DNA of 64,000 nt from a virus, in IMG/VR virus record IMGVR_UViG_3300021478_000019, positions 1-64,000 of that record; one strand, 5' to 3'. The translations under genes were made by a program, and so were the position numbers. This document shows, one piece after another, positions 1 through 64,000 of this stretch. How positions within the stretch are numbered: position 1 is the stretch's first letter; each line of letters opens with the position of its first letter. The notes under the pieces are model-generated. The model saw only the letters and a program-made list of their open reading frames with translations, was not told where the DNA came from and did no database searches.

Positions 1-150
1 GCTCGGGTGGCCAAGGTGGTCCTGTCGGTGGTCGAGATCGAGAGCGGTCAGCTGCTCTTCGGTCAGCGAGAGATCACGTCCACCGCATCCCGCTTCCAGC
101 TTCCCGATATTGACACCGGTCAGTACCAATCCCAGACAGCAGGAGAATAA
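1..150 (+). CDS. Partial C-terminus of a gene preceding the tail sheath, function unknown
   Basis: Frame 1 is open from the window edge to a TAA at 148-150, giving the last 49 residues (ending QYQSQTAGE). The stop lies 2 nt before the sheath ATG, and the sheath ribosome site (CAGGAG) lies inside this gene's end, so the two are translationally linked. In myoviruses head-tail connector or tail terminator genes often precede the sheath, but nothing in these residues identifies which one this is. Confidence 0.6.
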   Translation, partial: ARVAKVVLSVVEIESGQLLFGQREITSTASRFQLPDIDTGQYQSQTAGE

Positions 151-152
151 AT

Positions 153-1739
153 ATGCCCACCCTCACCCGGCCCGGCGTCTATGTGCAGCAGTCGAATTTC
201 CCCGCCTTCGTCAGTTCGTCACCGGGGACGGCGACGGCGTGCTTCGTGGGCTGGAATCCCCGCGGCCCCATAGTTCCGAGGATCGTCAACTCTTGGCGTG
301 AGTACGTGGGGCTCTATGGCGGCTTTGAGCCGGCCTACGCCCCTAGTCCGCTGTCGCTGGCCGTGTTCTCCTATTTCTCCGCGGGTGGGTCCAGTGCGGT
401 CATCATCCGGGCGGTCAACACGGGCTCGGGCACAGCCCCCTTGACGGCCAGCTTGGCTCTTCCTGACCAGTCCCCTGCTCCGGGGATCTCGACGCTCTTG
501 GTCTCAGCTGCGAACCCTGGGCTGTGGGGTATCAACCTTCAGGTCGATGTGGTTCTCGGCACCCTCAAGGATCCGGTCACCAACAACGTCATCAGCTTCA
601 CTCTCCAGGTGAAATATCTGGGCTCTGATTCGTCCCACATCGTGGAGCGTTGGGAAAACCTGAGCATGGTCAAGGGTTCTACCGCTCAGGGACATGCCAA
701 TTACGCCCCTGATGTCATCAACAGCGCCTTCAACGGGTCGATGTGGATCAAGGTCACCGACTTGAACTCGGCCACGGCTTCGCCAGCTGACAACCCACAG
801 GTGACGGCGGCGACGACTCCTCTGGTTGGGGGTAGCGACGGTTCCCTGCCCATGACGCCGAACGACTACAACCTGGCCCTCAGCCAACTCGACCAGTTTC
901 CTGACCAGCCCTTCATCATCAACCTGCCAGGAATCACTGATGGCTCCACGGTGTCGCAGGCCATTAGCTACGCCCAGGGTCGGGGTGACGGCTTCGTGAT
1001 CCTTGATTGCCCACCGGGCATGCCGCCTGGGAGCCCCACCGCGGGCGGCATGGTGGGCTACATGTCCACCGTGGGTGCCAGTTCCCAGGCTGCTATGTAC
1101 TACCCCCAGGTCATCGTTGCGGACCCTTACTCACCGGTTCCAGGGCGTACCCGGCTGATACCACCGGGTGGCTTCGTGGCCGGTCTCTATGTGTCCACCG
1201 ACGCTAGTCGAGGGGTCCAGAAGGCCCCGGCGGGGCTGGGTGCCACCTTGACCGGGGCCTACGGTGTGGAGACCGTTCTCACCAATCAGAATCAGAGCGA
1301 TCTGACCCAGGCCAACGTCAACTGCATCATCTCGGTACCGAATCAGGGGGTGGTGGTTTGGGGTGCCCGCACTCTGTCCCCCTACCTGGTTACCCGCTAC
1401 GTTCCTGTCCAGCGCACTCTCATCTATCTCCAGACCGAGTTCGTGGCCATGACGAGGTTCGCGGTTTTTGAGCCGAACGACTACGTCCTGTGGAATCAGA
1501 TTGGGTCCATCCTCACGCAGTTCTTGGACTCCTTCTGGCAGTCCGGTGGTTTGAGGGGTAATAGCGCCGCCGCTGCCTACTACGTGATCTGCGACGACAG
1601 CAACAACACATTGTCATCGATCCAACAGGGCATCGTGAACGTCGAGGTGGGTGTCGCTCTGGAAAGCCCAGCTGAGTTCATTGTCATCAACATCGGACAA
1701 TGGGCCGGTGGGGCAAGCGCGACGATAACCACTATCTGA
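153..1739 (+). CDS. Contractile tail sheath protein
   Basis: A 528-residue protein that would polymerise around the tail tube and contract on infection. The N-terminus (PTLTRPGVYVQQ) is the usual opening of phage and contractile-injection sheath proteins. The C-terminal part (about 400-528), with LVTRYVPVQRT and a final strand ending FIVINIGQW, matches the conserved sheath core that holds the interlocking strands. Length is typical of compact sheaths. The ATG follows CAGGAG by 7 nt. The next gene, 12 nt downstream, is the tube, the usual order. The assignment rests on recognisable motifs plus context. Confidence 0.93.
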   Translation: MPTLTRPGVYVQQSNFPAFVSSSPGTATACFVGWNPRGPIVPRIVNSWREYVGLYGGFEPAYAPSPLSLAVFSYFSAGGSSAVIIRAVNTGSGTAPLTASLALPDQSPAPGISTLLVSAANPGLWGINLQVDVVLGTLKDPVTNNVISFTLQVKYLGSDSSHIVERWENLSMVKGSTAQGHANYAPDVINSAFNGSMWIKVTDLNSATASPADNPQVTAATTPLVGGSDGSLPMTPNDYNLALSQLDQFPDQPFIINLPGITDGSTVSQAISYAQGRGDGFVILDCPPGMPPGSPTAGGMVGYMSTVGASSQAAMYYPQVIVADPYSPVPGRTRLIPPGGFVAGLYVSTDASRGVQKAPAGLGATLTGAYGVETVLTNQNQSDLTQANVNCIISVPNQGVVVWGARTLSPYLVTRYVPVQRTLIYLQTEFVAMTRFAVFEPNDYVLWNQIGSILTQFLDSFWQSGGLRGNSAAAAYYVICDDSNNTLSSIQQGIVNVEVGVALESPAEFIVINIGQWAGGASATITTI

Positions 1740-1751
1740 AGGAGAACACCT

Positions 1752-2369
1752 ATGCCAGGCAGTAATCGTCCTCTTAACTCTGATCCGCTGCGGAACTTTC
1801 GATTCAATGTATCGATCAACGCCGGCAACTTTCCTGGTCTTTCCACGCTGGTCAACCTGGGGTTCATGGCGGTCTCGGGCATCTCGGTCAGCAACGAGGT
1901 GATCCCTTACCGGGAGGGTGGCAACAACACCACAACGCGGAAGATGCCCGGCCAATCGGACTTCGGGCCCATCGTCTTCACTCGGGGCATGGCGGCTGCG
2001 CCCTTGGGCTCGTCCGGTGGCACCCAGGAGATCTACAACTGGTTCACCACTATCTTCTCGGTCAATGCCGGCCAGGGTTTTGGCGGTGCCACCCTCAACT
2101 TCAGGTTCGGAGTGACTGTCGATGTGATGGCTCACCCCATCACCACAGGCCAGTACTCAGCTGGTCTGATCGGCAGCACCAGTAAGCCGCCTATCGTGGC
2201 TCGCATTCAGATCTATAACGCTTGGCCAATGGGCTACAGTCTGAGTGATCTGGAGGCGGGGGGCAACGCAGTGTTTGTGGAGAATCTCACCCTTGCCCAT
2301 GAGGGCTTTAACCTCGCCGTGATGCCGAATGACGGGAAGTCCTTCATCAATGGGGCCCTGCAGGTATGA
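1752..2369 (+). CDS. Tail tube protein (T4 gp19 / TIGR02241-like)
   Basis: A 205-residue protein directly after the sheath. The start (NSDPLRNFRFNVSINAG) and the stretch YREGGNNTTTRKMPGQSDF followed by VFTRG are hallmarks of the tail tube family shared by T4 gp19-like phages and contractile injection systems. Hexameric rings of this protein form the inner tube through which DNA passes. AAGGAG lies 7 nt before the ATG. Its TGA overlaps the next ATG by 4 nt. Confidence 0.92.
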   Translation: MPGSNRPLNSDPLRNFRFNVSINAGNFPGLSTLVNLGFMAVSGISVSNEVIPYREGGNNTTTRKMPGQSDFGPIVFTRGMAAAPLGSSGGTQEIYNWFTTIFSVNAGQGFGGATLNFRFGVTVDVMAHPITTGQYSAGLIGSTSKPPIVARIQIYNAWPMGYSLSDLEAGGNAVFVENLTLAHEGFNLAVMPNDGKSFINGALQV

Positions 2370-3193
2370 CGTCACCTGAGCCCATGGTGGTCATCGATCC
2401 GATGATCAACCCTGACCAGGCCAACACCATGGCTGAGCGGCTCACGTCTCCAGCGAGTTCGCTGCCGCTCATGCCAGACCCTCCCGACGACGTGATCACC
2501 CTGCCCGGTGGCTATCTCGACGGCGAAGGGATCCTCCACACCACGGCCCGTATTCGTGAGATCACGGGTGCTGACGAGGAGGTCATGGCCCGAGAGTTCA
2601 AGGGCTCCAACACCAACGTGGCCAAGGTGGTGGACATCATCTTGCGCCGGTCGGTGCTGTCGGTGGGGTCCTACGATCCGGTGTCCGCTCTGGTGCTGTC
2701 CAACCTGCTGGTCGGGGACCGTTCGGCGCTCATGCTGGGCATCCGGCTCCTGACCTTCGGGCGGGACTGGGAGGTGCCCGACTTTCCCTGCCGGCTGTGC
2801 GGGGAGACCTTTGGCACCGTCATCGAGTTGGACTCCATCGTGGAGAAGAAGCTGGAGAACCCCATGGTGCAGGAGATCGATATTCCTCTGCGCCGCGGGC
2901 ACGTTGCCACCATGGGGCTGCTGACGGGGGGAGTGCAGCTGGAGATCGTCAACGCGGAGCGCAGCATCCCTGAGGAGACCACTCTGGTCATCGACCGTTG
3001 CATCCGGCGCCTCGACGGCAAGGAGGTGGCCGGCCCGGTAGCCCAGCAGATGGGCATGGCTGACCGGAAGACGATCATCGAGGCCCTGGCCGTGGCTCAG
3101 CCCGGCCCGCAGATGGAGGAGGTGTCGGTCGAATGCATGGCATGCGGGAAGGAGGCGAACTACGCCCTGAATTTGATGGATTTATTTCGTTAG
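2366..3193 (+). CDS. Tail assembly chaperone / T4 gp26-like protein, zero-frame product
   Basis: 275 residues. The central part (LPGGYLDGEGILHTTARIRE, then TGADEEVM) resembles the T4-type baseplate/tail assembly protein family. Two Cys pairs, PCRLCGE (about 141-147) and ECMACGKE (about 254-261), could bind zinc. It lies between the tube and the tape measure, the classical place for frameshifted tail assembly chaperones. Its last codons, GAT TTA TTT CGT TAG, are strikingly A+T-rich for this genome and are followed by an open +1 frame (see the next entry). The chaperone role is inferred from position and the frameshift; the family match is moderate. Confidence 0.72.
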   Translation: MTSPEPMVVIDPMINPDQANTMAERLTSPASSLPLMPDPPDDVITLPGGYLDGEGILHTTARIREITGADEEVMAREFKGSNTNVAKVVDIILRRSVLSVGSYDPVSALVLSNLLVGDRSALMLGIRLLTFGRDWEVPDFPCRLCGETFGTVIELDSIVEKKLENPMVQEIDIPLRRGHVATMGLLTGGVQLEIVNAERSIPEETTLVIDRCIRRLDGKEVAGPVAQQMGMADRKTIIEALAVAQPGPQMEEVSVECMACGKEANYALNLMDLFR

Positions 3194-3329
3194 TGCCCTC
3201 ACTCCGTTCGACGTTCTCTATCTGCAATACCAGCGCATCTCGGAGCGCTTTCCGGGCTGGTCCCTGAGCGAGATCAAGGCCATGCCCCGGTACGAACGAG
3301 AACACTGGGTCCGAGTGTGTATCCGATAA
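3186..3329 (+). CDS. +1 frameshift extension of the tail assembly chaperone
   Basis: In the +1 frame, reading continues without a start codon from TTC-GTT-AGT for 46 more codons (VSALTPFDVLYLQYQRIS..., ending VCIR) to a TAA at 3327-3329. That frame has a TGA at about 3174, so a switch can occur only between there and the zero-frame TAG at 3191. P-site slippage of tRNA-Phe from TTT to TTC at 3185-3188 would fuse the two. Tail assembly chaperones before the tape measure commonly use such frameshifts. The peptide has normal composition, and no good independent start exists apart from one late ATG. Confidence 0.65.
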   Translation, partial: FVSALTPFDVLYLQYQRISERFPGWSLSEIKAMPRYEREHWVRVCIR

Positions 3330-3338
3330 GGAGCAAGG

Positions 3339-5948
3339 TTGCCCGACCAGGCAGGCTATGGACAATCGCTGTTCGATGATCAGGCTCCGCGGGCGATGGC
3401 CTCTGCCATCGGGTCGATCACCAGCAAGCTCGGAGAGCTAACCGGCGGGTTCTCCTCCCTCGGCAGCGTCACTGACTCGGTCCTGTCCAAGGTCGAGCAG
3501 CACCTCGACTCCATCAAGCAGAAGTTCTCCTCCATCTTCTCTGCTGCGGGTAGCGCAGGCGCTGCCCTCGGGGCCCAGTCAGGGCAGGGACTGAGCCGGC
3601 CCCCGTCGAGCGGCGCTCTGGTCCCTCTGGGGCCCCAGTGGGCGTCACTGCCGGCGCCGCCTGACTCACGTACCGGATCTGCACCGGCTCTGGCCGGCAT
3701 GCCCCAGGGCACGGCCACCACTACAGCCAGCTTCCCGACCATGCAGCCCATCGCTCCCGCCGCGGTGCGGTCGTTCACCCCCATGGCTGCCTATGGGGCT
3801 GGTGGCTTTGGCGGCGCTGGCGCTGGCGGCGGTGGAGGAGCAGGAGTAGGAGGCGGTGGCGGCGGTGGCGGCGGGGCGCTCGTTCCTTATGGTGCTGGTT
3901 GGAACTGGACTTGGGGAGGAGGCGCCCCTCCGGGCCAGACCCCGACCACTACCCCCACGGGTCAGTTTCCATCCATGGCTGGCCTGGCTGCGGAGAGCTT
4001 CCCTGCCGCTATCGGGGGCGTGGTCAGCAACATGTTCACCGGCAACCCCATGAACCAGGCCATGCAGGGTGCCGCCTACGGCTCCCTGGCCTCGGCCCTG
4101 GGGTACGCCAGTTACAACAACGCCATGCGTTACCCGATCCCGTCCTTCGGGCCTTATGAGCAGAACGCTAGCGATGCCTACAACATGGCCGGCATGGCCG
4201 TGAATCAGCTGAGCCTGGTGCCCGGCTCGACGAACTGGGGCAACACCTTCGCTGGGGCCCGCCAGGTACAGAACCTGGTGCCGGGCCTGAACGGATCCCA
4301 ATCGCTGCAAGCTGCCGCTCAGTTCCAGCAAGGCGGCACCATAAATAGGGCCCTGATGTTCGGGATGCAGTTTAGACCGGGCGGGAACATTCAAACCGCC
4401 GGGGCTGACATGCAGCAGCTTTACCAGAGACTCTTTGCTCCTAGCGGAGGCAACCCTGGTGGAAGGGATGTCAAGCAGGCCGCGTCTCTGGCCGCTCAAG
4501 CCTTCCAGGGTGGCAACGCTCAGGGTGATGCCTGGCTCCAGGCTGTCGGGATCGACCCCGGCAGCGCTGCTGGTCAGGCTTTCCAGACCTACACCAAGCT
4601 GGCGGCTGAGGACGCGGCATCAGGCAAGCCACCTCCCAGCGCTAATGACCCGGCGTTGAAGGGTGCCTTCCAAGACTGGCAGAAAGCCCAGGACCAGGCG
4701 GGCAAGACCTTCCAACAGGTTGTGCCCGACTTCGCCAATGCCTCAGATGTCCTCAACAGGGGTGCCACCGCGCTCTTGAAGGCAGTTGAACCTCTCGCCA
4801 AGGCCACCAACGTGGTGTCGGGGGTTCTTGGTCATGGTGGCGGCGCCGGTAAAGGGGGTCCGAATCTGCTCGGCCAGCTGCTCGGCCAGGGTGGGGGTGG
4901 TGGCTTCTGGAGTCGCCTGGGCAAGGGCATTCTTTCTGTAGGTGTTCCCTTCTCGGGCTTTGCCTGGAACTGGACCGGGAAGGGGGGTGGTAGTGGCAGC
5001 ACTGGAAGTGGAAGTGGAACCGGAAGTGGAACGGGGGGCTCCACGGCTAGCGACCCCAATGTGGGTCCGGGTGCGAGTGGCGCCGGCCTGCCCAGTGGTA
5101 TTAGTGGCCCGGCCTGGAACTACAGCAACGCCACAGGCACGGGCCCGCAGCAACTCGGCGGTTACTTCACCCAGGGCACGTCGAGTGGTAGCAAGAGCGG
5201 GAGTGGCAGTACGGGTGGTACGGGTGGTACGGGTGGTACGGGAGGCACTACTGCCTTGACCGGCAGCGGCAACGTCCAGCAGGCATACAACTACTTCATA
5301 GGTAAGGGACTCTCGGACTACCAGGCCGCTGGTGTCGTCGGCAACCTGGCGCAGGAGTCTGGCGTAAATCCTGCCTCCGTGGGCATGGGTGGGGGTGGCA
5401 TCGCTGGATTCACACCAGAATCCAAGATGACTGACTGGGCCAAGGCGCAGAAACGTGATCCTAACTTGCTCGCTACTCAGCTGGACTACCTCTGGTCAGC
5501 GATGCAGGGGGCGATGCCTGCCATCAATGCGTCAACTGACGCGGCCTCAGCTGCTGCCGCCTTCATGAACAACTATGAGCATCCCGCGGATTGGGCTGCC
5601 AACCTGCCAGCCCGCCAGAGGTACGCCGCGAACGTCCTGAAGTCCAAGGGTGCCAACTACGCCCGAGGCAGCATGATGATCGACCGTACTCAGCTAGCCC
5701 TCTTGCATGCCGGCGAGCGGGTCATCCCCGCGGCTGAGAACTTCTCGTCGACCGGTCGCTACCAGCGGCTCACCTCGGACGGTGGTAGCAGTGGCGGGCC
5801 CACTGTCGTCCACCTCAACTTCAAGGCCGGCTCCGTCGTCTTGCAGGTGCCACCGGGCGCCACGCCAACGGACATGACCAAGGTGGCCAACCAGTTTGTT
5901 GCGGCTTTGAACGATCCCAAGGTTCTAGCTAACGCAAGGAGTATGTAG
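3339..5948 (+). CDS. Tape measure protein with C-terminal phage tail lysozyme domain
   Basis: 869 residues from a TTG that lies 5 nt after AAGGAG. The N-terminus is helical; a poly-Gly tract follows at about 150-180, and residues 220-500 are Ala/Gln-rich, with hydrophobic segments around 215-255, as expected of a tape measure. Residues about 643-770 (AYNYFIGKGLSDYQAAGVVG, then QESGVNP) are a phage tail lysozyme domain that would cut peptidoglycan, with Glu of LAQES as the likely catalytic residue. The tail end carries the AGERVIPA motif common in tape measures. An aromatic (G/A)WNW or AWNY motif recurs at about residues 188, 541 and 591 between glycine-rich linkers. Confidence 0.87.
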   Translation: MPDQAGYGQSLFDDQAPRAMASAIGSITSKLGELTGGFSSLGSVTDSVLSKVEQHLDSIKQKFSSIFSAAGSAGAALGAQSGQGLSRPPSSGALVPLGPQWASLPAPPDSRTGSAPALAGMPQGTATTTASFPTMQPIAPAAVRSFTPMAAYGAGGFGGAGAGGGGGAGVGGGGGGGGGALVPYGAGWNWTWGGGAPPGQTPTTTPTGQFPSMAGLAAESFPAAIGGVVSNMFTGNPMNQAMQGAAYGSLASALGYASYNNAMRYPIPSFGPYEQNASDAYNMAGMAVNQLSLVPGSTNWGNTFAGARQVQNLVPGLNGSQSLQAAAQFQQGGTINRALMFGMQFRPGGNIQTAGADMQQLYQRLFAPSGGNPGGRDVKQAASLAAQAFQGGNAQGDAWLQAVGIDPGSAAGQAFQTYTKLAAEDAASGKPPPSANDPALKGAFQDWQKAQDQAGKTFQQVVPDFANASDVLNRGATALLKAVEPLAKATNVVSGVLGHGGGAGKGGPNLLGQLLGQGGGGGFWSRLGKGILSVGVPFSGFAWNWTGKGGGSGSTGSGSGTGSGTGGSTASDPNVGPGASGAGLPSGISGPAWNYSNATGTGPQQLGGYFTQGTSSGSKSGSGSTGGTGGTGGTGGTTALTGSGNVQQAYNYFIGKGLSDYQAAGVVGNLAQESGVNPASVGMGGGGIAGFTPESKMTDWAKAQKRDPNLLATQLDYLWSAMQGAMPAINASTDAASAAAAFMNNYEHPADWAANLPARQRYAANVLKSKGANYARGSMMIDRTQLALLHAGERVIPAAENFSSTGRYQRLTSDGGSSGGPTVVHLNFKAGSVVLQVPPGATPTDMTKVANQFVAALNDPKVLANARSM

Positions 5949-7597
5949 TGGCCAGGCCCTCAGATGGGAGTAGTGCTGGACCTGACCTCATCTGGCCCTT
6001 CCCGACCAAGAATTTAGGGGCAGCCCCAGGTCAGGTCGCCTTGGGTGGTCCTGTGGCTGCTGGGGACAAGTACAAGGGACAGGTGGCGCGGGTCGATCAG
6101 GGCTGGGACTTACAGGACTACGCAAACTGGGACAACCCTGGCGACGTCTACGCGGTGGCGTCGGGGACGGTCCATATATACGGCGATCCCAACAAGCCGA
6201 ACGTGGCCTTCGGCCCCAGCTATCCCGTGATCACGTTGGATATAGACCCCGCCACCTGGAAGACGCCACCACCGCAGCCTTACAGCAAAGCCATTTACTA
6301 CGGTCACACCATTGCCACCGTCAAGGACGGGGCCTACGTAGTTCAGGGCGACAAGATCGCCACCCTTGGCCAAGGTCCACAGGGTGACGCCAACTCTCCA
6401 AGCCAGGCGATACCTCTATACGGTTGGCTGGAGATTGGCTGGGACAATGGGTCGGGTGATCCGATAGGCCCACTCAGTAACACTAGCCCAGCCACTGCGG
6501 CTGGGGCCTCCATGAAAGCTGTTCTGGAAGGCGCCCCTACTGCGACTGGACAGGGAGGCGGGGGCGGCGGGACCGGCACCGGGAACGGAGATGGTGGCAA
6601 CAACAACAATAAAGGCGGTAACAATCCTTCCACCGACCCCACTACCGTCACCATCCCGCCCGCAGACTGGTACAGCGACAAGTACGGGGCGACCGACCCT
6701 CGGGATAACTTGCCCTTCTCAGCCTTCTTCCTGGGTCAGAGGATCGTGGGCGCCACCAATGTCTCCTCTTCTCCGACTGCAGGTCGGGCCGGTAGCCTGA
6801 CTGTTCAGTTTCAGGGAGCGAAGACCCCCAGCATGCCGGGTGTCACCTTGGTGCGGGGCGGCATGGCCCAGCTGACGCCCCCTAATACCCCCAACGCCCG
6901 TAAAGACCCCTTTCGCTGCTTCTTCATGATGAACCCGTCGTCGGTGGCGTCATCGGCAACCATAGATACGACGGGTGTCGCCAGCCCATTCACGCAGACC
7001 CAGGCGCTGCAGGCTGCCGCCACCTATCCGATGCAGAACCAGAGCTACACCTTCACCATCATGTTCAATCGGATGTACGAGGTGTGGCAGGGCAACGTGG
7101 GCAACCCCCACCCTGACAAGGGTGGCAAGGACGGTCCCTCTCAGTTGGGGGTGCGCTGGGATATCCGGGCCCTGGAGCGGCTCATGGGCCAGTTCGACGC
7201 GGTTGACAACCCCGGCAGTCCGGGCAGCGGAACCATCGGTGAAGGTAGCTTCGGGCCGGGGGACTACCCGCCCCAGTCTCTTCCCCTCCAAATCATCTTC
7301 GGTGGTTCCAAGTCCATCCAGTTCCAGGGTGTCATCGTGCAGATGGATGTCACCTACACCATGTTCTCGGCAGACATGATCCCCACCGAGGCATCCGTGG
7401 ACATCGGTGTCATGCGGCTCTACCTGCCCCAGATGGCTGGCGCCAACCTGCTGAACATCTTGGATCGTGGCAACTTCCACCAGATTGGGAAGCCGGTCAC
7501 TGGCCTCAACCCCAACGCCACCTTCAATACGTACCTGGGCGGCGACCTGACTCGCTCCCAGGCGCCCAACTTTATGGGTCCATTGCCAGGGCCATGA
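5948..7597 (+). CDS. Baseplate/tail protein with a degenerate M23-like N-terminal domain
   Basis: 549 residues from a GTG overlapping the tape measure TAG. Residues about 10-185 resemble the lysostaphin/M23 peptidase fold: VDQGWDLQ stands where M23 enzymes have HxGxD, and IYYGHT where they have the later His pair. The first metal ligand is absent, so it is probably non-catalytic. A Gly/Asn-rich linker (about 198-230) leads to a C-terminal domain (FRCFFMMNPSSV, YTFTIMFNRMYEVW, LGVRWDIRALERLMGQFD) typical of phage baseplate proteins. The next gene encodes a LysM protein with a 4-nt overlap. The baseplate role rests on position and the C-terminal domain. Confidence 0.66.
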   Translation: MARPSDGSSAGPDLIWPFPTKNLGAAPGQVALGGPVAAGDKYKGQVARVDQGWDLQDYANWDNPGDVYAVASGTVHIYGDPNKPNVAFGPSYPVITLDIDPATWKTPPPQPYSKAIYYGHTIATVKDGAYVVQGDKIATLGQGPQGDANSPSQAIPLYGWLEIGWDNGSGDPIGPLSNTSPATAAGASMKAVLEGAPTATGQGGGGGGTGTGNGDGGNNNNKGGNNPSTDPTTVTIPPADWYSDKYGATDPRDNLPFSAFFLGQRIVGATNVSSSPTAGRAGSLTVQFQGAKTPSMPGVTLVRGGMAQLTPPNTPNARKDPFRCFFMMNPSSVASSATIDTTGVASPFTQTQALQAAATYPMQNQSYTFTIMFNRMYEVWQGNVGNPHPDKGGKDGPSQLGVRWDIRALERLMGQFDAVDNPGSPGSGTIGEGSFGPGDYPPQSLPLQIIFGGSKSIQFQGVIVQMDVTYTMFSADMIPTEASVDIGVMRLYLPQMAGANLLNILDRGNFHQIGKPVTGLNPNATFNTYLGGDLTRSQAPNFMGPLPGP

Positions 7598-7863
7598 TCA
7601 GCACTACCTCTCGCTACTACGGACAACCACTCTTGTCGACGCCGACCAGGGAGAACGCCAGCGCCAAAGCTATCTTTCGGACTGCTCCCCTCATCCCTTC
7701 CCGCTTCCTTTACTACACGATAGTGGCCGGGGACAGGCTCGACACCGTAGCCAACAGGGTGTACGGGGCTCCCGAGTTGTGGTGGCGGCTGGCTGATGCT
7801 AATCCCGAGTTGTTTTACCCCGATGCTCTCTTGCCCGGCATGATTATCAGGATCCCGGCATGA
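7594..7863 (+). CDS. LysM-domain baseplate protein
   Basis: 89 residues, with ATG overlapping the upstream TGA. Residues 39-89 (YYTIVAGDRLDTVANRVYG, then WWRLADANPE and PGMIIRIPA) form a LysM domain. In contractile phages small LysM proteins (T4 gp53 C-terminus, P2 gpX) stabilise the hub/wedge. It sits directly before the hub gene and overlaps it by 4 nt, as in many myovirus tail operons. Confidence 0.85.
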   Translation: MISTTSRYYGQPLLSTPTRENASAKAIFRTAPLIPSRFLYYTIVAGDRLDTVANRVYGAPELWWRLADANPELFYPDALLPGMIIRIPA

Positions 7864-9068
7864 GTATCCTGAATCAGCCTGGCCCCAGAGGGTACGTCGT
7901 CTTCGACCCGCAAGGCGTCAAGATGCAGTACGTCACCTACATGGTGAAGATCCTGCAGAGCGAGTGCATGCATGACACCGCCATCATCACTCTTCAGGGT
8001 GCGAACCTGAGTGCCCCGGCCCTGCAACCTGGGACTCCGATGTTCGTCACCTACGGCAATTCTCCCGGTGATGTCGACACCTTCTACGGCTATATCGATC
8101 ACGTTGCTCCGCACTACGAGCGCACCATCCCAGACGTCAGTTCCTACGAGGACATCGTCTGCATGGGTGAGAGCTATGTGATGAAGGATCCGTTGGTGGG
8201 CTCCTGGTCGGGGATACAGGCGTCCACCCTGGTGAGAGAGATCGCGTCCAGCTTCAAGCTGGCGGCGCTGATCCAGACCGACGACTACGCCTGGCCACAG
8301 CTGTCCTGCTCGGGTGACTCGGCCTGGTCCTTCCTGACTCAGCTGGCGCACAAGGTGGGCTACACCCTGGCGGTCAACAAGAATCTCCTCCGTTTCACGT
8401 CGGTGAAGGCCGGGCTGCGTCAGAGTTGGGCCGGCATGCCGGTGTTCAACACCCGCAAGACTGCGCCCAACACCGCGCAGCAGGGCATCAGCAAGTTCCA
8501 GGCTCTGCAGGGCGAGGCCCTCGGCCTGCCCGGTCACACCAAGGCCCTGCGGACCATCAGCGGGATGGACAGCACCGGCAAGATCGTCGGCGCCTTCAAC
8601 GATGGCACCTCGGTTCGCACCCTGGGCCAGACCACCCGCTATCCCTTCTTCGTCGAGCAGATCAGCGACACCGTGGTCACCAGTCAGGGCTCAGCTGCCG
8701 CCACCCTGGTTGGGATGACCGAGAGCAATCGGTTCCAGTACCAGGCTGCCGCCAGCCTGGTCGGGCTCACCAGCGTCACTCAGGGCACCCCCATCGTCCT
8801 GGCTGGCCTCGACGACAACGAGAACGGGGTCTGGTGGGTCCAAGAGGTGGAGCATGTGATCAAGGCTGCCGGCTACTTCATGGACGTCTCCCTGGGGCGC
8901 GACAGCGTGGGTGACACCGGTCTGCGGCCCAACCAGTACAACGGCGTGGCCTACAGCCCGTCCAATCCCTTCACCTATGCCATTCACTCGGCGCCCCCGA
9001 CCGTGCTGGTTCAGCAGCGCTGGCGCTCGGCCAACCAGTTCAACGTCTTTGTGACGGGAGGGCAATGA
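7860..9068 (+). CDS. Baseplate hub protein (gp27 / late control D-like)
   Basis: 402 residues. The order of blocks (a barrel with [16 protein letters not shown], then [11 protein letters not shown], then [20 protein letters not shown] and FTSV) is that of phage hub proteins of the gpD/gp27 type, which form the trimeric ring under the tube and hold the spike. It lies between the LysM protein and the OB-fold spike, the conserved neighbours. ATGA overlaps occur at both ends. Confidence 0.85.
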
Positions 9069-9973
9069 TGACCATCACTACAGACACCACCAGCATCTCG
9101 GGGGTATACGAGGCCACCGTCGTCGCCACCGCTGACCCCATGCAGCAGTCGCGCATCCAGTGCCTGATCCCGTCGTTGCCCCAGTTCGTCACCACGCCCA
9201 CCGCCTGGGCGGTGCCGGCGTTGCCCACGGGCGTGGTCACCCCGCCTCCAGTCCCGGCCTTGGGCACTCAGTGCTGGATCGTCTTCGCCGGTGGCGTCCC
9301 CACCCAGCCGATGTGGTTCCCGCTGCAGTCCTACCCCAGCATCGTGCCGGGACCGGTGGGCCCAGCTGGTCCTCCGGGGCCCATCGGAGCTACCGGTCCA
9401 GTGGGGCCGGTCGGACCTACCGGCATCCAGGGGCTCGTCGGGGGGCCGGGACCGCGGGGACTCCAGGGCTTCCCTGGCCCTACTGGTCTCACCGGAGCCA
9501 CAGGTTCGCAGGGGAACCCCGGTGTCACCGGCCCTGCGGGCCCGGCTGGCTTAATGGGGCCAGCTGGTGGGCCTGGTCCTCAAGGTGGTGTGGGCCCGGC
9601 GGGTCCAGCTGGCCCTCCTGGTCCCCATCCTGTCGTCAGCTACCCCTTCTCCACTCAGGGCGTGCTACATACCCTCAACAGCGGGCTGCGCCTCACCCTG
9701 CCGCTGGCGGGCACCATCACCTCGGTCACCGCGGCAGTGGGCACGGCTCCGGTAGGGACTTCCATCATCGTGGACCTGTTCAAAAATGGCTCCACGGTAT
9801 TTACCAATCCCGCTTCTCGCCCCACCATTCCCGCCAATGGCTTCGTCAGTGCGCCGGCTGCTCCCAACGTCACCGCACTGGTCGTAGGCGACTACCTGAC
9901 AGTCAATATCGTTCAAGTAGGCAGTGTCGTCCCAGGCAGCGATCTCTGCGTCGTTGTCGCCGTCGCGCAGTAG
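9065..9973 (+). CDS. Spike-fibre fusion: gp5-like OB fold, collagen repeats, C-terminal head
   Basis: 302 residues from the first ATG of ATGATG (or the second). Residues 10-98 ([19 protein letters not shown], then [11 protein letters not shown] and PMWFPL) fit the OB fold of gp5/VgrG-type spikes. Residues about 99-185 are an almost unbroken collagen-like Gly-X-Y run ([14 protein letters not shown] and so on). The last 115 residues form a beta-rich head ([28 protein letters not shown]) like those on phage fibres. It would be a trimer docking into the hub and carrying a flexible collagen stalk. The combination is unusual, because spikes generally end in a needle. Confidence 0.8.
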
Positions 9974-9985
9974 AAAGGAAATCAG

Positions 9986-10684
9986 ATGCCTGGCTCAAAG
10001 TCGGACTACACCGAGAACAACATCATGAAGTCGGTGTTCCAGGCCACTGCTTACCCGTTGCCCGCGGGTCTGTATGTGGCACTGTTCAACGCCCTCACCA
10101 CCCAAGCCAACCGGGACGCCAACAACGCCACCCACACTGCCACCGAGGTGGTTGGCAACGCCTACGCTCGGGTCAACCTGGCCCCCACGGCAGGCAACTG
10201 GCCTATCACCGGAGCGGCCCCGGCCACGGTCCACAACGGTGCGGTGGTGAACTTCGCCACCCCTACGGGCAGCTGGGGCACCATCTACGCCTTCGGGATG
10301 TATGACGCTCTTACGGTCGGGAACCTCCTGTACTGGGGCGACATGGTGGGCAACATCCTGAGTGGCTACTGCTCCCAGGCCAGCCCCGGTCTGATCTCAT
10401 CCTCGGCCCATGGCCTGGTGGTCAACAACCAGGTGCGGGTCTGGTCGCCGGTCAACATGGGCTTCGCCGCTCTGCCCACCGGGCTCGCTGATGAGACCAT
10501 CTACTACGTGGGCAGCGTGCCCTCCCCGGACACCTTCACCCTCTCGACGACGACGGCCAACGGCAGCCCGGTCAACACCTCTACCAGTGGCCAGGTCATG
10601 TTCGCCCTCGATCAGTCCCAGGTGGTCAGCACCGGCAACACGGTCCAGTTTGCCGTCAACGGCATCACCGTCACCGAGGATTGA
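9986..10684 (+). CDS. Tail fibre / minor tail protein
   Basis: 232 residues preceded by GAAAGGAAATCAG. The opening (SDYTENNIMKSVFQATAYP, then LYVALFNALT) followed by ATEVVGNAYARV and a GTIYAFGMYD segment is a recurrent phage tail protein pattern in actinophages. The C-terminal half (VVNNQVRVWSP, then ADETIYYVGSVPSPDTFTLS) resembles a small beta repeat found in fibre proteins. It lies among adhesin genes, so a role in host recognition is inferred; no enzymatic motif is visible. Confidence 0.62.
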   Translation: MPGSKSDYTENNIMKSVFQATAYPLPAGLYVALFNALTTQANRDANNATHTATEVVGNAYARVNLAPTAGNWPITGAAPATVHNGAVVNFATPTGSWGTIYAFGMYDALTVGNLLYWGDMVGNILSGYCSQASPGLISSSAHGLVVNNQVRVWSPVNMGFAALPTGLADETIYYVGSVPSPDTFTLSTTTANGSPVNTSTSGQVMFALDQSQVVSTGNTVQFAVNGITVTED

Positions 10685-10693
10685 TGGACGTGT

Positions 10694-13261
10694 ATGGCAA
10701 TCCTTCTGCGAGATTCGTGCGATAGCTTCACGAACTGGGTGACGGCTGGTTCCCCCACCATCTCGTCGTCCGGTCACACCGGCAACGCCTTCTCCCTGCC
10801 CGCCTCGTCTGCCAACACCGTCTCGTACAACATTGCCTCGGGCAGCCAGACCGCCTACGCCGTCATCGGGTTCTGGATCAACGTCGCCACCTTCAACCCG
10901 TCCGCTCAGCCTCTCATCCAGTTCCGCTCTGACTCCGGGGCCACGCTTCACGATCAAATCACGCTCTATGACGCCGGCAGTGGTCAGGCCGGCGTGGGAA
11001 TGCAAAAGGGTGGGACGGTCCTCGGCGGCTCTGTTAACCCGGTGGGGTGGACGGCGGGCACCTGGGCCTATATCGAACTTGGATTCTCTCTCAGCACCAC
11101 GCTGGGGTGGATGGAACTCCGTTGCAACGGTGTCCCCTACAACCAGGGGTTCGCCCAGGTCACCAACAACGGCGGCACCAAGACCGTCTACGACCAGATC
11201 CGCATCGCCGGCATGACCGGGGCGGGGACGGTCCTCGTCGATGACATCTACATTCGCAACGATCAATCGTTCGGACTGGATGCCGCTCCTATCATTTCTT
11301 CCTCCAGCTGGACAGCAAGCCTGGCGTCCTCCGTGACTGTGCCCGCGCCTGGCGACATCACATCCGGCAACCTTCTCTTGGTTGCTTACTATCTCGGATC
11401 CTCCACTGTTCCCACCACCTGGACGCCCCCCGCTGGCTGGGCGCAGGTGGGGACCAGCACTGGCACCGACACGGGTGGCCAGCAGGCGATCTTCGCCAAG
11501 ACGGCCACAGGCAGCGAACCGTCCACCTACACCTTCGCCACCAACCTCACCAGTACCACCCAGTCGGTCGTCATCCTGCAAACCACCGGTTACAGCGTGC
11601 TTGATGGCTTGGTGGCCTTCAACCGTGTCACGTCAACCACCACTGCTGCCACCGCTCCCTCCCAGACGCCCTCACAAAATGGCGATCTGTCCTTGGTGGG
11701 GTTCGACACCTGGAACGGTCGCTACTGCTCCTTCCCGACCGGCATGGCGCTCGGGAACACCGCCAGGTACGAGGGCGGCTCCGTTGGGATCGAGATCTTC
11801 TCCCAGGTGCTGGCCTCCTCTGGCGCGACCGGCACCATATCGTCCACGCTGTCGGGCAGCAGCCAGTACACCGGCTGGTCGCTTCTTCTCACGCCCATAC
11901 CTGGCAACCCGTCGATCTCCACCCTGATCGACCGCTTCTCCGGGTCGACAATCTCTTCGCAGTGGCACAATCCTGCGGGCTCGGCCATCTCTGTATCGGG
12001 TGGCTTCCTCCAGTTCACCACCGGTACGACCTCGACCCAGTTCTTGGCCCTCCAGTCGGTGGGGCTGTATGACCTGACCAACGCGGCCATGGCGGTCCAG
12101 ATAGTCAACCCCGGCAACCAGAACCTGGCCTCCCTCCAGCTGTGGCCGATCTACCTGGATCAGAATGCCTCGGGCCAGAACATCCTGTCCTTCGTCCTCT
12201 CTGAGAACTCCATCTCTTGCTGGAAGAGAGTCTCCGGGGTCGACTCCAACCTTTCCGGTTACATCACCTATGACCCGGTGGCCATGCAGTGGTTGCGGAT
12301 CCGTGAAGCAGCGGGGGCGGTCTACTGGGAGACGGCTCCCGATGGTCAGACCTGGTCGACGATGTTCAGCGTGGCTGATCCCTTCACGCCCATCAACAAT
12401 ATGTGGGCGAACATCATCGTCGAGACCTACAACATCGAGCCGACTTCCACCGTCGTCGAGTTCGACAATGTCAACGCCACCCCCAGTCTCTCTAGCACCA
12501 GCCTCGGCAACTCAACAGCACGGGCCAACCTGTCGGTCACCACCATCCGTCAGCTGCCGGGTCAGAGCCAGGGCCACTCCGGGGTACGGGGTGCCATCTC
12601 GGTCAACATCGCTCGCCCGCTGGTGGGGCGCAGCATGTCGCACACCACCATGTGGGGCAACATGGGGGCCCTCGTCGCCTTCACCGGGGGCCAGTCGGAG
12701 GGCCACGCCCGAGTGTGGTCCCGCCTGGCCACCAGCTTGCCGGGGGTGTCGACCGGGCACGCTTCCAGCACCGGTCAGCTGCGGATCACCAACGCGCTGC
12801 CCGGTCGCAGCAAGGGAGACTCGACCGTTCGGGGCTCCCTCTCCATCAGTGTCCTCATGCATGGTCCCAGCGCAGGCCGGTCCACCGTTCGGGGCCGGCT
12901 CGGAGCCATCCGTCCGGTGGTGGGCCGGGCGACGGGCTCCTCCCAGACGCGGGCCACGCTGGTCAACGTCGCCAATATCCGCTTCGTCGGGTCAGGTCAG
13001 GGGCACGCCACGGCCAGGGCCAGGCTCCAGATCAGCCCGAACATCGTGGGTCGGGCCCGCAGTACCTCGACGAGCCGGGGTCATCTCCTGGCGGTGGCCG
13101 GGAAGCTCTTGAACCCTCGCAGTATGGGTCGCTCCCAGGTCACCGGGCAGCTGAGCATCCGGGGTGCGCCCTTCACTGGCTGGGGTACTCCCATCACGGC
13201 GAGCGCTCCCCGTGGCTTCGGTGACGGCACCTTCGGATCCGGCAAGCTCGGTGACTACTAG
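10694..13261 (+). CDS. Large adhesin-like tail protein with jelly-roll domains and about ten 20-residue repeats
   Basis: 855 residues. Residues about 1-190 resemble a LamG-type jelly roll (FWINVATFNPSAQPLIQF, AYIELGFS, VDDIYIRND). Residues 195-405 form a second beta domain, and 410-600 another lectin-like one (IDRFSGSTISSQWHNPAG). Residues about 615-835 contain roughly ten imperfect units of 20-22 residues with core GxSxGxSxVRGxL (for example GRSKGDSTVRGSL and GPSAGRSTVRGRL). It ends in GFGDGTFGSGKLG. The likely role is a receptor-binding or side fibre that contacts host glycans. There is no clear ribosome site, so the start could move by a few codons. Confidence 0.7.
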   Translation: MAILLRDSCDSFTNWVTAGSPTISSSGHTGNAFSLPASSANTVSYNIASGSQTAYAVIGFWINVATFNPSAQPLIQFRSDSGATLHDQITLYDAGSGQAGVGMQKGGTVLGGSVNPVGWTAGTWAYIELGFSLSTTLGWMELRCNGVPYNQGFAQVTNNGGTKTVYDQIRIAGMTGAGTVLVDDIYIRNDQSFGLDAAPIISSSSWTASLASSVTVPAPGDITSGNLLLVAYYLGSSTVPTTWTPPAGWAQVGTSTGTDTGGQQAIFAKTATGSEPSTYTFATNLTSTTQSVVILQTTGYSVLDGLVAFNRVTSTTTAATAPSQTPSQNGDLSLVGFDTWNGRYCSFPTGMALGNTARYEGGSVGIEIFSQVLASSGATGTISSTLSGSSQYTGWSLLLTPIPGNPSISTLIDRFSGSTISSQWHNPAGSAISVSGGFLQFTTGTTSTQFLALQSVGLYDLTNAAMAVQIVNPGNQNLASLQLWPIYLDQNASGQNILSFVLSENSISCWKRVSGVDSNLSGYITYDPVAMQWLRIREAAGAVYWETAPDGQTWSTMFSVADPFTPINNMWANIIVETYNIEPTSTVVEFDNVNATPSLSSTSLGNSTARANLSVTTIRQLPGQSQGHSGVRGAISVNIARPLVGRSMSHTTMWGNMGALVAFTGGQSEGHARVWSRLATSLPGVSTGHASSTGQLRITNALPGRSKGDSTVRGSLSISVLMHGPSAGRSTVRGRLGAIRPVVGRATGSSQTRATLVNVANIRFVGSGQGHATARARLQISPNIVGRARSTSTSRGHLLAVAGKLLNPRSMGRSQVTGQLSIRGAPFTGWGTPITASAPRGFGDGTFGSGKLGDY

Positions 13262-13889
13262 CTATCCCGGCGTCTATGCGGCCAGGGTTTACTCGACCAG
13301 CGACCCCGCCCATACGGGTCGCATCCAGATGCTCATCCCGCAGATCTTCGGGGTCGCCCCGGTCAAGATCTGGGCCCCTCCGCTAAGCGCAGGAGGTGGC
13401 GTCCCCAATGTGGGTGACATGGTCTGGTGCATCTTCCAGGGCGGCGACCAGTCCTACCCCACCTACCTCCCGCCGGCTCCCTCCCCTCCCATCGGAGGTT
13501 TGGTCGGCTCGATGGTGGGGCCAGCGGTGTCCACCAACTATCCCAGTGGGCTCACCAACATCCTGTCCGGGTCCATGCAGCTGGCGCAGGGCTGCACTTA
13601 CGCGGTCACGCTCACCTGTATTCAAGCTCAGCAGGTGACGGCAGCTAGCCCTACGGCGGTGCAGATTTACGCTAGGGATTCGTCTCAGTACATCCCCAAC
13701 GCCACCGGCCTCAAGACATTCCTGGCTGCACCTCTGGCGCTGGGCGCGTACATCACAGGGTCGCAAGCCATCCCCATTTTTGCCACAGCCACCGTTACCG
13801 ACACCTTCACGGTCACGGTCGAAACTGGAGCCAACTCTTTGAACATATCGCCCAGCGCTGTCTCTCTGATGGTGGTCAGGACTAGCTAG
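13251..13889 (+). CDS. Second OB-fold tail protein, paralogous to the spike N-terminus
   Basis: 212 residues from a GTG that overlaps the preceding gene by 11 nt; upstream in-frame starts would sit deep inside that gene. Residues 5-80 (YPGVYAARVYSTSDP, GRIQMLIPQIFG, VGDMVWCIFQGGD, PTYLPP) align block by block with the OB fold at the start of the spike-fibre gene at 9065 ([37 protein letters not shown]). The rest is a beta-rich head without collagen. It is probably a tail tip or fibre component; the paralogy is inferred by eye. Confidence 0.6.
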   Translation: MTTSYPGVYAARVYSTSDPAHTGRIQMLIPQIFGVAPVKIWAPPLSAGGGVPNVGDMVWCIFQGGDQSYPTYLPPAPSPPIGGLVGSMVGPAVSTNYPSGLTNILSGSMQLAQGCTYAVTLTCIQAQQVTAASPTAVQIYARDSSQYIPNATGLKTFLAAPLALGAYITGSQAIPIFATATVTDTFTVTVETGANSLNISPSAVSLMVVRTS

Positions 13890-13898
13890 GCTGGCGAC

Positions 13899-14234
13899 GT
13901 GATCGACGGCCCTCGTCCCGTTCGTCTCCAGAACAGCGGCGACATTTACACCGAGTTGGGCCCGAACTACTCCAACCAGGAGCGGCTGGTCACCCAGGCT
14001 CTCCAGGTGGCCACCATCCCCGCCGCGGAGATCCTGGCCACGGTTCGGCCTCCCATTTTCGTGCAGATGTTCCCGCCCCGCTTCGGCTACGAGTCCTACC
14101 AGGAGCGCCAGGTCGGCATCACCACCGTCCTTGACGTCGACCGGGCCTACCGTAACCGGCGAGCGGATCTCTCCGGTGGGGTCGCCAGCTGGCAGGGGGC
14201 GGCGCGTAATGTGGGCACGTACGACGTCTTTTAA
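13899..14234 (+). CDS. Conserved-looking structural-module protein, unknown function
   Basis: 111 residues from GTG. It is Arg/Pro-rich with several FVQMFPPRFGYESYQE-like aromatic stretches and no membrane segment or known motif. The start is supported only by position 9 nt after the upstream stop. Its place at the end of the tail operon suggests a virion or assembly protein. Confidence 0.55.
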   Translation: MIDGPRPVRLQNSGDIYTELGPNYSNQERLVTQALQVATIPAAEILATVRPPIFVQMFPPRFGYESYQERQVGITTVLDVDRAYRNRRADLSGGVASWQGAARNVGTYDVF

Positions 14235-14245
14235 AGGAGTAGACC

Positions 14246-14548
14246 ATGTCTATCCATGACGACCCCATTGCTGGCATCACCGGGGGCGTGGTTGGCCTGG
14301 GCGTGGCCACCAGCCTGCTGGGCAAGGTCCCCGTGGTGGGCCCGGAAATCGCCAAGGGACTCAACATGTTCAAGGGCGCTCGGGACTACAACGACAGCAG
14401 CTATGGCCGCACCGTGGGCTCTGAGCAGGGCAACCCGCTGCGAGAGAGTTCCATCGACGTCGGTAGTACTGACGTGGCTGGTGGCGCAGCTGCTGGAGGC
14501 GAGGCAGCTGGCGGGCTGGCTGATCTGGCTGCTGTCGCAGCCCTGTAA
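14246..14548 (+). CDS. Small Ala/Gly-rich protein with a hydrophobic N-terminus
   Basis: 100 residues after AAAGGAG. Residues 8-35 (AGITGGVVGLGVATSLLGKV, then VPVVGPEIAKG) are glycine-rich and hydrophobic, resembling a membrane-active helix or glycine zipper. The C-terminal third is an Ala/Gly tract. The function is unknown; small amphipathic proteins in tail operons can be virion or holin-like components, but there are no charged flanks to argue for a holin. Confidence 0.5.
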   Translation: MSIHDDPIAGITGGVVGLGVATSLLGKVPVVGPEIAKGLNMFKGARDYNDSSYGRTVGSEQGNPLRESSIDVGSTDVAGGAAAGGEAAGGLADLAAVAAL

Positions 14549-14557
14549 GGAGGAGCG

Positions 14558-14773
14558 ATGACCGCAGTACGTGACCGCAGCATGGAGGGCGAGCTATTGG
14601 AGGGCACCGTGGACGGTGCCTACAAGCGCATCGTCATCGACCGGTCCAACTACCCCGACCCTGACCGCCGGCTCCAGGTGGCTGACCGCATGAACCTGAA
14701 CAATGGCCCTGGCGGCTATGGGATCTGCGAGGCCCCGGAGAAGAGGACCCCGGACGGCAGGTTCTGTCGCTAG
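14558..14773 (+). CDS. Small hypothetical protein
   Basis: 71 residues after AAGGAGGAGCG. Charged and soluble, with RSNYPDPDRRLQVADRMN in the middle. No motif was recognised. It overlaps the next gene by one base (TAGTG), so it is co-translated with the Cys-rich protein that follows. Confidence 0.5.
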   Translation: MTAVRDRSMEGELLEGTVDGAYKRIVIDRSNYPDPDRRLQVADRMNLNNGPGGYGICEAPEKRTPDGRFCR

Positions 14774-15339
14774 TGCCACGCCTCTTGGTCTGCCGGGAAT
14801 GTCGGACCATCGAGACCTTCCCGCTCTTCGACGGTCCCAAGGAGCTAGAGGCTCGGGATCCCATGCTCAATGACCTGGTGCAGAGGCACATCCAGAAGCA
14901 CGGGGACGCCAAGCCCGACTCAGCTGCTCTGCTCGTCGCGCCCGAGGGCCCCTGCCACTGCGGCGAGAAGACCAAGGTGAGCGTGACTGGAAGGGCGATC
15001 GGGCACTCCACGATTCGGGGCCCCCACACCTTCTGGGAGGGCCATAAGGACGACGTCTTGAAGGGCTTGCAGGAGCGCTGGACCGGGTTCCACCCGGAGT
15101 ACTACGCCACGGTTGATACCTACAAGGAGGACGCGGCCCGCTGCTACAACCTGCACCGCCGGCCTAAGGGCACCGACTGCATCGACTGGCGGGCTGACCG
15201 TAAGCGGCTGACCGATGACAATCGGGAGAAGGACAAGCACGTCTACCTGTGCGACTTCTGCCCGGTGGCTTCGACGGTGACGACAGCCATCCGCAGGAAG
15301 GCTCGCATGTACGACCGGGAGCCGGGCGAAGTTGACTGA
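14773..15339 (+). CDS. Cys-rich zinc-binding-like protein
   Basis: 188 residues from a GTG overlapping the upstream TAG. Cys pairs CRECRT (about 6-10), CHCGEK (about 56-59) and LCDFCPVAS (near 160) suggest two or three zinc sites. The middle (THFWEGHKDDVLKGL-like, HPEYYATVDTYKEDAARCYN) is polar and helical. No catalytic motif was recognised. It is probably nucleic-acid or protein binding. Confidence 0.55.
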   Translation: MPRLLVCRECRTIETFPLFDGPKELEARDPMLNDLVQRHIQKHGDAKPDSAALLVAPEGPCHCGEKTKVSVTGRAIGHSTIRGPHTFWEGHKDDVLKGLQERWTGFHPEYYATVDTYKEDAARCYNLHRRPKGTDCIDWRADRKRLTDDNREKDKHVYLCDFCPVASTVTTAIRRKARMYDREPGEVD

Positions 15340-15625
15340 GTTGAACGGGCCCCGTCCTCCCATGGAGGTTGAGGCCATCTTCATCGTGGCGGTCCTGACT
15401 GACGGCGGCAGCCAGGTCATCCTCGATCCCAGCGAGCAGTTCACGGCCATGCGCCAGGCCACGGCCAAGGATGTCTACCCGGCCTGCGCCAACGTGCTGG
15501 CCGACTGGCAGGCCATGAAGAATGCCGAGGCGGTGATCTCTTTCCAGACTCAGCTGGCTCGCCAGGCTGCGGACCAGGCCATGGCCGAGAAGCTGCGTCG
15601 GGAAATGGAGGAGCGCAAAAAATAA
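15332..15625 (+). CDS. Small protein, unknown function; last gene of the tail operon
   Basis: 97 residues if read from TTG at 15332, which overlaps the upstream stop; an ATG at 15361 is an alternative start. A beta-like half (VEAIFIVAVLTDGG) is followed by a helical, charged C-terminus rich in Glu, Arg and Lys. It is convergent with the minus-strand block that starts 36 nt further on; no clear terminator hairpin is visible in that gap. Confidence 0.5.
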   Translation: MTELNGPRPPMEVEAIFIVAVLTDGGSQVILDPSEQFTAMRQATAKDVYPACANVLADWQAMKNAEAVISFQTQLARQAADQAMAEKLRREMEERKK

Positions 15626-15661
15626 ACCGAGAGACTCGAGCCTGGATTAGCTCAGAGCCCT

Positions 15662-15892
15662 CTATATGCCCTCCAGATCCCCGAACAGGTTGGCTTGCAC
15701 CGTCCAGCCCTCGACCTGTTCGTACGCCTCCTGAAGGTCCACCAGGCCCGCCTCGCCGTCATGGTTGTGGTCGCAGTGCCACACCCCCCAGCGATCCTTG
15801 AAGCAAGGCGGGCCATCGGCGTCAGCCACCCGGATCATCCGGCCCGAGGGTCGTAGCTCCTGGGAGGTGATGATGCCGCGCTGGACAGCCAC
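15662..15892 (-). CDS. Small protein with a Cys/His cluster
   Basis: 76 residues from a GTG that overlaps the TAG of the upstream IPT gene by one base. The centre (CFKDRWGVWHCDHNHDGEAG) holds C-x9-C-D-H-x-H, a possible metal site. It is the last gene of the leftward LELPAN cassette and has no LELPAN motif itself. Confidence 0.5.
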   Translation of the reverse strand: MAVQRGIITSQELRPSGRMIRVADADGPPCFKDRWGVWHCDHNHDGEAGLVDLQEAYEQVEGWTVQANLFGDLEGI

Positions 15893-16716
15893 TACTGGTA
15901 AGTGAAGGCGTTGGTCAGCGTTCCGTTACCAGCCGGGTCTTGCACCACCACGCTGACGGCACCGGTGGCGTGGGCCGGCGTGGTGCAGGTGATGATGGCG
16001 TCGGAGACCACCACGAAGTTCGTCGCTGCCGTGCCGCCCACCGTGACCCCGGTGGCGCCCGTGAACCCGAACCCGTTGATGGTCAGGCTGGTGCCGCCCG
16101 CAGCCAGGCCCACGATGGGGCTGAGGTTGAACGGTGCCGAGGCCGAGGCGGTATAGGTGAAGGCGTTGGCCCTGTAGCCCGTGCCCAGCGAGCTACTCAC
16201 GGTCACTCCGACCGGTCCTGCCCAGACCCCAGGCGGGGTGGTGCAGGTGATCGAGGTGGCGCTGACCACGGTCACGCCCGTGGCTGCCCGGCCCTGGAAG
16301 GTCACCGTGGTGGGCACCGTGACCGGGAAGTTGAACCCGGTGCCAGTGATGGTGACGGCGGTGCCGCCGTTGACGGTGCCGCTGTTGGCTGCCACCGAGG
16401 TCACTGTGACCGTCGCCGCCGGGAGCAGGGTGTTGACCGCGGTCAGCTGCGCCGTCAGCGTGGTCTGCTCTGCGGTCAGCTGGGCGATGATCACTGCGCC
16501 TGAAGCAGTGGCGCAGCTGGCCCGGCTGGTGGCACCGCTGTCCGGGGCATCGGGGAAGGCGGTGGGGTTCAGGGGATGGCCATCGGTGGGCTGGTTGGCC
16601 GGCGAGGTGACGGAGTGGGTCCAGCTGGTCTTGCCGGTCAGGGAGAGGGGGACGGCGAGCTTGGCGTTGACGTGAACCGGTAGCTCCAGCATGTTGTAGG
16701 TGGTCTCGTTGCTCAT
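15892..16716 (-). CDS. Two-IPT-domain protein with LELP anchor motif (probable virion decoration)
   Basis: 274 residues from ATG at 16716, overlapping the upstream gene by 4 nt. The N-terminus (YNMLELPVHVNAKLAVPL) contains the LELP motif shared by the five neighbouring proteins. Residues about 95-185 and 190-273 are IPT/TIG immunoglobulin-like domains (GTAVTITGTGFNF and GTSLTINGFGFTGATGV, each with a CTTPP/CTTPA strand). Such Ig-like domains on phage virions typically bind carbohydrate weakly. I infer that the N-terminus docks to the particle and the Ig domains are displayed. Confidence 0.66.
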   Translation of the reverse strand: MSNETTYNMLELPVHVNAKLAVPLSLTGKTSWTHSVTSPANQPTDGHPLNPTAFPDAPDSGATSRASCATASGAVIIAQLTAEQTTLTAQLTAVNTLLPAATVTVTSVAANSGTVNGGTAVTITGTGFNFPVTVPTTVTFQGRAATGVTVVSATSITCTTPPGVWAGPVGVTVSSSLGTGYRANAFTYTASASAPFNLSPIVGLAAGGTSLTINGFGFTGATGVTVGGTAATNFVVVSDAIITCTTPAHATGAVSVVVQDPAGNGTLTNAFTYQ

Positions 16717-17027
16717 GGCGTGGCCGTGATGATGGCGATGTCCCGGTTGACCGCGTCCTGGCGAGCCTGGATGCGGGCCTGCTCGACGGCCAGGGCAGCT
16801 TGAGCGGTGGTGGTGCGGCTGCCGGCGCCGGTGGTGGCAATGTCGGTGAAAGAGGACATCCCGCCGGCACCGTTGGCGCTTGCTGCCATGGGTGAGTGGG
16901 ACCACTCCCTGGGCGTGCCTATATCCGCGGCGGCGCTGACGATCACCGACTGGTTGAACAGGGCGGCGGCGATCTGGTTGGCCGGTAGCTCCAGCACATT
17001 GATGACGTAGTTGGTGGCGGTAGCCAT
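16713..17027 (-). CDS. LELPAN-motif protein without Ig domain
   Basis: 104 residues, with AAGGAG upstream of its ATG. It starts with YVINVLELPANQIAAALFN and ends in a helical stretch (AVEQARIQARQDAVNRDIAI) like the helical middle of its paralogues. It lacks the IPT domain, so it is an anchor-only version of the cassette proteins. Its stop overlaps the next ATG. Confidence 0.6.
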   Translation of the reverse strand: MATATNYVINVLELPANQIAAALFNQSVIVSAAADIGTPREWSHSPMAASANGAGGMSSFTDIATTGAGSRTTTAQAALAVEQARIQARQDAVNRDIAIITATP

Positions 17028-17038
17028 GGGCGCGCTCC

Positions 17039-17542
17039 TTAGACGACAGTGAAGGTGGGGCCGGTGATGTTCACGCCGTCCACCGTGACGATGATGGGAT
17101 AATCACCCGGCTTGACAAGCTGACCGCCGCTGCCAGCCGGGGTATTTGCAGTCACCTGGGTATCGCTGACCACGGTGAGCGAGGTGCAGCTTCTGGTATC
17201 GATAGTGGCCCTGGTGGTGCCGGTCAGGTAAGTTCCGGTGAGGGTGATGGCGGTGCCCTTGCCACCACTGGTGGGGTTTATGGCTGTCACCGCGGGTTCG
17301 ACATCTGGGTCGGGGCCCGGAGGGCTGTTCCCACTCAGGCGGGGGTCGTCTACCTCCACGCCCACTGCGGCCAGCGCATCCACGTTGGCTTGGATGGCCG
17401 CAGTGGCCTGGTCCTGGCGCTCCTGGGACATAGGTACATCGGCGCTGACGATCTCCGGGTTGGCGTAGGCCAGGGCTGCGTTGGTATTGAGGGCTAGCTC
17501 CAGGGGATGAAGTTGCTGCTTGTGGGTGTCGACGTCGGTCAT
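17039..17542 (-). CDS. Single-IPT-domain protein with LEL anchor motif
   Basis: 167 residues. Layout: HPLELALNTNAALAYANPEI (about 12-31), a short helix with MSQERQDQATAAIQANVDAL, then one IPT domain (about 85-165: INPTSGGKGTAITLTGTYLT). The helix motif SADxPMSQERxxQA is shared with the next gene upstream (SADAPISEERAAQA). The pattern of anchor, helix and Ig-like head is consistent with a displayed virion protein. Confidence 0.62.
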   Translation of the reverse strand: MTDVDTHKQQLHPLELALNTNAALAYANPEIVSADVPMSQERQDQATAAIQANVDALAAVGVEVDDPRLSGNSPPGPDPDVEPAVTAINPTSGGKGTAITLTGTYLTGTTRATIDTRSCTSLTVVSDTQVTANTPAGSGGQLVKPGDYPIIVTVDGVNITGPTFTVV

Positions 17543-17895
17543 TCCCTGTCCCTGGCAGCAGCCTTCTGCGGCGCTGGCGCCGGCTCTTCCTCCTCGGTGG
17601 CGGTGGCTGGATGGTCGGGTACCGCCTCGACAGTGGCGGCGATCTTGTCTTGCTCGGACTGGATGGCAGCCTCGGCCTGCGCGGCCCGCTCCTCGGAGAT
17701 GGGGGCGTCAGCACTCACGTTGCCGGGGGGATAAGCAGCTGCCGCCACCGGGTTGGCCGGTAGCTCCAGCGGATTTATCACCTGCTTGTAAGGGTCCACG
17801 TAGGGCTCGGGCACGGGCTGTTCCTCGTCAGCCTGCGTGCGCTCGGACACTGCTACGTCCTCAGCAGCTTCCTCTTCATCTTTTTTGGCGGGCAT
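17539..17895 (-). CDS. LELPAN-motif protein with acidic N-terminus, no Ig domain
   Basis: 118 residues from ATG at 17895 after AGAGGAG. An acidic N-terminal tail (about 1-38) precedes QVINPLELPANPVAAAAYPP and the helix VSADAPISEERAAQAEAAI. It ends in a Glu/Pro/Ala-rich tail. It is paralogous to its neighbours in the anchor and helix but lacks the IPT domain. ATGA overlap with the downstream gene. Confidence 0.6.
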   Translation of the reverse strand: MPAKKDEEEAAEDVAVSERTQADEEQPVPEPYVDPYKQVINPLELPANPVAAAAYPPGNVSADAPISEERAAQAEAAIQSEQDKIAATVEAVPDHPATATEEEEPAPAPQKAAARDRE

Positions 17896-17906
17896 GGTGT
17901 CTCCTC

Positions 17907-18374
17907 TCAGGTGACGGTGTAGGTCGGGCCAGTGCAGTTGGTGGTGCCCACTACGGCGGTCAGGGTGTGAGGGCCCTTGCCAGGGGTGGTAGGAGTCACT
18001 GCCGTGACGGTCGTCGCGTTGGTCACATTCACAGAGGTGCAACTGGTGCCACCCAGAGCGACCGCGGTGGTACCGGTCAGGCCGGTGCCGGTCAGGGTGA
18101 TGGCCACGGCAGCGCCCTTGGCGCCGCTGGTCGGGGACACACTCGCCAACGTGGCTGCCCCCGTCCCAGCCAGGCGGGGATCGGGGCCCGCCGCCGCCAG
18201 GCCGGTGTTCAAGTCGTCCCAGCGCTGACCAATGGCGAGGCTGGCCTGGGTTACCTGCTGCGCCGTCATCGGTATGGTGGAGTCGACAGCGGTCGGGTCA
18301 GGAAAAGACTGCGCCGCCAGCGTGTGAGCCGGCAGCTGCAGCGGGTGGTATTTCGGTTTCCAGGGGTCTGGCAT
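17907..18374 (-). CDS. Single-IPT-domain protein with LQLPAH anchor motif; first gene of the cassette
   Basis: 155 residues. The anchor KYHPLQLPAHTLAAQSF is followed by the helix IPMTAQQVTQASLAIGQRW and one IPT domain (VSPTSGAKGAAVAITLTGTG). It appears leaderless: a TAAGAC box (18382-18387, minus) lies 7 nt before the ATG and no ribosome site is present. It would lead the five-gene leftward transcription unit. Confidence 0.63.
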   Translation of the reverse strand: MPDPWKPKYHPLQLPAHTLAAQSFPDPTAVDSTIPMTAQQVTQASLAIGQRWDDLNTGLAAAGPDPRLAGTGAATLASVSPTSGAKGAAVAITLTGTGLTGTTAVALGGTSCTSVNVTNATTVTAVTPTTPGKGPHTLTAVVGTTNCTGPTYTVT

Positions 18375-18460
18375 GCCCTAAGTCTTACCCACCGGGCTGG
18401 GCTGGGCCCGACCACCCGGTGGTCAAGGAGGGGCCAGAGGCTGGCTCTAGCCTGGTGAAT
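18375..18460. promoter_or_regulatory. Divergent leaderless promoters around a 15-bp palindrome
   Basis: Minus: TAAGAC at 18382-18387, 7 nt, ATG at 18374. Plus: TAGCCT at 18448-18453, 7 nt, GTG at 18461. Between them lies the perfect palindrome GACCACCCGGTGGTC (18410-18424), a plausible operator controlling both directions. Neither side has a TTGCA-type -35, so an activator may be needed. Confidence 0.5.
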
Positions 18461-18982
18461 GTGCTAAGCCCACGCCAGTTCGGAGATCTTGCGACCGAGG
18501 CCGGCAAGACCTTCTCCGGGGCGACTGTCGATGTTGGCACCGGCCAGCGCAAGACATCGGGGTGGGCCGTGGCCCTGAAGGGCGCTGAACACGTCGAGCC
18601 GAAGGCGACGTTCGGTCCTGAGTCCATCCAGCGGTATGTCGGGCGGCATTCTGAGGCTCTGAGCCAGCCGGCTCATCACCTGGGACTGTGGCATGAGGAG
18701 AAGAGCGACCCGATATACCACGATGTCTCAGTGCTGCACCCCAATACCTACGCTGGGGGGGTGCGGGCCATCGCAGGCGGCTACCACCACGAACAGCAGG
18801 CTATCTACAACCTCGACCGCGGTGAGACTGTCACCATGCTGCCCGTCACCCGCAGACAGGACCGGGAAACTCGGCGGTCGATACGAGGACTGAGGAAGCA
18901 ACGGCCTGAGCCGGAAGGCAAGGTCTCGGACATGCCTACGAGCCAGCTGGGCGCGGCTCTTCGGAATCGTCGCTCTGTCTAG
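18461..18982 (+). CDS. LSPRQF-tagged protein, unknown function
   Basis: 173 residues from GTG at 18461, chosen because a TAGCCT box sits 7 nt upstream as in other leaderless genes here; a GTG at 18419 is possible. It begins MLSPRQFGDLATEAG, the LSxxQF peptide seen on several proteins in 25.4-27.6 kb. The body (RKTSGWAVALKGAEHVE, then RHSEALSQPAHHLGLWHEE and YHDVSV) has conserved-looking His and Trp residues, but I cannot assign a function. Its end overlaps the minus-strand gene by 47 nt. Confidence 0.55.
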   Translation: MLSPRQFGDLATEAGKTFSGATVDVGTGQRKTSGWAVALKGAEHVEPKATFGPESIQRYVGRHSEALSQPAHHLGLWHEEKSDPIYHDVSVLHPNTYAGGVRAIAGGYHHEQQAIYNLDRGETVTMLPVTRRQDRETRRSIRGLRKQRPEPEGKVSDMPTSQLGAALRNRRSV

Positions 18983-19253
18983 CTCGCATCCGGGCTCCGA
19001 TCTCCTGAGCGTAGAGATCGAGGTCGTTGTCCGCGGTGCGTGGCTCGGCCCGCCGCTCCTCCCACAGGGCGTGAGCCTTATCGCCTAGCTCCTTGAAACG
19101 CTGTTGATCCAGCTGCCTGCTTTTTATGGCTCTACGATCGTAGAGCCACCAGTATTCTCGCTGCTCGTCTGGGGGGAGGCAGCCGATGATGTTGAGGAAC
19201 GATCCGTAGGCGGGGTAGTGGTAAACCCCGTTCTCGTCTGGCCTGTTGCTCAT
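18936..19253 (-). CDS. Hypothetical charged protein
   Basis: 105 residues from ATG at 19253, which overlaps the upstream TGA; AGAGG precedes it. An aromatic N-terminal half (GVYHYPAYGSFLNIIGCLPP, YWWLYDRR) and a charged helical C-terminal half with IGARMRARQS. No recognised motif. It is the last gene of a leftward operon running from 21.4 kb. Confidence 0.5.
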   Translation of the reverse strand: MSNRPDENGVYHYPAYGSFLNIIGCLPPDEQREYWWLYDRRAIKSRQLDQQRFKELGDKAHALWEERRAEPRTADNDLDLYAQEIGARMRARQSDDSEEPRPAGS

Positions 19254-19597
19254 TTTTTCACCTCTGGTTCCACCTGGGTGCCGGTCACGGTGACGGTGCC
19301 CATGGTTGGGTGCGGGGTATACACGTACTCGGTGCCCAGGTGGGCGATGCCCTCGATGCGGGCCTGGCTGTCCTTGGGGCGTTTGCCGAAGTGGGCGTCG
19401 AGCATCTCCCCCCGGACCCCGGAGTGGTCCGAGTAGGAGAGGAAGTCCTGCGTCACCCCGTCTGAGAACAGCACCCGGTATCTCTGGATGGGGAAGGGCA
19501 GGCCGACGCACTCCTGGGCCGGCTGGGCCCGTACCGGGGCCGGGGTGACCTTGGCACGGGCCAGGCGGCGTCCGGTGGGCGGGCCATCGGTCGTCAC
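19250..19597 (-). CDS. Hypothetical protein
   Basis: 115 residues from GTG at 19597 (4-nt GTGA overlap). A basic N-terminus leads to a beta-like segment (PIQRYRVLFSDGVTQDFLSY) and TVTVTGTQVEPEVKK at the end. No known motif. Tightly coupled at both ends to its neighbours. Confidence 0.5.
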   Translation of the reverse strand: MTTDGPPTGRRLARAKVTPAPVRAQPAQECVGLPFPIQRYRVLFSDGVTQDFLSYSDHSGVRGEMLDAHFGKRPKDSQARIEGIAHLGTEYVYTPHPTMGTVTVTGTQVEPEVKK

Positions 19598-19815
19598 CAC
19601 CCGGTCTCGTCCATCTCCTCGCCGGTGAGGGGGATGGCCTCTCGGAGGACGTTGCCCTCCGAGTCCACCACCGGGCCCATGAACGTCCAGCCCCCGGCGT
19701 TGACTTCCTCCAGGGTCACGCCGGGCAGCAGATGCATGACACCGTCGTAGATCCACCCCTGTCCCCTGATGCGACCGGCCTGCTCGGTGATGTTGTAGTC
19801 CCGTTCGTCACTCAT
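19594..19815 (-). CDS. Small acidic hypothetical protein
   Basis: 73 residues, with ATG overlapping the next gene upstream by 8 nt. It contains GWIYDGVMHLLPGVTLEEV, likely a small beta/helix fold. No recognised function; co-translated with its neighbours. Confidence 0.48.
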   Translation of the reverse strand: MSDERDYNITEQAGRIRGQGWIYDGVMHLLPGVTLEEVNAGGWTFMGPVVDSEGNVLREAIPLTGEEMDETGW

Positions 19816-20107
19816 CCCAGATCATCTTCCTGATGGTGGTGGTGATGCCTCGCCGGTCCAGCACCTGGTGCAGATGCTGGTGGCTCTCAAAGCCGGTGGC
19901 CCTGGCAGCCTGCAGGATGCTGACCCCCTCAAGGACCAGTTCGCAGGCGACCTGGTCCCGTAGCTCAGTGTCGGGGGTCTTGGACATGGGTACCACCGCG
20001 CACGCCTGGGAGCAGAACAGCGTGGGCGGCTTGCTGTACCGCCCGTAGGCCACCAGGCCCCCGCAGCAGCGGCATCGGATCTCGTTGAGGTCACTAGGCG
20101 GCGGCAC
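19808..20107 (-). CDS. Zinc-ribbon plus helix-turn-helix DNA-binding protein
   Basis: 99 residues from GTG at 20107, which has AAGAAGG 9 nt upstream; an ATG at 20116 lies too close to that site. Cys pairs RCRCCGG and LFCSQAC form a zinc ribbon. The C-terminal part (ACELVLEGVSILQAARATGF, then HQHLHQVLDRRGI) is a helix-turn-helix. It is probably a small transcriptional regulator of the phage, with an unknown target. Confidence 0.6.
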   Translation of the reverse strand: MPPPSDLNEIRCRCCGGLVAYGRYSKPPTLFCSQACAVVPMSKTPDTELRDQVACELVLEGVSILQAARATGFESHQHLHQVLDRRGITTTIRKMIWDE

Positions 20108-20321
20108 CGGCGACATCCTTCTTGGCCTTGGTGATGACGGCGATGACGTCATCGATGGCTGACTCGGGGAAGGTGATGCCGCTCATACAGTCGCCGGTCG
20201 GCACCATATAGGTACCGACTTGCAACACCGACCCGGCCTGGGTGGTGCATCTGGTCACCCGGACCTCTCGGTAGTCGGCCAGCTTCACTCGGGCCAGAAT
20301 CTTCTCTTGCTTCAATGGCAT
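20094..20321 (-). CDS. Small hypothetical protein
   Basis: 75 residues after GAAAGGAAA. A Lys/Arg-rich first half (RVKLADYREVRVTRCTTQAG) and a helical Ala-rich end. No motif. It overlaps the downstream DNA-binding gene by 14 nt. Confidence 0.5.
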   Translation of the reverse strand: MPLKQEKILARVKLADYREVRVTRCTTQAGSVLQVGTYMVPTGDCMSGITFPESAIDDVIAVITKAKKDVAGAAA

Positions 20322-20333
20322 GTGGTTTCCTTT

Positions 20334-20687
20334 CTAGTTGTCGGGGTCGTAGTGCAGGGCTTTGTTCTCGACCTGCTGAGCCACGTCGGTCATGACCTTG
20401 GCTAGCTCTTCCTTGGTGATGCGGTACTTGCGGCACAGGCTGTGCCAGAAGTCGGGCTGGCCGATGGCTCGGTCGCTCTCGTCCTCCCACTCCTCAAAGG
20501 GACGCAAGCCTCGCTGGGCCGGCGTGTCGCCTATGCGAGCCGGGTCGATGTCGTTGGCCCACTCCTGCATCTTCACGGCCAGCTGCATCCAGAGGTCGAA
20601 CTTCAGCAGGCTGGTGCGCTGGCGCTTGGTGGTGACATCGAAGTCGATGGCGAAGCTGTCGCTGATGTCGATCATGTCGTCGGCCAT
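20334..20687 (-). CDS. Hypothetical acidic helical protein
   Basis: 117 residues. Contains LLKFDLWMQLAVKMQEWAND and RKYRITKEELAKVMTDVAQQ; all helical with many charges. No catalytic motif or membrane segment is visible. One-base overlap with the upstream stop. Confidence 0.5.
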   Translation of the reverse strand: MADDMIDISDSFAIDFDVTTKRQRTSLLKFDLWMQLAVKMQEWANDIDPARIGDTPAQRGLRPFEEWEDESDRAIGQPDFWHSLCRKYRITKEELAKVMTDVAQQVENKALHYDPDN

Positions 20688-20947
20688 CAGTCAGGCACGA
20701 AGTTGAAGTAGACGCGGGGCGAGTGGGTGAACTCCAGGCTGCCCAGCACTCCGTCAGAGCGGCGCCGTACGACGACGAAGGGAGCGCCGAAGGTCAGCAC
20801 CTCAAAGTCCTGCTGCAGGGCCGTGGTGTCCCAGGTGGGGCCCTGCTCGGCAGCCAGGTTGGCCTGGGGCTGACCGGTCTCGATCATGTTGCGTCGGATG
20901 TCATCGGTGTTGGTCACTTGCTCTCCTTGGTTGGTGGTGTCGCTCAT
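20687..20947 (-). CDS. Hypothetical protein
   Basis: 86 residues from ATG at 20947 (ATGA overlap). A polar N-terminus rich in Thr, Gln and Asn, then a beta-rich end (FEVLTFGAPFVVVRRRSDGV, YFNFVPD). No recognised motif. Member of the leftward operon started by the promoter at 21412-21439. Confidence 0.5.
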   Translation of the reverse strand: MSDTTNQGEQVTNTDDIRRNMIETGQPQANLAAEQGPTWDTTALQQDFEVLTFGAPFVVVRRRSDGVLGSLEFTHSPRVYFNFVPD

Positions 20948-21405
20948 GGCCACACCGAGTTGGGGTTGTGCCGCATGAAGCGGAGGCGCAGCTTGTCGAA
21001 GGGCTCCCACTGGGGTTGGCCACCACTGCGTTGGATCTCTTCGTTGATGCGGTAGTACGTGAAGAAATGCTTGGCGTAGAAGCGGCGGTGCAGCCACAGG
21101 CTGACGAGGAATACCGGCACCACTACGAGGAGGAACTCGGCGTCGAGCAGGGAGGCCCCGCCGACGACGGCCATGGTCACCAGGATGCGGTTGAGGTGCC
21201 GCCGGTACTCGGCTCGGGCCCACATCATCAGGGCTTCGCAGCCGAAGGAGTCGAGGTAGCGGCCCAGGACGGGCTTGCCGTTGATGGTGCGGAGGCTGGG
21301 AGCCGGCGGGCAGTCACGCCCATTGCGCCCGGCCCAGTAGTTCGACGAGGAGATCTTGAGTTGGGCCCAGACCTCCTCGGGGGTTGGTTGCTTGGCTGTT
21401 GTCAT
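20944..21405 (-). CDS. Small membrane protein with two transmembrane helices
   Basis: 153 residues from ATG at 21405; longer readings would start inside the promoter and are rejected. Two adjacent hydrophobic helices lie at about 72-110 (ILVTMAVVGGASLLDAEFLL then VVVPVFLVSLWLHRRFY), between soluble domains. The N-terminal domain has TPEEVWAQLKISSSNYWAGR. Its position as the first gene after a leaderless promoter suggests early or lysogenic expression; the function at the host membrane is unknown. Confidence 0.6.
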   Translation of the reverse strand: MTTAKQPTPEEVWAQLKISSSNYWAGRNGRDCPPAPSLRTINGKPVLGRYLDSFGCEALMMWARAEYRRHLNRILVTMAVVGGASLLDAEFLLVVVPVFLVSLWLHRRFYAKHFFTYYRINEEIQRSGGQPQWEPFDKLRLRFMRHNPNSVWP

Positions 21406-21450
21406 GCTCCCATTGTACTCCCAGCCCTGATCATTGCAAGTCAGGGCTAG
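21406..21450 (-). promoter_or_regulatory. Leaderless promoter, CTAGnnnTGACTTGCA family
   Basis: On the minus strand: CTAGCCCTGACTTGCAA with -35 TTGCAA (21434-21439), 16 bp, -10 TACAAT (21412-21417), 6 nt, ATG at 21405. The -35 lies inside the last codons (Asp-Leu-Gln-stop) of the upstream gene. Confidence 0.82.
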
Positions 21451-21688
21451 GATTATCTTCCTCATCCTCAAAGCCATTCTGAGCATCGGGTCCGATGAGC
21501 TTGCCCTGGTCGTCCTCGACGGTGTAATGCTCGTCGAGCCCGCCAGGGAAATCGATAGTCCAGGGGCCGGCATAAGACCTGATGCGTTCAGCGGCAAGGG
21601 CTAGAGCCTCTCGGCCTGAGTCGGCGCGCACCACGATGGTCCGCAAGGCCATGGCCTGGACGTTGACCTCGTACCTGCGCTTGGTCAT
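21431..21688 (-). CDS. Small acidic protein whose tail encodes the next promoter
   Basis: 85 residues. A beta/helix first half (RRYEVNVQAMALRTIVVRAD, then GREALALAAERI) looks like a small regulatory or modified-amino-acid-type domain. The acidic tail ends SPDLQ, encoded by the TGACTTGCAA box that starts transcription of the membrane protein gene. ATGA overlap with the upstream zinc-finger gene. Confidence 0.55.
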   Translation of the reverse strand: MTKRRYEVNVQAMALRTIVVRADSGREALALAAERIRSYAGPWTIDFPGGLDEHYTVEDDQGKLIGPDAQNGFEDEEDNPSPDLQ

Positions 21689-22053
21689 AGCTCACCGGTC
21701 CCGTGGCAGTCCGGGCAGTCGTAGGAACGCCCGTCGCCCAGGTACTTGGTGCCGGTGCCATTGCAGTAGGTGCAGTAGTTGTCACCCTCAGCGGTCCACT
21801 CCTTGATGCCGCAGGGCAGGCAGTACCGGGTACCGGACTCGCCGTAGCCTGCCACTTCACCCATGTACTCGATGTACCGGTCGCCGGGCTTGATCTCTCC
21901 GACGCAGATGTCGGCGTGGCTCTTGAGCCTGCCCTTGGGATCGTGGATGTCGGGCCGGTGGCAGTCGCACTTGCAGGCCCAGGGTTTGCGGGCGGTGCGG
22001 TAGATGCACTCCTCTAGTCTGAGGACTGGCTCTGTTGGTAATGGTTGTGACAT
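21685..22053 (-). CDS. Zinc-finger protein with DnaJ-like CxxCxGxG repeats
   Basis: 122 residues from ATG at 22053, chosen because TAAACT lies 7 nt upstream; upstream in-frame codons run into the divergent promoter. Cys motifs: CKCDCH (about 31-36), YCLPCGI, CTYCNGTGT and CPDCHGTGE; the last two are DnaJ-type half fingers. It probably binds zinc and unfolded protein or nucleic acid. Several such small proteins occur in this genome (39540, 45801). Confidence 0.62.
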   Translation of the reverse strand: MSQPLPTEPVLRLEECIYRTARKPWACKCDCHRPDIHDPKGRLKSHADICVGEIKPGDRYIEYMGEVAGYGESGTRYCLPCGIKEWTAEGDNYCTYCNGTGTKYLGDGRSYDCPDCHGTGEL

Positions 22054-22116
22054 GAAAGCCAGTTTAGCATAGGGCTTGCACCCCCCGCAAGTCAGCCCTT
22101 CTGCTAGACTGCACCT
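22054..22116. promoter_or_regulatory. Overlapping divergent leaderless promoters
   Basis: Minus: TGACTTGCGG with -35 TTGCGG (22085-22090), 18 bp, TAAACT (22061-22066), 7 nt, ATG at 22053. Plus: -10 TAGACT (22105-22110), 6 nt, ATG at 22117; its -35 is unclear (a TTGCAC at 22077-22082 is 22 bp away). The two promoters interleave and may compete. Confidence 0.6.
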
Positions 22117-22296
22117 ATGACTGTCATTGAAGTGGGGGACACCGTGATCGCACAGCACAGGAAGGGTGGCCGCAAGTTCCAGACCAAGGTCAGAGCCATC
22201 AAGGTCGAGAGGGGAGGGATCTACTACGAAGTGACCGATCCCAAAAATGGTGGCACCTACCTGGTGAGTGTGGAGCGCGTCACCAAGGTGAAATGA
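22117..22296 (+). CDS. Small beta-rich basic protein, leaderless
   Basis: 59 residues: starts MTVIEVGDTVIAQHRKGG and ends VERVTKVK. The alternating hydrophobic pattern and basic patch suggest a small SH3-like or KOW-like barrel. The ATG is 6 nt after a TAGACT box. No function is known. Confidence 0.6.
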   Translation: MTVIEVGDTVIAQHRKGGRKFQTKVRAIKVERGGIYYEVTDPKNGGTYLVSVERVTKVK

Positions 22297-22311
22297 GATA
22301 CGGTCACCCCC

Positions 22312-22515
22312 ATGTCGACAACTGAGCCAGAACCTGTAGAGCCCGAGGTAGTACCCGAAGACGAGGAAGTGGGGGAGGCCGAGGTAGTGCCCATCGACTA
22401 CCCCGGTGAGGGTGGTGACCGGGGACAGGACTGGCAGCCCGACCCCGATCCCGATATGACCGAAGCCGCACCGGTGGTTGAAGAGGAGGAAGTTGGGTAT
22501 GAAGGAGAGAGATGA
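22312..22515 (+). CDS. Very acidic small protein
   Basis: 67 residues, roughly one third Asp/Glu, almost no hydrophobic core (PEVVPEDEEVGEAEVVPIDY). Such acidic proteins can mimic DNA, but that is only a guess. A TACGGT box (22299-22304) 7 nt before the ATG suggests a separate leaderless start. Overlaps the next gene by 4 nt. Confidence 0.55.
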   Translation: MSTTEPEPVEPEVVPEDEEVGEAEVVPIDYPGEGGDRGQDWQPDPDPDMTEAAPVVEEEEVGYEGER

Positions 22516-22715
22516 CCGCTCCCGTTGGGCCCCGCTATAGCCAGCCTGGCTACTGGAACCCGCTGCGGCTGCTGGCCGTGGTGGCCACCATCGCCACCTT
22601 GGTCATCGGTTTCGTCATCGCCTTCGGCAGCCTCTCGGCCACCAGCTTCAAGGACTGGGTGGCTGCCGGGATCATCTCCGCGGGAGTTGCCCTGGCCTGC
22701 TTGATCATCGTCTAG
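22512..22715 (+). CDS. Small two-helix membrane protein
   Basis: 67 residues, with GAAGGAGAG upstream. Two hydrophobic helices: LLAVVATIATLVIGFVIAFG and the C-terminal VAAGIISAGVALACLIIV. The size and topology fit a holin-like or accessory membrane protein, but no lysis genes are adjacent, so a holin role is not claimed. Confidence 0.6.
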   Translation: MTAPVGPRYSQPGYWNPLRLLAVVATIATLVIGFVIAFGSLSATSFKDWVAAGIISAGVALACLIIV

Positions 22716-22966
22716 TCGGGCAACACATTCTCGATCATGCCCAGGCAGGCTTCCAGGTTCATGCGGACCTCAAACAGCTGATCCAGCTGGGTCTCCCGGT
22801 TCCCGCTGCCGCTGCGGTACCGGGAGATGGCCTGACCCATGGTCAACAGGGACAGGTCAACCTGGCCGACGATCTCGGCCTCGGCCATGTTGGCTGACCG
22901 TTCCCTGGCCTTCTTCCAGAACCCGGTGTCGCGTCGATACTGCCGCCAGTCCTTGAGCTTCTTCAC
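22712..22966 (-). CDS. Small basic helical protein
   Basis: 84 residues. An N-terminal basic part (KKLKDWRQYRRDTGFWKKAR) and a helical end (LFEVRMNLEACLGMIENV). It overlaps both the convergent membrane gene and the upstream gene by 4 nt. No motif. Confidence 0.5.
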   Translation of the reverse strand: MKKLKDWRQYRRDTGFWKKARERSANMAEAEIVGQVDLSLLTMGQAISRYRSGSGNRETQLDQLFEVRMNLEACLGMIENVLPD

Positions 22967-23769
22967 GCCGGCTGGCGGCGGCGGATCTTCCGTATCCGGG
23001 GCTCGGCAGGAGCTATGTCCACCACGGGTGCCGGCTCTGCCGGCCTCTTCCGGGCCTTGGCTTGACGCTGTTGCTTGCGCTTCAGTTCATCCGCGGCCTT
23101 GGCCTCAGCTGAGCCCGGCACCAGCCCATCCTGGCGGGGTCGGCCCCGAGGTCGGTCGGACTTCCGGGCTGCCGCCGCTTCCTCCCGCTGAGCCTTCTTG
23201 ATGGCGGCAATTTGCACCGCGAAGGCCGACTTGGCATAGGCGTGCCGGGGCCCGAACTTCTCCTTCAGCCCTGGTCGAGCAAAGTTGATGACCCCGCTGT
23301 TGCCACTGCCGCGGGGCCCCGCCGGCACCACGTAGACCGGGCTCCGACCCGACTTGACCTCGATGACCAGGTCGTCGTAGGCCACGCCCATGGTGTCGGA
23401 GACGTGGAGAGGCACCTTGGCCACGATGGGCCCGTAGTTGAAGAACGAGGTGGCCCACGCCTGGACGTCCTCGACGGTCTTGATGGGATGGTTGACCAGC
23501 TGCTTGGTCCGCATGCCCAGCTTCTCTAGCTCGGGCACGGTCTGGGGGTACCGCTCTAGCAGGGAGACCGCATTCCGTCGCAGCTGCTCCACCTTCTCGG
23601 GGTCGGCTCCGTTCTCGGCAGCCTCGTAGATGGTGTAGGTGTTACGGAAAATGCGCCAGCTTTGCTGGGCCTCGTCATAGACCGGGATGGTGCCGGCGCG
23701 CCCGAACTGGGTCTGCCCCGTTAGCTTGCCCCAGGCGGTCTCGATGGCGTCAATATCAACCGGGCTCAT
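22963..23769 (-). CDS. Basic protein with AT-hook-like tail, possible DNA binding
   Basis: 268 residues from ATG at 23769 after AAGGAAG. Residues 1-180 are helical and beta mixed (WRIFRNTYTIYEAAENG, DLVIEVKSGRSPVYVVPAGP). From about 185 the protein is Lys/Arg/Ala-rich, containing RPRGRPRQ (an AT-hook-like core) and ending IRKIRRRQPA. A nucleoid- or DNA-associated role is inferred from composition only. Confidence 0.55.
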   Translation of the reverse strand: MSPVDIDAIETAWGKLTGQTQFGRAGTIPVYDEAQQSWRIFRNTYTIYEAAENGADPEKVEQLRRNAVSLLERYPQTVPELEKLGMRTKQLVNHPIKTVEDVQAWATSFFNYGPIVAKVPLHVSDTMGVAYDDLVIEVKSGRSPVYVVPAGPRGSGNSGVINFARPGLKEKFGPRHAYAKSAFAVQIAAIKKAQREEAAAARKSDRPRGRPRQDGLVPGSAEAKAADELKRKQQRQAKARKRPAEPAPVVDIAPAEPRIRKIRRRQPA

Positions 23770-24113
23770 TATTCTTCCTTCTGGTACCCCAATGTTTCTG
23801 AACGCTCCACTATATGTCTCCAGTCCTGCTCCAGGGGTGTGTTGCGTGGGGATTTTCCCCTCACCCACAGGCCCAGCGCGGTGGCCTGCTGGCCTCGCCG
23901 CAGGGTCAGCCCCAGCCCGTGCCGCCAGGGCGGGGTGATCTCTCGGGTCACGGCCACGGTCAGCCGGTGGGATCCTTCTGCCGGCGTGCCTCGCCAACGG
24001 TAAAACGGCCCCCAGCAGGAGGTGTTGTCAGGAACTGAGGCCGGATTCGGGAGGCTGGGTAGTACCCAGTCGTTCTCCTCGGGGTCTTCGTAGCCGTCGA
24101 GTGGGTCGCTCAA
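23769..24113 (-). CDS. Hypothetical protein
   Basis: 114 residues from a TTG at 24113, without a clear ribosome site. Contains PFYRWRGTPAEGSHRLTVAV and LTLRRGQQATALGLWVRG. It shares 86 nt with the gene upstream in another frame, so one of the two may be shorter than drawn. Unknown function. Confidence 0.42.
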   Translation of the reverse strand: MSDPLDGYEDPEENDWVLPSLPNPASVPDNTSCWGPFYRWRGTPAEGSHRLTVAVTREITPPWRHGLGLTLRRGQQATALGLWVRGKSPRNTPLEQDWRHIVERSETLGYQKEE

Positions 24114-24225
24114 TCGGGGGCTCTGCCAGTATCTTGTCGATGTCGGCCAGGAGGTCTTCGGTCTTCTTGGCTAACTCGTCGAGTCGAGCCCGGTCGCACG
24201 GCTTTTTATCGCCCCGGCCAGGCAC
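24028..24225 (-). CDS. Small coiled-coil-like protein overlapping its neighbour
   Basis: 65 residues from GTG at 24225, 5 nt after the upstream stop (GAGGGTGAC as ribosome site). The core DELAKKTEDLLADIDKILAE is a convincing amphipathic helix; the Arg-rich tail lies in the overlap with the downstream gene and may be partly fortuitous. It fills an otherwise empty 115-nt gap. Confidence 0.48.
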   Translation of the reverse strand: MPGRGDKKPCDRARLDELAKKTEDLLADIDKILAEPPIERPTRRLRRPRGERLGTTQPPESGLSS

Positions 24226-24229
24226 TTTG

Positions 24230-24784
24230 TCACCCTCGACCCTCGGCCACCACGTTGCCCCAGCCGCCAGGACCGCCCTCTTCGGTGACATTGCCGTCGA
24301 AGGTGCCTGGAGGCCATTGGCTGTAGATGACCCGGCCCGGAGACGGTGCTGACTTGAATCGGCGCCAGGCGCCCTCGTTGATCTCGTTGAAGTGCCAGGA
24401 GGTGCCGTCCCGAAAGATCACCTCCATGACCTCCTGGCGGGCCGACCACCGGGCCTGACGGGTGGATCCGCCGGTGACGGTCTGTCCAGTGCGTATATCC
24501 CGGCCCACCTTGGTTGGCTTGATGGTCCGGGTGGGCCAGTAGTAGTCCCAGTCGGGGATGCCGGTGACGGGATCGGTGTCCGGGCTCGGGCCCGAGGGCA
24601 TCTGCAGCCCGGTGCGTTGCCGGCGGTCCCAGGGCGTGAGGACCGGCGCTGTCGCCCCTTCGGGCAGGGCTCTCCGGGCCCGCTTCTGCTCTTCCCGCTC
24701 CTGCCGGTAGCTGCGGAACTCCTTGGCCCTGGCTCGGGCCAGGCGCGCCTGGTACTCAGCTGAGTAGTCCCTCTCGGTTGCCAT
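24230..24784 (-). CDS. KTSC-domain protein
   Basis: 184 residues. A helical, basic N-terminus (YQARLARARAKEFRSYRQER) is followed by a region ending in a KTSC-like domain at about 118-160: MEVIFRDGTSWHFNEINEGA then WRRFKSAPSPGRVIYS. KTSC domains are small folds found in phage and lysyl-tRNA synthetase-related proteins. The role here is unknown. Confidence 0.6.
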   Translation of the reverse strand: MATERDYSAEYQARLARARAKEFRSYRQEREEQKRARRALPEGATAPVLTPWDRRQRTGLQMPSGPSPDTDPVTGIPDWDYYWPTRTIKPTKVGRDIRTGQTVTGGSTRQARWSARQEVMEVIFRDGTSWHFNEINEGAWRRFKSAPSPGRVIYSQWPPGTFDGNVTEEGGPGGWGNVVAEGRG

Positions 24785-24790
24785 CCAGGG

Positions 24791-25105
24791 TCAGGGTGAC
24801 GTCAACCCCGGAATGGCAGGCCGCGGGGTGAACGGGCCCGCCACGTTGGTGCCCTCTCGCTGGGACGTCCAGCCATAGCCGGTCGGGTAGGTCCCGACAT
24901 AGAAGGGGTCGATGGCGTTGATGGTGACCGGGCTGTTGGGGTAGGTCGGAATCGAGTTCGATCCGAGGACTTGGTCGGTGATGGGAAGGATGCCGGGGAA
25001 CAGCTGGTTGGTGGGGTACGCCCCGGTCAAGCCCGCCGGGACCGCGCTAGGTGGCGTCGATCCGCCTTGCTGGGCAATCCACGCTCTCCAGTCAATGACT
25101 GCCAT
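24791..25105 (-). CDS. Hypothetical Pro/Thr/Tyr-rich protein
   Basis: 104 residues, Pro, Thr and Tyr rich (VTINAIDPFYVGTYPTGYGW), low in charge, beginning VIDWRAWIAQQGG. The composition suggests an extended or structural protein. It overlaps the upstream zinc-finger gene stop by one base. Confidence 0.5.
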   Translation of the reverse strand: MAVIDWRAWIAQQGGSTPPSAVPAGLTGAYPTNQLFPGILPITDQVLGSNSIPTYPNSPVTINAIDPFYVGTYPTGYGWTSQREGTNVAGPFTPRPAIPGLTSP

Positions 25106-25377
25106 CAGTTACCTGCCTTTTCTCGTTGGTAGAGAGTGGACCGCAGGACGTAGAACTCGGGGAGCAACTCGTCCAACTTTGACACCTGGTCCTTCGGATC
25201 CGACATCGCTTTGACGTCCCGCAGCCCCTCCATAATCATGTCCAGCCGATGGGGGATCGACAGGATCTGGACACGGGGTTTTTCTGCCGGGGGCTCATGG
25301 ACCTGGGCAAAGTGGGTCTCCAGGTCGTCGGAGACCTCGCCCTTGCAGACCAGGCAGTAGCCGGTGGTGAGAGACAT
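25105..25377 (-). CDS. Single C2H2 zinc-finger protein, leaderless
   Basis: 90 residues from ATG at 25377, which is 7 nt after a TAGGCT box. Residues 7-26 (CLVCKGEVSDDLETHFAQVH) fit C-x2-C-x11-H-x4-H. The remainder is helical (MEGLRDVKAMSDPKDQ). Probably nucleic-acid binding and, as first gene of a leftward operon divergent from the tagged operon, possibly regulatory. Confidence 0.6.
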   Translation of the reverse strand: MSLTTGYCLVCKGEVSDDLETHFAQVHEPPAEKPRVQILSIPHRLDMIMEGLRDVKAMSDPKDQVSKLDELLPEFYVLRSTLYQREKAGN

Positions 25378-25411
25378 CAGGGCCAGCCTAGATGGCACCT
25401 AAGCTCGGGAT
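25378..25411. promoter_or_regulatory. 34-bp divergent region with two -10 boxes, no TTGCA
   Basis: Minus: TAGGCT (25385-25390), 7 nt, ATG at 25377. Plus: TAAGCT (25400-25405), 6 nt, GTG at 25412. Any -35 of either promoter would fall inside the opposite gene. Transcription in the two directions is probably mutually exclusive. Confidence 0.5.
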
Positions 25412-25684
25412 GTGTCCATCCCCTTCCAGACAAGGCAGTTTGAGGATAAACCGAACCGGAGGATGCCGAGGACCAAGGTTCGCCTCGACAAAATAGTGGC
25501 CACCCAACGTCAGCTGGACGCCTCCAAGGTGGCCGATATTGCCCGCCAGCCTGCCGAGGCCATCAGCACTGATCCCGTCGTCCACCCCCACCAGGGCCGG
25601 TACTACGTCAGTGACGGGCACCACCGGGTGGCGGGCGCCATCGAGCGCGGGGACACCCACATCTGGGTCAGGAGGGTGAAGTGA
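25412..25684 (+). CDS. ParB/Srx-like protein with RQF N-terminal tag
   Basis: 90 residues from GTG, leaderless. It starts SIPFQTRQFEDKP, a variant of the LSxxQF peptide. Residues 23-90 (IVATQRQLDASKVADIA, DPVVHPHQGRYYVSDGHHRV) form a ParB/sulfiredoxin-like domain with the DGHHR signature; such domains bind nucleotides and act as CTPases or nucleases. No DNA-binding HTH follows, so this is a stand-alone catalytic or structural module. Confidence 0.7.
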   Translation: MSIPFQTRQFEDKPNRRMPRTKVRLDKIVATQRQLDASKVADIARQPAEAISTDPVVHPHQGRYYVSDGHHRVAGAIERGDTHIWVRRVK

Positions 25685-25917
25685 AGAAAGTGCGCGCAGA
25701 TCCGGCCTCGGGTGGATCTAAGACGGGGCGTAGCCCCAAGGCCACCAACTGGTCATCCTTCTACGACGGCGCCAGCGGCGGGCGCCGGCCTGGGGACTGG
25801 CCCATGATCCTGCAAGAAGCCTGGGGGCTGCGGGCCAACGAGCCCACAGAGCCGCTGCCCTACGGTCCCGACAACATGACCAACCGGGGCTCTCGGGCCA
25901 GTCAGTACAGCAGCTGA
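25681..25917 (+). CDS. Small hypothetical protein
   Basis: 78 residues from GTG (4-nt overlap). Basic and Ser/Gly-rich at the start (SGGSKTGRSPKATNWSSFYD), with WPMILQEAWGLRANEP later. Probably disordered at both ends. Unknown function. Confidence 0.48.
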   Translation: MKKVRADPASGGSKTGRSPKATNWSSFYDGASGGRRPGDWPMILQEAWGLRANEPTEPLPYGPDNMTNRGSRASQYSS

Positions 25918-25920
25918 ACC

Positions 25921-26436
25921 ATGAGTGTCTGCCTGGTGACCGTGGAGGGGGTGCTGGGTGAACACAGCACGCTGCACGGGTTCCACCCCATCGTCGAGGG
26001 GGTGCGCCTGGTCCGGGCCATGCACTCTGAGTACCAAATCATGTTCTCGACCACCCAGAGCGGCTACGAGGCCGTCGACTACTGGCTGCGGATCAACGGC
26101 ATGATGCGGCCCACCTTCTACGAGGATCTGCTTTACCGGACCCGGCCCTGGACCGACCTGACCGACGTCGAGCTTCAGACTGAGCATGCCCATCACCTGC
26201 GGACCACGGGGGCCGACGTGGGCATGGTGGTGTCAGCGGACCCCGAGACCATCCTGCGGATCACCCGGCTGGGGTTCCCCTCGGTCTTCTTCGTCAACCC
26301 GACCTACCGCTGGGCCGAGTACCGGCCTGACCATAAGCGGCTGCCGCGGCCCTGGCAGGAAATCGACGACGAGATGGTGCGCCAGCGCGAACTGAAGGCC
26401 ACCGACCCACGCCTGAACGAGATGGAGGAAGCATGA
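25921..26436 (+). CDS. Degenerate HAD-like protein
   Basis: 171 residues. The order of segments resembles HAD hydrolases: LVTVEGVLGEH where the DxDGT loop should be, YQIMFSTTQSGYEAV at motif II, and DVGMVVSADPETILRI near the motif III/IV area, with VFFVNPTY at the end. The nucleophile Asp is replaced (TVEGV), so phosphatase activity is doubtful. A binding or regulatory role is possible. Confidence 0.5.
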   Translation: MSVCLVTVEGVLGEHSTLHGFHPIVEGVRLVRAMHSEYQIMFSTTQSGYEAVDYWLRINGMMRPTFYEDLLYRTRPWTDLTDVELQTEHAHHLRTTGADVGMVVSADPETILRITRLGFPSVFFVNPTYRWAEYRPDHKRLPRPWQEIDDEMVRQRELKATDPRLNEMEEA

Positions 26437-26669
26437 GCGCCTCTGATGGGCTGAGCAAGCGGCAGTTCTACACCGAGTCCAACCTGCTAGAGCAGGGCAA
26501 CACCGACGAGTTGGACGTCCGCACCAGGGGCCTCCAGAACATGACCAGCAACGTCTTCAAGCCCAGCTTCTCCTCCGACTACACCACGGTGCGCTCGACG
26601 CCTTCGCCTGGTGGTGATAGCCAGGCCAGCCAGGGCAACGAGGCCGATGTCGACGACGAGGGGGAGTAG
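26433..26669 (+). CDS. Small LSKRQF-tagged protein
   Basis: 78 residues: MSASDGLSKRQFYTESNLLE, then a Ser/Thr/Gly/Asp-rich, probably disordered rest. The N-terminal peptide matches the LSxxQF tag of its operon neighbours. ATGA overlap upstream. Function unknown. Confidence 0.55.
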   Translation: MSASDGLSKRQFYTESNLLEQGNTDELDVRTRGLQNMTSNVFKPSFSSDYTTVRSTPSPGGDSQASQGNEADVDDEGE

Positions 26670-27131
26670 GTGAGCCATCGCGCCCTTTCCCCTCAGCAGT
26701 TCGATATCTCCCAGGAGATGGGCCTGCATCCCTCCATCGGAGGTGAGGGCTCACCGGACGTGATTAGGGGTGGAGCGGCCCGCCATGTCATGAATCAGGC
26801 AGGTATTCGCCAGACGTCTCCGACCGGCCAGAAGACCTACGGCGGGCATGTGGAGCATGTCGATGCTCCCCACATCGCTGGAGTTACTGAGGGCTATGGG
26901 CAGAGCCGGGGCTACCCGCACGGGGAGGTTTGGACCTCGCAGGCTCATCTGCATCTGCCCACCCTGGCCAGGTACGCCCAGGGGGACGTGCCCAAGTTGG
27001 ACCCGGACTACGACATCGACGAGAGCGGTGGGCCCCACGTTCCTTACGAGCCCGAGACCTACCACCATGGTGGCAAGGAGTGGCTGGCCGAGGGCCATCA
27101 CCGCACCATTGCTAGGAGGCTGGCGGGATGA
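26670..27131 (+). CDS. LSPQQF-tagged protein with ParB-like HHR motif
   Basis: 153 residues from GTG after GGGGGAG. It opens SHRALSPQQFDISQEMG. The body is His/Gly-rich (KTYGGHVEHVDAPHIAGV) and ends in EWLAEGHHRTIARRLAG, similar to the nucleotide-binding HHR segment of ParB-like proteins. It may be a divergent ParB/Srx relative; confidence in function is low, but the tag is clear. Confidence 0.58.
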   Translation: MSHRALSPQQFDISQEMGLHPSIGGEGSPDVIRGGAARHVMNQAGIRQTSPTGQKTYGGHVEHVDAPHIAGVTEGYGQSRGYPHGEVWTSQAHLHLPTLARYAQGDVPKLDPDYDIDESGGPHVPYEPETYHHGGKEWLAEGHHRTIARRLAG

Positions 27132-27550
27132 GCCACCGCGCCCTGAGCCCGGAGCAGTTCAAGGTCTTCCCGGCTACCCCCAAGGAGATGGGCGGCGTGC
27201 CGCACCACACCGTCGAGGCGTGGGCCCCGGAGCATGCCAGCACGGAGTGGGCCCAGGCCCGCCCGGAGGAGAGGAACCAGTACGCCGGCTCGTCGGTAGA
27301 TCCCGGCCACCGGCCTCTGGGTTCCATCTCCTGGCACCACAAGACCGGTGAGATCCGGGGCGTCTACGTCGAGAAGGAACACCAGCGCCAGGGCATCGCT
27401 ACCGCCCTGTTGGGTCATGCTCGCCAGGCCGCAGCTGAGACCCGAGGGGTGACGCCGCCCCGCCACTCTGCTGATCGCACCGCGTCCGGGGAAGCCTGGG
27501 CCCGCTCGACGGGCGATCGCCTACCGAAGCGGAGACCCCGTGAGCCGTGA
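27128..27550 (+). CDS. LSPEQF-tagged GNAT-type acetyltransferase
   Basis: 140 residues. It starts MSHRALSPEQFKVFP. Residues about 60-100 (ISWHHKTGEIRGVYVEKEHQ, then RQGIATALLGHARQ) carry the GNAT acetyl-CoA pyrophosphate loop (Q/RxxGxA) after the central strand. The domain is short, and the C-terminus (SADRTASGEAWARS) fits the last GNAT strand. It probably acetylates a protein or small molecule. It overlaps neighbours at both ends. Confidence 0.68.
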   Translation: MSHRALSPEQFKVFPATPKEMGGVPHHTVEAWAPEHASTEWAQARPEERNQYAGSSVDPGHRPLGSISWHHKTGEIRGVYVEKEHQRQGIATALLGHARQAAAETRGVTPPRHSADRTASGEAWARSTGDRLPKRRPREP

Positions 27551-27956
27551 AGCGTTAAACGATAACCAGTTCTCCTGTCCGACCTGCGGCCAATCCCACG
27601 GTCCCGATGAACCGGTCCTGGGTAACACCGGGTGCCCATCCTGCGGGCGTACCATCCCGTTCCTGGCTCGGTCACGGGGTGGCCGGATCGAGACCGGCAC
27701 CAGGCAAGGTGGCACCGCCCACTGGATGACGCCAGAGACCACCGTGGTGCGGAAGGAAGGTAAGGTCCACCGCGCTCTTTCCTATGGCCCTGACCGAACG
27801 ACGTACATCCATGGTGAGGGTCGCAGTGGACAGGAGGCCATCAACAACGTGATGAGCCAGATGGCTGACCAGCAGGGGAAGAAGTGGTGGCCGACGAGTC
27901 CGGGGTTCCACAAGCAGATGGACGATGCCCGTCGAGACTTGCTGGGGTTGGAATGA
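27540..27956 (+). CDS. Zinc-ribbon protein with QF N-terminal tag
   Basis: 138 residues from GTG. Starts SREALNDNQFSCPTCGQS, a divergent form of the tag, then a zinc ribbon (CPTC and CPSCGR, about 12-42). A basic stretch with RGGRIETGTRQGGTAHW and a helical C-terminus (NNVMSQMADQQGKKWWPT) follow. Unknown role; possibly nucleic-acid binding. Confidence 0.55.
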   Translation: MSREALNDNQFSCPTCGQSHGPDEPVLGNTGCPSCGRTIPFLARSRGGRIETGTRQGGTAHWMTPETTVVRKEGKVHRALSYGPDRTTYIHGEGRSGQEAINNVMSQMADQQGKKWWPTSPGFHKQMDDARRDLLGLE

Positions 27957-29425
27957 GCCTGAGACATCTGGAGTTGTTCTTCGCCGGGGCCGAAACCCCG
28001 ACCTGGAGGAAGCTGCTCCTGGCCGAAAGCGTGCCCCATATAGCGGTCAACTACCTCCACCTCCAGGCCCGTACCGGCAGAAAGCCGTGGTTCTTAGCTG
28101 AGCATTTCTCCCCGGAGCAGCAGATCTTCGTGCTGTCGGGAGCGTCGGGCACTGACCGTAAGAAGTGGTCCCTGGCCCAGCATGAGGAGTTCCTCTCCGA
28201 CTACCTCCAGTTCGTGCAGGACAACCTGGAGCGGCTGAGCTTCTTCACCGAGTACGACCCCGAGATGCTCGGGCTGGACTGGGTGCTACGTCAACGCCAG
28301 GTCTGGGCCGGCCTGGCTGACGACAAGTTCGTGCCCGTCTGGCATGAGGTTTGGGGGGCCCCGCTACTTCGCACCATGGTCGAAACCTTCCCCAACCTGG
28401 GCGTGCCACCGGTCTCGCCGCGGACCCAGAACGTGCTGTCATCCTTGGTCCGACGCACCAAGTTGAACCTGCACGGGCTGTCCTTCAGCCATCCCTACGA
28501 CGAGCCCGGTGGCCTGTACTCGACCATAGTTTCGTCCAGTTGGATCTCCCCAACGAGATTCGGGGAGACCGTGGTGTGGGACCACGGGCGGCTACGTCGC
28601 TACTCCGCGGAGGACAAGGAGCAGGCTCGACGACGCCACCAGACCCAGTTCACCCAGGCGGGCTTCGACGCCGAGGCCATCTTGGCCGACGACAACAACG
28701 AGGTGTCCCGCTACACCATCTGGGCCTGGCGCCAGCTGGAGCAGGCCATGGCCGGGCCCGACCGTCGTCGAGTCATCCGCCGCCCCCAGGTAGCAACTAA
28801 CGGTCACGTCGACCATGAGCCGGATTCAGCCCCCGAGGTCGTAGCTCCAGTTGCTATCGACCCCCCCGTGTTGCAGGAAAATGGTCATCTGCTGCCCGAC
28901 GTGATCCGGCCACTACCGGTGTTCAACTACCGCACGGTAACAAGCACCGTGAACAGCCCCGATGGCCCCGGAACGGTCGAGGTGCAGTCCCAGGTCGCGG
29001 TTATGGGCCAGGCTGCCCTGCGCCAGTGCGATAGTTGCTCACTGGCTGTTGTTTGCCCGCTGTTCAGTTCCGGCTCATCCTGCCGCTACTCGATACCCGT
29101 CGAGATCCGCAACCGGGACCAGCTGCTGGGCATCCTGCACAGCCTGCTGGAGATGCAGGGCCAGCGCGTCGCCTTCGGCTTCTTCTCGGAGCAGCTGCAG
29201 GGGGGCTACCCTGATGCCAACTTGTCCTCGGAGTTGGACCGCATGATGCGGATGACCCAGGCGGTCAAGGACATTCAGGACAACAGGGACTTCCTAAAGG
29301 TGACGGTGGAAGGGCGAGCGCAGAGTGGAGTCCTACGGCGGCTCTTCGGGGCAGAACGGGCTGAGACCCTCCACCGAGTCGATCCCGACCGGGCGGAAGA
29401 TGCCGTCCGTCGCACCATGCAATAA
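27953..29425 (+). CDS. 490-residue Cys-cluster protein, unknown function
   Basis: The ATG at 27953 overlaps the upstream TGA; longer readings run into the preceding gene. The N-terminal two thirds are helical (HLELFFAGAETPTWRKLL, SLAQHEEFLSDYLQF). Residues about 359-378 hold a Cys cluster CDSCSLAVVCPLFSSGSSC, a C-x2-C-x5-C-x8-C pattern that could bind zinc or Fe-S, followed by VEIRNRDQLLGILHSLLEMQ and GQRVAFGFFSEQLQGGYPD. This tail looks like conserved phage proteins of unknown role. A terminase-small-subunit-like function was considered but cannot be shown. Confidence 0.55.
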   Translation: MSLRHLELFFAGAETPTWRKLLLAESVPHIAVNYLHLQARTGRKPWFLAEHFSPEQQIFVLSGASGTDRKKWSLAQHEEFLSDYLQFVQDNLERLSFFTEYDPEMLGLDWVLRQRQVWAGLADDKFVPVWHEVWGAPLLRTMVETFPNLGVPPVSPRTQNVLSSLVRRTKLNLHGLSFSHPYDEPGGLYSTIVSSSWISPTRFGETVVWDHGRLRRYSAEDKEQARRRHQTQFTQAGFDAEAILADDNNEVSRYTIWAWRQLEQAMAGPDRRRVIRRPQVATNGHVDHEPDSAPEVVAPVAIDPPVLQENGHLLPDVIRPLPVFNYRTVTSTVNSPDGPGTVEVQSQVAVMGQAALRQCDSCSLAVVCPLFSSGSSCRYSIPVEIRNRDQLLGILHSLLEMQGQRVAFGFFSEQLQGGYPDANLSSELDRMMRMTQAVKDIQDNRDFLKVTVEGRAQSGVLRRLFGAERAETLHRVDPDRAEDAVRRTMQ

Positions 29426-29531
29426 CCGCTTGAGGACTCGCCCGGAGTGGGTGCTGTTGATCCTGGTCGGCGTGGTCATCATCGTGCTGTCTGGCTTCGG
29501 GCTGGGCATCCTGATAGCCCTGTGGTTCTAG
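29400..29531 (+). CDS. Tiny single-pass membrane protein
   Basis: 43 residues from ATG at 29400, overlapping the previous gene's end. Residues 16-43 (EWVLLILVGVVIIVLSGFGL, then GILIALWF) form one strong transmembrane helix. No ribosome site is obvious, so translation may be coupled. Function unknown. Confidence 0.45.
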   Translation: MPSVAPCNNRLRTRPEWVLLILVGVVIIVLSGFGLGILIALWF

Positions 29532-29683
29532 CTTCGCTCCAGCCGAATTTGCTCGACGTAAGCCTTGGCTCGCTGCCAGCGCTCGTAGTCGAGGGGCGCT
29601 TTCCACAGTTCGTAGTCCTGCCAGATCAGGTAGGCGTGGTGCTGGGCTCGCCAGATCCGCCATCTCCAACGCAGCCACTTCAA
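29528..29683 (-). CDS. Small Trp/Arg-rich protein
   Basis: 51 residues from TTG at 29683 (4-nt TTGA overlap with the upstream stop); an in-frame stop lies just upstream, so no other start exists. Composition is striking: KWLRWRWRIWRAQHHAYLIW, eight Trp in all. It resembles cationic amphipathic peptides. It ends on the bases that also form the stop of the convergent membrane gene. Confidence 0.5.
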   Translation of the reverse strand: MKWLRWRWRIWRAQHHAYLIWQDYELWKAPLDYERWQRAKAYVEQIRLERS

Positions 29684-30006
29684 TCCGGCAACCGCCTAGT
29701 CTTGATGCCCTCGGACTCCATGGCCTTCTGGGCAAAGTAGTCAGCTATTTCAACCTGCTGCTGGTGTACGGCGGGATCCATGTCATCCCCCATGATGTCC
29801 AGCACGGTCAGGATGGCGTTGGCGTAGGCGTGCAGGGCACTGGCAGCGTAGGAGTCCTTCAGCCGGATGACCACGGCGTCGTCGAGCGCCGCTGGGATGG
29901 TCTGGGCGACGGCCAGGTTGCTCTCCACCCAGTTGGTCATCTCCTCTTGCTTGTAGACGAGGTACTTGGCGTCGCCTTCCACATATTCGTTCATGGTTCT
30001 GAGCAT
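29680..30006 (-). CDS. Hypothetical helical protein
   Basis: 108 residues from ATG at 30006 (an ATG at 29994 is also possible). Helical throughout (YKQEEMTNWVESNLAVAQTI, AIADYFAQKAME-like end) and moderately acidic. No motif. It heads a two-gene leftward unit; a TAAAAT box about 18 nt upstream is a possible -10. Confidence 0.48.
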   Translation of the reverse strand: MLRTMNEYVEGDAKYLVYKQEEMTNWVESNLAVAQTIPAALDDAVVIRLKDSYAASALHAYANAILTVLDIMGDDMDPAVHQQQVEIADYFAQKAMESEGIKTRRLPD

Positions 30007-30078
30007 GACAGGTTTGGCGCCGGCGATTTTACTCCCGACTGATTTAGCCGATGGCTCTCGCCGGCCCCCAGGCGGGCA

Positions 30079-30091
30079 TAAGACTCGGCCT
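30079..30091 (+). promoter_or_regulatory. Leaderless -10 element
   Basis: TAAGAC (30079-30084) followed by 7 nt and the ATG at 30092; the same hexamer and spacing occur before the gene at 18374. No -35 of the TTGCA family is present. Confidence 0.5.
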
Positions 30092-30757
30092 ATGTCCTTC
30101 GTACAAGGCACCATCGCCCTTGAGGGTGACACCACTCTGCAGGCCATTCCGGTGGTAATCGCCCCGGCCACTGTCAGCCTCCAGGGCAGCGCCGTGCTGC
30201 AGGTGAACCCCCGCGTCACCATGTTGATGATCCTGCAAGGGGGCCCGCTCGACGGTGAACACCAGATCGTGGAGAGCCTGCCCAACGCTCCGGGCTCGAC
30301 CATGTTCTTCAGCATCCCCACCTACCAGTTCTTCGACCAGGGTGGCAATGTCGTTGATCGGGGCCTGGAGGTCACCTACAGCTATCTGTCGCCGGGCCCG
30401 CCCCCTGACGACTACGACACCTGGAACGCCTCCTACATCTTCAACTTCGTTGGGGAGGAGGTCTACATCCCACCTGGCGGGCTCTATCCGACCGTGGCGG
30501 TGCTGCAGCCCAACAGGGCGCCCGCCAACTCTGCGACGGTATTTCAGATGGCCGGTAACGGCTTGCTCACCTTGACCAACGTATATATGCCCCTGCCTGC
30601 CGAGGCCAACAACGCCCGCCCGGCCACCAGCTTCCACGTCACCGACGACAGCAGCGCCACCGTCCATGCTCCTGGTCAGCCGGGGGGACTGTACGACCTG
30701 AGCCTGGCCTACGCCGGGGGCTACACCCGCTACGCCGCCGCCTTCAGGTTCGTGTGA
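30092..30757 (+). CDS. Beta-rich hypothetical protein, possibly structural
   Basis: 221 residues from ATG at 30092. The N-terminus has repeated beta hairpins (GTIALEGDTTLQAIPVVIA, ATVSLQGSAVLQVNPRV). Segments ILQGGPLDGEHQIVES and DRGLEVTYSYLS recall small phage domains of unknown role, and the C-terminal half is beta-rich. No enzyme motif. Heads the rightward operon up to 34.15 kb. Confidence 0.52.
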   Translation: MSFVQGTIALEGDTTLQAIPVVIAPATVSLQGSAVLQVNPRVTMLMILQGGPLDGEHQIVESLPNAPGSTMFFSIPTYQFFDQGGNVVDRGLEVTYSYLSPGPPPDDYDTWNASYIFNFVGEEVYIPPGGLYPTVAVLQPNRAPANSATVFQMAGNGLLTLTNVYMPLPAEANNARPATSFHVTDDSSATVHAPGQPGGLYDLSLAYAGGYTRYAAAFRFV

Positions 30758-30963
30758 TGGCCTCCCTGGTGATCATCGTCCTGCATGACGGGACCATGGT
30801 GCGGGGCCTCAACCACCGCATGGACCCCGCCTTCCCGGCCAACCCCAGCGTGCCCAACAGCTACACCAACGGTCAATACCACATCGAGACCGCCGGGGGC
30901 TGGATCGACGTCGAGGGCTCGCAGGTCGCCAGCACCCTCATCCTGGGAGGTCGCCCCACATGA
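30757..30963 (+). CDS. Small beta-rich protein
   Basis: 68 residues from ATG overlapping the upstream TGA (a GTG 3 nt earlier is possible). Contains SLVIIVLHDGTMVRGLNHRM and GGWIDVEGSQVASTLIL. Soluble; unknown function; 4-nt overlap downstream. Confidence 0.5.
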   Translation: MASLVIIVLHDGTMVRGLNHRMDPAFPANPSVPNSYTNGQYHIETAGGWIDVEGSQVASTLILGGRPT

Positions 30964-31166
30964 TCTGCTCCGAGTGCGTCCACGCCGCCTTCAACACCGC
31001 GGGGGTGTACTGCACCTTCTTCAACGAGGCCATCTGGGACGAGCGGGTGGCCGAGGACTGCGGCGAATACCAGCCTGAGCCTCCCATCCTCACCCTGGTC
31101 GAGCCCGCCTATGAGCTACGCCTACCAGGAGTAGACTGGTCCCTCTATGAGACCAGGGGCCGGTGA
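30960..31166 (+). CDS. Small Cys-containing protein
   Basis: 68 residues. ICSECVHAAFNTAGVYCTFF and EDCGEYQPE give four Cys that could form a zinc knuckle or an Fe-S type site. No further motif. ATGA overlaps on both sides. Confidence 0.5.
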   Translation: MICSECVHAAFNTAGVYCTFFNEAIWDERVAEDCGEYQPEPPILTLVEPAYELRLPGVDWSLYETRGR

Positions 31167-31354
31167 CCTTTCAGGAGTGGCTGGAGATCGGCATGGACCT
31201 GGGCTACTGCTCGGAGCCGGTCTGCAACACCCACGATGGCCTGCCTTCCACCCCGGAGGAGGACGAGATGTGGGAGGACGGGGGCGACCCCTGTGTGCCT
31301 GCCGTGCGCCTCTACCCCGACCTGGTGGTAAGCGCTAATGGATCTGGACATTAG
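31163..31354 (+). CDS. Small protein of a recurrent actinophage type
   Basis: 63 residues from GTG. The segment GYCSEPVCNTHDGLPSTPEE followed by GDPCVPAVRLYP resembles small proteins repeatedly seen in actinophages, with paired Cys and a HDG motif. No function is known. Confidence 0.55.
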   Translation: MTFQEWLEIGMDLGYCSEPVCNTHDGLPSTPEEDEMWEDGGDPCVPAVRLYPDLVVSANGSGH

Positions 31355-31742
31355 CTGTGGCTGCTTCACCGGTAGCTCTGGCGTCTTCGACGGGCTGAGG
31401 CTGGCCTGGTCCGAGGCCGCGGGCTACGGCACCCTCGACTACCGGGGCGTGGGCGGGCCCGTCATGCCCGCCATCGACTGGACGAAGATCGACACCGAGG
31501 ACATGGTGGGCGAGTGGCCCGAGGGCGCCCCCGACGATCCCCTGCTCATCCTCCTGGTGCATTACGAGACCAAGGGCCGCATCAAGGTGGAGCATTGCCC
31601 TTACCTGGCGTCCCGCCTGGAGGAGCTAGAGACCGTGCTGATCAAGGACCAGCACCTGCTGCCGGCGCTGCTGGCCACCCAGCAGTTCGTACGGGGCCTG
31701 CGCTTCGCGGTCAATAGTCACCAGGACGTGCTGTTCACCTGA
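31338..31742 (+). CDS. Hypothetical protein
   Basis: 134 residues; overlaps the upstream gene by 17 nt. An N-terminal SCGCFTGSSGVFDGLRLAW segment, then a mixed domain with LLILLVHYETKGRIKVEH and a helical end. Unknown function. Confidence 0.5.
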   Translation: MDLDISCGCFTGSSGVFDGLRLAWSEAAGYGTLDYRGVGGPVMPAIDWTKIDTEDMVGEWPEGAPDDPLLILLVHYETKGRIKVEHCPYLASRLEELETVLIKDQHLLPALLATQQFVRGLRFAVNSHQDVLFT

Positions 31743-31751
31743 AAGGAATTC

Positions 31752-32000
31752 ATGGCCCGGCTACAGATCTACTGCGACGACGAGTTGGTGCAACAGACCA
31801 AGCAGCTGCGGCTGCCGGTCTCCCAGATATGCCGGGAGGCTCTGACCGTCGCCATCGAGGAGCAAACGCCAACCGTTTGCAAGAAGTGCAAGGGCCCTCC
31901 TCGCTTCCAGGTCCGCAGCGAGAATGGCGCCGTGTACGCCTGCCGGGAGCATGTGGCCATCTACCTGCGGGACGGCTTCTCCACGGTGCGGGCGCTATGA
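31752..32000 (+). CDS. Ribbon-helix-helix plus zinc-site protein
   Basis: 82 residues after GAAAGGAATTC. Residues 1-38 (ARLQIYCDDELVQQTKQLRL, PVSQICREALTVAIEEQ) match a CopG/Arc-type ribbon-helix-helix. Residues 42-65 carry CKKCKGPPRF and YACREH, a zinc site. Likely a small transcription factor; target unknown. ATGA overlap with the next gene. Confidence 0.65.
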   Translation: MARLQIYCDDELVQQTKQLRLPVSQICREALTVAIEEQTPTVCKKCKGPPRFQVRSENGAVYACREHVAIYLRDGFSTVRAL

Positions 32001-32182
32001 GCCTGCCCCGAAACGCCGACTCAGGGCGCGTTATCGAGTGCCATGGCGGCTTGACCGACGCGATCTATCACGGTTTGGCAACTGGGCTGTGCCCTAGCTG
32101 CGGCGAGTTCGTGGCACTCATCAGCAATGGCCACACGATTCGCCACTACGCCCCTAACGAACAGGTAGGTGATAGGCCATGA
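31997..32182 (+). CDS. Small Cys/His protein
   Basis: 61 residues from ATG at 31997. Contains VIECHGGLTDAIYHGLATGL and CPSCGEF, a possible zinc knuckle. Co-translated with neighbours (4-nt overlaps). Confidence 0.5.
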   Translation: MSLPRNADSGRVIECHGGLTDAIYHGLATGLCPSCGEFVALISNGHTIRHYAPNEQVGDRP

Positions 32183-32382
32183 GCCAGCAGCAGCTGTTCA
32201 ATGACAAGGAGTTCGGCGGCACCTGCTCTAAGTGTGGCCACTCGGCCAAGGAACATGACACCCCGCATGGTTACTGCCACTGCAAGGTGGGCCAGCTGGA
32301 GTGCAAGTGCAGCAGCTTCGCCCAGCACGATATGAGCAAGCTGCGTCCCGACCTGTTCCATGACCGGAGGGAAGAAGCATGA
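32179..32382 (+). CDS. Small zinc-binding-like protein
   Basis: 67 residues. CSKCGHSAKEHD, GYCHCKVG and ECKCSSF give six Cys and several His, a compact zinc-finger arrangement (C-x2-C...H...C-x-C...C-x-C). No known function. Confidence 0.55.
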   Translation: MSQQQLFNDKEFGGTCSKCGHSAKEHDTPHGYCHCKVGQLECKCSSFAQHDMSKLRPDLFHDRREEA

Positions 32383-32825
32383 GCCCTCAGGACGAGCGGG
32401 CTCAGTGGGAGGCCATACTGAATGAGCCCCGCCTGGACATGCTGCCACCAGAGGCGCTCATCGCCTCGATTCGCTATCTGGCCGGGCGTCTGCTGGAACT
32501 GACTTCTCCTACTCTGGCCTTGGTCACCCAGGAGGCCCCTCAGCGCCGCCCAGAGGTCAAGAACATTGCTAGCCCACACTTGCAGGCAGCCTTCGTCGAC
32601 GAGGCCCGTGTGGCCATGGGAGCGCCCTCTAAAGCCGACGCCGAAGCCTGCATGGGCCGCTACGTGGAGATCGTGTTCAACACCGACGAGCCCGCGGTGC
32701 GCGGCCACCTGACCAGGGTCATCGATCACCCATCCAATGGCGGTGGCGTTTACGTGATGCTCGACGAGGACAAGAAGATGACCTACCCGCTCAACGCCAT
32801 CCAGAGCATCAAGGTGGTGCCATGA
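32379..32825 (+). CDS. Hypothetical protein with helical N-terminus and beta C-terminus
   Basis: 148 residues. Helical N-terminus (MLPPEALIASIRYLAGRLLE) and a small beta domain at 90-148 (GRYVEIVFNTDEPAVRGHLT, GGGVYVMLDEDKKMTY). Soluble; unknown. ATGA overlaps on both sides. Confidence 0.5.
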   Translation: MSPQDERAQWEAILNEPRLDMLPPEALIASIRYLAGRLLELTSPTLALVTQEAPQRRPEVKNIASPHLQAAFVDEARVAMGAPSKADAEACMGRYVEIVFNTDEPAVRGHLTRVIDHPSNGGGVYVMLDEDKKMTYPLNAIQSIKVVP

Positions 32826-32989
32826 GCGATGAGGTTCCATTCATCAAGCTTCAGCACATGGGCAACTTCTTCCGCATGGAGGTGATACCGGTGTGCGACC
32901 ACCCGTCCGACGCCATCATGTGGAACCCGTGGAACTTGGTCATCCAGTGCCACCGCTGCGGGGCCATCATCGAGGCACTGCCAGCATGA
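32822..32989 (+). CDS. Small zinc-knuckle protein
   Basis: 55 residues: starts MSDEVPFIKLQHMGNFFRM; VCDHPSDAI and IQCHRCGAIIE supply a C-x-H / C-H-x-x-C site. 4-nt overlaps with both neighbours confirm the reading. Confidence 0.55.
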   Translation: MSDEVPFIKLQHMGNFFRMEVIPVCDHPSDAIMWNPWNLVIQCHRCGAIIEALPA

Positions 32990-33153
32990 GTGACGTCAAT
33001 CCCACCGCCCTGGCCCTGTTCGTGCGCTTCGTGCGGCAGAACCCTGACATCGAGGACGTCGAGGTGCTGATGCGGGCCTTTGAGGCATACCGCAACGCCG
33101 ACTACACCGGCGCCCTCTGCTCGCCCACCTACGACCGGCAACCCTTTGACTGA
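32986..33153 (+). CDS. Small helical protein
   Basis: 55 residues from ATG at 32986 (ATGA overlap); longer readings would lie inside the previous gene. ALALFVRFVRQNPDIEDVEV and VLMRAFEAYRN are amphipathic helices. Unknown. Confidence 0.5.
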   Translation: MSDVNPTALALFVRFVRQNPDIEDVEVLMRAFEAYRNADYTGALCSPTYDRQPFD

Positions 33154-33445
33154 CGAGAGCTATGAGGACCGGCTGCGCCGGCATTCCTTTGAGAGCCGGG
33201 TGGACCCCCTGAGAGACGCCGTCCGCCACGCCGTGGCCATGTGGCACCAGGAGGACGACCTGGAGAAGAACGACCTGTCGGAGGCGTTCTGGCAGGCCAT
33301 GGGGCAGCTGGAGGCCATGCTGATATCGGTAAAGCGTGGCGGCGAGCCGTATGTGCCAGAAGTGGAGGTGACCCCTTCGCAGTTGCGGCTGGCTCATGAG
33401 GATGCCGGGATCCTGTCGGTCAAGCGTGGCGGCGAGGATGCCTGA
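33146..33445 (+). CDS. Hypothetical protein with a duplicated SVKRGGE motif
   Basis: 99 residues from TTG at 33146, overlapping the upstream end. Helical N-terminus (DAVRHAVAMWHQEDDLEK). The peptide SVKRGGE occurs twice near the C-terminus (about 64-70 and 92-98), encoded by a 17-nt direct repeat, suggesting a recent partial duplication. Confidence 0.5.
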   Translation: MTDESYEDRLRRHSFESRVDPLRDAVRHAVAMWHQEDDLEKNDLSEAFWQAMGQLEAMLISVKRGGEPYVPEVEVTPSQLRLAHEDAGILSVKRGGEDA

Positions 33446-33746
33446 CAGCACCCGCACCCCGGTCACCATGTGCTGGCACTGTGACCGGCCCCTCGACGCC
33501 GCCTCGGGGTTCGGTCCTACCGAGGGCATGGTGCCCGAGGTTGGCGCTATCTCCCTCTGCCTGTACTGCGGGGCCGTGGCCCGGTTCGGCTTCGGCCTGA
33601 TCCTCTACCCGCTCACCGAGGGAGAGCTTGAAGCGCTGTCGGACGATAAGGACTTCATGCGGACTTACATGCAGTTCGCCTGGTCCCGTCAATACGTCAT
33701 GATCAAGAGCAACCTGATGCATAGCAAGGACGATCCTGACCGGTGA
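33438..33746 (+). CDS. Zinc-ribbon-like protein
   Basis: 102 residues from ATG at 33438 (overlaps by 8 nt). CWHCDRPLDAASGFGP and LCLYCGAVARFGFG form a C-x2-C ... C-x2-C ribbon; the rest is helical and acidic. Probably a small nucleic-acid or protein adaptor. Confidence 0.55.
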   Translation: MPDSTRTPVTMCWHCDRPLDAASGFGPTEGMVPEVGAISLCLYCGAVARFGFGLILYPLTEGELEALSDDKDFMRTYMQFAWSRQYVMIKSNLMHSKDDPDR

Positions 33747-34153
33747 CGTATGTCCAGTGGTACAGCCCCCAGGTGATCACCAGCAGCAACACGGTCGGCC
33801 TGACCTGGCCTGCGGAGCAGTGGCTGACCGAGGTCACCTACAAGCCAGGCTGGGCCTTTGAGATCCGGCACGGCTCCCAGACCGGCAACTCAGCCTGGCT
33901 GGCCTACCCCGGCGTCAACCTGTGCGTCATGGCCTACGTGCCTGACACCAACGCCGTCGAGGAGGGCCCGAAGCGATTCATCCACACCTTCCCGCTAAAC
34001 CCCCAGGTGCTGGAGAATCGTGAGCGCTTCTTTGCGTTCGTGCTGTACTGCGTGTTCCGGGTCGAAGCCCACGAAACCATGGAATACCTGCGAGCCGGTG
34101 GGGTGCGGGTGAAGAACCCTCATCCTGAACCAGGCGTCGTCCTTTACTCATAA
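33743..34153 (+). CDS. Hypothetical protein, last gene of the rightward operon
   Basis: 136 residues from GTG. Beta-rich with many Trp and Tyr (GLTWPAEQWLTEVTYKPGW, FEIRHGSQTGNSAWLAYPGV). No motif recognised. Its TAA is followed directly by the terminator-like hairpin at 34160. Confidence 0.5.
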   Translation: MTYVQWYSPQVITSSNTVGLTWPAEQWLTEVTYKPGWAFEIRHGSQTGNSAWLAYPGVNLCVMAYVPDTNAVEEGPKRFIHTFPLNPQVLENRERFFAFVLYCVFRVEAHETMEYLRAGGVRVKNPHPEPGVVLYS

Positions 34154-34187
34154 AAAAAACGGCTGGCCCATATTTCAGGGCCAGCCG
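34152..34187 (-). terminator. Intrinsic terminator for the leftward gene, possibly bidirectional
   Basis: Perfect 10-bp stem CGGCTGGCCC / GGGCCAGCCG (34160-34169 and 34178-34187). Read on the minus strand it is followed by eight U, ideal for ending the secreted-protein transcript; on the plus strand the U-run is missing. Confidence 0.8.
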
Positions 34188-34236
34188 CTTGTGGTCTAGG
34201 AAGGGGCGCTAACTAGACCACGTCAGAAATTGTAGG

Positions 34237-34692
34237 TCAGGGAGTCGTAAAAACGAACGTGTCGCTCGACGTGAACGGGGCGATATTCACGGCCCGGAAG
34301 ACGCCACGGGCGCCCCTCCAGATTCCAGTGCCACCCTGGATGGTGCCGGCCTGGCCTGACGGGCCCTTGATGGCGTTGCCGCGCAGCTGCGGGTGCAGAA
34401 GGGCAGTGCTGGTGTAGCGCCAGTTGCAGAGCGACCGGATCGGGCCAACCAGGCAGAGTTCGCTAATGGTGGCAGCCAGGCGGAACCCCGGAGGCAGCAC
34501 GGAGGGCTGGTACTCGTTGAAGGTGAACGCCTCGACGTTCGGAGCCAGGAAGGTAGCGCTGGTCTGGACGCTGGTGGTGGTGATGACGGTGGGCGGCTGA
34601 GCCGACGCCGACGTGGCGGCAGCGATGCCCAGGCCGGTACCGGCGGTGGCCATAACGGTGAGCGCGATGACTCCTCGACGCAGGAAATTCAT
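34237..34692 (-). CDS. Secreted barrel-like protein
   Basis: 151 residues from ATG at 34692 after AGAAGGAG. An N-terminal signal peptide (NFLRRGVIALTVMATAGTGL, cleavage near SASAQP) is followed by a beta-rich domain with LCLVGPIRSLCNW (a possible disulfide pair) and GQAGTIQGGTGIWRGARGVF. That last motif recalls the allene-oxide-cyclase/dirigent barrel. It should be exported by the host and may act as a moron altering the cell surface. A second, similarly built protein is at 53000. Confidence 0.65.
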   Translation of the reverse strand: MNFLRRGVIALTVMATAGTGLGIAAATSASAQPPTVITTTSVQTSATFLAPNVEAFTFNEYQPSVLPPGFRLAATISELCLVGPIRSLCNWRYTSTALLHPQLRGNAIKGPSGQAGTIQGGTGIWRGARGVFRAVNIAPFTSSDTFVFTTP

Positions 34693-34873
34693 ATGGATTG
34701 CTCCTTCTGTTGGTGTCCCCGCCACCTCCTGGTGGCAGCGCGGGGGTCACCATAACATGCCTGATAGGATCCTGAAAGGGTCCTAAGAGGAAAATATGAA
34801 GGGGAAAATCGTCTAGGAACTGAGGCGCAAAAAATAAGAACTTAGGCATTTAATGCCTTGTTCAAACGCGCTC
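34693..34873 (-). promoter_or_regulatory. Upstream region of the secreted protein gene
   Basis: About 180 bp without a gene. On the minus strand TATGGT (34749-34754) with TTTCAG 17 bp upstream is a possible promoter giving a 5' leader that contains a small CCACC/GGTGG hairpin and the ribosome site. An imperfect repeat AGGATCC...GGGTCCT lies at about 34768-34786. The left end is A+T-rich. Confidence 0.45.
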
Positions 34874-35266
34874 CTATTTAAAGCGCAGCCGGTCATATTT
34901 GCTGGTCAGGCGGTTGGCCACGGCGAGAGCTTCCGGTGATGGGTTCTTGATATCACGCTTGCCATGCTCAGCGGCCTCAGCCCCCGACGAGAACAGCGGC
35001 GTGTGTTCCTCGACGGTGCTGGGGTCGACGCCCCACATGCGAAAGGCCAGCGGCTCATGAGCGTGGTCCTGGCGCCCGTGTACGACCGTCCAGCCGTGAC
35101 AGATGACCTCGGGGGTGGCGTGGCAGTGGAAGGCGCCAGCAGGCTGCTCAAAGGTCTCCCGGTCGTACTCAGCGAGCTTGTCGTACTCGACTGCGGCCCA
35201 CACCCCGGACGGGACGTCCTTCCTGTAAGGGCAGGCCAGGCAGGACTCAGCCCGGATCTTGGTCAT
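34874..35266 (-). CDS. DUF6283-like Cys-rich protein
   Basis: 130 residues. The opening (SCLACPYRKDVPSGVWAAVE, then YDKLAEYDRET) and the later AFHCHATPEVICHGW match a small Cys/His family (DUF6283) common in actinophages, with a CxxC, HCH and CHGW metal-like site. Biochemical role unknown. Last gene of the long leftward operon; ATGA overlap with the 30-residue protein upstream. Confidence 0.65.
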   Translation of the reverse strand: MTKIRAESCLACPYRKDVPSGVWAAVEYDKLAEYDRETFEQPAGAFHCHATPEVICHGWTVVHGRQDHAHEPLAFRMWGVDPSTVEEHTPLFSSGAEAAEHGKRDIKNPSPEALAVANRLTSKYDRLRFK

Positions 35267-35355
35267 CGCCCCTTCCTGGTGTAGTGCTTGACGGCAGCCA
35301 GGATGATCCCGGTGGAGAATCCGATGAGGATGGCGAGCAGTGCTGTATCGCTCAT
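35263..35355 (-). CDS. 30-residue membrane protein
   Basis: Encodes MSDTALLAILIGFSTGIILA followed by AVKHYTRKGR: one transmembrane helix with a basic tail. Both ends overlap neighbours by 4 nt (ATGA), which strongly supports translation despite its size. Confidence 0.65.
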   Translation of the reverse strand: MSDTALLAILIGFSTGIILAAVKHYTRKGR

Positions 35356-35699
35356 GGCTGGCTCAGCGGGCCCATGCCGGCGTTCCGCATGGCCTCGTAG
35401 CGAGCCTGCATGTCCTCGGCATCGCTGGTGCTGCCTTCGTCGAGGAGCTTGAACAGCCAGGTGCGATCCTCCAGCGATATGGGCCCGTTGGTCAGGAAGT
35501 TCTCGCCTTCGGTGACCAGGAGGTCAGCGATACTGATCAGGTCAGCGACGGCCTCGCTCCTGGTGGACCCCATGCCCACCAGGGCGCCCTCCAGGTACCA
35601 GGGCTCCATCACCGGGCGACCCTGGCTGGAGGCCATGGGGCGCAGGAAGGTGGCCGCGAACATCTGGTCGGGCGAGTGCCATTCGATACGGATGTCCAT
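35352..35699 (-). CDS. Hypothetical protein (HicB-like fold possible)
   Basis: 115 residues. Starts RIEWHSPDQMFAATFLRPMA, then GALVGMGSTRSEAVADLISI. The alternation of a strand with GxGxTRxEAVADL is reminiscent of HicB/type II antitoxin-like small domains, though no toxin gene is adjacent. One-base overlap with the upstream stop. Confidence 0.5.
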   Translation of the reverse strand: MDIRIEWHSPDQMFAATFLRPMASSQGRPVMEPWYLEGALVGMGSTRSEAVADLISIADLLVTEGENFLTNGPISLEDRTWLFKLLDEGSTSDAEDMQARYEAMRNAGMGPLSQP

Positions 35700-35896
35700 C
35701 AGCTTTTCTCCTCTTGCAAACTGAGCCCCTCCTGACGTAGCACCACCAGGGCGTCGAGCGCGGTGGTGGTGTAGACCTTGTTGCCATTCCGCAAGTAGAT
35801 GGTGGCTCGGCTGCCGGGCCGCAGGGTGAAGTCAAGGATGACTCCTAGCTCCACTGCGGCCCGCAACCTCTTGCGGAGGATGTGCTGGTTAGGCAT
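35699..35896 (-). CDS. Small basic protein
   Basis: 65 residues: helical start HILRKRLRAAVELGVILDFT and a beta hairpin ATIYLRNGNKVYTTTALDAL. Unknown. Overlaps the 29-residue gene upstream by 8 nt. Confidence 0.5.
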   Translation of the reverse strand: MPNQHILRKRLRAAVELGVILDFTLRPGSRATIYLRNGNKVYTTTALDALVVLRQEGLSLQEEKS

Positions 35897-35978
35897 GCTC
35901 GTCCTGCTCAGCGAGCCAGCGCAGGATCTCCTCGATCAGCTGAGCATTGTTGCGATCATGCTCCTCCTGGCTGCTCAC
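35889..35978 (-). CDS. 29-residue acidic helical protein
   Basis: From GTG at 35978: MSSQEEHDRNNAQLIEEILR then WLAEQDEHA, a single amphipathic helix. A 4-nt GTGA overlap with the upstream stop and 8-nt overlap downstream support it as a real gene. Confidence 0.55.
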   Translation of the reverse strand: MSSQEEHDRNNAQLIEEILRWLAEQDEHA

Positions 35979-36190
35979 ACTTCCTCCACGAATCCCTGGT
36001 CGGTCTCCCGCAGCCAGATGACGGTCCCGACCTTGAGGGCCGGGAACTTGGCCTTGTCGGTGACGTTGACCTTGAACCCGTAGCGGTTGCGGCTGTGGTC
36101 TTCGTAATCAGGCCCGCCGTCGAGCCCCTGCTCCCAGAAGTAGGGCACATATTCCTGCTGGCCCTCAAACTTGCCGGGCTGGGTGATCAT
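35975..36190 (-). CDS. Small hypothetical protein
   Basis: 71 residues. EYVPYFWEQGLDGGPDYEDH and FPALKVGTVIWLRETDQGF suggest a beta barrel with ligand-facing aromatics. No known function; ATGA overlap upstream. Confidence 0.5.
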   Translation of the reverse strand: MITQPGKFEGQQEYVPYFWEQGLDGGPDYEDHSRNRYGFKVNVTDKAKFPALKVGTVIWLRETDQGFVEEV

Positions 36191-36876
36191 GGCCGGGCCA
36201 CCTTGCCTGAGCCGCCCTCGGGCGACAGGGCCCCCTCCACCAGCACCAGGCGCTCCTTGGCGATGAGGCTCATGGCCACCACGCAGTCGTCGATGCCGGC
36301 GACCGACAGCTGCCCGTAGCGGTTGACGTCGTCGAGCATCTTCTGCTCCTGGTAGGAGACCCCGCGCTCTCGACCCTCCTCTTCCTCTGCGGCCTGGGTG
36401 GCCTCAGCGCTCTCCAGGGCGTCAGCGAGGTTGCTCAGCGCCTCGGTGACGTCGGTCCAGGCGTCGGTCAGGTCATCACGCTTGCCGGGGTAGGGCTCCT
36501 CGTCCTTCTTGTCGGCGTAGGTCTCCAGGGCGTCGCTGGCGGTCTGCTGGGCCTCGACGAAGGTCTGGAGGTCATCGTTGGACACCAGGCCCACGGCCTC
36601 GTCGACAATGGCCACGGCCTGGGCCAGCACGTCGGCCATGTACTGCGAGCCGATGTTGACCTCGGTCAGGGTGCCCACGGCGTCGGCGGCGGCGGTCAGG
36701 GCACTGCTGACGTTGTCGAGTTCCTCCAGCGCCTCGATGGCAGCCTCAGCTGCCTCCCGGCGCTCGTCCAGTTCAGCGACGAGTTCCTGGGCCTCCTCGT
36801 ATTTGCTGCCGGTGGCGCGCTCGGCGTGGGCCCGCAGCTGTTCCGCAATGGTCAGGGGCTCTTTGGTCTTAGGCAT
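36187..36876 (-). CDS. Long coiled-coil protein
   Basis: 229 residues from ATG at 36876. Residues 5-190 are almost entirely helical with heptad-like Ala/Glu/Leu repeats (AEQLRAHAERATG, EAAEAAIEALEELDNVSSAL, TDVTEALSNLADALESAEAT). It ends in a small globular part. Possibly a scaffold or DNA-bridging protein; no catalytic motif. Confidence 0.55.
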   Translation of the reverse strand: MPKTKEPLTIAEQLRAHAERATGSKYEEAQELVAELDERREAAEAAIEALEELDNVSSALTAAADAVGTLTEVNIGSQYMADVLAQAVAIVDEAVGLVSNDDLQTFVEAQQTASDALETYADKKDEEPYPGKRDDLTDAWTDVTEALSNLADALESAEATQAAEEEEGRERGVSYQEQKMLDDVNRYGQLSVAGIDDCVVAMSLIAKERLVLVEGALSPEGGSGKVARP

Positions 36877-37165
36877 CGGCCTGCTCCTTCTCTTCCTCTT
36901 CGATGGCGGCATGGGCCTGGGCGAGGTACTGAGCCTGCTCGTCTTCGGTGAGGGCCACGCTCTTGTAGCCTCTAGGGCCCAAATTCCCTCGTTTGTACTT
37001 CTCAATCTCGGTGGGCAGGACGGCGAAGGTTCGCACGGTCTCTCGACCGGAGCCGAAAATGCTCGCCTCGACTTGAACCACGATGAGGTTGTGGCGCTCA
37101 AACCACTCATCCTCAGCGAGCATGAACTGGACTTCTTTCCTGATGTACACGGAGACCTCAGGCAC
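36869..37165 (-). CDS. Hypothetical protein
   Basis: 98 residues from GTG at 37165 (8-nt overlap with upstream stop). A beta part (EVSVYIRKEVQFMLAEDEWF, NLIVVQVEASIFGSGRETV) and a Glu-rich helical end. Unknown. Confidence 0.48.
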   Translation of the reverse strand: MPEVSVYIRKEVQFMLAEDEWFERHNLIVVQVEASIFGSGRETVRTFAVLPTEIEKYKRGNLGPRGYKSVALTEDEQAQYLAQAHAAIEEEEKEQADA

Positions 37166-37337
37166 GGTCGGCCTCCTGGGCCTCCAGCCACACATCGTGG
37201 AACTTCCAGGGCTTCTCGACGGCGTAGGCGATGTCGCGGGCGTCATGCATGTTGTCGGCCATGTACCGGGTCAGGGTGACCATGTTGTCATGGCTCTGCC
37301 ACCAGAGGTCTGTGTCTGTTTCTTTGGTCTCATCCAT
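37158..37337 (-). CDS. Small acidic protein
   Basis: 59 residues from ATG at 37337; AAAGGAG lies 13 nt upstream, unusually far. Contains DTDLWWQSHDNMVTLTRYMA. Unknown; 8-nt overlaps at both ends. Confidence 0.48.
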   Translation of the reverse strand: MDETKETDTDLWWQSHDNMVTLTRYMADNMHDARDIAYAVEKPWKFHDVWLEAQEADRA

Positions 37338-37683
37338 TGCTGGTTGTGTTCTCCTTTGTTGGTAGTGGTTTACGGCCCTGCTCGGAGACAGGCATGGTGA
37401 AGAGTTCCTCGGTAATGAGGACGTCGGGGTTGGGCCCCCTCTTATCGAGGATCCGGCACACCACGTACTGACCCGGAGTGCTGGCCTGGCGATCCGTGAT
37501 GTTGCGAAAGTAGCGACCGGCGGGCACCTTGAACACGGCGTACTCGCCGTCGAGGTGCCACAGCACGATGGGCTTGGTTCCGTTACCCCAGTCCGCTGAG
37601 TGCTGCTCCCAGGAGCCAGCACCGCCCTGGTAGACAGCACCGGTCTCGCTACGGCTGTAGACGTACTTCCAGGTGTTAGGCAT
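37330..37683 (-). CDS. Hypothetical beta-rich protein
   Basis: 117 residues. NTWKYVYSRSETGAVYQGG, IVLWHLDGEYAVFKVPAGRY and YVVCRILDKRGP indicate a beta barrel. No motif. Co-transcribed from the promoter at 38575-38603. Confidence 0.5.
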   Translation of the reverse strand: MPNTWKYVYSRSETGAVYQGGAGSWEQHSADWGNGTKPIVLWHLDGEYAVFKVPAGRYFRNITDRQASTPGQYVVCRILDKRGPNPDVLITEELFTMPVSEQGRKPLPTKENTTSNG

Positions 37684-38158
37684 TGCTGCTGGTCTCCTTG
37701 GTTTTGTAGATGGTGATGGGCCCGGCCTTGAACCCGTGCCCTACGGCCTCCCAGGTCACCGGGCCCAGGTTCCAGCTGAGCAGTTCGGTGTTGGCGACCG
37801 ACTGGGCCCCCTCGGGGTCGTCGGCATGGGTGGCGTACAGAGCAACATGGTTGCTGTTGCCGTTGGACCGGGCGATGATCAGGGTCCAGTTGCGCTCGAT
37901 GCGGTTGGAGCTACCCGGCTTCTTGGGCGGCGCCAGCCCCAGGCGCACCTCGATGGCCCCAGCTGGGCGAGCCGTGTTCTGGCCCACCAGTTCGATGCCG
38001 TTGCCCTTGGTCTGGGCCCGCATATCCCACTTCACCGTGATCAGCCCTGCGGCCTCCAGCGCCTCCAGAGGCTTGCGAGCCCGGTCGTTGTAGTGCTTCT
38101 CGCCCGCGGCCCGGATTTCGGCCAGGTAGCGCTGCTGGGCTGCGGTCAGCTTCTTCAT
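37676..38158 (-). CDS. Putative winged-helix protein
   Basis: 160 residues from ATG at 38158. Residues 1-50 (KKLTAAQQRYLAEIRAAGEK, ARKPLEALEAAGLITVKWDM) read as a winged helix like those in phage replication or regulatory proteins; the rest is beta-rich (NWTLIIARSNGNSNHVALYA). It may bind DNA. ATGA overlap with the gene upstream. Confidence 0.52.
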   Translation of the reverse strand: MKKLTAAQQRYLAEIRAAGEKHYNDRARKPLEALEAAGLITVKWDMRAQTKGNGIELVGQNTARPAGAIEVRLGLAPPKKPGSSNRIERNWTLIIARSNGNSNHVALYATHADDPEGAQSVANTELLSWNLGPVTWEAVGHGFKAGPITIYKTKETSSNA

Positions 38159-38568
38159 GACCGCAGATCCTCGGGCACCTGCGAGGGGTCGTAGATCGCT
38201 AGCCCCTGCAGGCACAGCTTGAAGCCACTGGCCCTGGCCTCGTCCAGTTCGGCGTTGATCAGGTTCGTGAGCCCGCCCTTGGCCCGGTGCAGCGCCGCCT
38301 CGGTGAGGTTGCCGACCATGGCCTGGTGGCGATCTCTGACGTCAGCGGGGTCGACGACGATGTTGTTCTTGCGGACGTCAGCGGCGCCCACCTTCTCCAT
38401 GGCCCAGCCCCAGTGGGCCGCGCCCACATGGGCCTTGTTGGCCAGTTCAAGGAGAGCCGGCTGGCCGTCCAGGGCTTCCTTCAGCTGGGCGAAGGCGCCC
38501 AGCATCTCGTTGGAGCCATTGTGCAGGTCTTCGTAGGGTTGCAGGTCGTTGTTGTCGGTTGATGTCAT
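38155..38568 (-). CDS. Hypothetical protein, leaderless, first gene of its unit
   Basis: 137 residues, ATG 6 nt after TATTGT. Helical (LGAFAQLKEALDGQPALLEL, RHQAMVGNLTEAALHRAKGG). No motif. It starts the unit reading down to about 34.9 kb. Confidence 0.55.
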   Translation of the reverse strand: MTSTDNNDLQPYEDLHNGSNEMLGAFAQLKEALDGQPALLELANKAHVGAAHWGWAMEKVGAADVRKNNIVVDPADVRDRHQAMVGNLTEAALHRAKGGLTNLINAELDEARASGFKLCLQGLAIYDPSQVPEDLRS

Positions 38569-38615
38569 GGCTACACAATACCTTCCTGGCCATCCACATG
38601 CAAGTCAGGGGAAGC
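38569..38615 (-). promoter_or_regulatory. Leaderless promoter, TGACTTGCA family
   Basis: Minus: CCCCTGACTTGCAT, -35 TTGCAT (38598-38603), 17 bp, TATTGT (38575-38580), 6 nt, ATG at 38568. It lies entirely inside the 3' end of the upstream gene, encoding its PDLHVDGQEGIV tail. Confidence 0.85.
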
Positions 38616-38900
38616 AGAAAGTTTCCCCCTCTTGTCCTCGATGCGGGCCCGCGTCTCGGCCAGCTTCTCGTTGTGCTTGTCGGTCAGGTACTTGATGGCG
38701 CAGGGGTAGCAGTAGAACCGGGGCGCCGGGGAGCGGTCAGACTCGGTCTCCACTCCCACCTCGGCGCCACGCCGGCAATGCCGGCCCTCGCGCTGGTAGC
38801 CCAGAGGCAGGTTGCCATGCACGATCAGGCGCAGCTGCTGAGTCTCGCTCAGCCCATTCCAGCAGGGCAGGTTGTACAGGCCGCGTTCGCACCTAGTCAT
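38571..38900 (-). CDS. Small Cys-rich protein whose tail encodes a promoter
   Basis: 109 residues. RCERGLYNLPCWNGLSETQQ, GRHCRRGAEV and FYCYPCAIKYL give a likely zinc site. The C-terminus SPDLHVDGQEGIV is specified by the next promoter. Unknown function; 4-nt overlap upstream. Confidence 0.55.
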   Translation of the reverse strand: MTRCERGLYNLPCWNGLSETQQLRLIVHGNLPLGYQREGRHCRRGAEVGVETESDRSPAPRFYCYPCAIKYLTDKHNEKLAETRARIEDKRGKLSASPDLHVDGQEGIV

Positions 38901-39049
38901 CGGGCCCGCACCGGAAAGGCCAGCACCATGCCTCGCCGCTCTACCAGGTGTACGAAGTTCACCACAGCCTCGTCAGTGATGTCGAGGATCCTGGTCTGAA
39001 AGAGATCAGCCAGGAGGTGGCGCACCTCCTCTAGTTCGGCCTTGGTCAT
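38897..39049 (-). CDS. 50-residue hypothetical protein
   Basis: Reads MTKAELEEVRHLLADLFQTR and ends AFPVRAR: a helical domain with an N-terminal TKAELEE cap. ATGA overlaps at both ends make it a convincing small gene. Confidence 0.55.
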   Translation of the reverse strand: MTKAELEEVRHLLADLFQTRILDITDEAVVNFVHLVERRGMVLAFPVRAR

Positions 39050-39192
39050 GTCTGCTCTGTCTCGGGCTCAAAGAGGTGCGCCGCCTCTTTGCTGGTGGCG
39101 CAGCGACCACAGCGCTGGCGGTCGACGGTTTCGTGGTCGTTGCGAATGTGTCCACAGATGGCGCACTTCGTCGAGGGTGGGTAATCGGTCAT
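39046..39192 (-). CDS. Small zinc-finger protein
   Basis: 48 residues from ATG at 39192: KCAICGHIRNDHE and RCGRCATSKEAAH form a C-x2-C-x6-H ... C-x2-C site. 4-nt overlaps on both sides. Confidence 0.58.
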   Translation of the reverse strand: MTDYPPSTKCAICGHIRNDHETVDRQRCGRCATSKEAAHLFEPETEQT

Positions 39193-39407
39193 GGAGTGCG
39201 CCACCAGTCGGTGGGGGCGTCGGGCAGGGTGTCGACGAACTTGGCCTTGGTGCGCCAGGTGCGGCCACAGATGAAGCAGCGCACCCGGCTGTAGGCACTC
39301 CACTGCCAGCGATAGCCGTTGAAGGCACTGGCGTTGCCGTTGCGCTGGGTGACCTTCCACTCAGGCTTGTGGCTCTTGTCCAGGCAGCACATGTAGTCCC
39401 GCCTCAT
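39189..39407 (-). CDS. Small Cys/Trp-rich protein
   Basis: 72 residues: YMCCLDKSHKPEWKV, RWQWSAYSRVRCFICGRTW. Two Cys pairs suggest a zinc ribbon; basic overall. Unknown. Confidence 0.52.
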   Translation of the reverse strand: MRRDYMCCLDKSHKPEWKVTQRNGNASAFNGYRWQWSAYSRVRCFICGRTWRTKAKFVDTLPDAPTDWWRTP

Positions 39408-39538
39408 CGCTCGGGCACATTCGGATTGTCAGGTGAGTCCTCGATCCAGCCGTAATCGTCCGGGGGCCCGTAGTCGCGCTCGTCCTCGGCCTGGTCGATG
39501 CGGGGATCGTCATCGTCGTCGTAGGGGCGTCGGCCCAT
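39404..39538 (-). CDS. 44-residue acidic protein
   Basis: From ATG at 39538 after GGAGGAGGAGG. GRRPYDDDDDPRIDQAEDER is mostly Asp/Glu/Arg and likely disordered. ATGA overlap downstream. Confidence 0.5.
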   Translation of the reverse strand: MGRRPYDDDDDPRIDQAEDERDYGPPDDYGWIEDSPDNPNVPER

Positions 39539-39539
39539 G

Positions 39540-39644
39540 TCAGTCCTCCTCCTCCTCAGAGGGTGGTTCCTTGCCTGTCTGCTCACACCAGTCGCACCCG
39601 TCGCCATGACATACCTGGCAGGGGGGTGGGAAGAGGTCGCTCAT
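39540..39644 (-). CDS. 34-residue DnaJ-like half zinc finger
   Basis: From ATG at 39644: PCQVCHGDGCDWCEQTG is one CxxCxGxGCxxCxxTG unit, followed by an acidic tail. Overlaps the upstream gene by 4 nt. One of several mini DnaJ-type fingers here. Confidence 0.6.
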   Translation of the reverse strand: MSDLFPPPCQVCHGDGCDWCEQTGKEPPSEEEED

Positions 39645-40006
39645 GACTCCCTCCTGGGCCCGTAGACCTTCAGCACCTCGATGGCCCGGAGGGCTCCTGG
39701 CTTATCGTCATGGCTGTCAGGCAGCGTGCCCGCCCAGTCCTCCAGGGTGGCGATGGCACGGGCCAACCCATCGGTCTCCTCGGTGCGAGCCTCCCTGGTC
39801 AGGATGGCCACGCAGCGCTGGCACTGATCGAAATGGATGACCTGGGGGAACATGGTCCCGGTGGTGTAGAGGTATTTCTGCCCGCACTTGGCGGTGTAGT
39901 GGTTGCTGCGGTCGTAGCCGCTCTTCTCTCGGGTGTCCGGGTCGCAGGCGTGCGCCTTGCCGGTGTCGGCGTAGCTGGTCTTGTAGCCAGCCAGGTACTC
40001 GGTCAT
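39641..40006 (-). CDS. Cys/His protein, unknown function
   Basis: 121 residues. HACDPDTREKSGYDRSNHYT, AKCGQKYLY and FDQCQRCVAIL supply a possible zinc site; the C-terminal half is helical. ATGA overlaps. Confidence 0.52.
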   Translation of the reverse strand: MTEYLAGYKTSYADTGKAHACDPDTREKSGYDRSNHYTAKCGQKYLYTTGTMFPQVIHFDQCQRCVAILTREARTEETDGLARAIATLEDWAGTLPDSHDDKPGALRAIEVLKVYGPRRES

Positions 40007-40455
40007 GACTGCTCCTCTGCGGCCAGTAGGAGCAGGCGCACACGGGCGAAGGCCACCTGGTCGTCCTCGTCGAGCGTGGCCTTGTGGTCCTGCTCAAAGT
40101 CAGCCAGGGCAAAGCGCAGGTCACGCAGGCTGATGCCCTCGTCCTCGTCGGCGCCCTGGCCAGGGTCGCCCCAGTGGGGCTCCACGTAGGAGTCAACCGC
40201 GTCTTCGGCGTCCTGGCGAGCCTCCCGGTGGACCGGGCAGAAGGGGTCGACGGCGTCACCAGGGCAGCAGCAGTCCAACTCGTCGGCGCCCTCGTAGGCC
40301 CGCTCGTACTCATCGGTGCCCCGGATGAAGGAGTTGATGGAGCCCTCCCGGCCACAGATGCTGTGCAGCATCTGCATGTCAGGCTGGGGGATGAAGGTGC
40401 CGGAATAGGTGTCGCACTCTGGGCACCGGTAGCCGGGGTCTTGGTTCGTGGTCAT
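40003..40455 (-). CDS. Acidic Cys-rich protein, leaderless
   Basis: 150 residues, ATG 6 nt after TACAGT. YRCPECDTYSGTF, SICGREG and DCCCPGDAVDPFCPVH give seven or more Cys; the C-terminal half is an acidic helical region (LRDLRFALADFEQDHKATLD). Likely zinc-binding; role unknown. Confidence 0.58.
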   Translation of the reverse strand: MTTNQDPGYRCPECDTYSGTFIPQPDMQMLHSICGREGSINSFIRGTDEYERAYEGADELDCCCPGDAVDPFCPVHREARQDAEDAVDSYVEPHWGDPGQGADEDEGISLRDLRFALADFEQDHKATLDEDDQVAFARVRLLLLAAEEQS

Positions 40456-40502
40456 GGCTACACTGTACTCCTACCAGGAGCAGCATGCAAGTCAGGGGTA
40501 GA
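40456..40502 (-). promoter_or_regulatory. Leaderless promoter, TGACTTGCA family
   Basis: Minus: CCCCTGACTTGCAT, -35 TTGCAT (40485-40490), 17 bp, TACAGT (40462-40467), 6 nt, ATG at 40455. Embedded in the coding tail (PDLHAAPGRSTV) of the gene upstream. Confidence 0.85.
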
Positions 40503-40676
40503 GGAATCTTCCTCCTGCTCCACCTCGACCAGTTCACTGCTCTCACCATGGCCCCCGCAGCTGGCGCAGCTGAACAGGTCACCCTCGTCGTAGGCGATGA
40601 GCCCGTGGGCCCACACGGGCCCACGGTTGAAGGACAGGCGATGGCTGTCGCCGCAGTAGGGGCAGGCTTCGGTCAT
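40458..40676 (-). CDS. Small zinc-finger protein whose tail encodes a promoter
   Basis: 72 residues from ATG at 40676. ACPYCGDSHRLSFNRG and CASCGGHGE form a ribbon; the acidic tail ends TPDLHAAPGRSTV over the promoter. 4-nt overlap upstream. Confidence 0.56.
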   Translation of the reverse strand: MTEACPYCGDSHRLSFNRGPVWAHGLIAYDEGDLFSCASCGGHGESSELVEVEQEEDSSTPDLHAAPGRSTV

Positions 40677-40993
40677 GACTCTTCCCTCCGGTTGACCACC
40701 AGCTGCAACAGGTTGGCCTGATCGGGCTCCCCCTGCTCCCTGTGCCACCCGACCTGAGCCTGAATGGCATCGCTGTCGATGTCAGCCAGATGCGCTACCA
40801 GGAGGGCCACTGCGGCCTCCTGCAGCTTCTCATGGGCGTGGCGGGCGAAGGTTTCCTGGCAGAAGGCCAGGTTGCCGACGACTCGCCCGGTGTCGCCGCA
40901 TACACATGTCCACACATACGTGTTGCGGTCGATGTCCACATGCCAGCGATGGGCACCGACGTAGCCGGTATCAAAGGGCCCGGTGGTACTCAT
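40673..40993 (-). CDS. Hypothetical protein with a Cys pair
   Basis: 106 residues. HRWHVDIDRNTYVWTCVCGD (C-x-C) then helices (ARHAHEKLQEAAVALLVAHL). A half zinc ribbon plus helical bundle; function unknown. Confidence 0.5.
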   Translation of the reverse strand: MSTTGPFDTGYVGAHRWHVDIDRNTYVWTCVCGDTGRVVGNLAFCQETFARHAHEKLQEAAVALLVAHLADIDSDAIQAQVGWHREQGEPDQANLLQLVVNRREES

Positions 40994-41148
40994 GACTGCT
41001 CCTTGATGACGTGCTTGTAGATTCCGAACTTATGATCGAGGACGTGCCAAGCAGTGAGATCATCGAGTGAGTCATCAAGGAGGGGAGCATCGGCCCCGAC
41101 GAAATGCTCAGAGATCAAATGCTCTACCAGGGCAGTCTTGGTCATCAT
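40990..41148 (-). CDS. 52-residue hypothetical protein
   Basis: From ATG at 41148: MMTKTALVEHLISEHFVGAD, then LDDLTAWHVLDHKFGIYKHV. A His-rich helical protein; ATGA overlaps on both sides support it. Confidence 0.56.
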   Translation of the reverse strand: MMTKTALVEHLISEHFVGADAPLLDDSLDDLTAWHVLDHKFGIYKHVIKEQS

Positions 41149-42101
41149 GACTCCTCCTCTTCGGTGTCGACGGGCAGGTTGCCCACGATGCGGTTGACGG
41201 CTTTCTGAGCCGCACTGGCAGCCTGGATGATCAGGTTCTTGTCACCCTTCAGCGCCTTGATCCAGTGGGCCAGGTAGGCGGCACTGGAGTCGAGCGTGGC
41301 CTGCTGCTCGATGCCGGCGATGGCGCACAGCATGGCGGCGCCAAGCTCAGCGATTAGCTCCTCGTTTGAATACACGGCGTCCCCGAAGGCGCCGAAGGTG
41401 CCCTCAGCGATGCCCTGGCGAGCCTCACGGCTGGAGTGCCCGGTCGAGTGGACGGCTTCGTGGAACTTAGTGGAGTGGTACGCCTCGGCGCTGTGGAACT
41501 GGTCACGCAGGGGCAGCTGGATGTGGTCGGTGCCGGGCTGGTAGTAGGCCCGATCGCCCCCATGACCCAGCGATGGCCCGGTGGCCAGGTAGTCAGCGAC
41601 GATGGCCTCAGCGCCCTCGATGGCCTCTACCGGGGTGCGGACGGCGACCTTGGGCAGCCGGGCATCCTCGGCCCAGTCGCACTGGTCGACATTGAAGACG
41701 TGGAACAGGCGCAGGATGTGGAACTTCTTGATGGTGCCGTCATCCTGCTCCCGCTCAAAGGTGATGGGGCGAATGATCTCGACTGACTTCTCACCCTTGC
41801 GGACCTGGCCGCCGCGTTCGGACATCTGCTTGTAGGTGCCCCAGTACAGCGAGTTGTAGCCCTTTTCCAGGGCGGTGAGCCACAGGACCAGGACATTGGA
41901 GCCCTGGTAGGGCTTGTAGGTGGCCAGCGAGGTGGGCAGGCCAGCGATGCCGTCCCACTCCTTGTGCCAGATGACGGTGCCAGCCTCCAGGGCGGCGATG
42001 ATCTTGTTGGTGGTCTCCTGGGCGGCATCACGTACGACCTTGGTCACACGGGCCTCATGCTTAATAGACACCTTGGGTCGGGATTTGGTTGCGGTTGCCA
42101 T
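41145..42101 (-). CDS. ArdC-type antirestriction protein (ssDNA-binding plus zincin)
   Basis: 318 residues. Residues about 15-140 (IIAALEAGTVIWHKEW, TYKPYQGSNVLVLWLTALEK, LYWGTYKQMSERGGQVRKGE) match the ArdC N-terminal ssDNA-binding domain. Residues 150-310 are the polyvalent-protein metallopeptidase with FHEAVHSTGH (about 213-222) and EELIAELGAAML supplying the third ligand. ArdC proteins protect incoming DNA from restriction. The full set of active-site residues is present. ATG is 7 nt after TAAGGT, leaderless. Confidence 0.85.
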   Translation of the reverse strand: MATATKSRPKVSIKHEARVTKVVRDAAQETTNKIIAALEAGTVIWHKEWDGIAGLPTSLATYKPYQGSNVLVLWLTALEKGYNSLYWGTYKQMSERGGQVRKGEKSVEIIRPITFEREQDDGTIKKFHILRLFHVFNVDQCDWAEDARLPKVAVRTPVEAIEGAEAIVADYLATGPSLGHGGDRAYYQPGTDHIQLPLRDQFHSAEAYHSTKFHEAVHSTGHSSREARQGIAEGTFGAFGDAVYSNEELIAELGAAMLCAIAGIEQQATLDSSAAYLAHWIKALKGDKNLIIQAASAAQKAVNRIVGNLPVDTEEEES

Positions 42102-42150
42102 GTCATTTACCTTAGGTCACTCGGACTCGGGATGCAAGTCAGGGCTAGAG
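42102..42150 (-). promoter_or_regulatory. Leaderless promoter of the ArdC gene
   Basis: Minus: CTAGCCCTGACTTGCAT, -35 TTGCAT (42132-42137), 17 bp, TAAGGT (42109-42114), 7 nt, ATG at 42101. Overlaps the last codons (PDLHPESE) of the upstream gene. Confidence 0.85.
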
Positions 42151-42326
42151 ATTTGTTGAAGAGTGTGCGCTACCCATTCCAGCTGGTAGGCGACCTCGAT
42201 GATCTCGGAGTCGGACATGGTCTCCATGTCATTGACCTGCGACTCGGGCACGGTGGCGATGACCAGGTCACTGGCCATGCCCCAGGTGCCCGTCTGGCGG
42301 TCGATGAAGATGCGAAAGGAGGTCAT
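42117..42326 (-). CDS. Small hypothetical protein whose tail encodes a promoter
   Basis: 69 residues. TSFRIFIDRQTGTWGMASDL then a helix (EIIEVAYQLEWVAHTLQQIS), ending SPDLHPESE over the ArdC promoter. Unknown function. Confidence 0.54.
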   Translation of the reverse strand: MTSFRIFIDRQTGTWGMASDLVIATVPESQVNDMETMSDSEIIEVAYQLEWVAHTLQQISSPDLHPESE

Positions 42327-42601
42327 GACTGCGCCTCGTATTCAGCCTCCACGGCTGCGTTGTACTCGGTGCTGTAGTCGCGGATGACCTCGATGGGCTG
42401 GTCCCAATCCACGTAGCGATCAACCTGGTGCAGGCCACCAGGGCGGGCTTCCAGGCGAACCAGGCGGGGCCGGTCGCCCCTAGCGGTGGCGTCGTTGAAC
42501 ATGACGGCCTCATAGAGGGTGCGCCCACCGGGGAGGCGGAACACTCCCTCATTGCCGATCAGTTCGCAGGCGGGCTGGGTGGGGTAGCGAGTGTCACTCA
42601 T
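42323..42601 (-). CDS. Hypothetical protein
   Basis: 92 residues. CELIGNEGVFRLPGGRTLYE and PRLVRLEARPGGLHQVDRYV suggest a beta domain with an acidic helical tail. Unknown; ATGA overlaps. Confidence 0.5.
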   Translation of the reverse strand: MSDTRYPTQPACELIGNEGVFRLPGGRTLYEAVMFNDATARGDRPRLVRLEARPGGLHQVDRYVDWDQPIEVIRDYSTEYNAAVEAEYEAQS

Positions 42602-42846
42602 GACCGGCGACGCCTCTTGCTGTCCTGCTCCAGCGCACGCATGGCCCGCTGCTCAGCGCGGTCCAGCGCACGCATGTCAGCGTCGTAGATGGCCTCGCCC
42701 CCGTCCCCCAGGTGATCAGCGTCATCCTTGGAGCCGTAGCGAGCGATGTAATCGGAGCGGGTGGGGCCGCACTTGTCGACCCACTTGCGCTCCTGATCGA
42801 GCCAGTAGAGCGCACTCTCTAGCTCTGTCTTGGGCTTGGTTGTCAT
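42598..42846 (-). CDS. Small charged protein, leaderless
   Basis: 82 residues from ATG at 42846, 7 nt after TACAGT; a start 10 codons upstream would lie in the promoter. Helical, with LESALYWLDQERKWVDKCGP and a poly-Arg C-terminus. Unknown. Confidence 0.55.
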   Translation of the reverse strand: MTTKPKTELESALYWLDQERKWVDKCGPTRSDYIARYGSKDDADHLGDGGEAIYDADMRALDRAEQRAMRALEQDSKRRRRS

Positions 42847-42890
42847 GGCGCACACTGTACTCCTACCCTGAGACAATGCAAGTCGGGTCT
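42847..42890 (-). promoter_or_regulatory. Leaderless promoter, ACTTGCA family (minus)
   Basis: CTAGACCCGACTTGCAT, -35 TTGCAT (42876-42881), 16 bp, TACAGT (42854-42859), 7 nt, ATG at 42846. Divergent from the promoter 60 bp to the right. Confidence 0.85.
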
Positions 42891-42938
42891 AGGAGATCCC
42901 TGCATAAGGGCAGGTCAGAGCCCAGATAAAACTTTTCC

Positions 42939-42984
42939 CTAGGGGTGACTTGCAATGGGTGCCCGTAGGAGTAGTGTATGCGCC
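42939..42984 (+). promoter_or_regulatory. Leaderless promoter, ACTTGCA family (plus)
   Basis: CTAGGGGTGACTTGCAA, -35 TTGCAA (42950-42955), 16 bp, TAGTGT (42972-42977), 7 nt, ATG at 42985. Confidence 0.83.
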
Positions 42985-43338
42985 ATGACATCCGACCATA
43001 TCCCCGAGAACATCCGCCGCATCCTGGCCCCGGCGCCAGGCTCTGTCATCGCCGTGCGGGTGCGCCCCTCTGAATCCATGTCCCAGTTCCCTCCCCAGTT
43101 CATCGCGGAGGACATCGAAGACCTGCTGGAGCGCTCCTCCCGTGAATGGGGCGGCGAACAGTGCGATAACTGCGGCTGCGACGGCTACGTCATCGAGCGT
43201 GACCCCACCTTCCCCTCCGACTTCCCCGAGGGCTGGGTGGTGCGCTGCTCCGGTAGCGAGTACTCAGACGGCTTCGTGAAGGGCTGCGACACCACCTACC
43301 GGCTGGGCTGGTTCCCCGAGAACCAGGTGGCCTTCTGA
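42985..43338 (+). CDS. Cys-rich zinc-ribbon-like protein, leaderless
   Basis: 117 residues from ATG at 42985. CDNCGCDGYVIERDP and RCSGSEYSDGFVKGC could form a zinc ribbon; the N-terminal half has a hydrophobic strand (PGSVIAVRVRPSESM) and a helix (FIAEDIEDLLERSS). Unknown role. The next ATG overlaps its stop. Confidence 0.58.
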   Translation: MTSDHIPENIRRILAPAPGSVIAVRVRPSESMSQFPPQFIAEDIEDLLERSSREWGGEQCDNCGCDGYVIERDPTFPSDFPEGWVVRCSGSEYSDGFVKGCDTTYRLGWFPENQVAF

Positions 43339-43628
43339 TGGCCTACAACCCCATCACCGAGTATCGCCAGGCCAGCACCCGCCTGCGGGGTATCGCTCGC
43401 AACCGGGGCACCACCATGGCCACCACCTCTGCCCGCCAGCGTGCCATCGCTGACCAGGACCGCGCCGTGGGCGTGCTGCTTCGCAGCTACGACACCGGCT
43501 ACCACATCGTGGGGCTCCTGGTCGAGGAGGCCAAGCTGGCCGACCGTGACTGGCAGAACCGGCCTGAGCTAAAGGAGCGCATGCTCAAGCTGCGCCGTGA
43601 GCTACGTGAACTGGAGGCATGGCTGTGA
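43338..43628 (+). CDS. Basic helical protein
   Basis: 96 residues, basic, long helices (EYRQASTRLRGIARNRGTTM; LKERMLKLRRELRELEAWL). Could bind nucleic acid, but there is no motif. Overlaps neighbours at both ends. Confidence 0.52.
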   Translation: MAYNPITEYRQASTRLRGIARNRGTTMATTSARQRAIADQDRAVGVLLRSYDTGYHIVGLLVEEAKLADRDWQNRPELKERMLKLRRELRELEAWL

Positions 43629-43702
43629 TCCTCCTGGTCTGCGTGGTCATGGGGACAGGGGTGCTGGCGACGGCCCTCCTGCTCCGCAGCCCACGCATCT
43701 AA
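43619..43702 (+). CDS. 27-residue membrane protein
   Basis: Reads MAVILLVCVVMGTGVLATAL then LLRSPRI: one transmembrane helix and a short basic tail. Overlaps the previous gene by 10 nt; GGAGG precedes the ATG. Confidence 0.55.
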   Translation: MAVILLVCVVMGTGVLATALLLRSPRI

Positions 43703-43705
43703 TCT

Positions 43706-43751
43706 CTAGGGGTGACTTGCATGCTCCCAGTGGGAGGTGTAGGTTGCCCCC
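43706..43751 (+). promoter_or_regulatory. Leaderless promoter, ACTTGCA family
   Basis: CTAGGGGTGACTTGCAT, -35 TTGCAT (43717-43722), 17 bp, TAGGTT (43740-43745), 6 nt, ATG at 43752. Confidence 0.84.
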
Positions 43752-43889
43752 ATGACCAAGCGCAAGCCATCCAAACCGGCCCGCCGGGCCATGAACCCCT
43801 ACACCACCCTACGAGCCCAGACCATCCCATCCAAGAAGAAGGTCGCCAGCAAGCGTGCTTGCCGGGGCCGCGTCCAGACAGGAGACTGA
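43752..43889 (+). CDS. 45-residue very basic protein, leaderless
   Basis: MTKRKPSKPARRAMNPYTTL then SKKKVASKRACRGR: about 30% Lys/Arg. Possible nucleic-acid-binding peptide. The start is set by the promoter 6 nt upstream. Confidence 0.6.
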   Translation: MTKRKPSKPARRAMNPYTTLRAQTIPSKKKVASKRACRGRVQTGD

Positions 43890-43890
43890 C

Positions 43891-44169
43891 GTGAACCGCA
43901 ATCCCGACCGCACGCCGGTCACCGTCGAGCAGTTGGTGGCCATGGCCCGCAGCTGCGGCATGACCGACCAGGAGTTGGCCACCCAACGCGGCATCAACGA
44001 GAAGGCTGCTTTCTGGCGGTCCTTCTTGGAGGGCGTCACCCAGCAGTTGCGCTTTGAAATGTGCATGCGCGGCGAGTTGATCTTGGACACCTCCGAGCCC
44101 TTCGTCCCCAAGCCTGCCCCCACCATCACCGTCGACCCCTTCTTCACCAACCAGAAAGTATGTATCTGA
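43891..44169 (+). CDS. Hypothetical protein with helix-turn-helix-like segment
   Basis: 92 residues from GTG at 43891, with CAGGAG 6 nt upstream. VEQLVAMARSCGMTDQELAT then QRGINEKAAFWRSF is compatible with a helix-turn-helix of the Xre or resolvase type, but the second helix is atypical. Beta/Pro-rich C-terminus. Possibly regulatory. Confidence 0.48.
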   Translation: MNRNPDRTPVTVEQLVAMARSCGMTDQELATQRGINEKAAFWRSFLEGVTQQLRFEMCMRGELILDTSEPFVPKPAPTITVDPFFTNQKVCI

Positions 44170-44170
44170 C

Positions 44171-44446
44171 ATGACAACGACCAACCCATTCATCAATCGC
44201 CCGACCTGGGAAGAGGTGATCGACCCTCTGGCCGATTCCCCTCTCTGGGTCCACATCCGCCAAGCTGCCAGCATTGTGCTGGAGCATCTGCTGCACAACA
44301 TGGGTGACTTCGACTCGGGGATCTCCTCCAGTGACATCAACCACACTGTGTTCGGGACGGCGTCCTGGCTGGACCGCTCCTCGCCCACCTACCCCGGCGA
44401 CGTCCTCACCGCGCTGGTGCATCAGGGCTACGAGTCCCGGCCATGA
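44171..44446 (+). CDS. Hypothetical helical protein
   Basis: 91 residues. SPLWVHIRQAASIVLEHLLH and ASWLDRSSPTYPGDVLTALV. Soluble, no motif; ATGA overlap with next gene. Confidence 0.5.
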   Translation: MTTTNPFINRPTWEEVIDPLADSPLWVHIRQAASIVLEHLLHNMGDFDSGISSSDINHTVFGTASWLDRSSPTYPGDVLTALVHQGYESRP

Positions 44447-44691
44447 GCCAGGACGACGTCGAGCGCGACGCCAAGCGATGGGCCACTGGGCTGGAACTGG
44501 CCGAGGGGCTCAGCGCCCAGGCATGGGTTGACCTGGCGCCGCACCTGTCCTGCCGGGAGGCCGAGTTGGTCAAAGCCTTCCTGCTGGCCTGGAAGACGCC
44601 GTGGGTCGCTCAGGTCTTCATCGAGGCCCACGCCAACAGCGATGACGACGAGGGCGACCTGCACTACCAGGGAGGAGGTGCAGATTCCTGA
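44443..44691 (+). CDS. Hypothetical acidic protein
   Basis: 82 residues. ERDAKRWATGLELAEGLSAQ and CREAELVKAFLLAWKTPWVA. Helical; acidic C-terminus. Unknown. Confidence 0.5.
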   Translation: MSQDDVERDAKRWATGLELAEGLSAQAWVDLAPHLSCREAELVKAFLLAWKTPWVAQVFIEAHANSDDDEGDLHYQGGGADS

Positions 44692-44693
44692 CA

Positions 44694-44737
44694 GCGGTGA
44701 CTTGCATGTCACGGGCAGGGCCACTAGGGTCTTGCCC
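44694..44737 (+). promoter_or_regulatory. ACTTGCA promoter ahead of an eight-codon ORF
   Basis: GGTGACTTGCAT, -35 TTGCAT (44702-44707), 17 bp, TAGGGT (44725-44730), 7 nt, GTG at 44738. Same geometry as the gene-bearing promoters. Confidence 0.75.
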
Positions 44738-44764
44738 GTGACCCCAGTGGGACTCCGAGACTAG
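44738..44764 (+). CDS. Possible leaderless micro-ORF (8 codons)
   Basis: GTG ACC CCA GTG GGA CTC CGA GAC TAG would make MTPVGLRD exactly where the leaderless start is expected. It ends 53 bp before the next promoter's -35. It could be a regulatory peptide or a decoy that makes this a short non-coding transcript. There is no terminator hairpin before the next gene, so read-through into the HARP-like gene is possible. Confidence 0.4.
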   Translation: MTPVGLRD

Positions 44765-44805
44765 GGCTGCCTGTAAATACCCCGAAGACCCAGCCAAAGT
44801 TTCCC

Positions 44806-44850
44806 CTCTCCCTGACTTGCATGTGAGCCCCCCAGGAGTATGCTTGCACC
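44806..44850 (+). promoter_or_regulatory. Leaderless promoter of the HARP-like gene
   Basis: CCCTGACTTGCAT, -35 TTGCAT (44817-44822), 16 bp, TATGCT (44839-44844), 6 nt, ATG at 44851. Confidence 0.84.
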
Positions 44851-45804
44851 ATGACATCCGACCAAGAGTACGAACTGGTGTACAAGGGCATCTGCGCCGT
44901 CGCCGCCCACTGTGACGGGGCCCAGTCCCTCGACTACGTGGGCTTCGACGGCCAGGACACCCACTTCGGGCGCCGCATCGCATCGGTGCCCTTTGATACC
45001 TGGACCCCCGCCGTGCGGGAAGAGGCGGCTCGCATCGCCAACAAGTATCAGGCCCAGATCCTGCGCTGGACGGGCATCGACGTCACCCTGCTCCAGGTGG
45101 TCAAGGATGCCAAGGGCATCGGCACCGTCCGGGCTGCCCGTGACGACGCCCGCACCTATGAACGCCGGGCCCGTGGGGCCAGCAAGGTGGCTGCCCGCAA
45201 GGTGGACGTGGAGGCGGGCCAGCTGCTCATCGCCTGGGTCAAGGGAGACCCGGACTTCTCGGCCCTCCTCGACGCCGCCAGGGCTCTGCCTGGTCGCCGG
45301 TTCAACGGCAATGGCTGGACCGCTCCGGTCTCCGATGAGGTGCGTGACATGATCCTGGTCTGGGACTTCCCGGTCACCCCGGCTGCCCAGGCTCTCCTCG
45401 ACGGGGCTGCCGAGTTGCCGGCAGCCCCCCAGGCGCCCAACATCACGCTCGACGACGCCCGCCATGTTGCCATCACCACCGGCTACGACGAGGCCATGCT
45501 GCAGCCCCTGCGGGCTCTGCCGGGTCGCCGTTGGGATGCCAGCCGCAAGGTCAACACGGCTGAGACCCACCCGGCGGTCATCCGCCTGGCCGCGAAGTTC
45601 AACCTGACCATGTCCCCCGAGGCTCGCCAGGCGTGCGAGACCGGGGCCACTGACCGCCAGGCTGCTGACCTGGCTGCCGGTGACGCCCAGGCCATCGTGG
45701 CCCACGTCAGCCGGGCCAAGGATCCCACCACCCTGCCGGATGCCTTTGAGGACATGCTGGCCCCCATCCTGGCCAGCTACGGGGCCGAGCGGGCACTGTC
45801 ATGA
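44851..45804 (+). CDS. HARP-like repeat protein, probable partner of the SNF2 helicase
   Basis: 317 residues. Two related segments, ALPGRRFNGNGWTAPVSDEV (about 144-163) and ALPGRRWDASRKVNTAETHP (about 219-238), match the LPGRxW...K.W.vP core of HARP-type domains, which in SMARCAL1-family annealing helicases sit next to the SNF2 motor. Here the motor is encoded two genes later (46658), apparently a split version. The N-terminal 130 residues are helical and unassigned. It would recognise forked or ss/ds DNA. Confidence 0.6.
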   Translation: MTSDQEYELVYKGICAVAAHCDGAQSLDYVGFDGQDTHFGRRIASVPFDTWTPAVREEAARIANKYQAQILRWTGIDVTLLQVVKDAKGIGTVRAARDDARTYERRARGASKVAARKVDVEAGQLLIAWVKGDPDFSALLDAARALPGRRFNGNGWTAPVSDEVRDMILVWDFPVTPAAQALLDGAAELPAAPQAPNITLDDARHVAITTGYDEAMLQPLRALPGRRWDASRKVNTAETHPAVIRLAAKFNLTMSPEARQACETGATDRQAADLAAGDAQAIVAHVSRAKDPTTLPDAFEDMLAPILASYGAERALS

Positions 45805-46607
45805 CCGCCAATCAGGCCACCTACTTCGACGAGCCCTGCACCATCTGCCAGGGCCGCGGCGTCATCACTCAGGACGACGTCTTCCCCTGCCCCAGCTGTG
45901 GGACCAAGAACCGCATCCCCATGGGCGTGCGGGCCCGCTGCGGCAAGTGCCACGGGGCCATGACCGGGGCTCTGCCCATCACGGTGGAGTGCCCGTACTG
46001 CGAGGGCTACAAGACCAGTGGCTGGGCTCTCCGCAACCAGGTGGACGACGCCAACCATCGGTCCTGGCTGCGCCGGGCGGTGGGCTACATCCCCATCGTC
46101 TGGATGATCAGGCTGATATGGGGCGCCTACGCCCGCACGCCTGGCCACCAGGCTCGTCGCCTGTTCACCACCCAGGAGGAGGTCAATACGGTCAGGCTGG
46201 CCAGCCAGGCCGCGACCGCCGGGTTCATCTTCAAACAGTCGATGAACCAGCACCATCGCCACCAGGCCCAGGCCCAGCAGGCGCCACCAGGGAGCTATTA
46301 CAACCAGGCTCCTGGCACCTGGTCGCCGTATGCGCCGGGCTCGCCTCAGCCGGGGCCCGCCTGGTCACCCGGAGGCCCACAGCCGGGCTGGACGTCGCCC
46401 CAGGCGCCCAATGGAGGCCAGCAGTTCTACTTCCCCCCGCATCACGGCAATGCTCACCAGGCGCAGGCCGACCAGTGGAACTACCAGTTCAACCCGAGTC
46501 ATCACAACCAGCCGCCGCAGGCTTCCCACGCTCATCCTCACAACCCGTATGCCGACAGCTGGAATGACCGGTACAACCCGAGCCATCACCACCCAGGTCA
46601 GAAATGA
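45801..46607 (+). CDS. DnaJ-like zinc-finger protein with low-complexity tail
   Basis: 268 residues, ATGA overlap upstream. Residues 13-76 carry four Cys pairs (CTICQGRG, CPSCGT, CGKCHG, CPYCEGY), a DnaJ-central-domain-like pair of zinc centres. A hydrophobic helix (VGYIPIVWMIRLIWGAY, about 93-109) follows. Residues 150-268 are Gln, His, Pro, Asn and Tyr rich, with RYNPSHH/QFNPSHH-type repeats. It sits between HARP-like and SNF2 genes and may form an assembly with them; phase-separation is a guess from composition. Confidence 0.58.
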   Translation: MTANQATYFDEPCTICQGRGVITQDDVFPCPSCGTKNRIPMGVRARCGKCHGAMTGALPITVECPYCEGYKTSGWALRNQVDDANHRSWLRRAVGYIPIVWMIRLIWGAYARTPGHQARRLFTTQEEVNTVRLASQAATAGFIFKQSMNQHHRHQAQAQQAPPGSYYNQAPGTWSPYAPGSPQPGPAWSPGGPQPGWTSPQAPNGGQQFYFPPHHGNAHQAQADQWNYQFNPSHHNQPPQASHAHPHNPYADSWNDRYNPSHHHPGQK

Positions 46608-46609
46608 TC

Positions 46610-46657
46610 CCTAGCCCTGACTTGCATGTGTCCCGACCCGTGACCTACTCTTGACCC
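46610..46657 (+). promoter_or_regulatory. Leaderless promoter of the SNF2 gene
   Basis: CTAGCCCTGACTTGCAT, -35 TTGCAT (46622-46627), 18 bp, TACTCT (46646-46651), 6 nt, ATG at 46658. Confidence 0.84.
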
Positions 46658-48124
46658 ATGGCACTCAACTTCAACTCATTCCTCCCCGAGGGGGTGGATC
46701 TCTACGATTACCAGCACGTCGGCGTGGCCCTGGCCCTCTACAACACCGCGGATGGCAAGGGCACCTGGCTGGCCGATGAGCAGGGGCTGGGCAAGACCCG
46801 CCAGGCCATCACCGTGGCCCTGGTCAAGGGCTGCAAGAAGATCCTGGTGGTCTGCAAGTCGGCCCTCAAGGCGAACTGGGAGCGTGAGATCAATCAGTGC
46901 GCCCCGCAGTGGACGACCCAGGTGCTGGGCGGCACTCGCCCCTACGAGACCATGGCCCAGTGCGTGATTATCTCGTTTGATCTCCTGGCCACCTGGTCCG
47001 ATGCCCTCCTCTTCGACGGCTTCGACGCCCTGATCATCGACGAGTCGCACTACGTCAAGAGCAAGGGCACGGCCCGCCAGCCGGTGCAACGGACCATGGC
47101 TGCCCTCAAGATTGGCGAGCAGCTGCGGGCCCGCAAGGGGCTCATCCTGCTCCTCAGTGGCACGCCCCTGTTGAACCGTCCGGTGGAACTGGTGACCCAG
47201 CTGGAACTGATGGGTCGTCTGGAGGAGATCAGCCCCACCCCTCGCCGGGCCAACCCCACGGCCAAGGATTGGGAGTACGCCTTCAAGTTCTCATTCTGTG
47301 GGGCCCACAACAACGGCCATGGCTGGGAGTTCAAGGGCTCCAGCAACCTGGACCTGCTCAATACGCGGGCCCGCAGCCGGTGCCTGATCCGCCGCCTCCG
47401 CACCGAGGTGCTGGACATGTCCGAGACCCATCGCATCCAAACGCCGCTCAGCCTGAACGGTGGCCTCGACGAGTACCGCCGGATCGAGCGCAACTTCGTG
47501 GCCAAGAATGACCAGTCCTACTACCTGGAACTGATGAACGCCCTGCGCCAGGCTGCCGGGCTGGCCAAGGTGGACGCGGCGGTCGATTGGATCAACACCT
47601 ACCTGGAGGAGAACCCCGACAAGAAGCTGGTGGTCTGGGCCTGGCACATCCCGGTGCAACGGGAGATCGCCCGCAAGGTCAAGGGCGCCATCTACTTCAA
47701 GGGCGAGCAGGACAAGGGCCGGGTCGAGGAGGCCAAGGCGCAGTTCAACACCGGTGACGCCCGCGTCATCGTCTGCAGCCTGCAGGCGCACCGTGAGGGC
47801 CACACGCTGGTGGGCGATGGCCATAACGTCACTGACTGCCTCTTCGTCGAGAGCCCCTGGCACCCCGGCGCCGTGAGCCAGGCCGAGGATCGGATCAATC
47901 GCATCGGGCGCAAGGCTGACGCCGTGTTCGCCACCACCCTGACCGTGCCCAACACCATCGACCAGGAACTGGCCGACCTCATCGCCGAGAAGTGGGACAC
48001 CTTCCGGGGCGCCGTGGATGGCACCGTGCCCGAGGGGGCCGAGGATGACATCCAGGCCATCCTGATGGCCCGCCTGCGGGCCCGCAAGGCGCAGGAGGCC
48101 CAGGAGGGGGGTGAGGCCAGCTGA
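46658..48124 (+). CDS. SNF2-family DNA translocase/helicase
   Basis: 488 residues, compact. Motif I EQGLGKTR (about 41-48), motif II DESHYVKS (about 128-135), motif III LLSGTPLLNRP (about 164-174), and motif VI QAEDRINRIGRK (about 408-419) are present, so it should be an active ATPase that remodels DNA. It lacks any N-terminal DNA-recognition domain, which may be supplied by the HARP-like protein encoded upstream. Transcribed from its own promoter and followed by a strong terminator. Confidence 0.9.
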   Translation: MALNFNSFLPEGVDLYDYQHVGVALALYNTADGKGTWLADEQGLGKTRQAITVALVKGCKKILVVCKSALKANWEREINQCAPQWTTQVLGGTRPYETMAQCVIISFDLLATWSDALLFDGFDALIIDESHYVKSKGTARQPVQRTMAALKIGEQLRARKGLILLLSGTPLLNRPVELVTQLELMGRLEEISPTPRRANPTAKDWEYAFKFSFCGAHNNGHGWEFKGSSNLDLLNTRARSRCLIRRLRTEVLDMSETHRIQTPLSLNGGLDEYRRIERNFVAKNDQSYYLELMNALRQAAGLAKVDAAVDWINTYLEENPDKKLVVWAWHIPVQREIARKVKGAIYFKGEQDKGRVEEAKAQFNTGDARVIVCSLQAHREGHTLVGDGHNVTDCLFVESPWHPGAVSQAEDRINRIGRKADAVFATTLTVPNTIDQELADLIAEKWDTFRGAVDGTVPEGAEDDIQAILMARLRARKAQEAQEGGEAS

Positions 48125-48170
48125 GCGCCTTAGCATGGCTCCCACTGCCCACCACGGGCAGCACAACCAG

Positions 48171-48212
48171 AGAACCCCCAGGCTCCGTACTCCGCTCAGC
48201 CTGGGGGTTCTT
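48171..48212 (+). terminator. Intrinsic terminator after the SNF2 gene
   Basis: Perfect 14-bp inverted repeat AGAACCCCCAGGCT / AGCCTGGGGGTTCT (48171-48184 and 48197-48210 approximately) followed by TTGC. It isolates the SNF2 unit from the next promoter. Confidence 0.8.
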
Positions 48213-48220
48213 GCATTTCC

Positions 48221-48270
48221 AGGCTAGGGGTGACTTGCACGCCAGGAGCCCAGCCCCTAGCATGCCTGGC
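48221..48270 (+). promoter_or_regulatory. Leaderless promoter, copy 1 of a duplicated module
   Basis: GCTAGGGGTGACTTGCAC, -35 TTGCAC (48235-48240), 17 bp, TAGCAT (48258-48263), 7 nt, ATG at 48271. The 28 nt at 48213-48240 recur exactly at 48921-48948. Confidence 0.85.
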
Positions 48271-48861
48271 ATGACAACGAAGACCAACCCCGTCACCCCC
48301 GAGCTTGAGGCTGCCGCCGTGCGCGTCGTCGCCTCCCTGAACGAAGTCCCCGCTGGCTTCGTGCCCGCCGCCCCCGGCCCCCGCCCCACCGTGGGCCAGG
48401 TCGTCAGCTGCTGGGGCCACAACAAGCAGCGCGTCGGCATCGTGACTGAAGTAACCAAGACCCGTGTGCATGTCCTGTTCACCACGCCGGGCGCCATCAA
48501 GGAGGCCCAGGACAGCGTGGCCCGGACCATGGAGCGCCCCACCAGCCTGGAGGCCCACATCGCGGAGAACCGGCCCTACGTCACCTCCAACTACCTCTTC
48601 GACCTGGCCGAGTCCCGGCTGGAGACGGCCAAGTATGGCCGCACCTACAAGGGTGAGGTGGACACCGAGCATCTCCTGCGCCACGCCGACGCCCTGGCTG
48701 CCATCGAGGACGAGGGCTTTGAGGCCCGCCTGACCCGCCTGTCCCAGACCGAGTTGGACGGCGTGCTGGCCCGCCGCCTGGTCCCCTGGCAGGCCAGGGT
48801 GACCATGACCCACAGCTGGAAGAAGATCTCCGAGGTCTTCGTCCTGCCCGAGGAGGTGTAG
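48271..48861 (+). CDS. Hypothetical protein, leaderless
   Basis: 196 residues from ATG at 48271 (an in-frame ATG 20 codons upstream lies in the promoter). Residues about 38-65 (PTVGQVVSCWGHNKQRVGIV, TEVTKTRVHVLF) form an SH3/KOW-like barrel; the rest is helical with FEARLTRLSQTELDGVLARR. Possibly nucleic-acid binding; unknown. Confidence 0.58.
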   Translation: MTTKTNPVTPELEAAAVRVVASLNEVPAGFVPAAPGPRPTVGQVVSCWGHNKQRVGIVTEVTKTRVHVLFTTPGAIKEAQDSVARTMERPTSLEAHIAENRPYVTSNYLFDLAESRLETAKYGRTYKGEVDTEHLLRHADALAAIEDEGFEARLTRLSQTELDGVLARRLVPWQARVTMTHSWKKISEVFVLPEEV

Positions 48862-48890
48862 CCCCTGGCCACCACCCCACCATATCCACC

Positions 48891-48920
48891 AGGAGCCCTC
48901 CCCAACCGGGAGGGCTCCTC
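48891..48920 (+). terminator. Intrinsic terminator
   Basis: Stem AGGAGCCCTC / GAGGGCTCCT (48891-48900 and 48910-48919), directly upstream of the next copy of the promoter module. Confidence 0.75.
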
Positions 48921-48928
48921 GCATTTCC

Positions 48929-48978
48929 AGGCTAGGGGTGACTTGCACCTGGGGAGCCCACGCCCTAGCATGCCTGCC
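48929..48978 (+). promoter_or_regulatory. Leaderless promoter, copy 2 of the duplicated module
   Basis: GCTAGGGGTGACTTGCAC, -35 TTGCAC (48943-48948), 17 bp, TAGCAT (48966-48971), 7 nt, ATG at 48979. Nearly identical to the module before 48271, including the start codon context. Confidence 0.86.
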
Positions 48979-49308
48979 ATGACCAACCGCATTGTGACTG
49001 AACTGATCGACGCCCAGAACGAGGACAACGGCGGGCCCCTGGCCCCCGGCCAGGAGGGCTTCTGGAAGATCTGGGGAGCCGGGGCCCGCGACGTCCAGGC
49101 CGGGGACCTGGTCCTGGTCCGCTGGGCCGATGAGGACGGGGGCCATCACATCGAGGAGTACGCCATCGCCGCCCGCCTCGACGAGGGCAACGGCATCGCC
49201 CCCAAGTTCGCCGCCGAGTCGGGGGAGATCTTCCGCCTGGGCATGCTGCAGCGCATCGTCGTCCTGCGCTGGGGCACCGGCAACACGCTGAGCCCCAACT
49301 GCCGCTGA
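48979..49308 (+). CDS. Hypothetical beta-barrel protein, leaderless
   Basis: 109 residues. FWKIWGAGARDVQAGDLVLV then RWADEDGGHHIEEYAIAARL and LGMLQRIVVLRWGT suggest a small all-beta domain. Unknown function; downstream gene has its own ribosome site. Confidence 0.56.
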   Translation: MTNRIVTELIDAQNEDNGGPLAPGQEGFWKIWGAGARDVQAGDLVLVRWADEDGGHHIEEYAIAARLDEGNGIAPKFAAESGEIFRLGMLQRIVVLRWGTGNTLSPNCR

Positions 49309-49340
49309 TCACCGACCAACCCACCCGAGAGGATCCCACC

Positions 49341-49841
49341 ATGACCACCACCTACTGCCCCTCCAGCCACGCCCACTACGTCTACGGGCCCACCGCCCGC
49401 AGCCTGGTCTGTGACGCCTGTGCGGCCACCTTCGTCGAGGAGCCGGGCACCGGTCCCGGCCACATCCCCCTGCACACGCCGGTGGAGGCCAACCCCACCG
49501 TGTTTGAGGCCAGCCCGGCCCCGACCTGCACCGTGCTGTTCTCCACCGGCCCCTGCGGCCAGCCCGCGGTGACCACCTTCACCACCGCCGCCGGGCGCAC
49601 CTACTACGAGTGCGCCGACCATGACGCCTCGCCCCGCCTGCTGGGCCGAGAGGGCACCACGGCCCGCCTGGGGGAGAAGGTCATCAAGACCAGGAGCCAG
49701 GCGCCCTACGCCCTGGTGAGCCGGTCCAGTGGTCGCCTGGTGGGCTATGCCCACAGCCAGTCCCCGGCAGTCCTCGACCGGGCCCGCCGCCTGGACGCCC
49801 AGGTGCTGCCTATCACTGATGGCAAGGTGGTGGTGCCCTGA
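49341..49841 (+). CDS. Cys-rich hypothetical protein
   Basis: 166 residues after GAGAGGATC. YCPSSHAHYVYG, LVCDACAATFVEE and CTVLFSTGPCGQPA, YECADHD give zinc-ribbon-like pairs. The C-terminus (GRLVGYAHSQSPAVLDRARR) is helical. Unknown; transcribed with the preceding gene. Confidence 0.54.
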   Translation: MTTTYCPSSHAHYVYGPTARSLVCDACAATFVEEPGTGPGHIPLHTPVEANPTVFEASPAPTCTVLFSTGPCGQPAVTTFTTAAGRTYYECADHDASPRLLGREGTTARLGEKVIKTRSQAPYALVSRSSGRLVGYAHSQSPAVLDRARRLDAQVLPITDGKVVVP

Positions 49842-49870
49842 GCCCCTCACAACCGAGCAGCAGACCAGGA

Positions 49871-49893
49871 GCCGCCCACCAGGGCGGCTTCTT
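49871..49893 (+). terminator. Intrinsic terminator
   Basis: GCCGCCC-ACCA-GGGCGGC (49871-49888) followed by TTCTTCG; 30 nt after the last stop of the rightward cluster. Confidence 0.72.
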
Positions 49894-50846
49894 CGCGTCC
49901 GGGCCCACAGCAGCCCTGAGAGGGGAAATCCCCTCGTCGAGCCCCTGCAAGCCTCAGCTGCCCCAGGATTGCACGTAGCAGCCAGAATGGGTGACGGGGC
50001 CAGAACAGGGGGTGCGGGGCACAGGGAGCCGTACAGGGGGCTCTCAGAGGATTGAGGGCAGAACAGCAGCTGGAAATGCCCGGATATCGGCCCCAACCGT
50101 GTGTGGCCAGGCATGAAATGTACCCATAATCAAGTGACCATTTCGCAGATTGCCCCCGCGGACCCCCATTTACCCCCGTTCCGACCCTCCCACGCCACCC
50201 CGTACCGCCCTCCTGAGCCCCTCCACCGGCCTCCTGTGCCATGCCCTGCCCGCACACGGGCCAGCCCCAGCCACCCCACATGCCAGGCCATCGCCGCTCA
50301 CAGGGTACGGCAGGGAGTAGGCGCCAGCTACCACATACCAAGGGCACATACCAGTCAGGTAGCAACTACCGCCCGAGCCCTACCCCCCCACCGCCTGGAC
50401 AGGGAGCCACCTGGCTCAGCAGCCCGTAGCAGGAAATCCAGGGCAGTACAAGTCGACCAGATAATCTTGGTTATCCGTACATAGGCTCTGACCAGGGGTT
50501 ATGTGAAAATGAAAACAGCTTCTTAGGCTCCGTTGGGAGAGAGTTGGGCATTTTCTCAGACTCCCAGCCACCCAGCCACCAGGCCGGTAGCAGACCCCCC
50601 ACCCTTAAGCAAGCCGCCAACGGTGGGCCCACCACCCCACAGGGGTTCGTGGGTGGGGAACGGCTGGGTAGTACCTCAAAAAATGAGCAAATCTAGTACC
50701 TCACGAAAGTGCTGGTCAACGAGGTGGGGGAGGAAAGAGCGTTGCTAAAACAGCAGGTCAGAGCAGGTATCGAGCTACCAGGAGGAGCAAATCAAGGGTC
50801 AGAACCAGCTACGATTTAGAGGTTTGAAGGCAGCAGAGGAGCAAGT
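49894..50846. other. About 950 bp without a convincing gene; regulatory or replication region?
   Basis: Open frames here have poor protein-like composition (long Pro/Arg runs) and no ribosome sites. The right half has A+T-rich patches unusual for this genome. Visible elements: the inverted repeat GATAA-TCTTGG-TTATC (50460-50475) and two copies of TAGTACCTCA about 27 nt apart (near 50669 and 50696). A replication origin, an RNA gene or a long regulatory leader are all possible; none is shown. Confidence 0.5.
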
Positions 50847-51119
50847 GTGACAGACCAACCAGAAGAGCAGCAGCCTACGGTGGGAGCAGTGGTGGAGATC
50901 AGGGATAGGTCCCTAGCTGACCAGGCCAGCTGGTGGAGCGAGCAGATGGACGCCCTGGCTGCCGACCTGTATGAGGCCGATCCCCTGGCCTGCACCCAGG
51001 TAGCTGCTTGCTCCGTATTCCTGGGCCAGGTGGAGGCCAAGTTCAGGGAAACAGAGGACCAACTGCGGGCCATAGAGGCGTCGGTGGACCGCATGAAGGC
51101 GCTGGCGAGTAAGGCGTGA
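50847..51119 (+). CDS. Acidic helical protein
   Basis: 90 residues from GTG after AGAGGAGC. WWSEQMDALAADLYEADPLA and AKFRETEDQLRAIEASVDRM are helices with coiled-coil features. First gene after the non-coding stretch. Unknown. Confidence 0.54.
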   Translation: MTDQPEEQQPTVGAVVEIRDRSLADQASWWSEQMDALAADLYEADPLACTQVAACSVFLGQVEAKFRETEDQLRAIEASVDRMKALASKA

Positions 51120-51352
51120 GCGATGATGCCAGAGACATGTGGCGGGCCTACAACCAGGACGGGAGCAAGCGGTGGCAGGAAGGTGGGGATCCGGTGAGCG
51201 AAGAGAAGAGTGAAGCCCCGGAGGGGTACCGGAACCTGCCCGGCTTCCTCTACATCAAGGCGTGCCTGCGCTGCGGCGCCCTGGTCACCGACACCGAGTT
51301 GCACACCGCCTGGCACGGGCGCCTGACCGGGCCCCCGGTGCGCCCATCGTGA
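51116..51352 (+). CDS. Small hypothetical protein with Cys pair
   Basis: 78 residues from GTG (4-nt overlap). DMWRAYNQDGSKRWQEGGDP then ACLRCGALVTDTELHTAWHG: a C-x2-C and two His could bind zinc. Unknown. Confidence 0.52.
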   Translation: MSDDARDMWRAYNQDGSKRWQEGGDPVSEEKSEAPEGYRNLPGFLYIKACLRCGALVTDTELHTAWHGRLTGPPVRPS

Positions 51353-51549
51353 GCGTCTACGAGCGCGGCTTCTGGGGCGACGTGTGGGACGAGACCTTCC
51401 ATGCCAACCACCCCGAGGGCGGCTGTGGCTTCTCCTGGCCTTTGCTCGACCCCAACGAGGAGGACCAGCGCAACATGATCGCCCACCAGTGTCGACGAGA
51501 GCCCGACCACCAGGGCCGGCATAAGTGCGCCTGCGGGGAGCAGGCGTGA
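51349..51549 (+). CDS. Small Cys/His protein
   Basis: 66 residues from GTG at 51349. The end, HQCRREPDHQGRHKCACGEQ, has a C...H...H-x-C-x-C cluster common in small actinophage proteins; role unknown. Confidence 0.55.
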   Translation: MSVYERGFWGDVWDETFHANHPEGGCGFSWPLLDPNEEDQRNMIAHQCRREPDHQGRHKCACGEQA

Positions 51550-51773
51550 GCGACACCTCCCATGGCTACGACTATCCCCCGCCCGTAGACGACGATCACG
51601 CTCTGCTGGTAGGGGCGCTGGTGGGCATGGTCATGCACGCCCGCCAGGAGGGGTTCGACTACACCGCTCGGGTTCTGGATGACGAGCATGGGAACCACCT
51701 GGCCACCTTTGAGGTCACGGCGCCCTCCGGGCGGTACCTGATCCATGTGGTGAAAGCGGTAGAAGATGGCTGA
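51546..51773 (+). CDS. Small hypothetical protein
   Basis: 75 residues from GTG at 51546. HALLVGALVGMVMHARQEGF is a helix; then beta strands (YTARVLDDEHGNHLATFEVT). Unknown. Confidence 0.5.
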   Translation: MSDTSHGYDYPPPVDDDHALLVGALVGMVMHARQEGFDYTARVLDDEHGNHLATFEVTAPSGRYLIHVVKAVEDG

Positions 51774-51975
51774 CCTGGTCTCCTGGGACATGACCGACCC
51801 GCATAACCCCCAGCCCGTCATCTACCCCGTCTGCCCGGACTGTGGTGAGCCGTACTACTACAGCCAGTACCTCAGCCTGGCCGATGGCAAGTACCACTGG
51901 GCCTGGTCGAAGCCGGCCAAGGTGCCCAAGGGCTGCCGGCACAAGGGGGAGGCCCAGGTGCGCGACACCCGATGA
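51766..51975 (+). CDS. Small zinc-ribbon-like protein
   Basis: 69 residues, 8-nt overlap upstream. YPVCPDCGEPYYYSQYLSLA and PKGCRHKGEAQ give three Cys and a His. Unknown. Confidence 0.52.
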   Translation: MADLVSWDMTDPHNPQPVIYPVCPDCGEPYYYSQYLSLADGKYHWAWSKPAKVPKGCRHKGEAQVRDTR

Positions 51976-52040
51976 TGCTGGCCGTGTTGCTCTTGATCGT
52001 GTTGGCCGGCGGGCTGGTCCTGTACGCGGTGCGGAGATGA
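51972..52040 (+). CDS. 22-residue membrane peptide
   Basis: MMLAVLLLIVLAGGLVLYAV then RR: a single transmembrane helix. ATGA overlaps at both ends support translation. Confidence 0.55.
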   Translation: MMLAVLLLIVLAGGLVLYAVRR

Positions 52041-52255
52041 GGTGCGAGGCCGACCAGTGGGGCCGAATCACTGGCCAGGCATCCGGGCCGTGTCCCAACG
52101 AGGCCACCCACCTGGAACTGTGGTTCGACGAGGAGGGCGTCGAGGTCTGGCTGTGCGACCCCCATGGCGACCGCCCTATCGACTTAGCTCCCACCGTGGT
52201 GGCGCTCGATGAAGCTGACCACCCCGTTGGCGAACCACTTGAGCCCCCGGTGTAG
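52037..52255 (+). CDS. Small hypothetical protein
   Basis: 72 residues from ATG at 52037. RCEADQWGRITGQASGPCPN and WFDEEGVEVWLCDPHGD; three Cys and a His. Its end overlaps the convergent gene by 72 nt. Confidence 0.52.
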   Translation: MRCEADQWGRITGQASGPCPNEATHLELWFDEEGVEVWLCDPHGDRPIDLAPTVVALDEADHPVGEPLEPPV

Positions 52256-52600
52256 GCGGTCGATGTGCCCGTCGTCGGAGAAGCCGATGGGGCGGTTCTC
52301 CCACTCCACCTCCGGTTTACCTCCCGTACTCACCCCCGACATCACCAGCAGGAAATCCCGGCTCTCGTCGAAGGGCTCCTCCCCTCGGGCGGTACGAATA
52401 TCCAGCAGGTAGAACTGGTCGAGGTCCAGGTCGACATGGGCCATGACCCACAGGTAGCAGTAGGCCCGGCCATCCCGGCTGAGGGGGATGCCATCGGCGC
52501 CCTGGCCGTCGAAGTCGCGGGCCTTCTCCTCTAGGAAGTAGTGGGCGATGTCGATCCCTCCGGGTACGTCCCAGAAGGGGGCTTGCTCTTCTTCTGTCAT
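52184..52600 (-). CDS. Hypothetical protein
   Basis: 138 residues from ATG at 52600 after GAAGGAGGAG. GIDIAHYFLEEKARDFDGQG, YCYLWVMAHVDLDLDQFYLL and LVMSGVSTGGKPEVEWENRP indicate an alpha/beta protein. Single gene, opposite its neighbours. Unknown. Confidence 0.54.
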   Translation of the reverse strand: MTEEEQAPFWDVPGGIDIAHYFLEEKARDFDGQGADGIPLSRDGRAYCYLWVMAHVDLDLDQFYLLDIRTARGEEPFDESRDFLLVMSGVSTGGKPEVEWENRPIGFSDDGHIDRLHRGLKWFANGVVSFIERHHGGS

Positions 52601-52650
52601 AACTCCTCCTTCACCTATTACAAGGAGGACTGACGTCGGAAGTGTCAAAC

Positions 52651-52684
52651 TTGTCCGGGGTTTTTTTCGTGGTACGTTCCCCCC
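52651..52684 (+). promoter_or_regulatory. Leaderless promoter variant
   Basis: ACTTGTCC: -35 TTGTCC (52651-52656), 16 bp with a T7 run, TACGTT (52673-52678), 6 nt, ATG at 52685. Geometry like the ACTTGCA family but the upstream CTAGnnnTG is absent. Confidence 0.6.
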
Positions 52685-52939
52685 ATGGGCCGAGTCGGGA
52701 AGCTGCTGGCGGTCGGAGCCCTGGTGGCCGGCCTGGTAGTACCCACCGTCCAGCTGGCTCGCAGCGCCGCCGACTACTCGGCCCCGCCGCGGCTCCACTT
52801 CGGCCCGGTGATCTTGAGCCTGCCCGCCACCACCCCCCACCTGGTCACCTACCAGGACCCCGTCCTCACCACCGGCTCCCTGGTCCTGCTGGCCGATGAC
52901 GACAGCCCCCAGCTGCTCCTGCAGGTGCTGAAGATATAG
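52685..52939 (+). CDS. Small secreted or membrane-anchored protein, leaderless
   Basis: 84 residues. The signal-like N-terminus GRVGKLLAVGALVAGLVVPT is followed by a beta-rich domain (LHFGPVILSLPATTPHLVTY). Cleavage near ARSAAD is plausible. Unknown role; adjacent to another exported protein. Confidence 0.58.
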   Translation: MGRVGKLLAVGALVAGLVVPTVQLARSAADYSAPPRLHFGPVILSLPATTPHLVTYQDPVLTTGSLVLLADDDSPQLLLQVLKI

Positions 52940-52940
52940 A

Positions 52941-52966
52941 AGAGGGCCCCCCGAAGGGGGCCCTCT
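52941..52966. terminator. Hairpin terminator between convergent genes
   Basis: AGAGGGCCCCC-CGAA-GGGGGCCCTCT-like stem just after the stop at 52939, serving the rightward secreted gene and possibly the leftward one at 53000. Confidence 0.72.
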
Positions 52967-52999
52967 CGTCATGGCCGAGGATTTGGAGGCTCGACCAGA

Positions 53000-53545
53000 T
53001 CAGTGCAGGTTGACGAAGCCGACCGCCGTGATGCTGTCGGTCTCAAAGGCGCTGTTGTTGGCGTTGAAGTTGCAGGTGCCGTTGATCCGGCGGGGCTGGG
53101 TGCCCTGGATACGGACGTTGGCCAGCAGGTTGCCGGTGGCGTTGCGGTAGTCCCCGGTACCCCGCACGATGGTGACGTTGACGCCGTTGACCCGCCCGGT
53201 GAAGGCACAGGTGAACGGGTTCTCACGCCCAGGCACGAAGGTGCCCCCGGTGTGCAGGACGGTGATCGAGCCATTGGGGTCGACCAGGGTGGTGCGGCCA
53301 CTGTTGGGCGGGTCAAGAGGCCGGGAGGGAATGTCGGTGGCGTTGCCGGGCCCGGTGACGGGGCCGCGGCTGGAGGTCCAAGGACCGACGCTAAGACCGC
53401 CGCCCACCGAGTACTGAGTGGCGTGGATGACCTCGATACCGGCTCTGGGCGCCGCTCCTGCGGACGAGGCCAGCAGGCCCCCGGCGGTGCCTCCTACGAT
53501 GGCCAGTGCGGAGACGGCCAACAGGCCGCGCTTCATGATGTTCAT
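53000..53545 (-). CDS. Secreted barrel-like protein, second copy type
   Basis: 181 residues from ATG at 53545 after AAGGGGA. The signal peptide (NIMKRGLLAVSALAIVGGTA, cleavage near AGAAPRAG) precedes a beta-rich domain containing FTCAFTGRVNGVNVTIVRGT then GDYRNATGNLLANVRIQG and a Cys pair. The GTGDYRNATG stretch recalls the barrel motif of the secreted protein at 34237. Probably exported and acting at the host surface. Confidence 0.65.
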   Translation of the reverse strand: MNIMKRGLLAVSALAIVGGTAGGLLASSAGAAPRAGIEVIHATQYSVGGGLSVGPWTSSRGPVTGPGNATDIPSRPLDPPNSGRTTLVDPNGSITVLHTGGTFVPGRENPFTCAFTGRVNGVNVTIVRGTGDYRNATGNLLANVRIQGTQPRRINGTCNFNANNSAFETDSITAVGFVNLH

Positions 53546-53600
53546 GCTTTTTCCCCTTGCTTGCTGGCTGTGTGCCGGCGTCGAAGTTAGCAGAACGACC

Positions 53601-53625
53601 GAGGGCCCCCACAAGGGGGGCCCTC
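53601..53625 (-). terminator. Hairpin terminator of the leftward DNA-binding operon
   Basis: GAGGGCCCCC-ACAA-GGGGGCCCTC, nearly the same stem as at 52941; the two hairpins bracket the secreted gene. It follows the stop at 53648. Confidence 0.7.
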
Positions 53626-53647
53626 TGAACATTCGGTGTACGGGGGA

Positions 53648-53884
53648 TTACTCCTCCAACTTCCAGCTGAAGTCCTCGGCGTACTTCTCCGGGGAGTAGT
53701 CGCAGGCGTCGTCGGAGATGATGTGATAGGCCGAATAGCCGCCCTGGCCGCTTTCGGCGGCGTTGCCCATCCTGTACTTGGTGGCAAAGGCTTCGGCGGC
53801 GCCGGTGTCGGGGAACGGCCCGATGACTGGCGGGGAGATGACACCGTCCTTGGTGTCATCTACCTCGATCAGGTAGGCGCTCAT
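53648..53884 (-). CDS. Small acidic hypothetical protein
   Basis: 78 residues. AYLIEVDDTKDGVISPPVIG then YSAYHIISDDACDYSPEKYA. Alpha/beta, Tyr-rich. Unknown. Last gene of the leftward operon from 56.3 kb; ATGA overlap. Confidence 0.52.
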   Translation of the reverse strand: MSAYLIEVDDTKDGVISPPVIGPFPDTGAAEAFATKYRMGNAAESGQGGYSAYHIISDDACDYSPEKYAEDFSWKLEE

Positions 53885-54291
53885 GGCAGGGACGCGGCCA
53901 GCAGCTGCAGATTGGCCTGGGCCACGTTGATGATGGCGCCGACGACCTGGTTGGACCTGGGGTTGATGATGCCCATGCGGACCAGATCCGGCTCCCAGGC
54001 CCGGATCAGCCGGGTCCCGAAGTCGTCCACCTGCTGGTGGCTCATGGTGCGGGCGTCAGCGGTGCTGGCGCCGACGTGCCACACGGCGTTGCGAGTGCGA
54101 CCGGTGCGGTGGATGACGTACAGCGTCTGGCTCCGGGGCAGGCGCTGCACCTCCTGGTACGCCTGGATCATGTTGCTGGCCTCCCAGGTCGACACCCCCA
54201 GGTCGTAGGCCAGGGCGGCATTGTTGAAGGCCAACCCCACCCCTCCCTGGTTGCTCACATAGTTCTCCAATATTTCCCATCGTGCCGGCAT
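53881..54291 (-). CDS. Hypothetical protein, possible DNA binding
   Basis: 136 residues after AAAGGAGGTG. WEILENYVSNQGGVGLAFNN, DLGVSTWEASNMIQAYQ is compatible with a winged helix; LPRSQTLYVIHRTGRTRNAV follows. A phage-encoded regulator is possible by context. Confidence 0.52.
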   Translation of the reverse strand: MPARWEILENYVSNQGGVGLAFNNAALAYDLGVSTWEASNMIQAYQEVQRLPRSQTLYVIHRTGRTRNAVWHVGASTADARTMSHQQVDDFGTRLIRAWEPDLVRMGIINPRSNQVVGAIINVAQANLQLLAASLP

Positions 54292-54309
54292 GGCGGCACC
54301 TCCTTTTGG

Positions 54310-54921
54310 TTATGAGACGGCGAAACGGGCTTCCGCCAAGGTGAACGAGAACGCCTCAAAGGCGGCGTTGACGGGGGCCATGGCTTCCTCGGTGGCGGCG
54401 CCCTCGGAGATGGCTTTCTGCAGATATTCCTGGGCCTCCGTCAGAGCCTGAACGCATAGGACCAGGCCGGTGCTGGCCAGGGCCCGTCGCACCGGCTCCA
54501 GGGCTTGATGCGTCCGGGCCACGCTGGCCTTGCGACCGGCTTCGGAGGTGTCGATGCCGGCCCGACGCAGCTTTAGTTCGTGATAGATGGCGTCCTGGGT
54601 CTTCGTGTCGGCAGCCATGATCCCGTCCACCACCGCGGTGGGCTCCGCGGTAGCGGTACGGGTGACGTCACGCTTCTGCCAGGAGATCGGACGTGGTTGG
54701 GGCGATCGCCCTTCGACCGAGTTCTTCAGCCAGTTCCTGAACACGCTTGGGTCGATCCCCATGTGGACGGCAAAGGAGCGCGCCGTGACCTTGACGGTGC
54801 GGCCCAGGGCATCTCTCTCGTCGGTGGGCTGGTTTTCGTAGCGGCGGAACACGGCCACGAAGCCCTCCTTGTAGTCGCCACACTCGGTGATGATGTCGTT
54901 CCAGTTGATGATGTTGTCCAT
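54310..54921 (-). CDS. Putative helix-turn-helix protein
   Basis: 203 residues after AGGAGGACAT. Residues about 45-68 (VTARSFAVHMGIDPSVFRNW then LKNSVEGR) form a helix-turn-helix candidate. The C-terminal 100 residues are helical (ALEPVRRALASTGLVLCVQA). A regulator in the immunity-like region is inferred from position and the HTH; no closer family identified. Confidence 0.58.
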   Translation of the reverse strand: MDNIINWNDIITECGDYKEGFVAVFRRYENQPTDERDALGRTVKVTARSFAVHMGIDPSVFRNWLKNSVEGRSPQPRPISWQKRDVTRTATAEPTAVVDGIMAADTKTQDAIYHELKLRRAGIDTSEAGRKASVARTHQALEPVRRALASTGLVLCVQALTEAQEYLQKAISEGAATEEAMAPVNAAFEAFSFTLAEARFAVS

Positions 54922-54932
54922 ATGTCCTCCTG

Positions 54933-55709
54933 TTAGTTGATGGTGATATAGCTGCCCTGGCCGATATCCCCGACGCCTTCTTCTCGACCAGGGAACATCT
55001 TGCGCTGAAGGATCTTCAGGGTGCGGATGACCCGTTCGATGTCACGGTCAACGATCTTCAGCTGGGCCGGGATGGTGGCCGGCAGGTTGTCGAATTCGGC
55101 CACATAGGGGCCGACGATCCTGAGGAACGCCTCGATTTCCTTGTCCAACCGCTCCCAATACTGGTGCCGGCGCAGGGCATGCTCGCCGGCAGCCTTGCTG
55201 AGCTTGATGGCCTGCTTCTGGGCCTCCACGGCCCGACGTTCGTCCTCCTCCTCGTACATGCGGATGACGGCCAGGTTGCGGCGGGCGTTACGGCTGTCCT
55301 CCGCGGTGGCCTTGAGCCCTTCACGGACCTCGGGGTCGGATAGCTCCTCCCACAGGGCGTTGATCCGGGCTTCCAGCTTCTCTTGCCGGGTGGGCTGGGC
55401 GAAGGGCACGGGCTCGCCGGCTTCGGCGGCTTTCCGACCGGATTCGGTGATGTCCCAGACCATGTTGGCTTTGCCCGAGGCGCTCTGACGGCGCCCGGCC
55501 TGGACGACCAGGCCGGCTTTCCGTAGCTCGTTGCGCCGGGGGCGCAGCAAGTCGCCGGGGATACCGGTGGCTCGCTCTAGTTCGGCATCGAGGAGGGGCA
55601 CGTCAGCGATGGCCAGAATCTGAAGCACTCGGAGGCGCACCTCTGCCGCTGACCACGATGTGAAAGAGGAGGGGCCGGCGTCATCCGGCCCCTCCTTTTC
55701 TCCGATCAA
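54933..55709 (-). CDS. Winged-helix plus coiled-coil protein
   Basis: 258 residues from TTG at 55709 (4-nt overlap with upstream stop). Residues 18-85 (AEVRLRVLQILAIADVPLLD, TGIPGDLLRPRRNELRKAGL, VWDITESGRKAAEAG) are a winged-helix DNA-binding domain of the MarR/PadR style. From 110 to 240 it is a charged coiled coil (EKLEARINALWEELSDPEVR). Likely a DNA-binding regulator or partition-like protein. Confidence 0.63.
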   Translation of the reverse strand: MIGEKEGPDDAGPSSFTSWSAAEVRLRVLQILAIADVPLLDAELERATGIPGDLLRPRRNELRKAGLVVQAGRRQSASGKANMVWDITESGRKAAEAGEPVPFAQPTRQEKLEARINALWEELSDPEVREGLKATAEDSRNARRNLAVIRMYEEEDERRAVEAQKQAIKLSKAAGEHALRRHQYWERLDKEIEAFLRIVGPYVAEFDNLPATIPAQLKIVDRDIERVIRTLKILQRKMFPGREEGVGDIGQGSYITIN

Positions 55710-56305
55710 ACGGAGCCGGCAGCCAGGGCCAGCCGCTCGGCCACCTTGGCCGAGGCGTTGGTGGTGATCTCCTGGGCGTCGTTCTTGAACTCGTCCAGCA
55801 GTTCGGGGGCCAGCTGGCCGGCATAGCCGACATCGCGGACCACGGTCTTGGCGATCCGGGTGCCCACCTTGTCGGCGTCGCGCTCAGCCACCTCGCCCCG
55901 CTCGGACATGATGCCGCGGGCCGCATCCTGGCGGTCCACCACACTGATCACCCCGGTCACGAAGTCGCAGACGTAGACGTGACCGTTGGTCACGAAGTTG
56001 CGGTTAAACCGCGACCTCGGGGTGAGATAGGTCTTGAGCCGGGTGATATACCAGACATCGTCCAGCCCGTAGACCTCGGGGGTGACCCCGGTGGCGTTGA
56101 CCATGCCGGTCGCCAACTCGCCGCTCTCAACGAGCGGCTCCAGGTTGCTGAGGATGCGGCCCATCTCCGTGGGCACGTTGAACTCCAGTTCCGGCTCCCC
56201 CGGCTTGCCCACCGGGCCACGGGTGACCTGGTAGACGAGATTCTCATCGGTGGCGACGAGAACCTCCACCTCCTCGGGGTGTTCCATCAAGCGAGTGGAT
56301 TTCAC
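55706..56305 (-). CDS. Hypothetical protein heading the leftward operon
   Basis: 199 residues from GTG at 56305, 5 nt after AGGAG. Beta-rich N-terminal half (EVEVLVATDENLVYQVTRGP, ELEFNVPTEMGRILSNLEPL) and helical C-terminus. No motif. The operator-like palindrome at 56368 lies just upstream, so this operon may be repressor-controlled. Confidence 0.54.
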   Translation of the reverse strand: MKSTRLMEHPEEVEVLVATDENLVYQVTRGPVGKPGEPELEFNVPTEMGRILSNLEPLVESGELATGMVNATGVTPEVYGLDDVWYITRLKTYLTPRSRFNRNFVTNGHVYVCDFVTGVISVVDRQDAARGIMSERGEVAERDADKVGTRIAKTVVRDVGYAGQLAPELLDEFKNDAQEITTNASAKVAERLALAAGSV

Positions 56306-56367
56306 CACTGCTCCTCTCTGTTGGAAGCTCGCCACAGGCGGGCTTGTGGTCTGCCCCGGAGGTAAAT

Positions 56368-56388
56368 CAGATCACCACCGGTGATCTG
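56368..56388. promoter_or_regulatory. Operator-like palindrome
   Basis: Perfect 9-bp arms CAGATCACC and GGTGATCTG separated by ACC, about 63 bp upstream of the leftward operon start. Typical of a dimeric HTH repressor site. Confidence 0.6.
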
Positions 56389-56491
56389 GGTTTCCGAGGC
56401 ACCGCCATGTCTACCATCTCTTATCCCCAGGTGCAAGCGTTTTCTTCCACATGCATGCGCGTTCCCAAGCATGCCGAGACCGCATACTCCC

Positions 56492-56528
56492 TGGTACTGG
56501 GCGGTTCTTGCTGGTACTCGGTGGTACT
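56492..56528. repeat. Three TGGTACT direct repeats
   Basis: TGGTACT at 56492-56498, 56512-56518 and 56522-56528 (20 and 10 bp apart, so on one helical face). May be protein-binding sites or part of attP. Confidence 0.45.
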
Positions 56529-56653
56529 GGTGATGCCTGTAGTTGTCCACAGGTTCCTCTGGAGTCCACTGATTACCGGTATTGACCGCCCGTGACCTCT
56601 GGCGTCAGGAAAACCGGACGCCAGCGACTTCCAGCGACCTGCGGCGGAACGAG

Positions 56654-56679
56654 AAGGCCCCCCGCGTCCGGGGGGCTCC
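56654..56679. terminator. Terminator-like hairpin
   Basis: AGGCCCCCCG-CGTC-CGGGGGGCT stem with TCCTCC after it; separates the two halves of the non-coding region. Confidence 0.5.
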
Positions 56680-56853
56680 TCCCTGGGATGGTGTCAGGGG
56701 CCGTCGCCTACCTGCCATGCCCTGCTGACGGATTCGCGGTGCCGTTGCCTCTGTGTGCCTCATTGGCTCTGCGCTGATGGCGGTGCGGGCCGTCACCGGT
56801 GACTATATCATCTTCGGTTCTCGGGGGTAACGGGCCCTGACCAGGGCATTTAC

Positions 56854-56928
56854 AGAAAAGGGGCACTATCCGCTCATTGAGGGGCATGACTGCTCATATG
56901 GTGCCCCATTTTCTGGTACCGTGTGGGC
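56854..56928 (+). promoter_or_regulatory. Integrase promoter with overlapping inverted repeat
   Basis: AGAAAAGGGGCAC (56854-56866) is repeated inverted as GTGCCCCATTTTCT (56901-56914), one extra base in the second arm. TACCGT (56917-56922) then 6 nt leads to the ATG at 56929, with no ribosome site: a leaderless start whose -10 abuts the right arm. A regulator binding both arms would repress the integrase. Confidence 0.52.
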
Positions 56929-58365
56929 ATGAAGTCGAGGGAACAACGCCAGGCCGAAAGCGCCTACGAACTGCTATTCGGTATCTACGCCAGACAGTCC
57001 CTGACCAGGGGCGAAACCGAATCTCTGCCCGACCAGGTGGAGCGGGGTCGCAGGGCGGTGGCGAGGGAGGGCACCGCGGTGGTGGAGTTCATCGAGCCCC
57101 CGTCCACATCCGGCTCCAAGCATCGTGGTCTGAAGCGCCAGGAGTTCCCCAAGCTCGTAGAGATGGTGAGATCGGGGGAGATAAATGCGGTCTGGGCCCT
57201 CACCACTGCTCGCATCAGCCGAGGCGGGGGGCCCGGCTGGGCTCCGCTCCTCCAGGCTGCCATCGACATGGGCCTGGACCTCAACCGCTTCGTGATGATC
57301 AGGGATAAGTTCTTGGATGAATCCGCGCTCAACCGTAAGGCTGACGCTGACCGGGAGTTCGCTGAGCAGATGAGCGAATACAGCATCGACAATAAGGAGC
57401 GTGAGGCTCGGGACGGCAAGCCCTCTCCTGGTGGTCTGCGCCCGTTCGGTCGCAACAAGGACGGCCTCACTGAGCATAGGACCGAGGGCCCCATGGTGCG
57501 ACAGATGGGTCGGGAGGCTCTAGGCGGGCGCAAGCCTTACAGCTTCGCTGAGGAACTGAACAGGAAGGGGATCAAAAATACCGGTGGTGGCAAGTTCACA
57601 CCGGAGTCGGTTCGTCGTATTCTCGTCTCGCCCCGCACCGCCGGGTATCGAGAGATCGGTAGCGATCTCATCCCAATAATCGGATGCGAACCGTTGATTG
57701 AGCGGGAAGCCTGGAAGAGATTACGGGACATGCTGGAGACCAACAAGGAGTGGGACACCAGGCCCCGCCATCCGAAGACCTTTGAGTTGCACGGCTTCGT
57801 CTTCTGCGCTCTCTGCGGAAAGGGGCTCCGGGGCCGCTACAAGAGCAACACCAGTGATGAAGATCGCCGCTACTGCTGTCCTTCGGTCGCGCAGGGCGGT
57901 TGCAACAAGATCTCGGCCAGTGCGGCCCAGCTAGAACGAGAGATGGAGCGGAAGGTCATGGGTCAGCTGGCCGACCCCGCGTTTCGTCGAGGGCTGCTGG
58001 CCGGCCAGGAGGATCAGCCGAGTTCGGAACTGGAGGCCCTGAGCAAGGAGAAGGCAGCCCTCCAGACACAGCGCCTCGGGTTCATGGACCTGGCAGGCGT
58101 GTTCACCAAGGACGAGATCGCGGCCAAGGTGCGCCCGGTAGACCAGGCCATCAAGAAGATCGATCACCAGATGGGCACACTGCTGAGCGCCCGACATCAG
58201 TTGGCGATCAGCGTGGACCTCGACAACCTCCCTACCTGGGCAGAGGCGACCTTCGACCAGAAGCGTGACCTGATGCGTCTGGTGGTGAATCGGGTCGAGG
58301 TCGGTAAGTCGAAGACGAAGGGTCGCGCCTGGGACGCTTCCCGGTTGACTTGGCATCTTCGCTGA
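56929..58365 (+). CDS. int: Large serine recombinase (integrase)
   Basis: 478 residues from ATG at 56929 (a GTG 6 nt earlier is possible). The resolvase domain at about 15-150 has the nucleophile Ser24 in GIYARQSL and the helper Arg motifs of ALTTARISRGGG. The recombinase domain (about 165-285: PFGRNKDGL, FAEELNRKGIKN, SVRRILVSPRTAGY) follows, then a zinc ribbon CALCGKGLRG / RYCCPSVAQGGC and a coiled coil (about 350-420). All parts of an active phage integrase are visible; overall length is at the small end of the family. It would integrate the phage at attB. Confidence 0.9.
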   Translation: MKSREQRQAESAYELLFGIYARQSLTRGETESLPDQVERGRRAVAREGTAVVEFIEPPSTSGSKHRGLKRQEFPKLVEMVRSGEINAVWALTTARISRGGGPGWAPLLQAAIDMGLDLNRFVMIRDKFLDESALNRKADADREFAEQMSEYSIDNKEREARDGKPSPGGLRPFGRNKDGLTEHRTEGPMVRQMGREALGGRKPYSFAEELNRKGIKNTGGGKFTPESVRRILVSPRTAGYREIGSDLIPIIGCEPLIEREAWKRLRDMLETNKEWDTRPRHPKTFELHGFVFCALCGKGLRGRYKSNTSDEDRRYCCPSVAQGGCNKISASAAQLEREMERKVMGQLADPAFRRGLLAGQEDQPSSELEALSKEKAALQTQRLGFMDLAGVFTKDEIAAKVRPVDQAIKKIDHQMGTLLSARHQLAISVDLDNLPTWAEATFDQKRDLMRLVVNRVEVGKSKTKGRAWDASRLTWHLR

Positions 58366-58501
58366 TCCTGCTCAGCATGATCTGGGCCAGGACTCGACCG
58401 GCCTCATAGGCAAGCTCGTCGGACCACTCTGTCCCTTGCCGGGCTCTGATAGCTCTGACCTCGGCGGTCATCTCGTCCAGTTCTTCCCGGCTGTAGGGCA
58501 T
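58232..58501 (-). CDS. Small gene antisense to the integrase 3' end, leaderless
   Basis: 89 residues from ATG at 58501, 7 nt after TACCGT (58509-58514), the same -10 hexamer as the integrase. Residues 1-50 (SREELDEMTAEVRAIRARQG, LAYEAGRVLAQIMLSRISED) are clearly protein-like; the rest overlaps the integrase on the opposite strand by 134 nt and is Arg/Ser/Pro-rich. It might be an excision factor (RDF) or a regulator by position; that is a guess. Confidence 0.5.
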   Translation of the reverse strand: MPYSREELDEMTAEVRAIRARQGTEWSDELAYEAGRVLAQIMLSRISEDAKSTGKRPRRDPSSSTYRPRPDSPPDASGHASGRRSPLPR

Positions 58502-58564
58502 GGAGCCGACGGTACGAGCCGGCCTGGCGGCGCACCCCCTTGGCGCTGAAGTTCACCTAAATGG

Positions 58565-58603
58565 TCGTCCTGACTTGCACCCAACCTTCGGTGTGGTAGG
58601 GTT
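58565..58603 (+). promoter_or_regulatory. ACTTGCA-family promoter without a following gene
   Basis: CCTGACTTGCAC, -35 TTGCAC (58575-58580), 16 bp, TAGGGT (58597-58602). No start codon lies at 6-7 nt; a hairpin begins there instead. Confidence 0.75.
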
Positions 58604-58683
58604 TTGTCACCGGGGATTGGAACCCTTCGGTGGTTGGTTGGTTGTGTCATCGTGAAGAGCCCCCTTCGGGGGGCTCTTCTAGT
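58604..58683 (+). ncRNA. Candidate small RNA
   Basis: Between the promoter above and a strong hairpin terminator (GAAGAGCCCCC-TTCG-GGGGGGCTCTTC, 58654-58680) lie about 75 nt with no ORF. The predicted 5' end starts a stem CACCGGGG-ATTGGAA-CCC-TT-CGGTG (58608-58632), followed by a TTGG/TGG-rich single-stranded stretch that could pair with targets. The minus strand gives no credible gene. The terminator may also serve the leftward LysM gene. Confidence 0.6.
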
Positions 58684-58757
58684 TGTGGAGCCCCCTCCCC
58701 AGGGCGGGCGGGGAGGGAAGCTCCGAAGAGGGACGTGGTTGTTGTGACTACGTGCCC

Positions 58758-59453
58758 TCAGCAGCCATCGTAGGGTCTCCATGGCTGAGCGCCGTCCTTG
58801 GCGTACAGCTGCTGGAACGCCGCGTCCTGCTCCGACCGGGAGGCCGTCCAGGCGCTCCCAGACCGGCCCAGGCTGGCCCAGGTGCTGTTCAGGATCCCGT
58901 AAATGTTGCTGGACCCAGCACCGTTTGTCGACTCCCTGAAGGCCACACAGGACTGGAAGGAGCCCGGCGCCCCATATGACCGGGGCGCCGAGTACGACCT
59001 GCTCACCACAGGCGCCCGGACGGGTGTATAAGTCCTGGTAGGAGCCGTGTAGTAGTGGTGAACGGGAGGTGTACTGGCGGGGGCCGTGGGTAGAACAACA
59101 GGGGCCGGCACATAGCTGACAGGTGGGAGGGTGATGACCTGGCCCACCAGGATCAAGTTCGGATTGGGAACGTGGTTGTAGGAGGCCAGTTGTTCCCAGG
59201 TCCGGGCTGGGCGGGCTCGGGTGCCGATCAGCCAGAGGGAGTCTCCCGATCGCACGGTGACCCTCGGCATCGGCGCCTGGACCCGCAGCGCCGTGAGGAC
59301 GGCTCTCGGGGGCGAACCACTGGCCTGGGCCACATCTCCTACCGCTGGAAGGTGGCTACCGGGGCCTACCGGCGCCGCTGCTGCTGTCGCTGCGGATGCT
59401 GCAAAGGGAAGTGCGCCCGCTAGGGCGCACATGAGTAGGAACTTCTTCCTCAT
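58758..59453 (-). CDS. Secreted LysM plus Rpf-like (transglycosylase) protein
   Basis: 231 residues from ATG at 59453 after AAGGAG. A signal peptide (RKKFLLMCALAGALPFAASA) precedes a LysM domain at about 62-108 (VTVRSGDSLWLIGTRA, YNHVPNPNLILVGQVITLPP). A Pro/Thr/Ser/Tyr linker leads to a resuscitation-promoting-factor-like lysozyme fold (CVAFRESTNGAGSSNIYGIL then WASLG and PWRPYDGC), with the catalytic Glu in RESTNG and Cys at both ends. It would be exported, bind peptidoglycan and cleave it. Confidence 0.82.
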   Translation of the reverse strand: MRKKFLLMCALAGALPFAASAATAAAAPVGPGSHLPAVGDVAQASGSPPRAVLTALRVQAPMPRVTVRSGDSLWLIGTRARPARTWEQLASYNHVPNPNLILVGQVITLPPVSYVPAPVVLPTAPASTPPVHHYYTAPTRTYTPVRAPVVSRSYSAPRSYGAPGSFQSCVAFRESTNGAGSSNIYGILNSTWASLGRSGSAWTASRSEQDAAFQQLYAKDGAQPWRPYDGC

Positions 59454-59630
59454 GGGTCTCCTTGGTCTCGGGGGACTTGCGAGGGCTCTGACTACGAACC
59501 CTGGTCTGTGTCGAGGGGCGCGCTCCTTCCTGGCTAGGTGAAACAGTGGATCTGGCAACCTTAGTCGATGTACAGTTCCGAAAACCGGTCTGGGGAAGAG
59601 CAGTCTCCGAGTCAGGAAAGGGCGATTTTT

Positions 59631-60011
59631 ATGGCGAGACGCAGCGCTGCCGACACCCTCATCGAGGAGGCTGCCATCTTCCTGCGCTGCCGGGCCTATG
59701 GCCACAGCTGGGACGAATTTTTCCCCGACGACATGGAGCAGCCCTGGTACGGCTGGCGGCTGAGCCTGCGCTGCGTCCGCTGCGGCACGGAGCGCCATGA
59801 CAACATCGACTTCAAGGGCGCCATGATGAGCCGACGCTACATCCACCCGCTGGGCTACCTGACCCGTAAAGGCGACGCCAAACCGACCAGGACTGAGTTC
59901 CGTGAGGAGCTATTTATCAGCCTGCGTGCCAGACTGGAGAAGATCAACGCGGTGGGCGAAGACGCTGAGATCACGCCCATCAAGTCGGCCCGGAAAGCCA
60001 GGAGCGCATGA
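59631..60011 (+). CDS. Zinc-ribbon-like protein
   Basis: 126 residues from ATG at 59631, with AGGAAAGGG upstream. LRCRAYGHSWDEFFP and LRCVRCGTERHDNIDFKG form a Cys/His site, followed by SRRYIHPLGY. Proteins of this type are common in actinophages beside ParB-like genes; role unknown. First gene of a rightward operon. Confidence 0.58.
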   Translation: MARRSAADTLIEEAAIFLRCRAYGHSWDEFFPDDMEQPWYGWRLSLRCVRCGTERHDNIDFKGAMMSRRYIHPLGYLTRKGDAKPTRTEFREELFISLRARLEKINAVGEDAEITPIKSARKARSA

Positions 60012-60886
60012 CCACCCGTACCCGCACCCGCACCTCGACCAACGGCAAGGTGACCCACCGGGAGACGGTGGGCATCGAGGAGATCGACCCGGAGACGGCG
60101 CAGCGGTGGTTGGAGGGTAACGTCGATAACAGAGTCCTGCGGGAGTCTCGGGTCGTAAAGCTGGGTGGAATTCTTCAGCGGGACGAGTGGGAACTGACTG
60201 GCGACGCCATTGTTTTCGATGACCAGGACGTGCTGCTCAACGGCCAACACCGGCTGAGCGCCATCGTGGTCACCGGAATACCGGCCCGGCTCCTGGTCCT
60301 CCGGGGGGTCCCCTCCAAGGCACAGGAGGTCATGGATCAGGGGTTGAGCCGGAACTTGGGTGACCAGCTGCATCGCCGCGGCGTGTCCTACGCCTTCGTG
60401 ATCTCGGGGGGCCTGCACTGGCTGCACCAGATGCGCTACAACGAGGCCACCGGGGGCGCCCACTACGTGGACTCCGCGGAGCATCCCACCCTGCGCCAGC
60501 TGCTGGCCATCCATGAGGAGACCGCCCCCCACCTGGAGGAGTTGGCGCCCTCCATCAACAAGCTGCGCTACTACACCAAGGTCCGTCCGGGCCCCACCCT
60601 GGCCCTGCGCTACCGCCTGGGTCAGATCGACGAGACCGAGGCCCAGCTGTTCTTCGACTCCTGGCGGGAGGGCACCGGCCTGGCCAAGGATGACCCCATC
60701 TTCCGGCTACGGGAGTGGTGCATGGCTGACGCTCGCTTTCGCTCGACCAAGGGTCGGACGCCGGCCTACCGCTACGTGGCCTACGTACTGGTGGCCTGGA
60801 ACCGCTGGCGGGACCAGGTGCCCATGCGCCAGCTGACCTGGCACTTCACCCCCAGTCAGAAGGACCCATGGCCGACACCCCACTGA
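60008..60886 (+). CDS. ParB-like protein
   Basis: 292 residues, ATGA overlap. Residues 20-110 (VGIEEIDPETAQRWLEGNVD, AIVFDDQDVLLNGQHRLSAI) match the ParB/Srx N-terminal domain with LNGQHR in the nucleotide-binding position. The helical C-terminal domain (YAFVISGGLHWLHQMRYNEA) is unassigned. Phage ParB-like proteins can be nucleases or partition/regulatory proteins. Overlaps the next gene by 19 nt. Confidence 0.68.
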   Translation: MTTRTRTRTSTNGKVTHRETVGIEEIDPETAQRWLEGNVDNRVLRESRVVKLGGILQRDEWELTGDAIVFDDQDVLLNGQHRLSAIVVTGIPARLLVLRGVPSKAQEVMDQGLSRNLGDQLHRRGVSYAFVISGGLHWLHQMRYNEATGGAHYVDSAEHPTLRQLLAIHEETAPHLEELAPSINKLRYYTKVRPGPTLALRYRLGQIDETEAQLFFDSWREGTGLAKDDPIFRLREWCMADARFRSTKGRTPAYRYVAYVLVAWNRWRDQVPMRQLTWHFTPSQKDPWPTPH

Positions 60887-61959
60887 CGTCTCGGCCCCGA
60901 GTGGGTAAGGCCCCTGGCGGGCGTCTGGCGAAAGGCACCGTCCCGCTCCCTGACGAAGTCGAGTCGCACCCGCGGGCCGGTAAGTGGAGTTGGGGTGGTG
61001 GTGACGGTGGTGACCCCTTCCTCCAGTCCCTGCGGCCCCAGGACGTGGCCCACCAGCGCCAGCAGCTGCTGCGCTGGTGGTCCCACCCCGGTGAGTGGCA
61101 GCACAAGTTCGCCCTCCATGGCCGGCGCAACATTCCCGGTTGGCTGGAGCATCCCGAACGGGAGGCCGAGGAGGTTCGCTGGTGGATGGAGGACACGTTC
61201 AGGAAGGCTGAGTTGTACTGGGTGAGCCCGGAGATGACCGACGTCATCACCACCCTGGCGCCCGGCATCCCCGACACCCTGCCCCAGCCTCCGGTGCCTC
61301 ACGCCCTGGTCATGTTCGCCAAGTCCATCCCTGGCACCGACGCCGAGGACGGCAGCAACATCTACACCTCGGCGTTCCTGTGGAGCGACATCGACCTGTA
61401 CAAGATCGGCCCTTGCATCGCTATGGAGAGCTACGCCTGGCGGGATTGGGTGGGCCTGTACCGGGGCCTCGACGACGAGGGCCAGCAGCTGTTCCGTGAG
61501 ATCTACCCCAACCGGCTCATGCCCACCGGGGGCTCGGAGTGGCCCATGGGTGCCCTGACCTCGGAGTTCGATACCGCCCCAGCTGAGGATGACCTGCAGA
61601 GGCAGTCCATGGTGGAGGACCGCCGGCTGCTGTCGACCTTCTGGGCCCTGGCCTCTCAGAAGATTGTGATCGAGTCTCGTCACCAGCCCTCTCGGGCAGA
61701 GCGGCGTGCCGCCCAGCGGGAGGGTCGTCCCCTCGACGAGGTTCGTGTGATCCGGCTGCGGGAACCCGCCACCCGCAGCCGCGGTGATGCTGGTTCGGAT
61801 GTGGAGTGGTCCCACCGGTGGATCGTCGGTAAACACTGGCGAAACCAGTGGTACCCCGCATCCGGCCAGCATCGCCCAAAGCTGATCGAGGCGTACCAGA
61901 AGGGCCCGGCTGACAAGCCTCTGGTGCTACGTGAGACAGTGCGAGCCTTGGTGCGGTAA
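60868..61959 (+). CDS. Large hypothetical protein of an actinophage type
   Basis: 363 residues. Helical and Trp-rich (PGEWQHKFALHGRRNIPGWL, WYTAFLWSDIDLYK-like), with a conserved-looking C-terminal block: RVIRLREPATRSRGD, SHRWIVGKHWRNQWYP, HRPKLIEAYQKGPADKPLVL. That block resembles proteins next to ParB-like genes in actinophages. No enzyme motif found. Confidence 0.56.
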   Translation: MADTPLTSRPRVGKAPGGRLAKGTVPLPDEVESHPRAGKWSWGGGDGGDPFLQSLRPQDVAHQRQQLLRWWSHPGEWQHKFALHGRRNIPGWLEHPEREAEEVRWWMEDTFRKAELYWVSPEMTDVITTLAPGIPDTLPQPPVPHALVMFAKSIPGTDAEDGSNIYTSAFLWSDIDLYKIGPCIAMESYAWRDWVGLYRGLDDEGQQLFREIYPNRLMPTGGSEWPMGALTSEFDTAPAEDDLQRQSMVEDRRLLSTFWALASQKIVIESRHQPSRAERRAAQREGRPLDEVRVIRLREPATRSRGDAGSDVEWSHRWIVGKHWRNQWYPASGQHRPKLIEAYQKGPADKPLVLRETVRALVR

Positions 61960-61976
61960 TCAAGAAAAGGAGAGAA

Positions 61977-62249
61977 ATGACACTCGTATCCGAAGCCCAG
62001 GTTGACAACATCGAGGAAGGGAAGCTGCTGTTCGTAATTCTTGACAAGACTGGCGACACCAAGCACATCTGGGACCGCAGCAATCCCGACGAGGTGGCCG
62101 AGGCCCGTGCCCTGTTCACCCGCATGACCGGTGAGCGCAAGTTCCAGGCGTGGTCGGTCACCAGGAAGGGTGACAAGGATCAGCGCATCACCGAGTTCGA
62201 CCCCCAAGCTGAGAAGGTGATCTTCGCCCCGGCCCTGGTGGGCGGCTGA
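61977..62249 (+). CDS. Hypothetical protein
   Basis: 90 residues after AAAGGAGAG. LLFVILDKTGDTKHIWDRSN, EARALFTRMTGERKFQAWSV, RITEFDPQAEKVIFAPAL: an alpha/beta fold of unknown role that resembles small conserved phage proteins. One-base overlap with the next ATG. Confidence 0.56.
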   Translation: MTLVSEAQVDNIEEGKLLFVILDKTGDTKHIWDRSNPDEVAEARALFTRMTGERKFQAWSVTRKGDKDQRITEFDPQAEKVIFAPALVGG

Positions 62250-62869
62250 TGCCTCAGACCGGCTACTGGCCGCAGCAGTACTACAGCACCACCGCGGCCA
62301 CCATCAACTACACCCCGATCATCACCACCACAGCCATCAGCCCCAACACGATCTGGCAGAACTGGGTGAACACCTCGGCCACCACTATCACCTACGTTCC
62401 CACCTACTCCAACGAGGTGTGGCACAACTGGGCCAACCAGCTGAGCCAGTACGACTACCGGTACACGCTGCCGGCGCCGACGCCCGAAGCTATCCGTGAA
62501 GGCGAAGAGCGTTACGAGCGGCAGCGCCAGGAGCTACAGGCTGCCCGCACCCGTGCCCGTGTGCTGCTGGGCGAGTTCCTCAACGAGGGGCAGAAGACAG
62601 AGCTTGAGCGCCACGGTCGGTTCCATGTCACCGGGTCCAAGGGCCGGCGCTACTGCATCCGCACCAGCGGGCAGCAGGGCAACGTGGACCTGCTCACCGA
62701 CAAGGGCGACGTTCAGGCCACCTTGTGCGCCCACCCCCGTGGTGGCCTGCCTGACGGTGACGCCTGGCTGATGCAGCTGATTGAGATCCGTCATGACGAG
62801 GACCGTTTCCTGCACGTCGCCAACGTCCACCGTGGCCAGCTGCCTCGGGAGCTAGTCCGGGCGTACTGA
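62249..62869 (+). CDS. Hypothetical protein with Tyr/Thr-rich N-terminus and beta domain
   Basis: 206 residues. Residues 1-75 are Tyr/Thr/Asn/Trp-rich (QTGYWPQQYYSTTAATINYT), probably extended. A helix (REGEERYERQRQELQAARTR) leads to a C-terminal domain (GRFHVTGSKGRRYCIRTSGQ, ATLCAHPRGGLPDGDAWL). A similar C-terminal layout occurs in small actinophage proteins of unknown role. Confidence 0.56.
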   Translation: MPQTGYWPQQYYSTTAATINYTPIITTTAISPNTIWQNWVNTSATTITYVPTYSNEVWHNWANQLSQYDYRYTLPAPTPEAIREGEERYERQRQELQAARTRARVLLGEFLNEGQKTELERHGRFHVTGSKGRRYCIRTSGQQGNVDLLTDKGDVQATLCAHPRGGLPDGDAWLMQLIEIRHDEDRFLHVANVHRGQLPRELVRAY

Positions 62870-62870
62870 C

Positions 62871-62962
62871 CCATGGGAGGAATGCAGAGGGGTCGGCGTG
62901 TGGGATTGATCACCCACCACTAGCCAGCGAGGAACGGCTGGCACCCTCTGCATCTCCTATGG
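62871..62962 (+). ncRNA. Three-way-junction RNA candidate between convergent genes
   Basis: Starting 2 nt after the stop at 62869. P1: CCATGGGAG + ATGCAGAGGG pairs with CCCTCTGCAT + CTCCTATGG (19 bp, one G-U, a 2-nt bulge). Inside are P2 GTG-TGGG / CCCA-C-CAC (62898-62920) and P3 GCCAGC / GCTGGC (62923-62942). The wobble forms only in plus-strand RNA. It may be an elaborate terminator or 3' stabiliser; the 3' arm overlaps the stop of the convergent gene. Confidence 0.55.
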
Positions 62963-63175
62963 CTCGGTGGTACCGCCCAGCGCCGCTGCGATCTCGGACA
63001 CCTTGGCCTCGACCGCGGCCACCAGTTCGTCCACCTTGGCCTCGATGGCGGGCCGCACCTCGGCAGCGGCAGCCTGTACCGCGGTCTTGATTTCGGCAGC
63101 CTTGGCCTGGACGCTGTCGATCAGGGCCCGGAGATCTGCGGCGACGGGGTTATCAGCAGGGGGAGTATCAGTCAT
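62957..63175 (-). CDS. Ala/Glu/Lys-rich coiled-coil protein, leaderless
   Basis: 72 residues from ATG at 63175, 7 nt after TAGCAT. ADLRALIDSVQAKAAEIKTA, RPAIEAKVDELVAAVEAKVS are strong heptad repeats. Might be an oligomeric clamp or scaffold; unknown. Confidence 0.56.
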   Translation of the reverse strand: MTDTPPADNPVAADLRALIDSVQAKAAEIKTAVQAAAAEVRPAIEAKVDELVAAVEAKVSEIAAALGGTTEP

Positions 63176-63212
63176 GATGTCGATGCTAATGCGGGAGGTC
63201 AACAGTGAAAGT
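63176..63212 (-). promoter_or_regulatory. Leaderless promoter, diverged ACTTGCA copy
   Basis: Minus: CGACTTTCAC, -35 TTTCAC (63205-63210), 16 bp, TAGCAT (63183-63188), 7 nt, ATG at 63175. The -35 overlaps the first codons of the divergent gene at 63205. Confidence 0.62.
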
Positions 63213-63495
63213 CGAAGCCGTTCAATGCGACGCCAAGGGTTGCCCCAATATCGAGGTGCCCGAGGGGGCCGATCTGCCTTACGGCTGGTTGCTGGTGGAT
63301 ATCTACCAGGAGGGTGACGGCAACGTGGTGAACGGTGCCGTCTTTTGCTCCTGGGTCTGCTTGAGCGCCAACAGCCAGGCGCGCACCCCGGCGGCGCCGC
63401 TCAAGCGCAAGCGCCGCACCAGGGCCCAGATCGAGGCCGATGCGTTGGCTGCTACCCACGGCTCTGTCCCTGACCTGGAGATCCCCAGTGCCTGA
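63205..63495 (+). CDS. Cys-containing hypothetical protein
   Basis: 96 residues from GTG after GGGAGG. VQCDAKGCPNIEVPEGADLP then AVFCSWVCLSAN: four Cys as a possible zinc site. A basic segment (LKRKRRTRAQIEADAL) follows. Unknown. Confidence 0.55.
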   Translation: MKVEAVQCDAKGCPNIEVPEGADLPYGWLLVDIYQEGDGNVVNGAVFCSWVCLSANSQARTPAAPLKRKRRTRAQIEADALAATHGSVPDLEIPSA

Positions 63496-63661
63496 CGTAC
63501 CGGACAGCCTGGAGGCGTTCCCTCCGGTGTCTGAGCTAGGCGGCGCCATCGGGCGCACGGCCTCTCCAGCCTGCAAGCAGGGCCAGCATGACCTGTGCCA
63601 GGACGACAGCTGCCAGTGCCGCCATCATGAGCGGCTCTGGTACGACCGCGTCATCTCCTGA
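63488..63661 (+). CDS. Small Cys/His protein
   Basis: 57 residues from GTG at 63488. ACKQGQHDLCQDDSCQCRHH, a dense C/H cluster common in small actinophage proteins. Overlaps neighbours. Confidence 0.55.
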   Translation: MPDVPDSLEAFPPVSELGGAIGRTASPACKQGQHDLCQDDSCQCRHHERLWYDRVIS

Positions 63662-64000
63662 TGCACCAGGAGACCTTCAACCTGGTCTGCGTGATCTTGG
63701 AGGACTCAGCCGGCAAGGACGTCGAGGAGATCGCCGCCACCATCCTGCGAGATCTGGGCTTCCAGGGGGAGGAGATCCTCGACCACCTGGACCCGCCCAA
63801 GGGGATTGGGCGCTGGCTGGAGTCACACGGGCTGTCCCTGGTGGCCACCCATGAGGTGGCCCCACCGCAGGAGTGGGATGAGCTAGAACAAGAGGCCCAC
63901 CTGGAGGAGGCTCGACTTGAGGGGGGGACTCCCAAGGGAGAGATACCGTCACTCCAGGTGGGCGATTACGTAGAGTACAAGACCGCCCCACAGGGTCCGC
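63661..64000 (+). CDS. Hypothetical protein, cut at the window end
   Basis: At least 113 residues, ATG overlapping the upstream TGA, no stop before 64000. Helical N-terminus (GKDVEEIAATILRDLGFQGE) and an acidic middle, then SLQVGDYVEYKTA, the start of a small SH3-like strand. Unknown. Confidence 0.52.
   Translation, partial: MHQETFNLVCVILEDSAGKDVEEIAATILRDLGFQGEEILDHLDPPKGIGRWLESHGLSLVATHEVAPPQEWDELEQEAHLEEARLEGGTPKGEIPSLQVGDYVEYKTAPQGP

What the first reader, a model, noticed from the sequence alone, without database searches (positions are those of the whole stretch)
18461..27956. A shared N-terminal LSxxQF peptide on unrelated proteins
MLSPRQF (18461), FQTRQF (25412, ParB-like), LSKRQF (26433), ALSPQQF (26670), ALSPEQF (27128, acetyltransferase) and ALNDNQF (27540, zinc ribbon) all open their proteins within the first 15 residues, though the bodies are unrelated. 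A short common N-terminal peptide on different cargo looks like an address label: packaging into the particle, docking to a common partner, or processing by a phage protease. I know of no description of this arrangement, but could not search.
Basis: partly seen in the sequence, partly recalled or inferred. Interest (0 to 1): 0.85.

Follow-up and report, generated by a model that had tools for sequence, protein, structure and literature searches.

The report
Shared N-terminal tag on phage cargo proteins
A contractile-tailed phage from an environmental sample puts the same ~11-amino-acid start on half a dozen otherwise unrelated small proteins, and comparison with other phages, including relatives of T4, suggests that this start is an address label that loads the proteins into the virus particle so they are delivered into the next bacterial cell.

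Summary
L[SN]xxQF occurs five times in all six frames of the window, each time at a protein start. In 12 genomes of this phage group it is 28 times N-terminal and 15 times internal (odds ratio 17). A scan with no prior motif ranks L...QF first. Related contigs carry MSH.A-L[SN]xxQF on about 16 unrelated bodies: acetyltransferases, ParB-like proteins, a rifampin-type ADP-ribosyltransferase, a putative HEIGH metalloprotease, a zinc ribbon. The tag is kept through synonymous codon changes and stays at the very start when ~50 residues separate it from the body.

The main evidence for function is leader swapping. One body (phrog_2579) carries LSxxQF/LNxxQF in this group, [TS]AR[ED]Q..xL.PW in cluster C-type actinophages, and MKTYTEFLSE, a T4-type capsid targeting sequence (CTS), in T4-like Vibrio phages.

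Best reading: a lineage-specific, CTS-like virion-loading leader (0.65). No T4/HK97-type prohead protease was found, so cleavage is unsupported. Presence in virions is untested.

The parts
18461..18481 (+). tag M-LSPRQF, start of gene 18461-18982 (body like the C-terminal part of phrog_3170 / Ghost gp105)
25412..25441 (+). tag MSIPFQTRQF (diverged), start of ParB-like gene 25412-25684
26433..26468 (+). tag MSASDGLSKRQF, start of gene 26433-26669 (78 aa, unknown)
26670..26702 (+). tag MSHRALSPQQF, start of gene 26670-27131 (ParB-like GHHR core, inferred)
27128..27160 (+). tag MSHRALSPEQF, start of gene 27128-27550 (GNAT acetyltransferase)
27540..27572 (+). tag MSREALNDNQF, start of gene 27540-27956 (zinc ribbon-like)
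   Evidence: EF variants in G001
25681..25917 (+). 78-aa protein in the same cassette; its G003 orthologue has TNISQF near residue 18, here TNWSSF; possibly a degenerate tag

Best explanation
The ~11 N-terminal residues, consensus M-S-H-x-A-L-[NS]-[PD]-[EQ]-Q-F, are a lineage-specific virion-loading leader that works like the capsid targeting sequence of T4 internal proteins. During head assembly the leader binds one phage head component (scaffold/core, portal region or inner shell; not identified). This recruits small effector proteins (acetyltransferase, ADP-ribosyltransferases, ParB-like proteins, a protease, a zinc ribbon) into the prohead, and they enter the next host with the DNA. Shown: the shared leader, its N-terminal position, the unrelated bodies, protein-level conservation, and leader swapping between phage groups including a T4-type CTS. 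Inferred: binding to a head component, packaging and ejection. Probably not cleaved.
For: 1) N-terminal enrichment 28 vs 15, Fisher p = 4e-18; 23 permuted motifs give 0-2 N-terminal hits each. 2) A blind scan ranks L...QF first of all 3-residue N-terminal patterns; the same type of scan on part of T4 ranks the known CTS (KT..EF) first and ranks LS..QF and L..DQF first in G005 and G011. 3) About 16 separate body families. 4) Synonymous divergence between window paralogues (Ser TCC vs AGC, Leu TTA/CTG/CTT, His CAT/CAC). 5) The leader stays at residue 1 when ~50 residues are inserted before the body. 6) Leader swap: G011 protein MSSLNPDQFG|DYRMSHRPASPSDD; Phabba gp212 MRLVTAREQYELLAPWRTASD|DDYRMRHRPPEAD; Skog gp173 with leader MRGIRTAREQVATLAPWRTAS and the same body at its C-terminus; Vibrio phages R11Z and Va3 MKTYTEFLSE|YHMQHRAPSPPDD; T4 ipII/ipIII begin MKTYQEFIAE. 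R11Z has a T4-type S77 prohead protease. PHROGs place G005_23803 in phrog_2579 from residue 12, just after the tag, and match Phabba gp212's first residues to phrog_2878 (Ghost gp104) and phrog_30890, i.e. the leader is shared there too. 7) A second swap: the 18461 body resembles the C-terminal part of Ghost gp105, which starts with TAREQFEML. 8) Several tagged genes sit among head and tail genes. 9) An Arr-type ADP-ribosyltransferase among the cargo parallels T4 Alt, a packaged ADP-ribosyltransferase (general knowledge).
Against: No virion proteomics exists for any tagged protein, and no paper in the library mentions the peptide in a phage. The T4-type swap rests on one body family. The window's main cassette (25.4-28.0 kb) is ~25 kb from the tail genes and is not in the head operon. 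The closest cultured relative, BRock, lacks the tag, as does the half of LuckySocke that was read, despite 67-68% identical capsid proteins. No prohead protease was found, so the T4 cleavage step is missing. The binding partner is unknown. AlphaFold models are too poor to say how the tag sits.
Confidence: 0.65

Rival explanations
1. The leader is a docking tag for an intracellular partner that is not part of the virion (a host or phage hub protein), and the tagged proteins act together in the infected cell.
For: Unrelated bodies with a common short peptide; the main window cassette lies outside the head operon.
Against: The same body carries the T4-type capsid targeting leader in T4-like Vibrio phages, which points to the virion; cluster C leaders sit in the capsid-tail module.
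Confidence: 0.2
2. Ordinary paralogues: duplicated 5' gene ends (or gene conversion of the start) with diverged or replaced bodies, the tag itself having no function.
For: Adjacent genes 26670 and 27128 share MSHRALSP[QE]QF; 25412 and 26670 share a ParB-like core.
Against: Codons of the tag differ synonymously, including two-step serine changes, while the peptide is kept; the other window bodies show no similarity; conservation stops after F; the leader changes between phage lineages while the body persists.
Confidence: 0.08
3. The tag is a propeptide removed by a phage maturation protease, as in T4.
For: T4 CTSs are removed by gp21 (PMC9026906).
Against: No S77, S78 or ClpP-type protease in the window record or its relatives, while T4 and R11Z score E < 1e-98 with S77; no conserved residue follows F.
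Confidence: 0.05
4. Chance, or a translation-start (DNA/mRNA-level) signal rather than a peptide.
For: Across all viral contigs the motif is background.
Against: P = 1e-6 to 1e-13 in single genomes; distance from the start varies from 1 to 18 residues; synonymous codon variation; the start-anchored DNA pattern finds true tags in 4 of 4 viral hits but essentially none of 27 bacterial-genome hits.
Confidence: 0.02

Closest known systems
T4 internal-protein capsid targeting sequence (CTS; ipI, ipII, ipIII, Alt)
   Same: A ~10-residue N-terminal peptide shared by proteins with different bodies, required for head packaging; an ADP-ribosyltransferase (Alt) among the cargo; the same phrog_2579 body bears a T4-type CTS in Vibrio T4-like phages.
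   Different: Different sequence; no gp21-type protease found; packaging not shown here; more cargo families per genome (up to 8 tagged genes in G005).
P1 DarB N-terminal packaging signal (PMC9024508)
   Same: An N-terminal signal sufficient to put a reporter into the capsid.
   Different: The P1 Dar proteins show no common N-terminal consensus by BLAST according to the authors; here a clear consensus is shared.
SPN3US gp53/gp54 identical N-termini (PMC5694885)
   Same: Identical first 15 residues on diverged head proteins, compared by the authors with the T4 CTS.
   Different: Those are paralogues with long cleaved propeptides; here most bodies are unrelated and there is no sign of cleavage.
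[TS]AR[ED]Q..xL.PW leader of cluster C-type actinophages (Ghost gp104/gp105, Phabba gp212/gp229, Skog gp166/gp173; found here)
   Same: A shared N-terminal leader on different bodies in the structural region; shares two cargo bodies with the window lineage.
   Different: Different leader sequence; equally untested.

Membership tests
capsid targeting sequence (T4-type) | short peptide at the extreme N-terminus | tested here: met
   motif starts at residue 1-18, mostly 5 (0-based)
capsid targeting sequence (T4-type) | shared by several proteins with unrelated bodies in one genome | tested here: met
capsid targeting sequence (T4-type) | T4-type sequence MKT[YF]xEF..E | tested here: not met
   consensus is MSHxAL[NS]xxQF; the T4 type is found only on the Vibrio T4-like homologue
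capsid targeting sequence (T4-type) | removal by the prohead protease | tested here: not met
   no S77/S78/ClpP-type protease by profile search; cleavage itself not testable
capsid targeting sequence (T4-type) | necessary and sufficient for packaging into the head | not testable with these tools
   needs virion proteomics or a reporter fusion
capsid targeting sequence (T4-type) | cargo delivered to the host | not testable with these tools
   needs an infection experiment
paralogous gene family | homologous bodies | tested here: not met
   only 25412/26670 show a relation among window members

The most novel reading that the evidence does not exclude
Tailed phages in general load exchangeable effector enzymes with lineage-specific N-terminal address labels, each matched to its own head. 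The same effector changes label when it moves between phage groups (LSxxQF, TAREQ..L.PW, MKTYxEF), and in this group the label is used without proteolytic removal on a large, fast-changing cassette of ejected effectors.
Probability: 0.45. Interest if true: 0.82.

Novelty: new variant of a known kind. Interest (0 to 1): 0.66.

Why it matters
If right, a short peptide read from sequence predicts which of the many unknown small genes of these phages are carried in the particle and enter the host first. It extends the T4 capsid-targeting principle to a large uncultivated myovirus group and to cluster C-type actinophages, and gives a packaging label that could be tested for loading chosen proteins into phage heads for laboratory hosts. 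The leader-swap comparison is a general way to find such labels in other phages.

Tried and rejected
An unbiased IMG/VR scan for ALNxxQF gave background hits, mostly non-genic or internal. Searching papers for LSPEQF/LSPRQF/LSPQQF gave one unrelated plant paper. BRock (whole genome) and the half of LuckySocke that was read have no tag. The bacterial-genome scan gave chance-level hits. AlphaFold models of 27128 (pLDDT 67) and 26670 (pLDDT 50) were too weak to interpret beyond low confidence at the tag, so no fold search was run. A PDB profile search of the phrog_2579 body found nothing, so I do not call it an ADP-ribosyltransferase, although its YRAxP...GDWVT...YA pattern reminded me of one. 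PADLOC found nothing. The cyanophage 'internal virion protein' hits of 18461 (E = 0.02) were not used as evidence. Literature on virion proteomics of cluster C phages gave no usable list.

Full report
WHAT IS THERE. The window is part of a 117,510-base virus contig of a contractile-tailed phage. Its capsid protein is 67-68% identical to those of Streptomyces phages BRock, LuckySocke and others. L[SN]xxQF occurs five times in six frames of the window, all at protein starts, and was not seen in the rest of the record. The sixth case, FQTRQF at 25412, is a diverged copy: its orthologues read FSTQQF, FSTKQF and LSTAQF.

IS IT MORE THAN CHANCE. Expected N-terminal hits in the window genome are 0.17 against 5 observed (P = 1.2e-6); in the related contig G005, 0.10 against 8 (P = 1.6e-13). 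Over 12 genomes there are 28 N-terminal and 15 internal hits (p = 4e-18), while 23 rearranged motifs give 0 to 2 N-terminal hits each. Without any prior motif, L...QF and S..QF rank first and second of all three-residue patterns in N-termini. A similar scan on part of T4 ranks its known capsid-targeting peptide first, which serves as a positive control. Over IMG/VR as a whole the motif is ordinary background, so it is a property of this lineage. The start-anchored DNA pattern gave four viral hits, all true tags, and 27 bacterial-genome hits, essentially none of them tags.

ANATOMY. From 49 tagged proteins the consensus is M-S-H-[RE]-A-L-[NS]-[PD]-[EQ]-Q-F; F is invariant and Q nearly so, and conservation stops after F. 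The motif begins 1 to 18 residues from the start, most often at residue 6. Bodies fall into about 16 families by BLAST once three chance entries are set aside: GNAT acetyltransferases (Pfam), ParB-like proteins, an Arr-type ADP-ribosyltransferase (PF12120, E = 1.5e-12), a putative HEIGH metalloprotease (sequence reading only), a zinc ribbon (weak), the phrog_2579 body, and 43-45 aa proteins that are little more than the tag. In one family ~50 residues lie between tag and body in two relatives, yet the tag stays at residue 1. Window paralogues keep the peptide through different codons.

LEADER SWAPPING. The tagged protein G011_85445 (MSSLNPDQFG-DYRMSHRPASPSDD...) shares its whole body with Phabba gp212 (MRLVTAREQYELLAPWRTASD-DDYRMRHRPPEAD..., E = 1e-20), with Vibrio phage R11Z gene 92 (MKTYTEFLSE-YHMQHRAPSPPDD..., E = 8e-18), and with the C-terminal part of Skog gp173, which starts MRGIRTAREQVATLAPWRTAS. 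A cluster E phage (Toto) has the body with no leader (MSD-YRGTHTAPTDD). T4 ipII and ipIII start MKTYQEFIAE, the experimentally established capsid targeting sequence (PMC9026906). Va3 has the same protein, and R11Z carries the matching S77 prohead protease. R11Z has a second MKTFDEFITE protein. The join falls at the same place in each protein, just upstream of the YR/YH..H.AP box; PHROGs independently begin the match of G005_23803 at residue 12. A second body, that of 18461, matches the C-terminal part of Ghost gp105, whose start is TAREQFEMLQPW. In Ghost, Phabba and Skog the [TS]AR[ED]Q leader occurs on six proteins, and no internal copy was found in the stretches read.

MECHANISM. The simplest account is that each phage lineage has its own head-matched N-terminal label and that effector bodies change label when they change lineage. 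Steps shown here: the shared label, its position, the unrelated bodies, peptide-level conservation and label swapping. Steps inferred: binding to a head component, packaging, ejection. No prohead protease of the S77, S78 or ClpP type was found in the window lineage or in Ghost and Phabba, and no conserved site follows the tag, so the label is probably kept.

WHAT IS KNOWN. T4 CTS (PMC9026906), P1 DarB (PMC9024508; the authors found no common N-terminal consensus among Dar proteins) and SPN3US gp53/gp54 (PMC5694885). No paper in the library describes the LSxxQF or TAREQ leaders as far as the searches could tell (the TAREQ string itself was not searched). By function it would work like a CTS; by membership it fails two T4-specific features (sequence, protease) and two cannot be tested here. 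Hence 'new variant of a known kind'.

LIMITS. Environmental contigs without a host; my own gene caller, with starts checked only through orthologues; family counts rest on BLAST; the T4-type swap is one body family; no virion data.

Noticed in passing
15892-18374 (- strand): Five neighbouring proteins share another N-terminal box (NMLELPV, NVLELPAN, HPLELALN, NPLELPAN, HPLQLPAH), several followed by what look like IPT/TIG-type Ig repeats: a second shared N-terminus in the same phage.
   Followed up: no
27953-29425: Queuine tRNA-ribosyltransferase-like gene (phrog_887) directly downstream of the tagged cassette; a gene with the same annotation exists in BRock.
   Followed up: no
L009 10435-11076, L137, L177: QGxLF and QLALPG pentapeptides, which resemble beta-clamp binding motifs, recur in tagged proteins.
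   Followed up: no
Ghost (L006) 32107-35287, Phabba (L005) 31449 and 46092, Skog (L289) 1499 and 7305: Cluster C-type phages carry their own shared N-terminal leader [TS]AR[ED]Q..xL.PW on different proteins of the structural module.
   Followed up: partly
G010 and G013 contigs (L269-L274, L280-L285): Relatives without LSxxQF have several proteins starting with LHTxG[FIL][ST]: possibly yet another leader.
   Followed up: no
G001 contig (L252-L257): Seven predicted N-termini read Y..HMT; probably mis-called starts over a repeated upstream DNA signal.
   Followed up: no
L291 (Vibrio phage R11Z, 167693 +): A second short protein with a T4-type leader, MKTFDEFITES.
   Followed up: no
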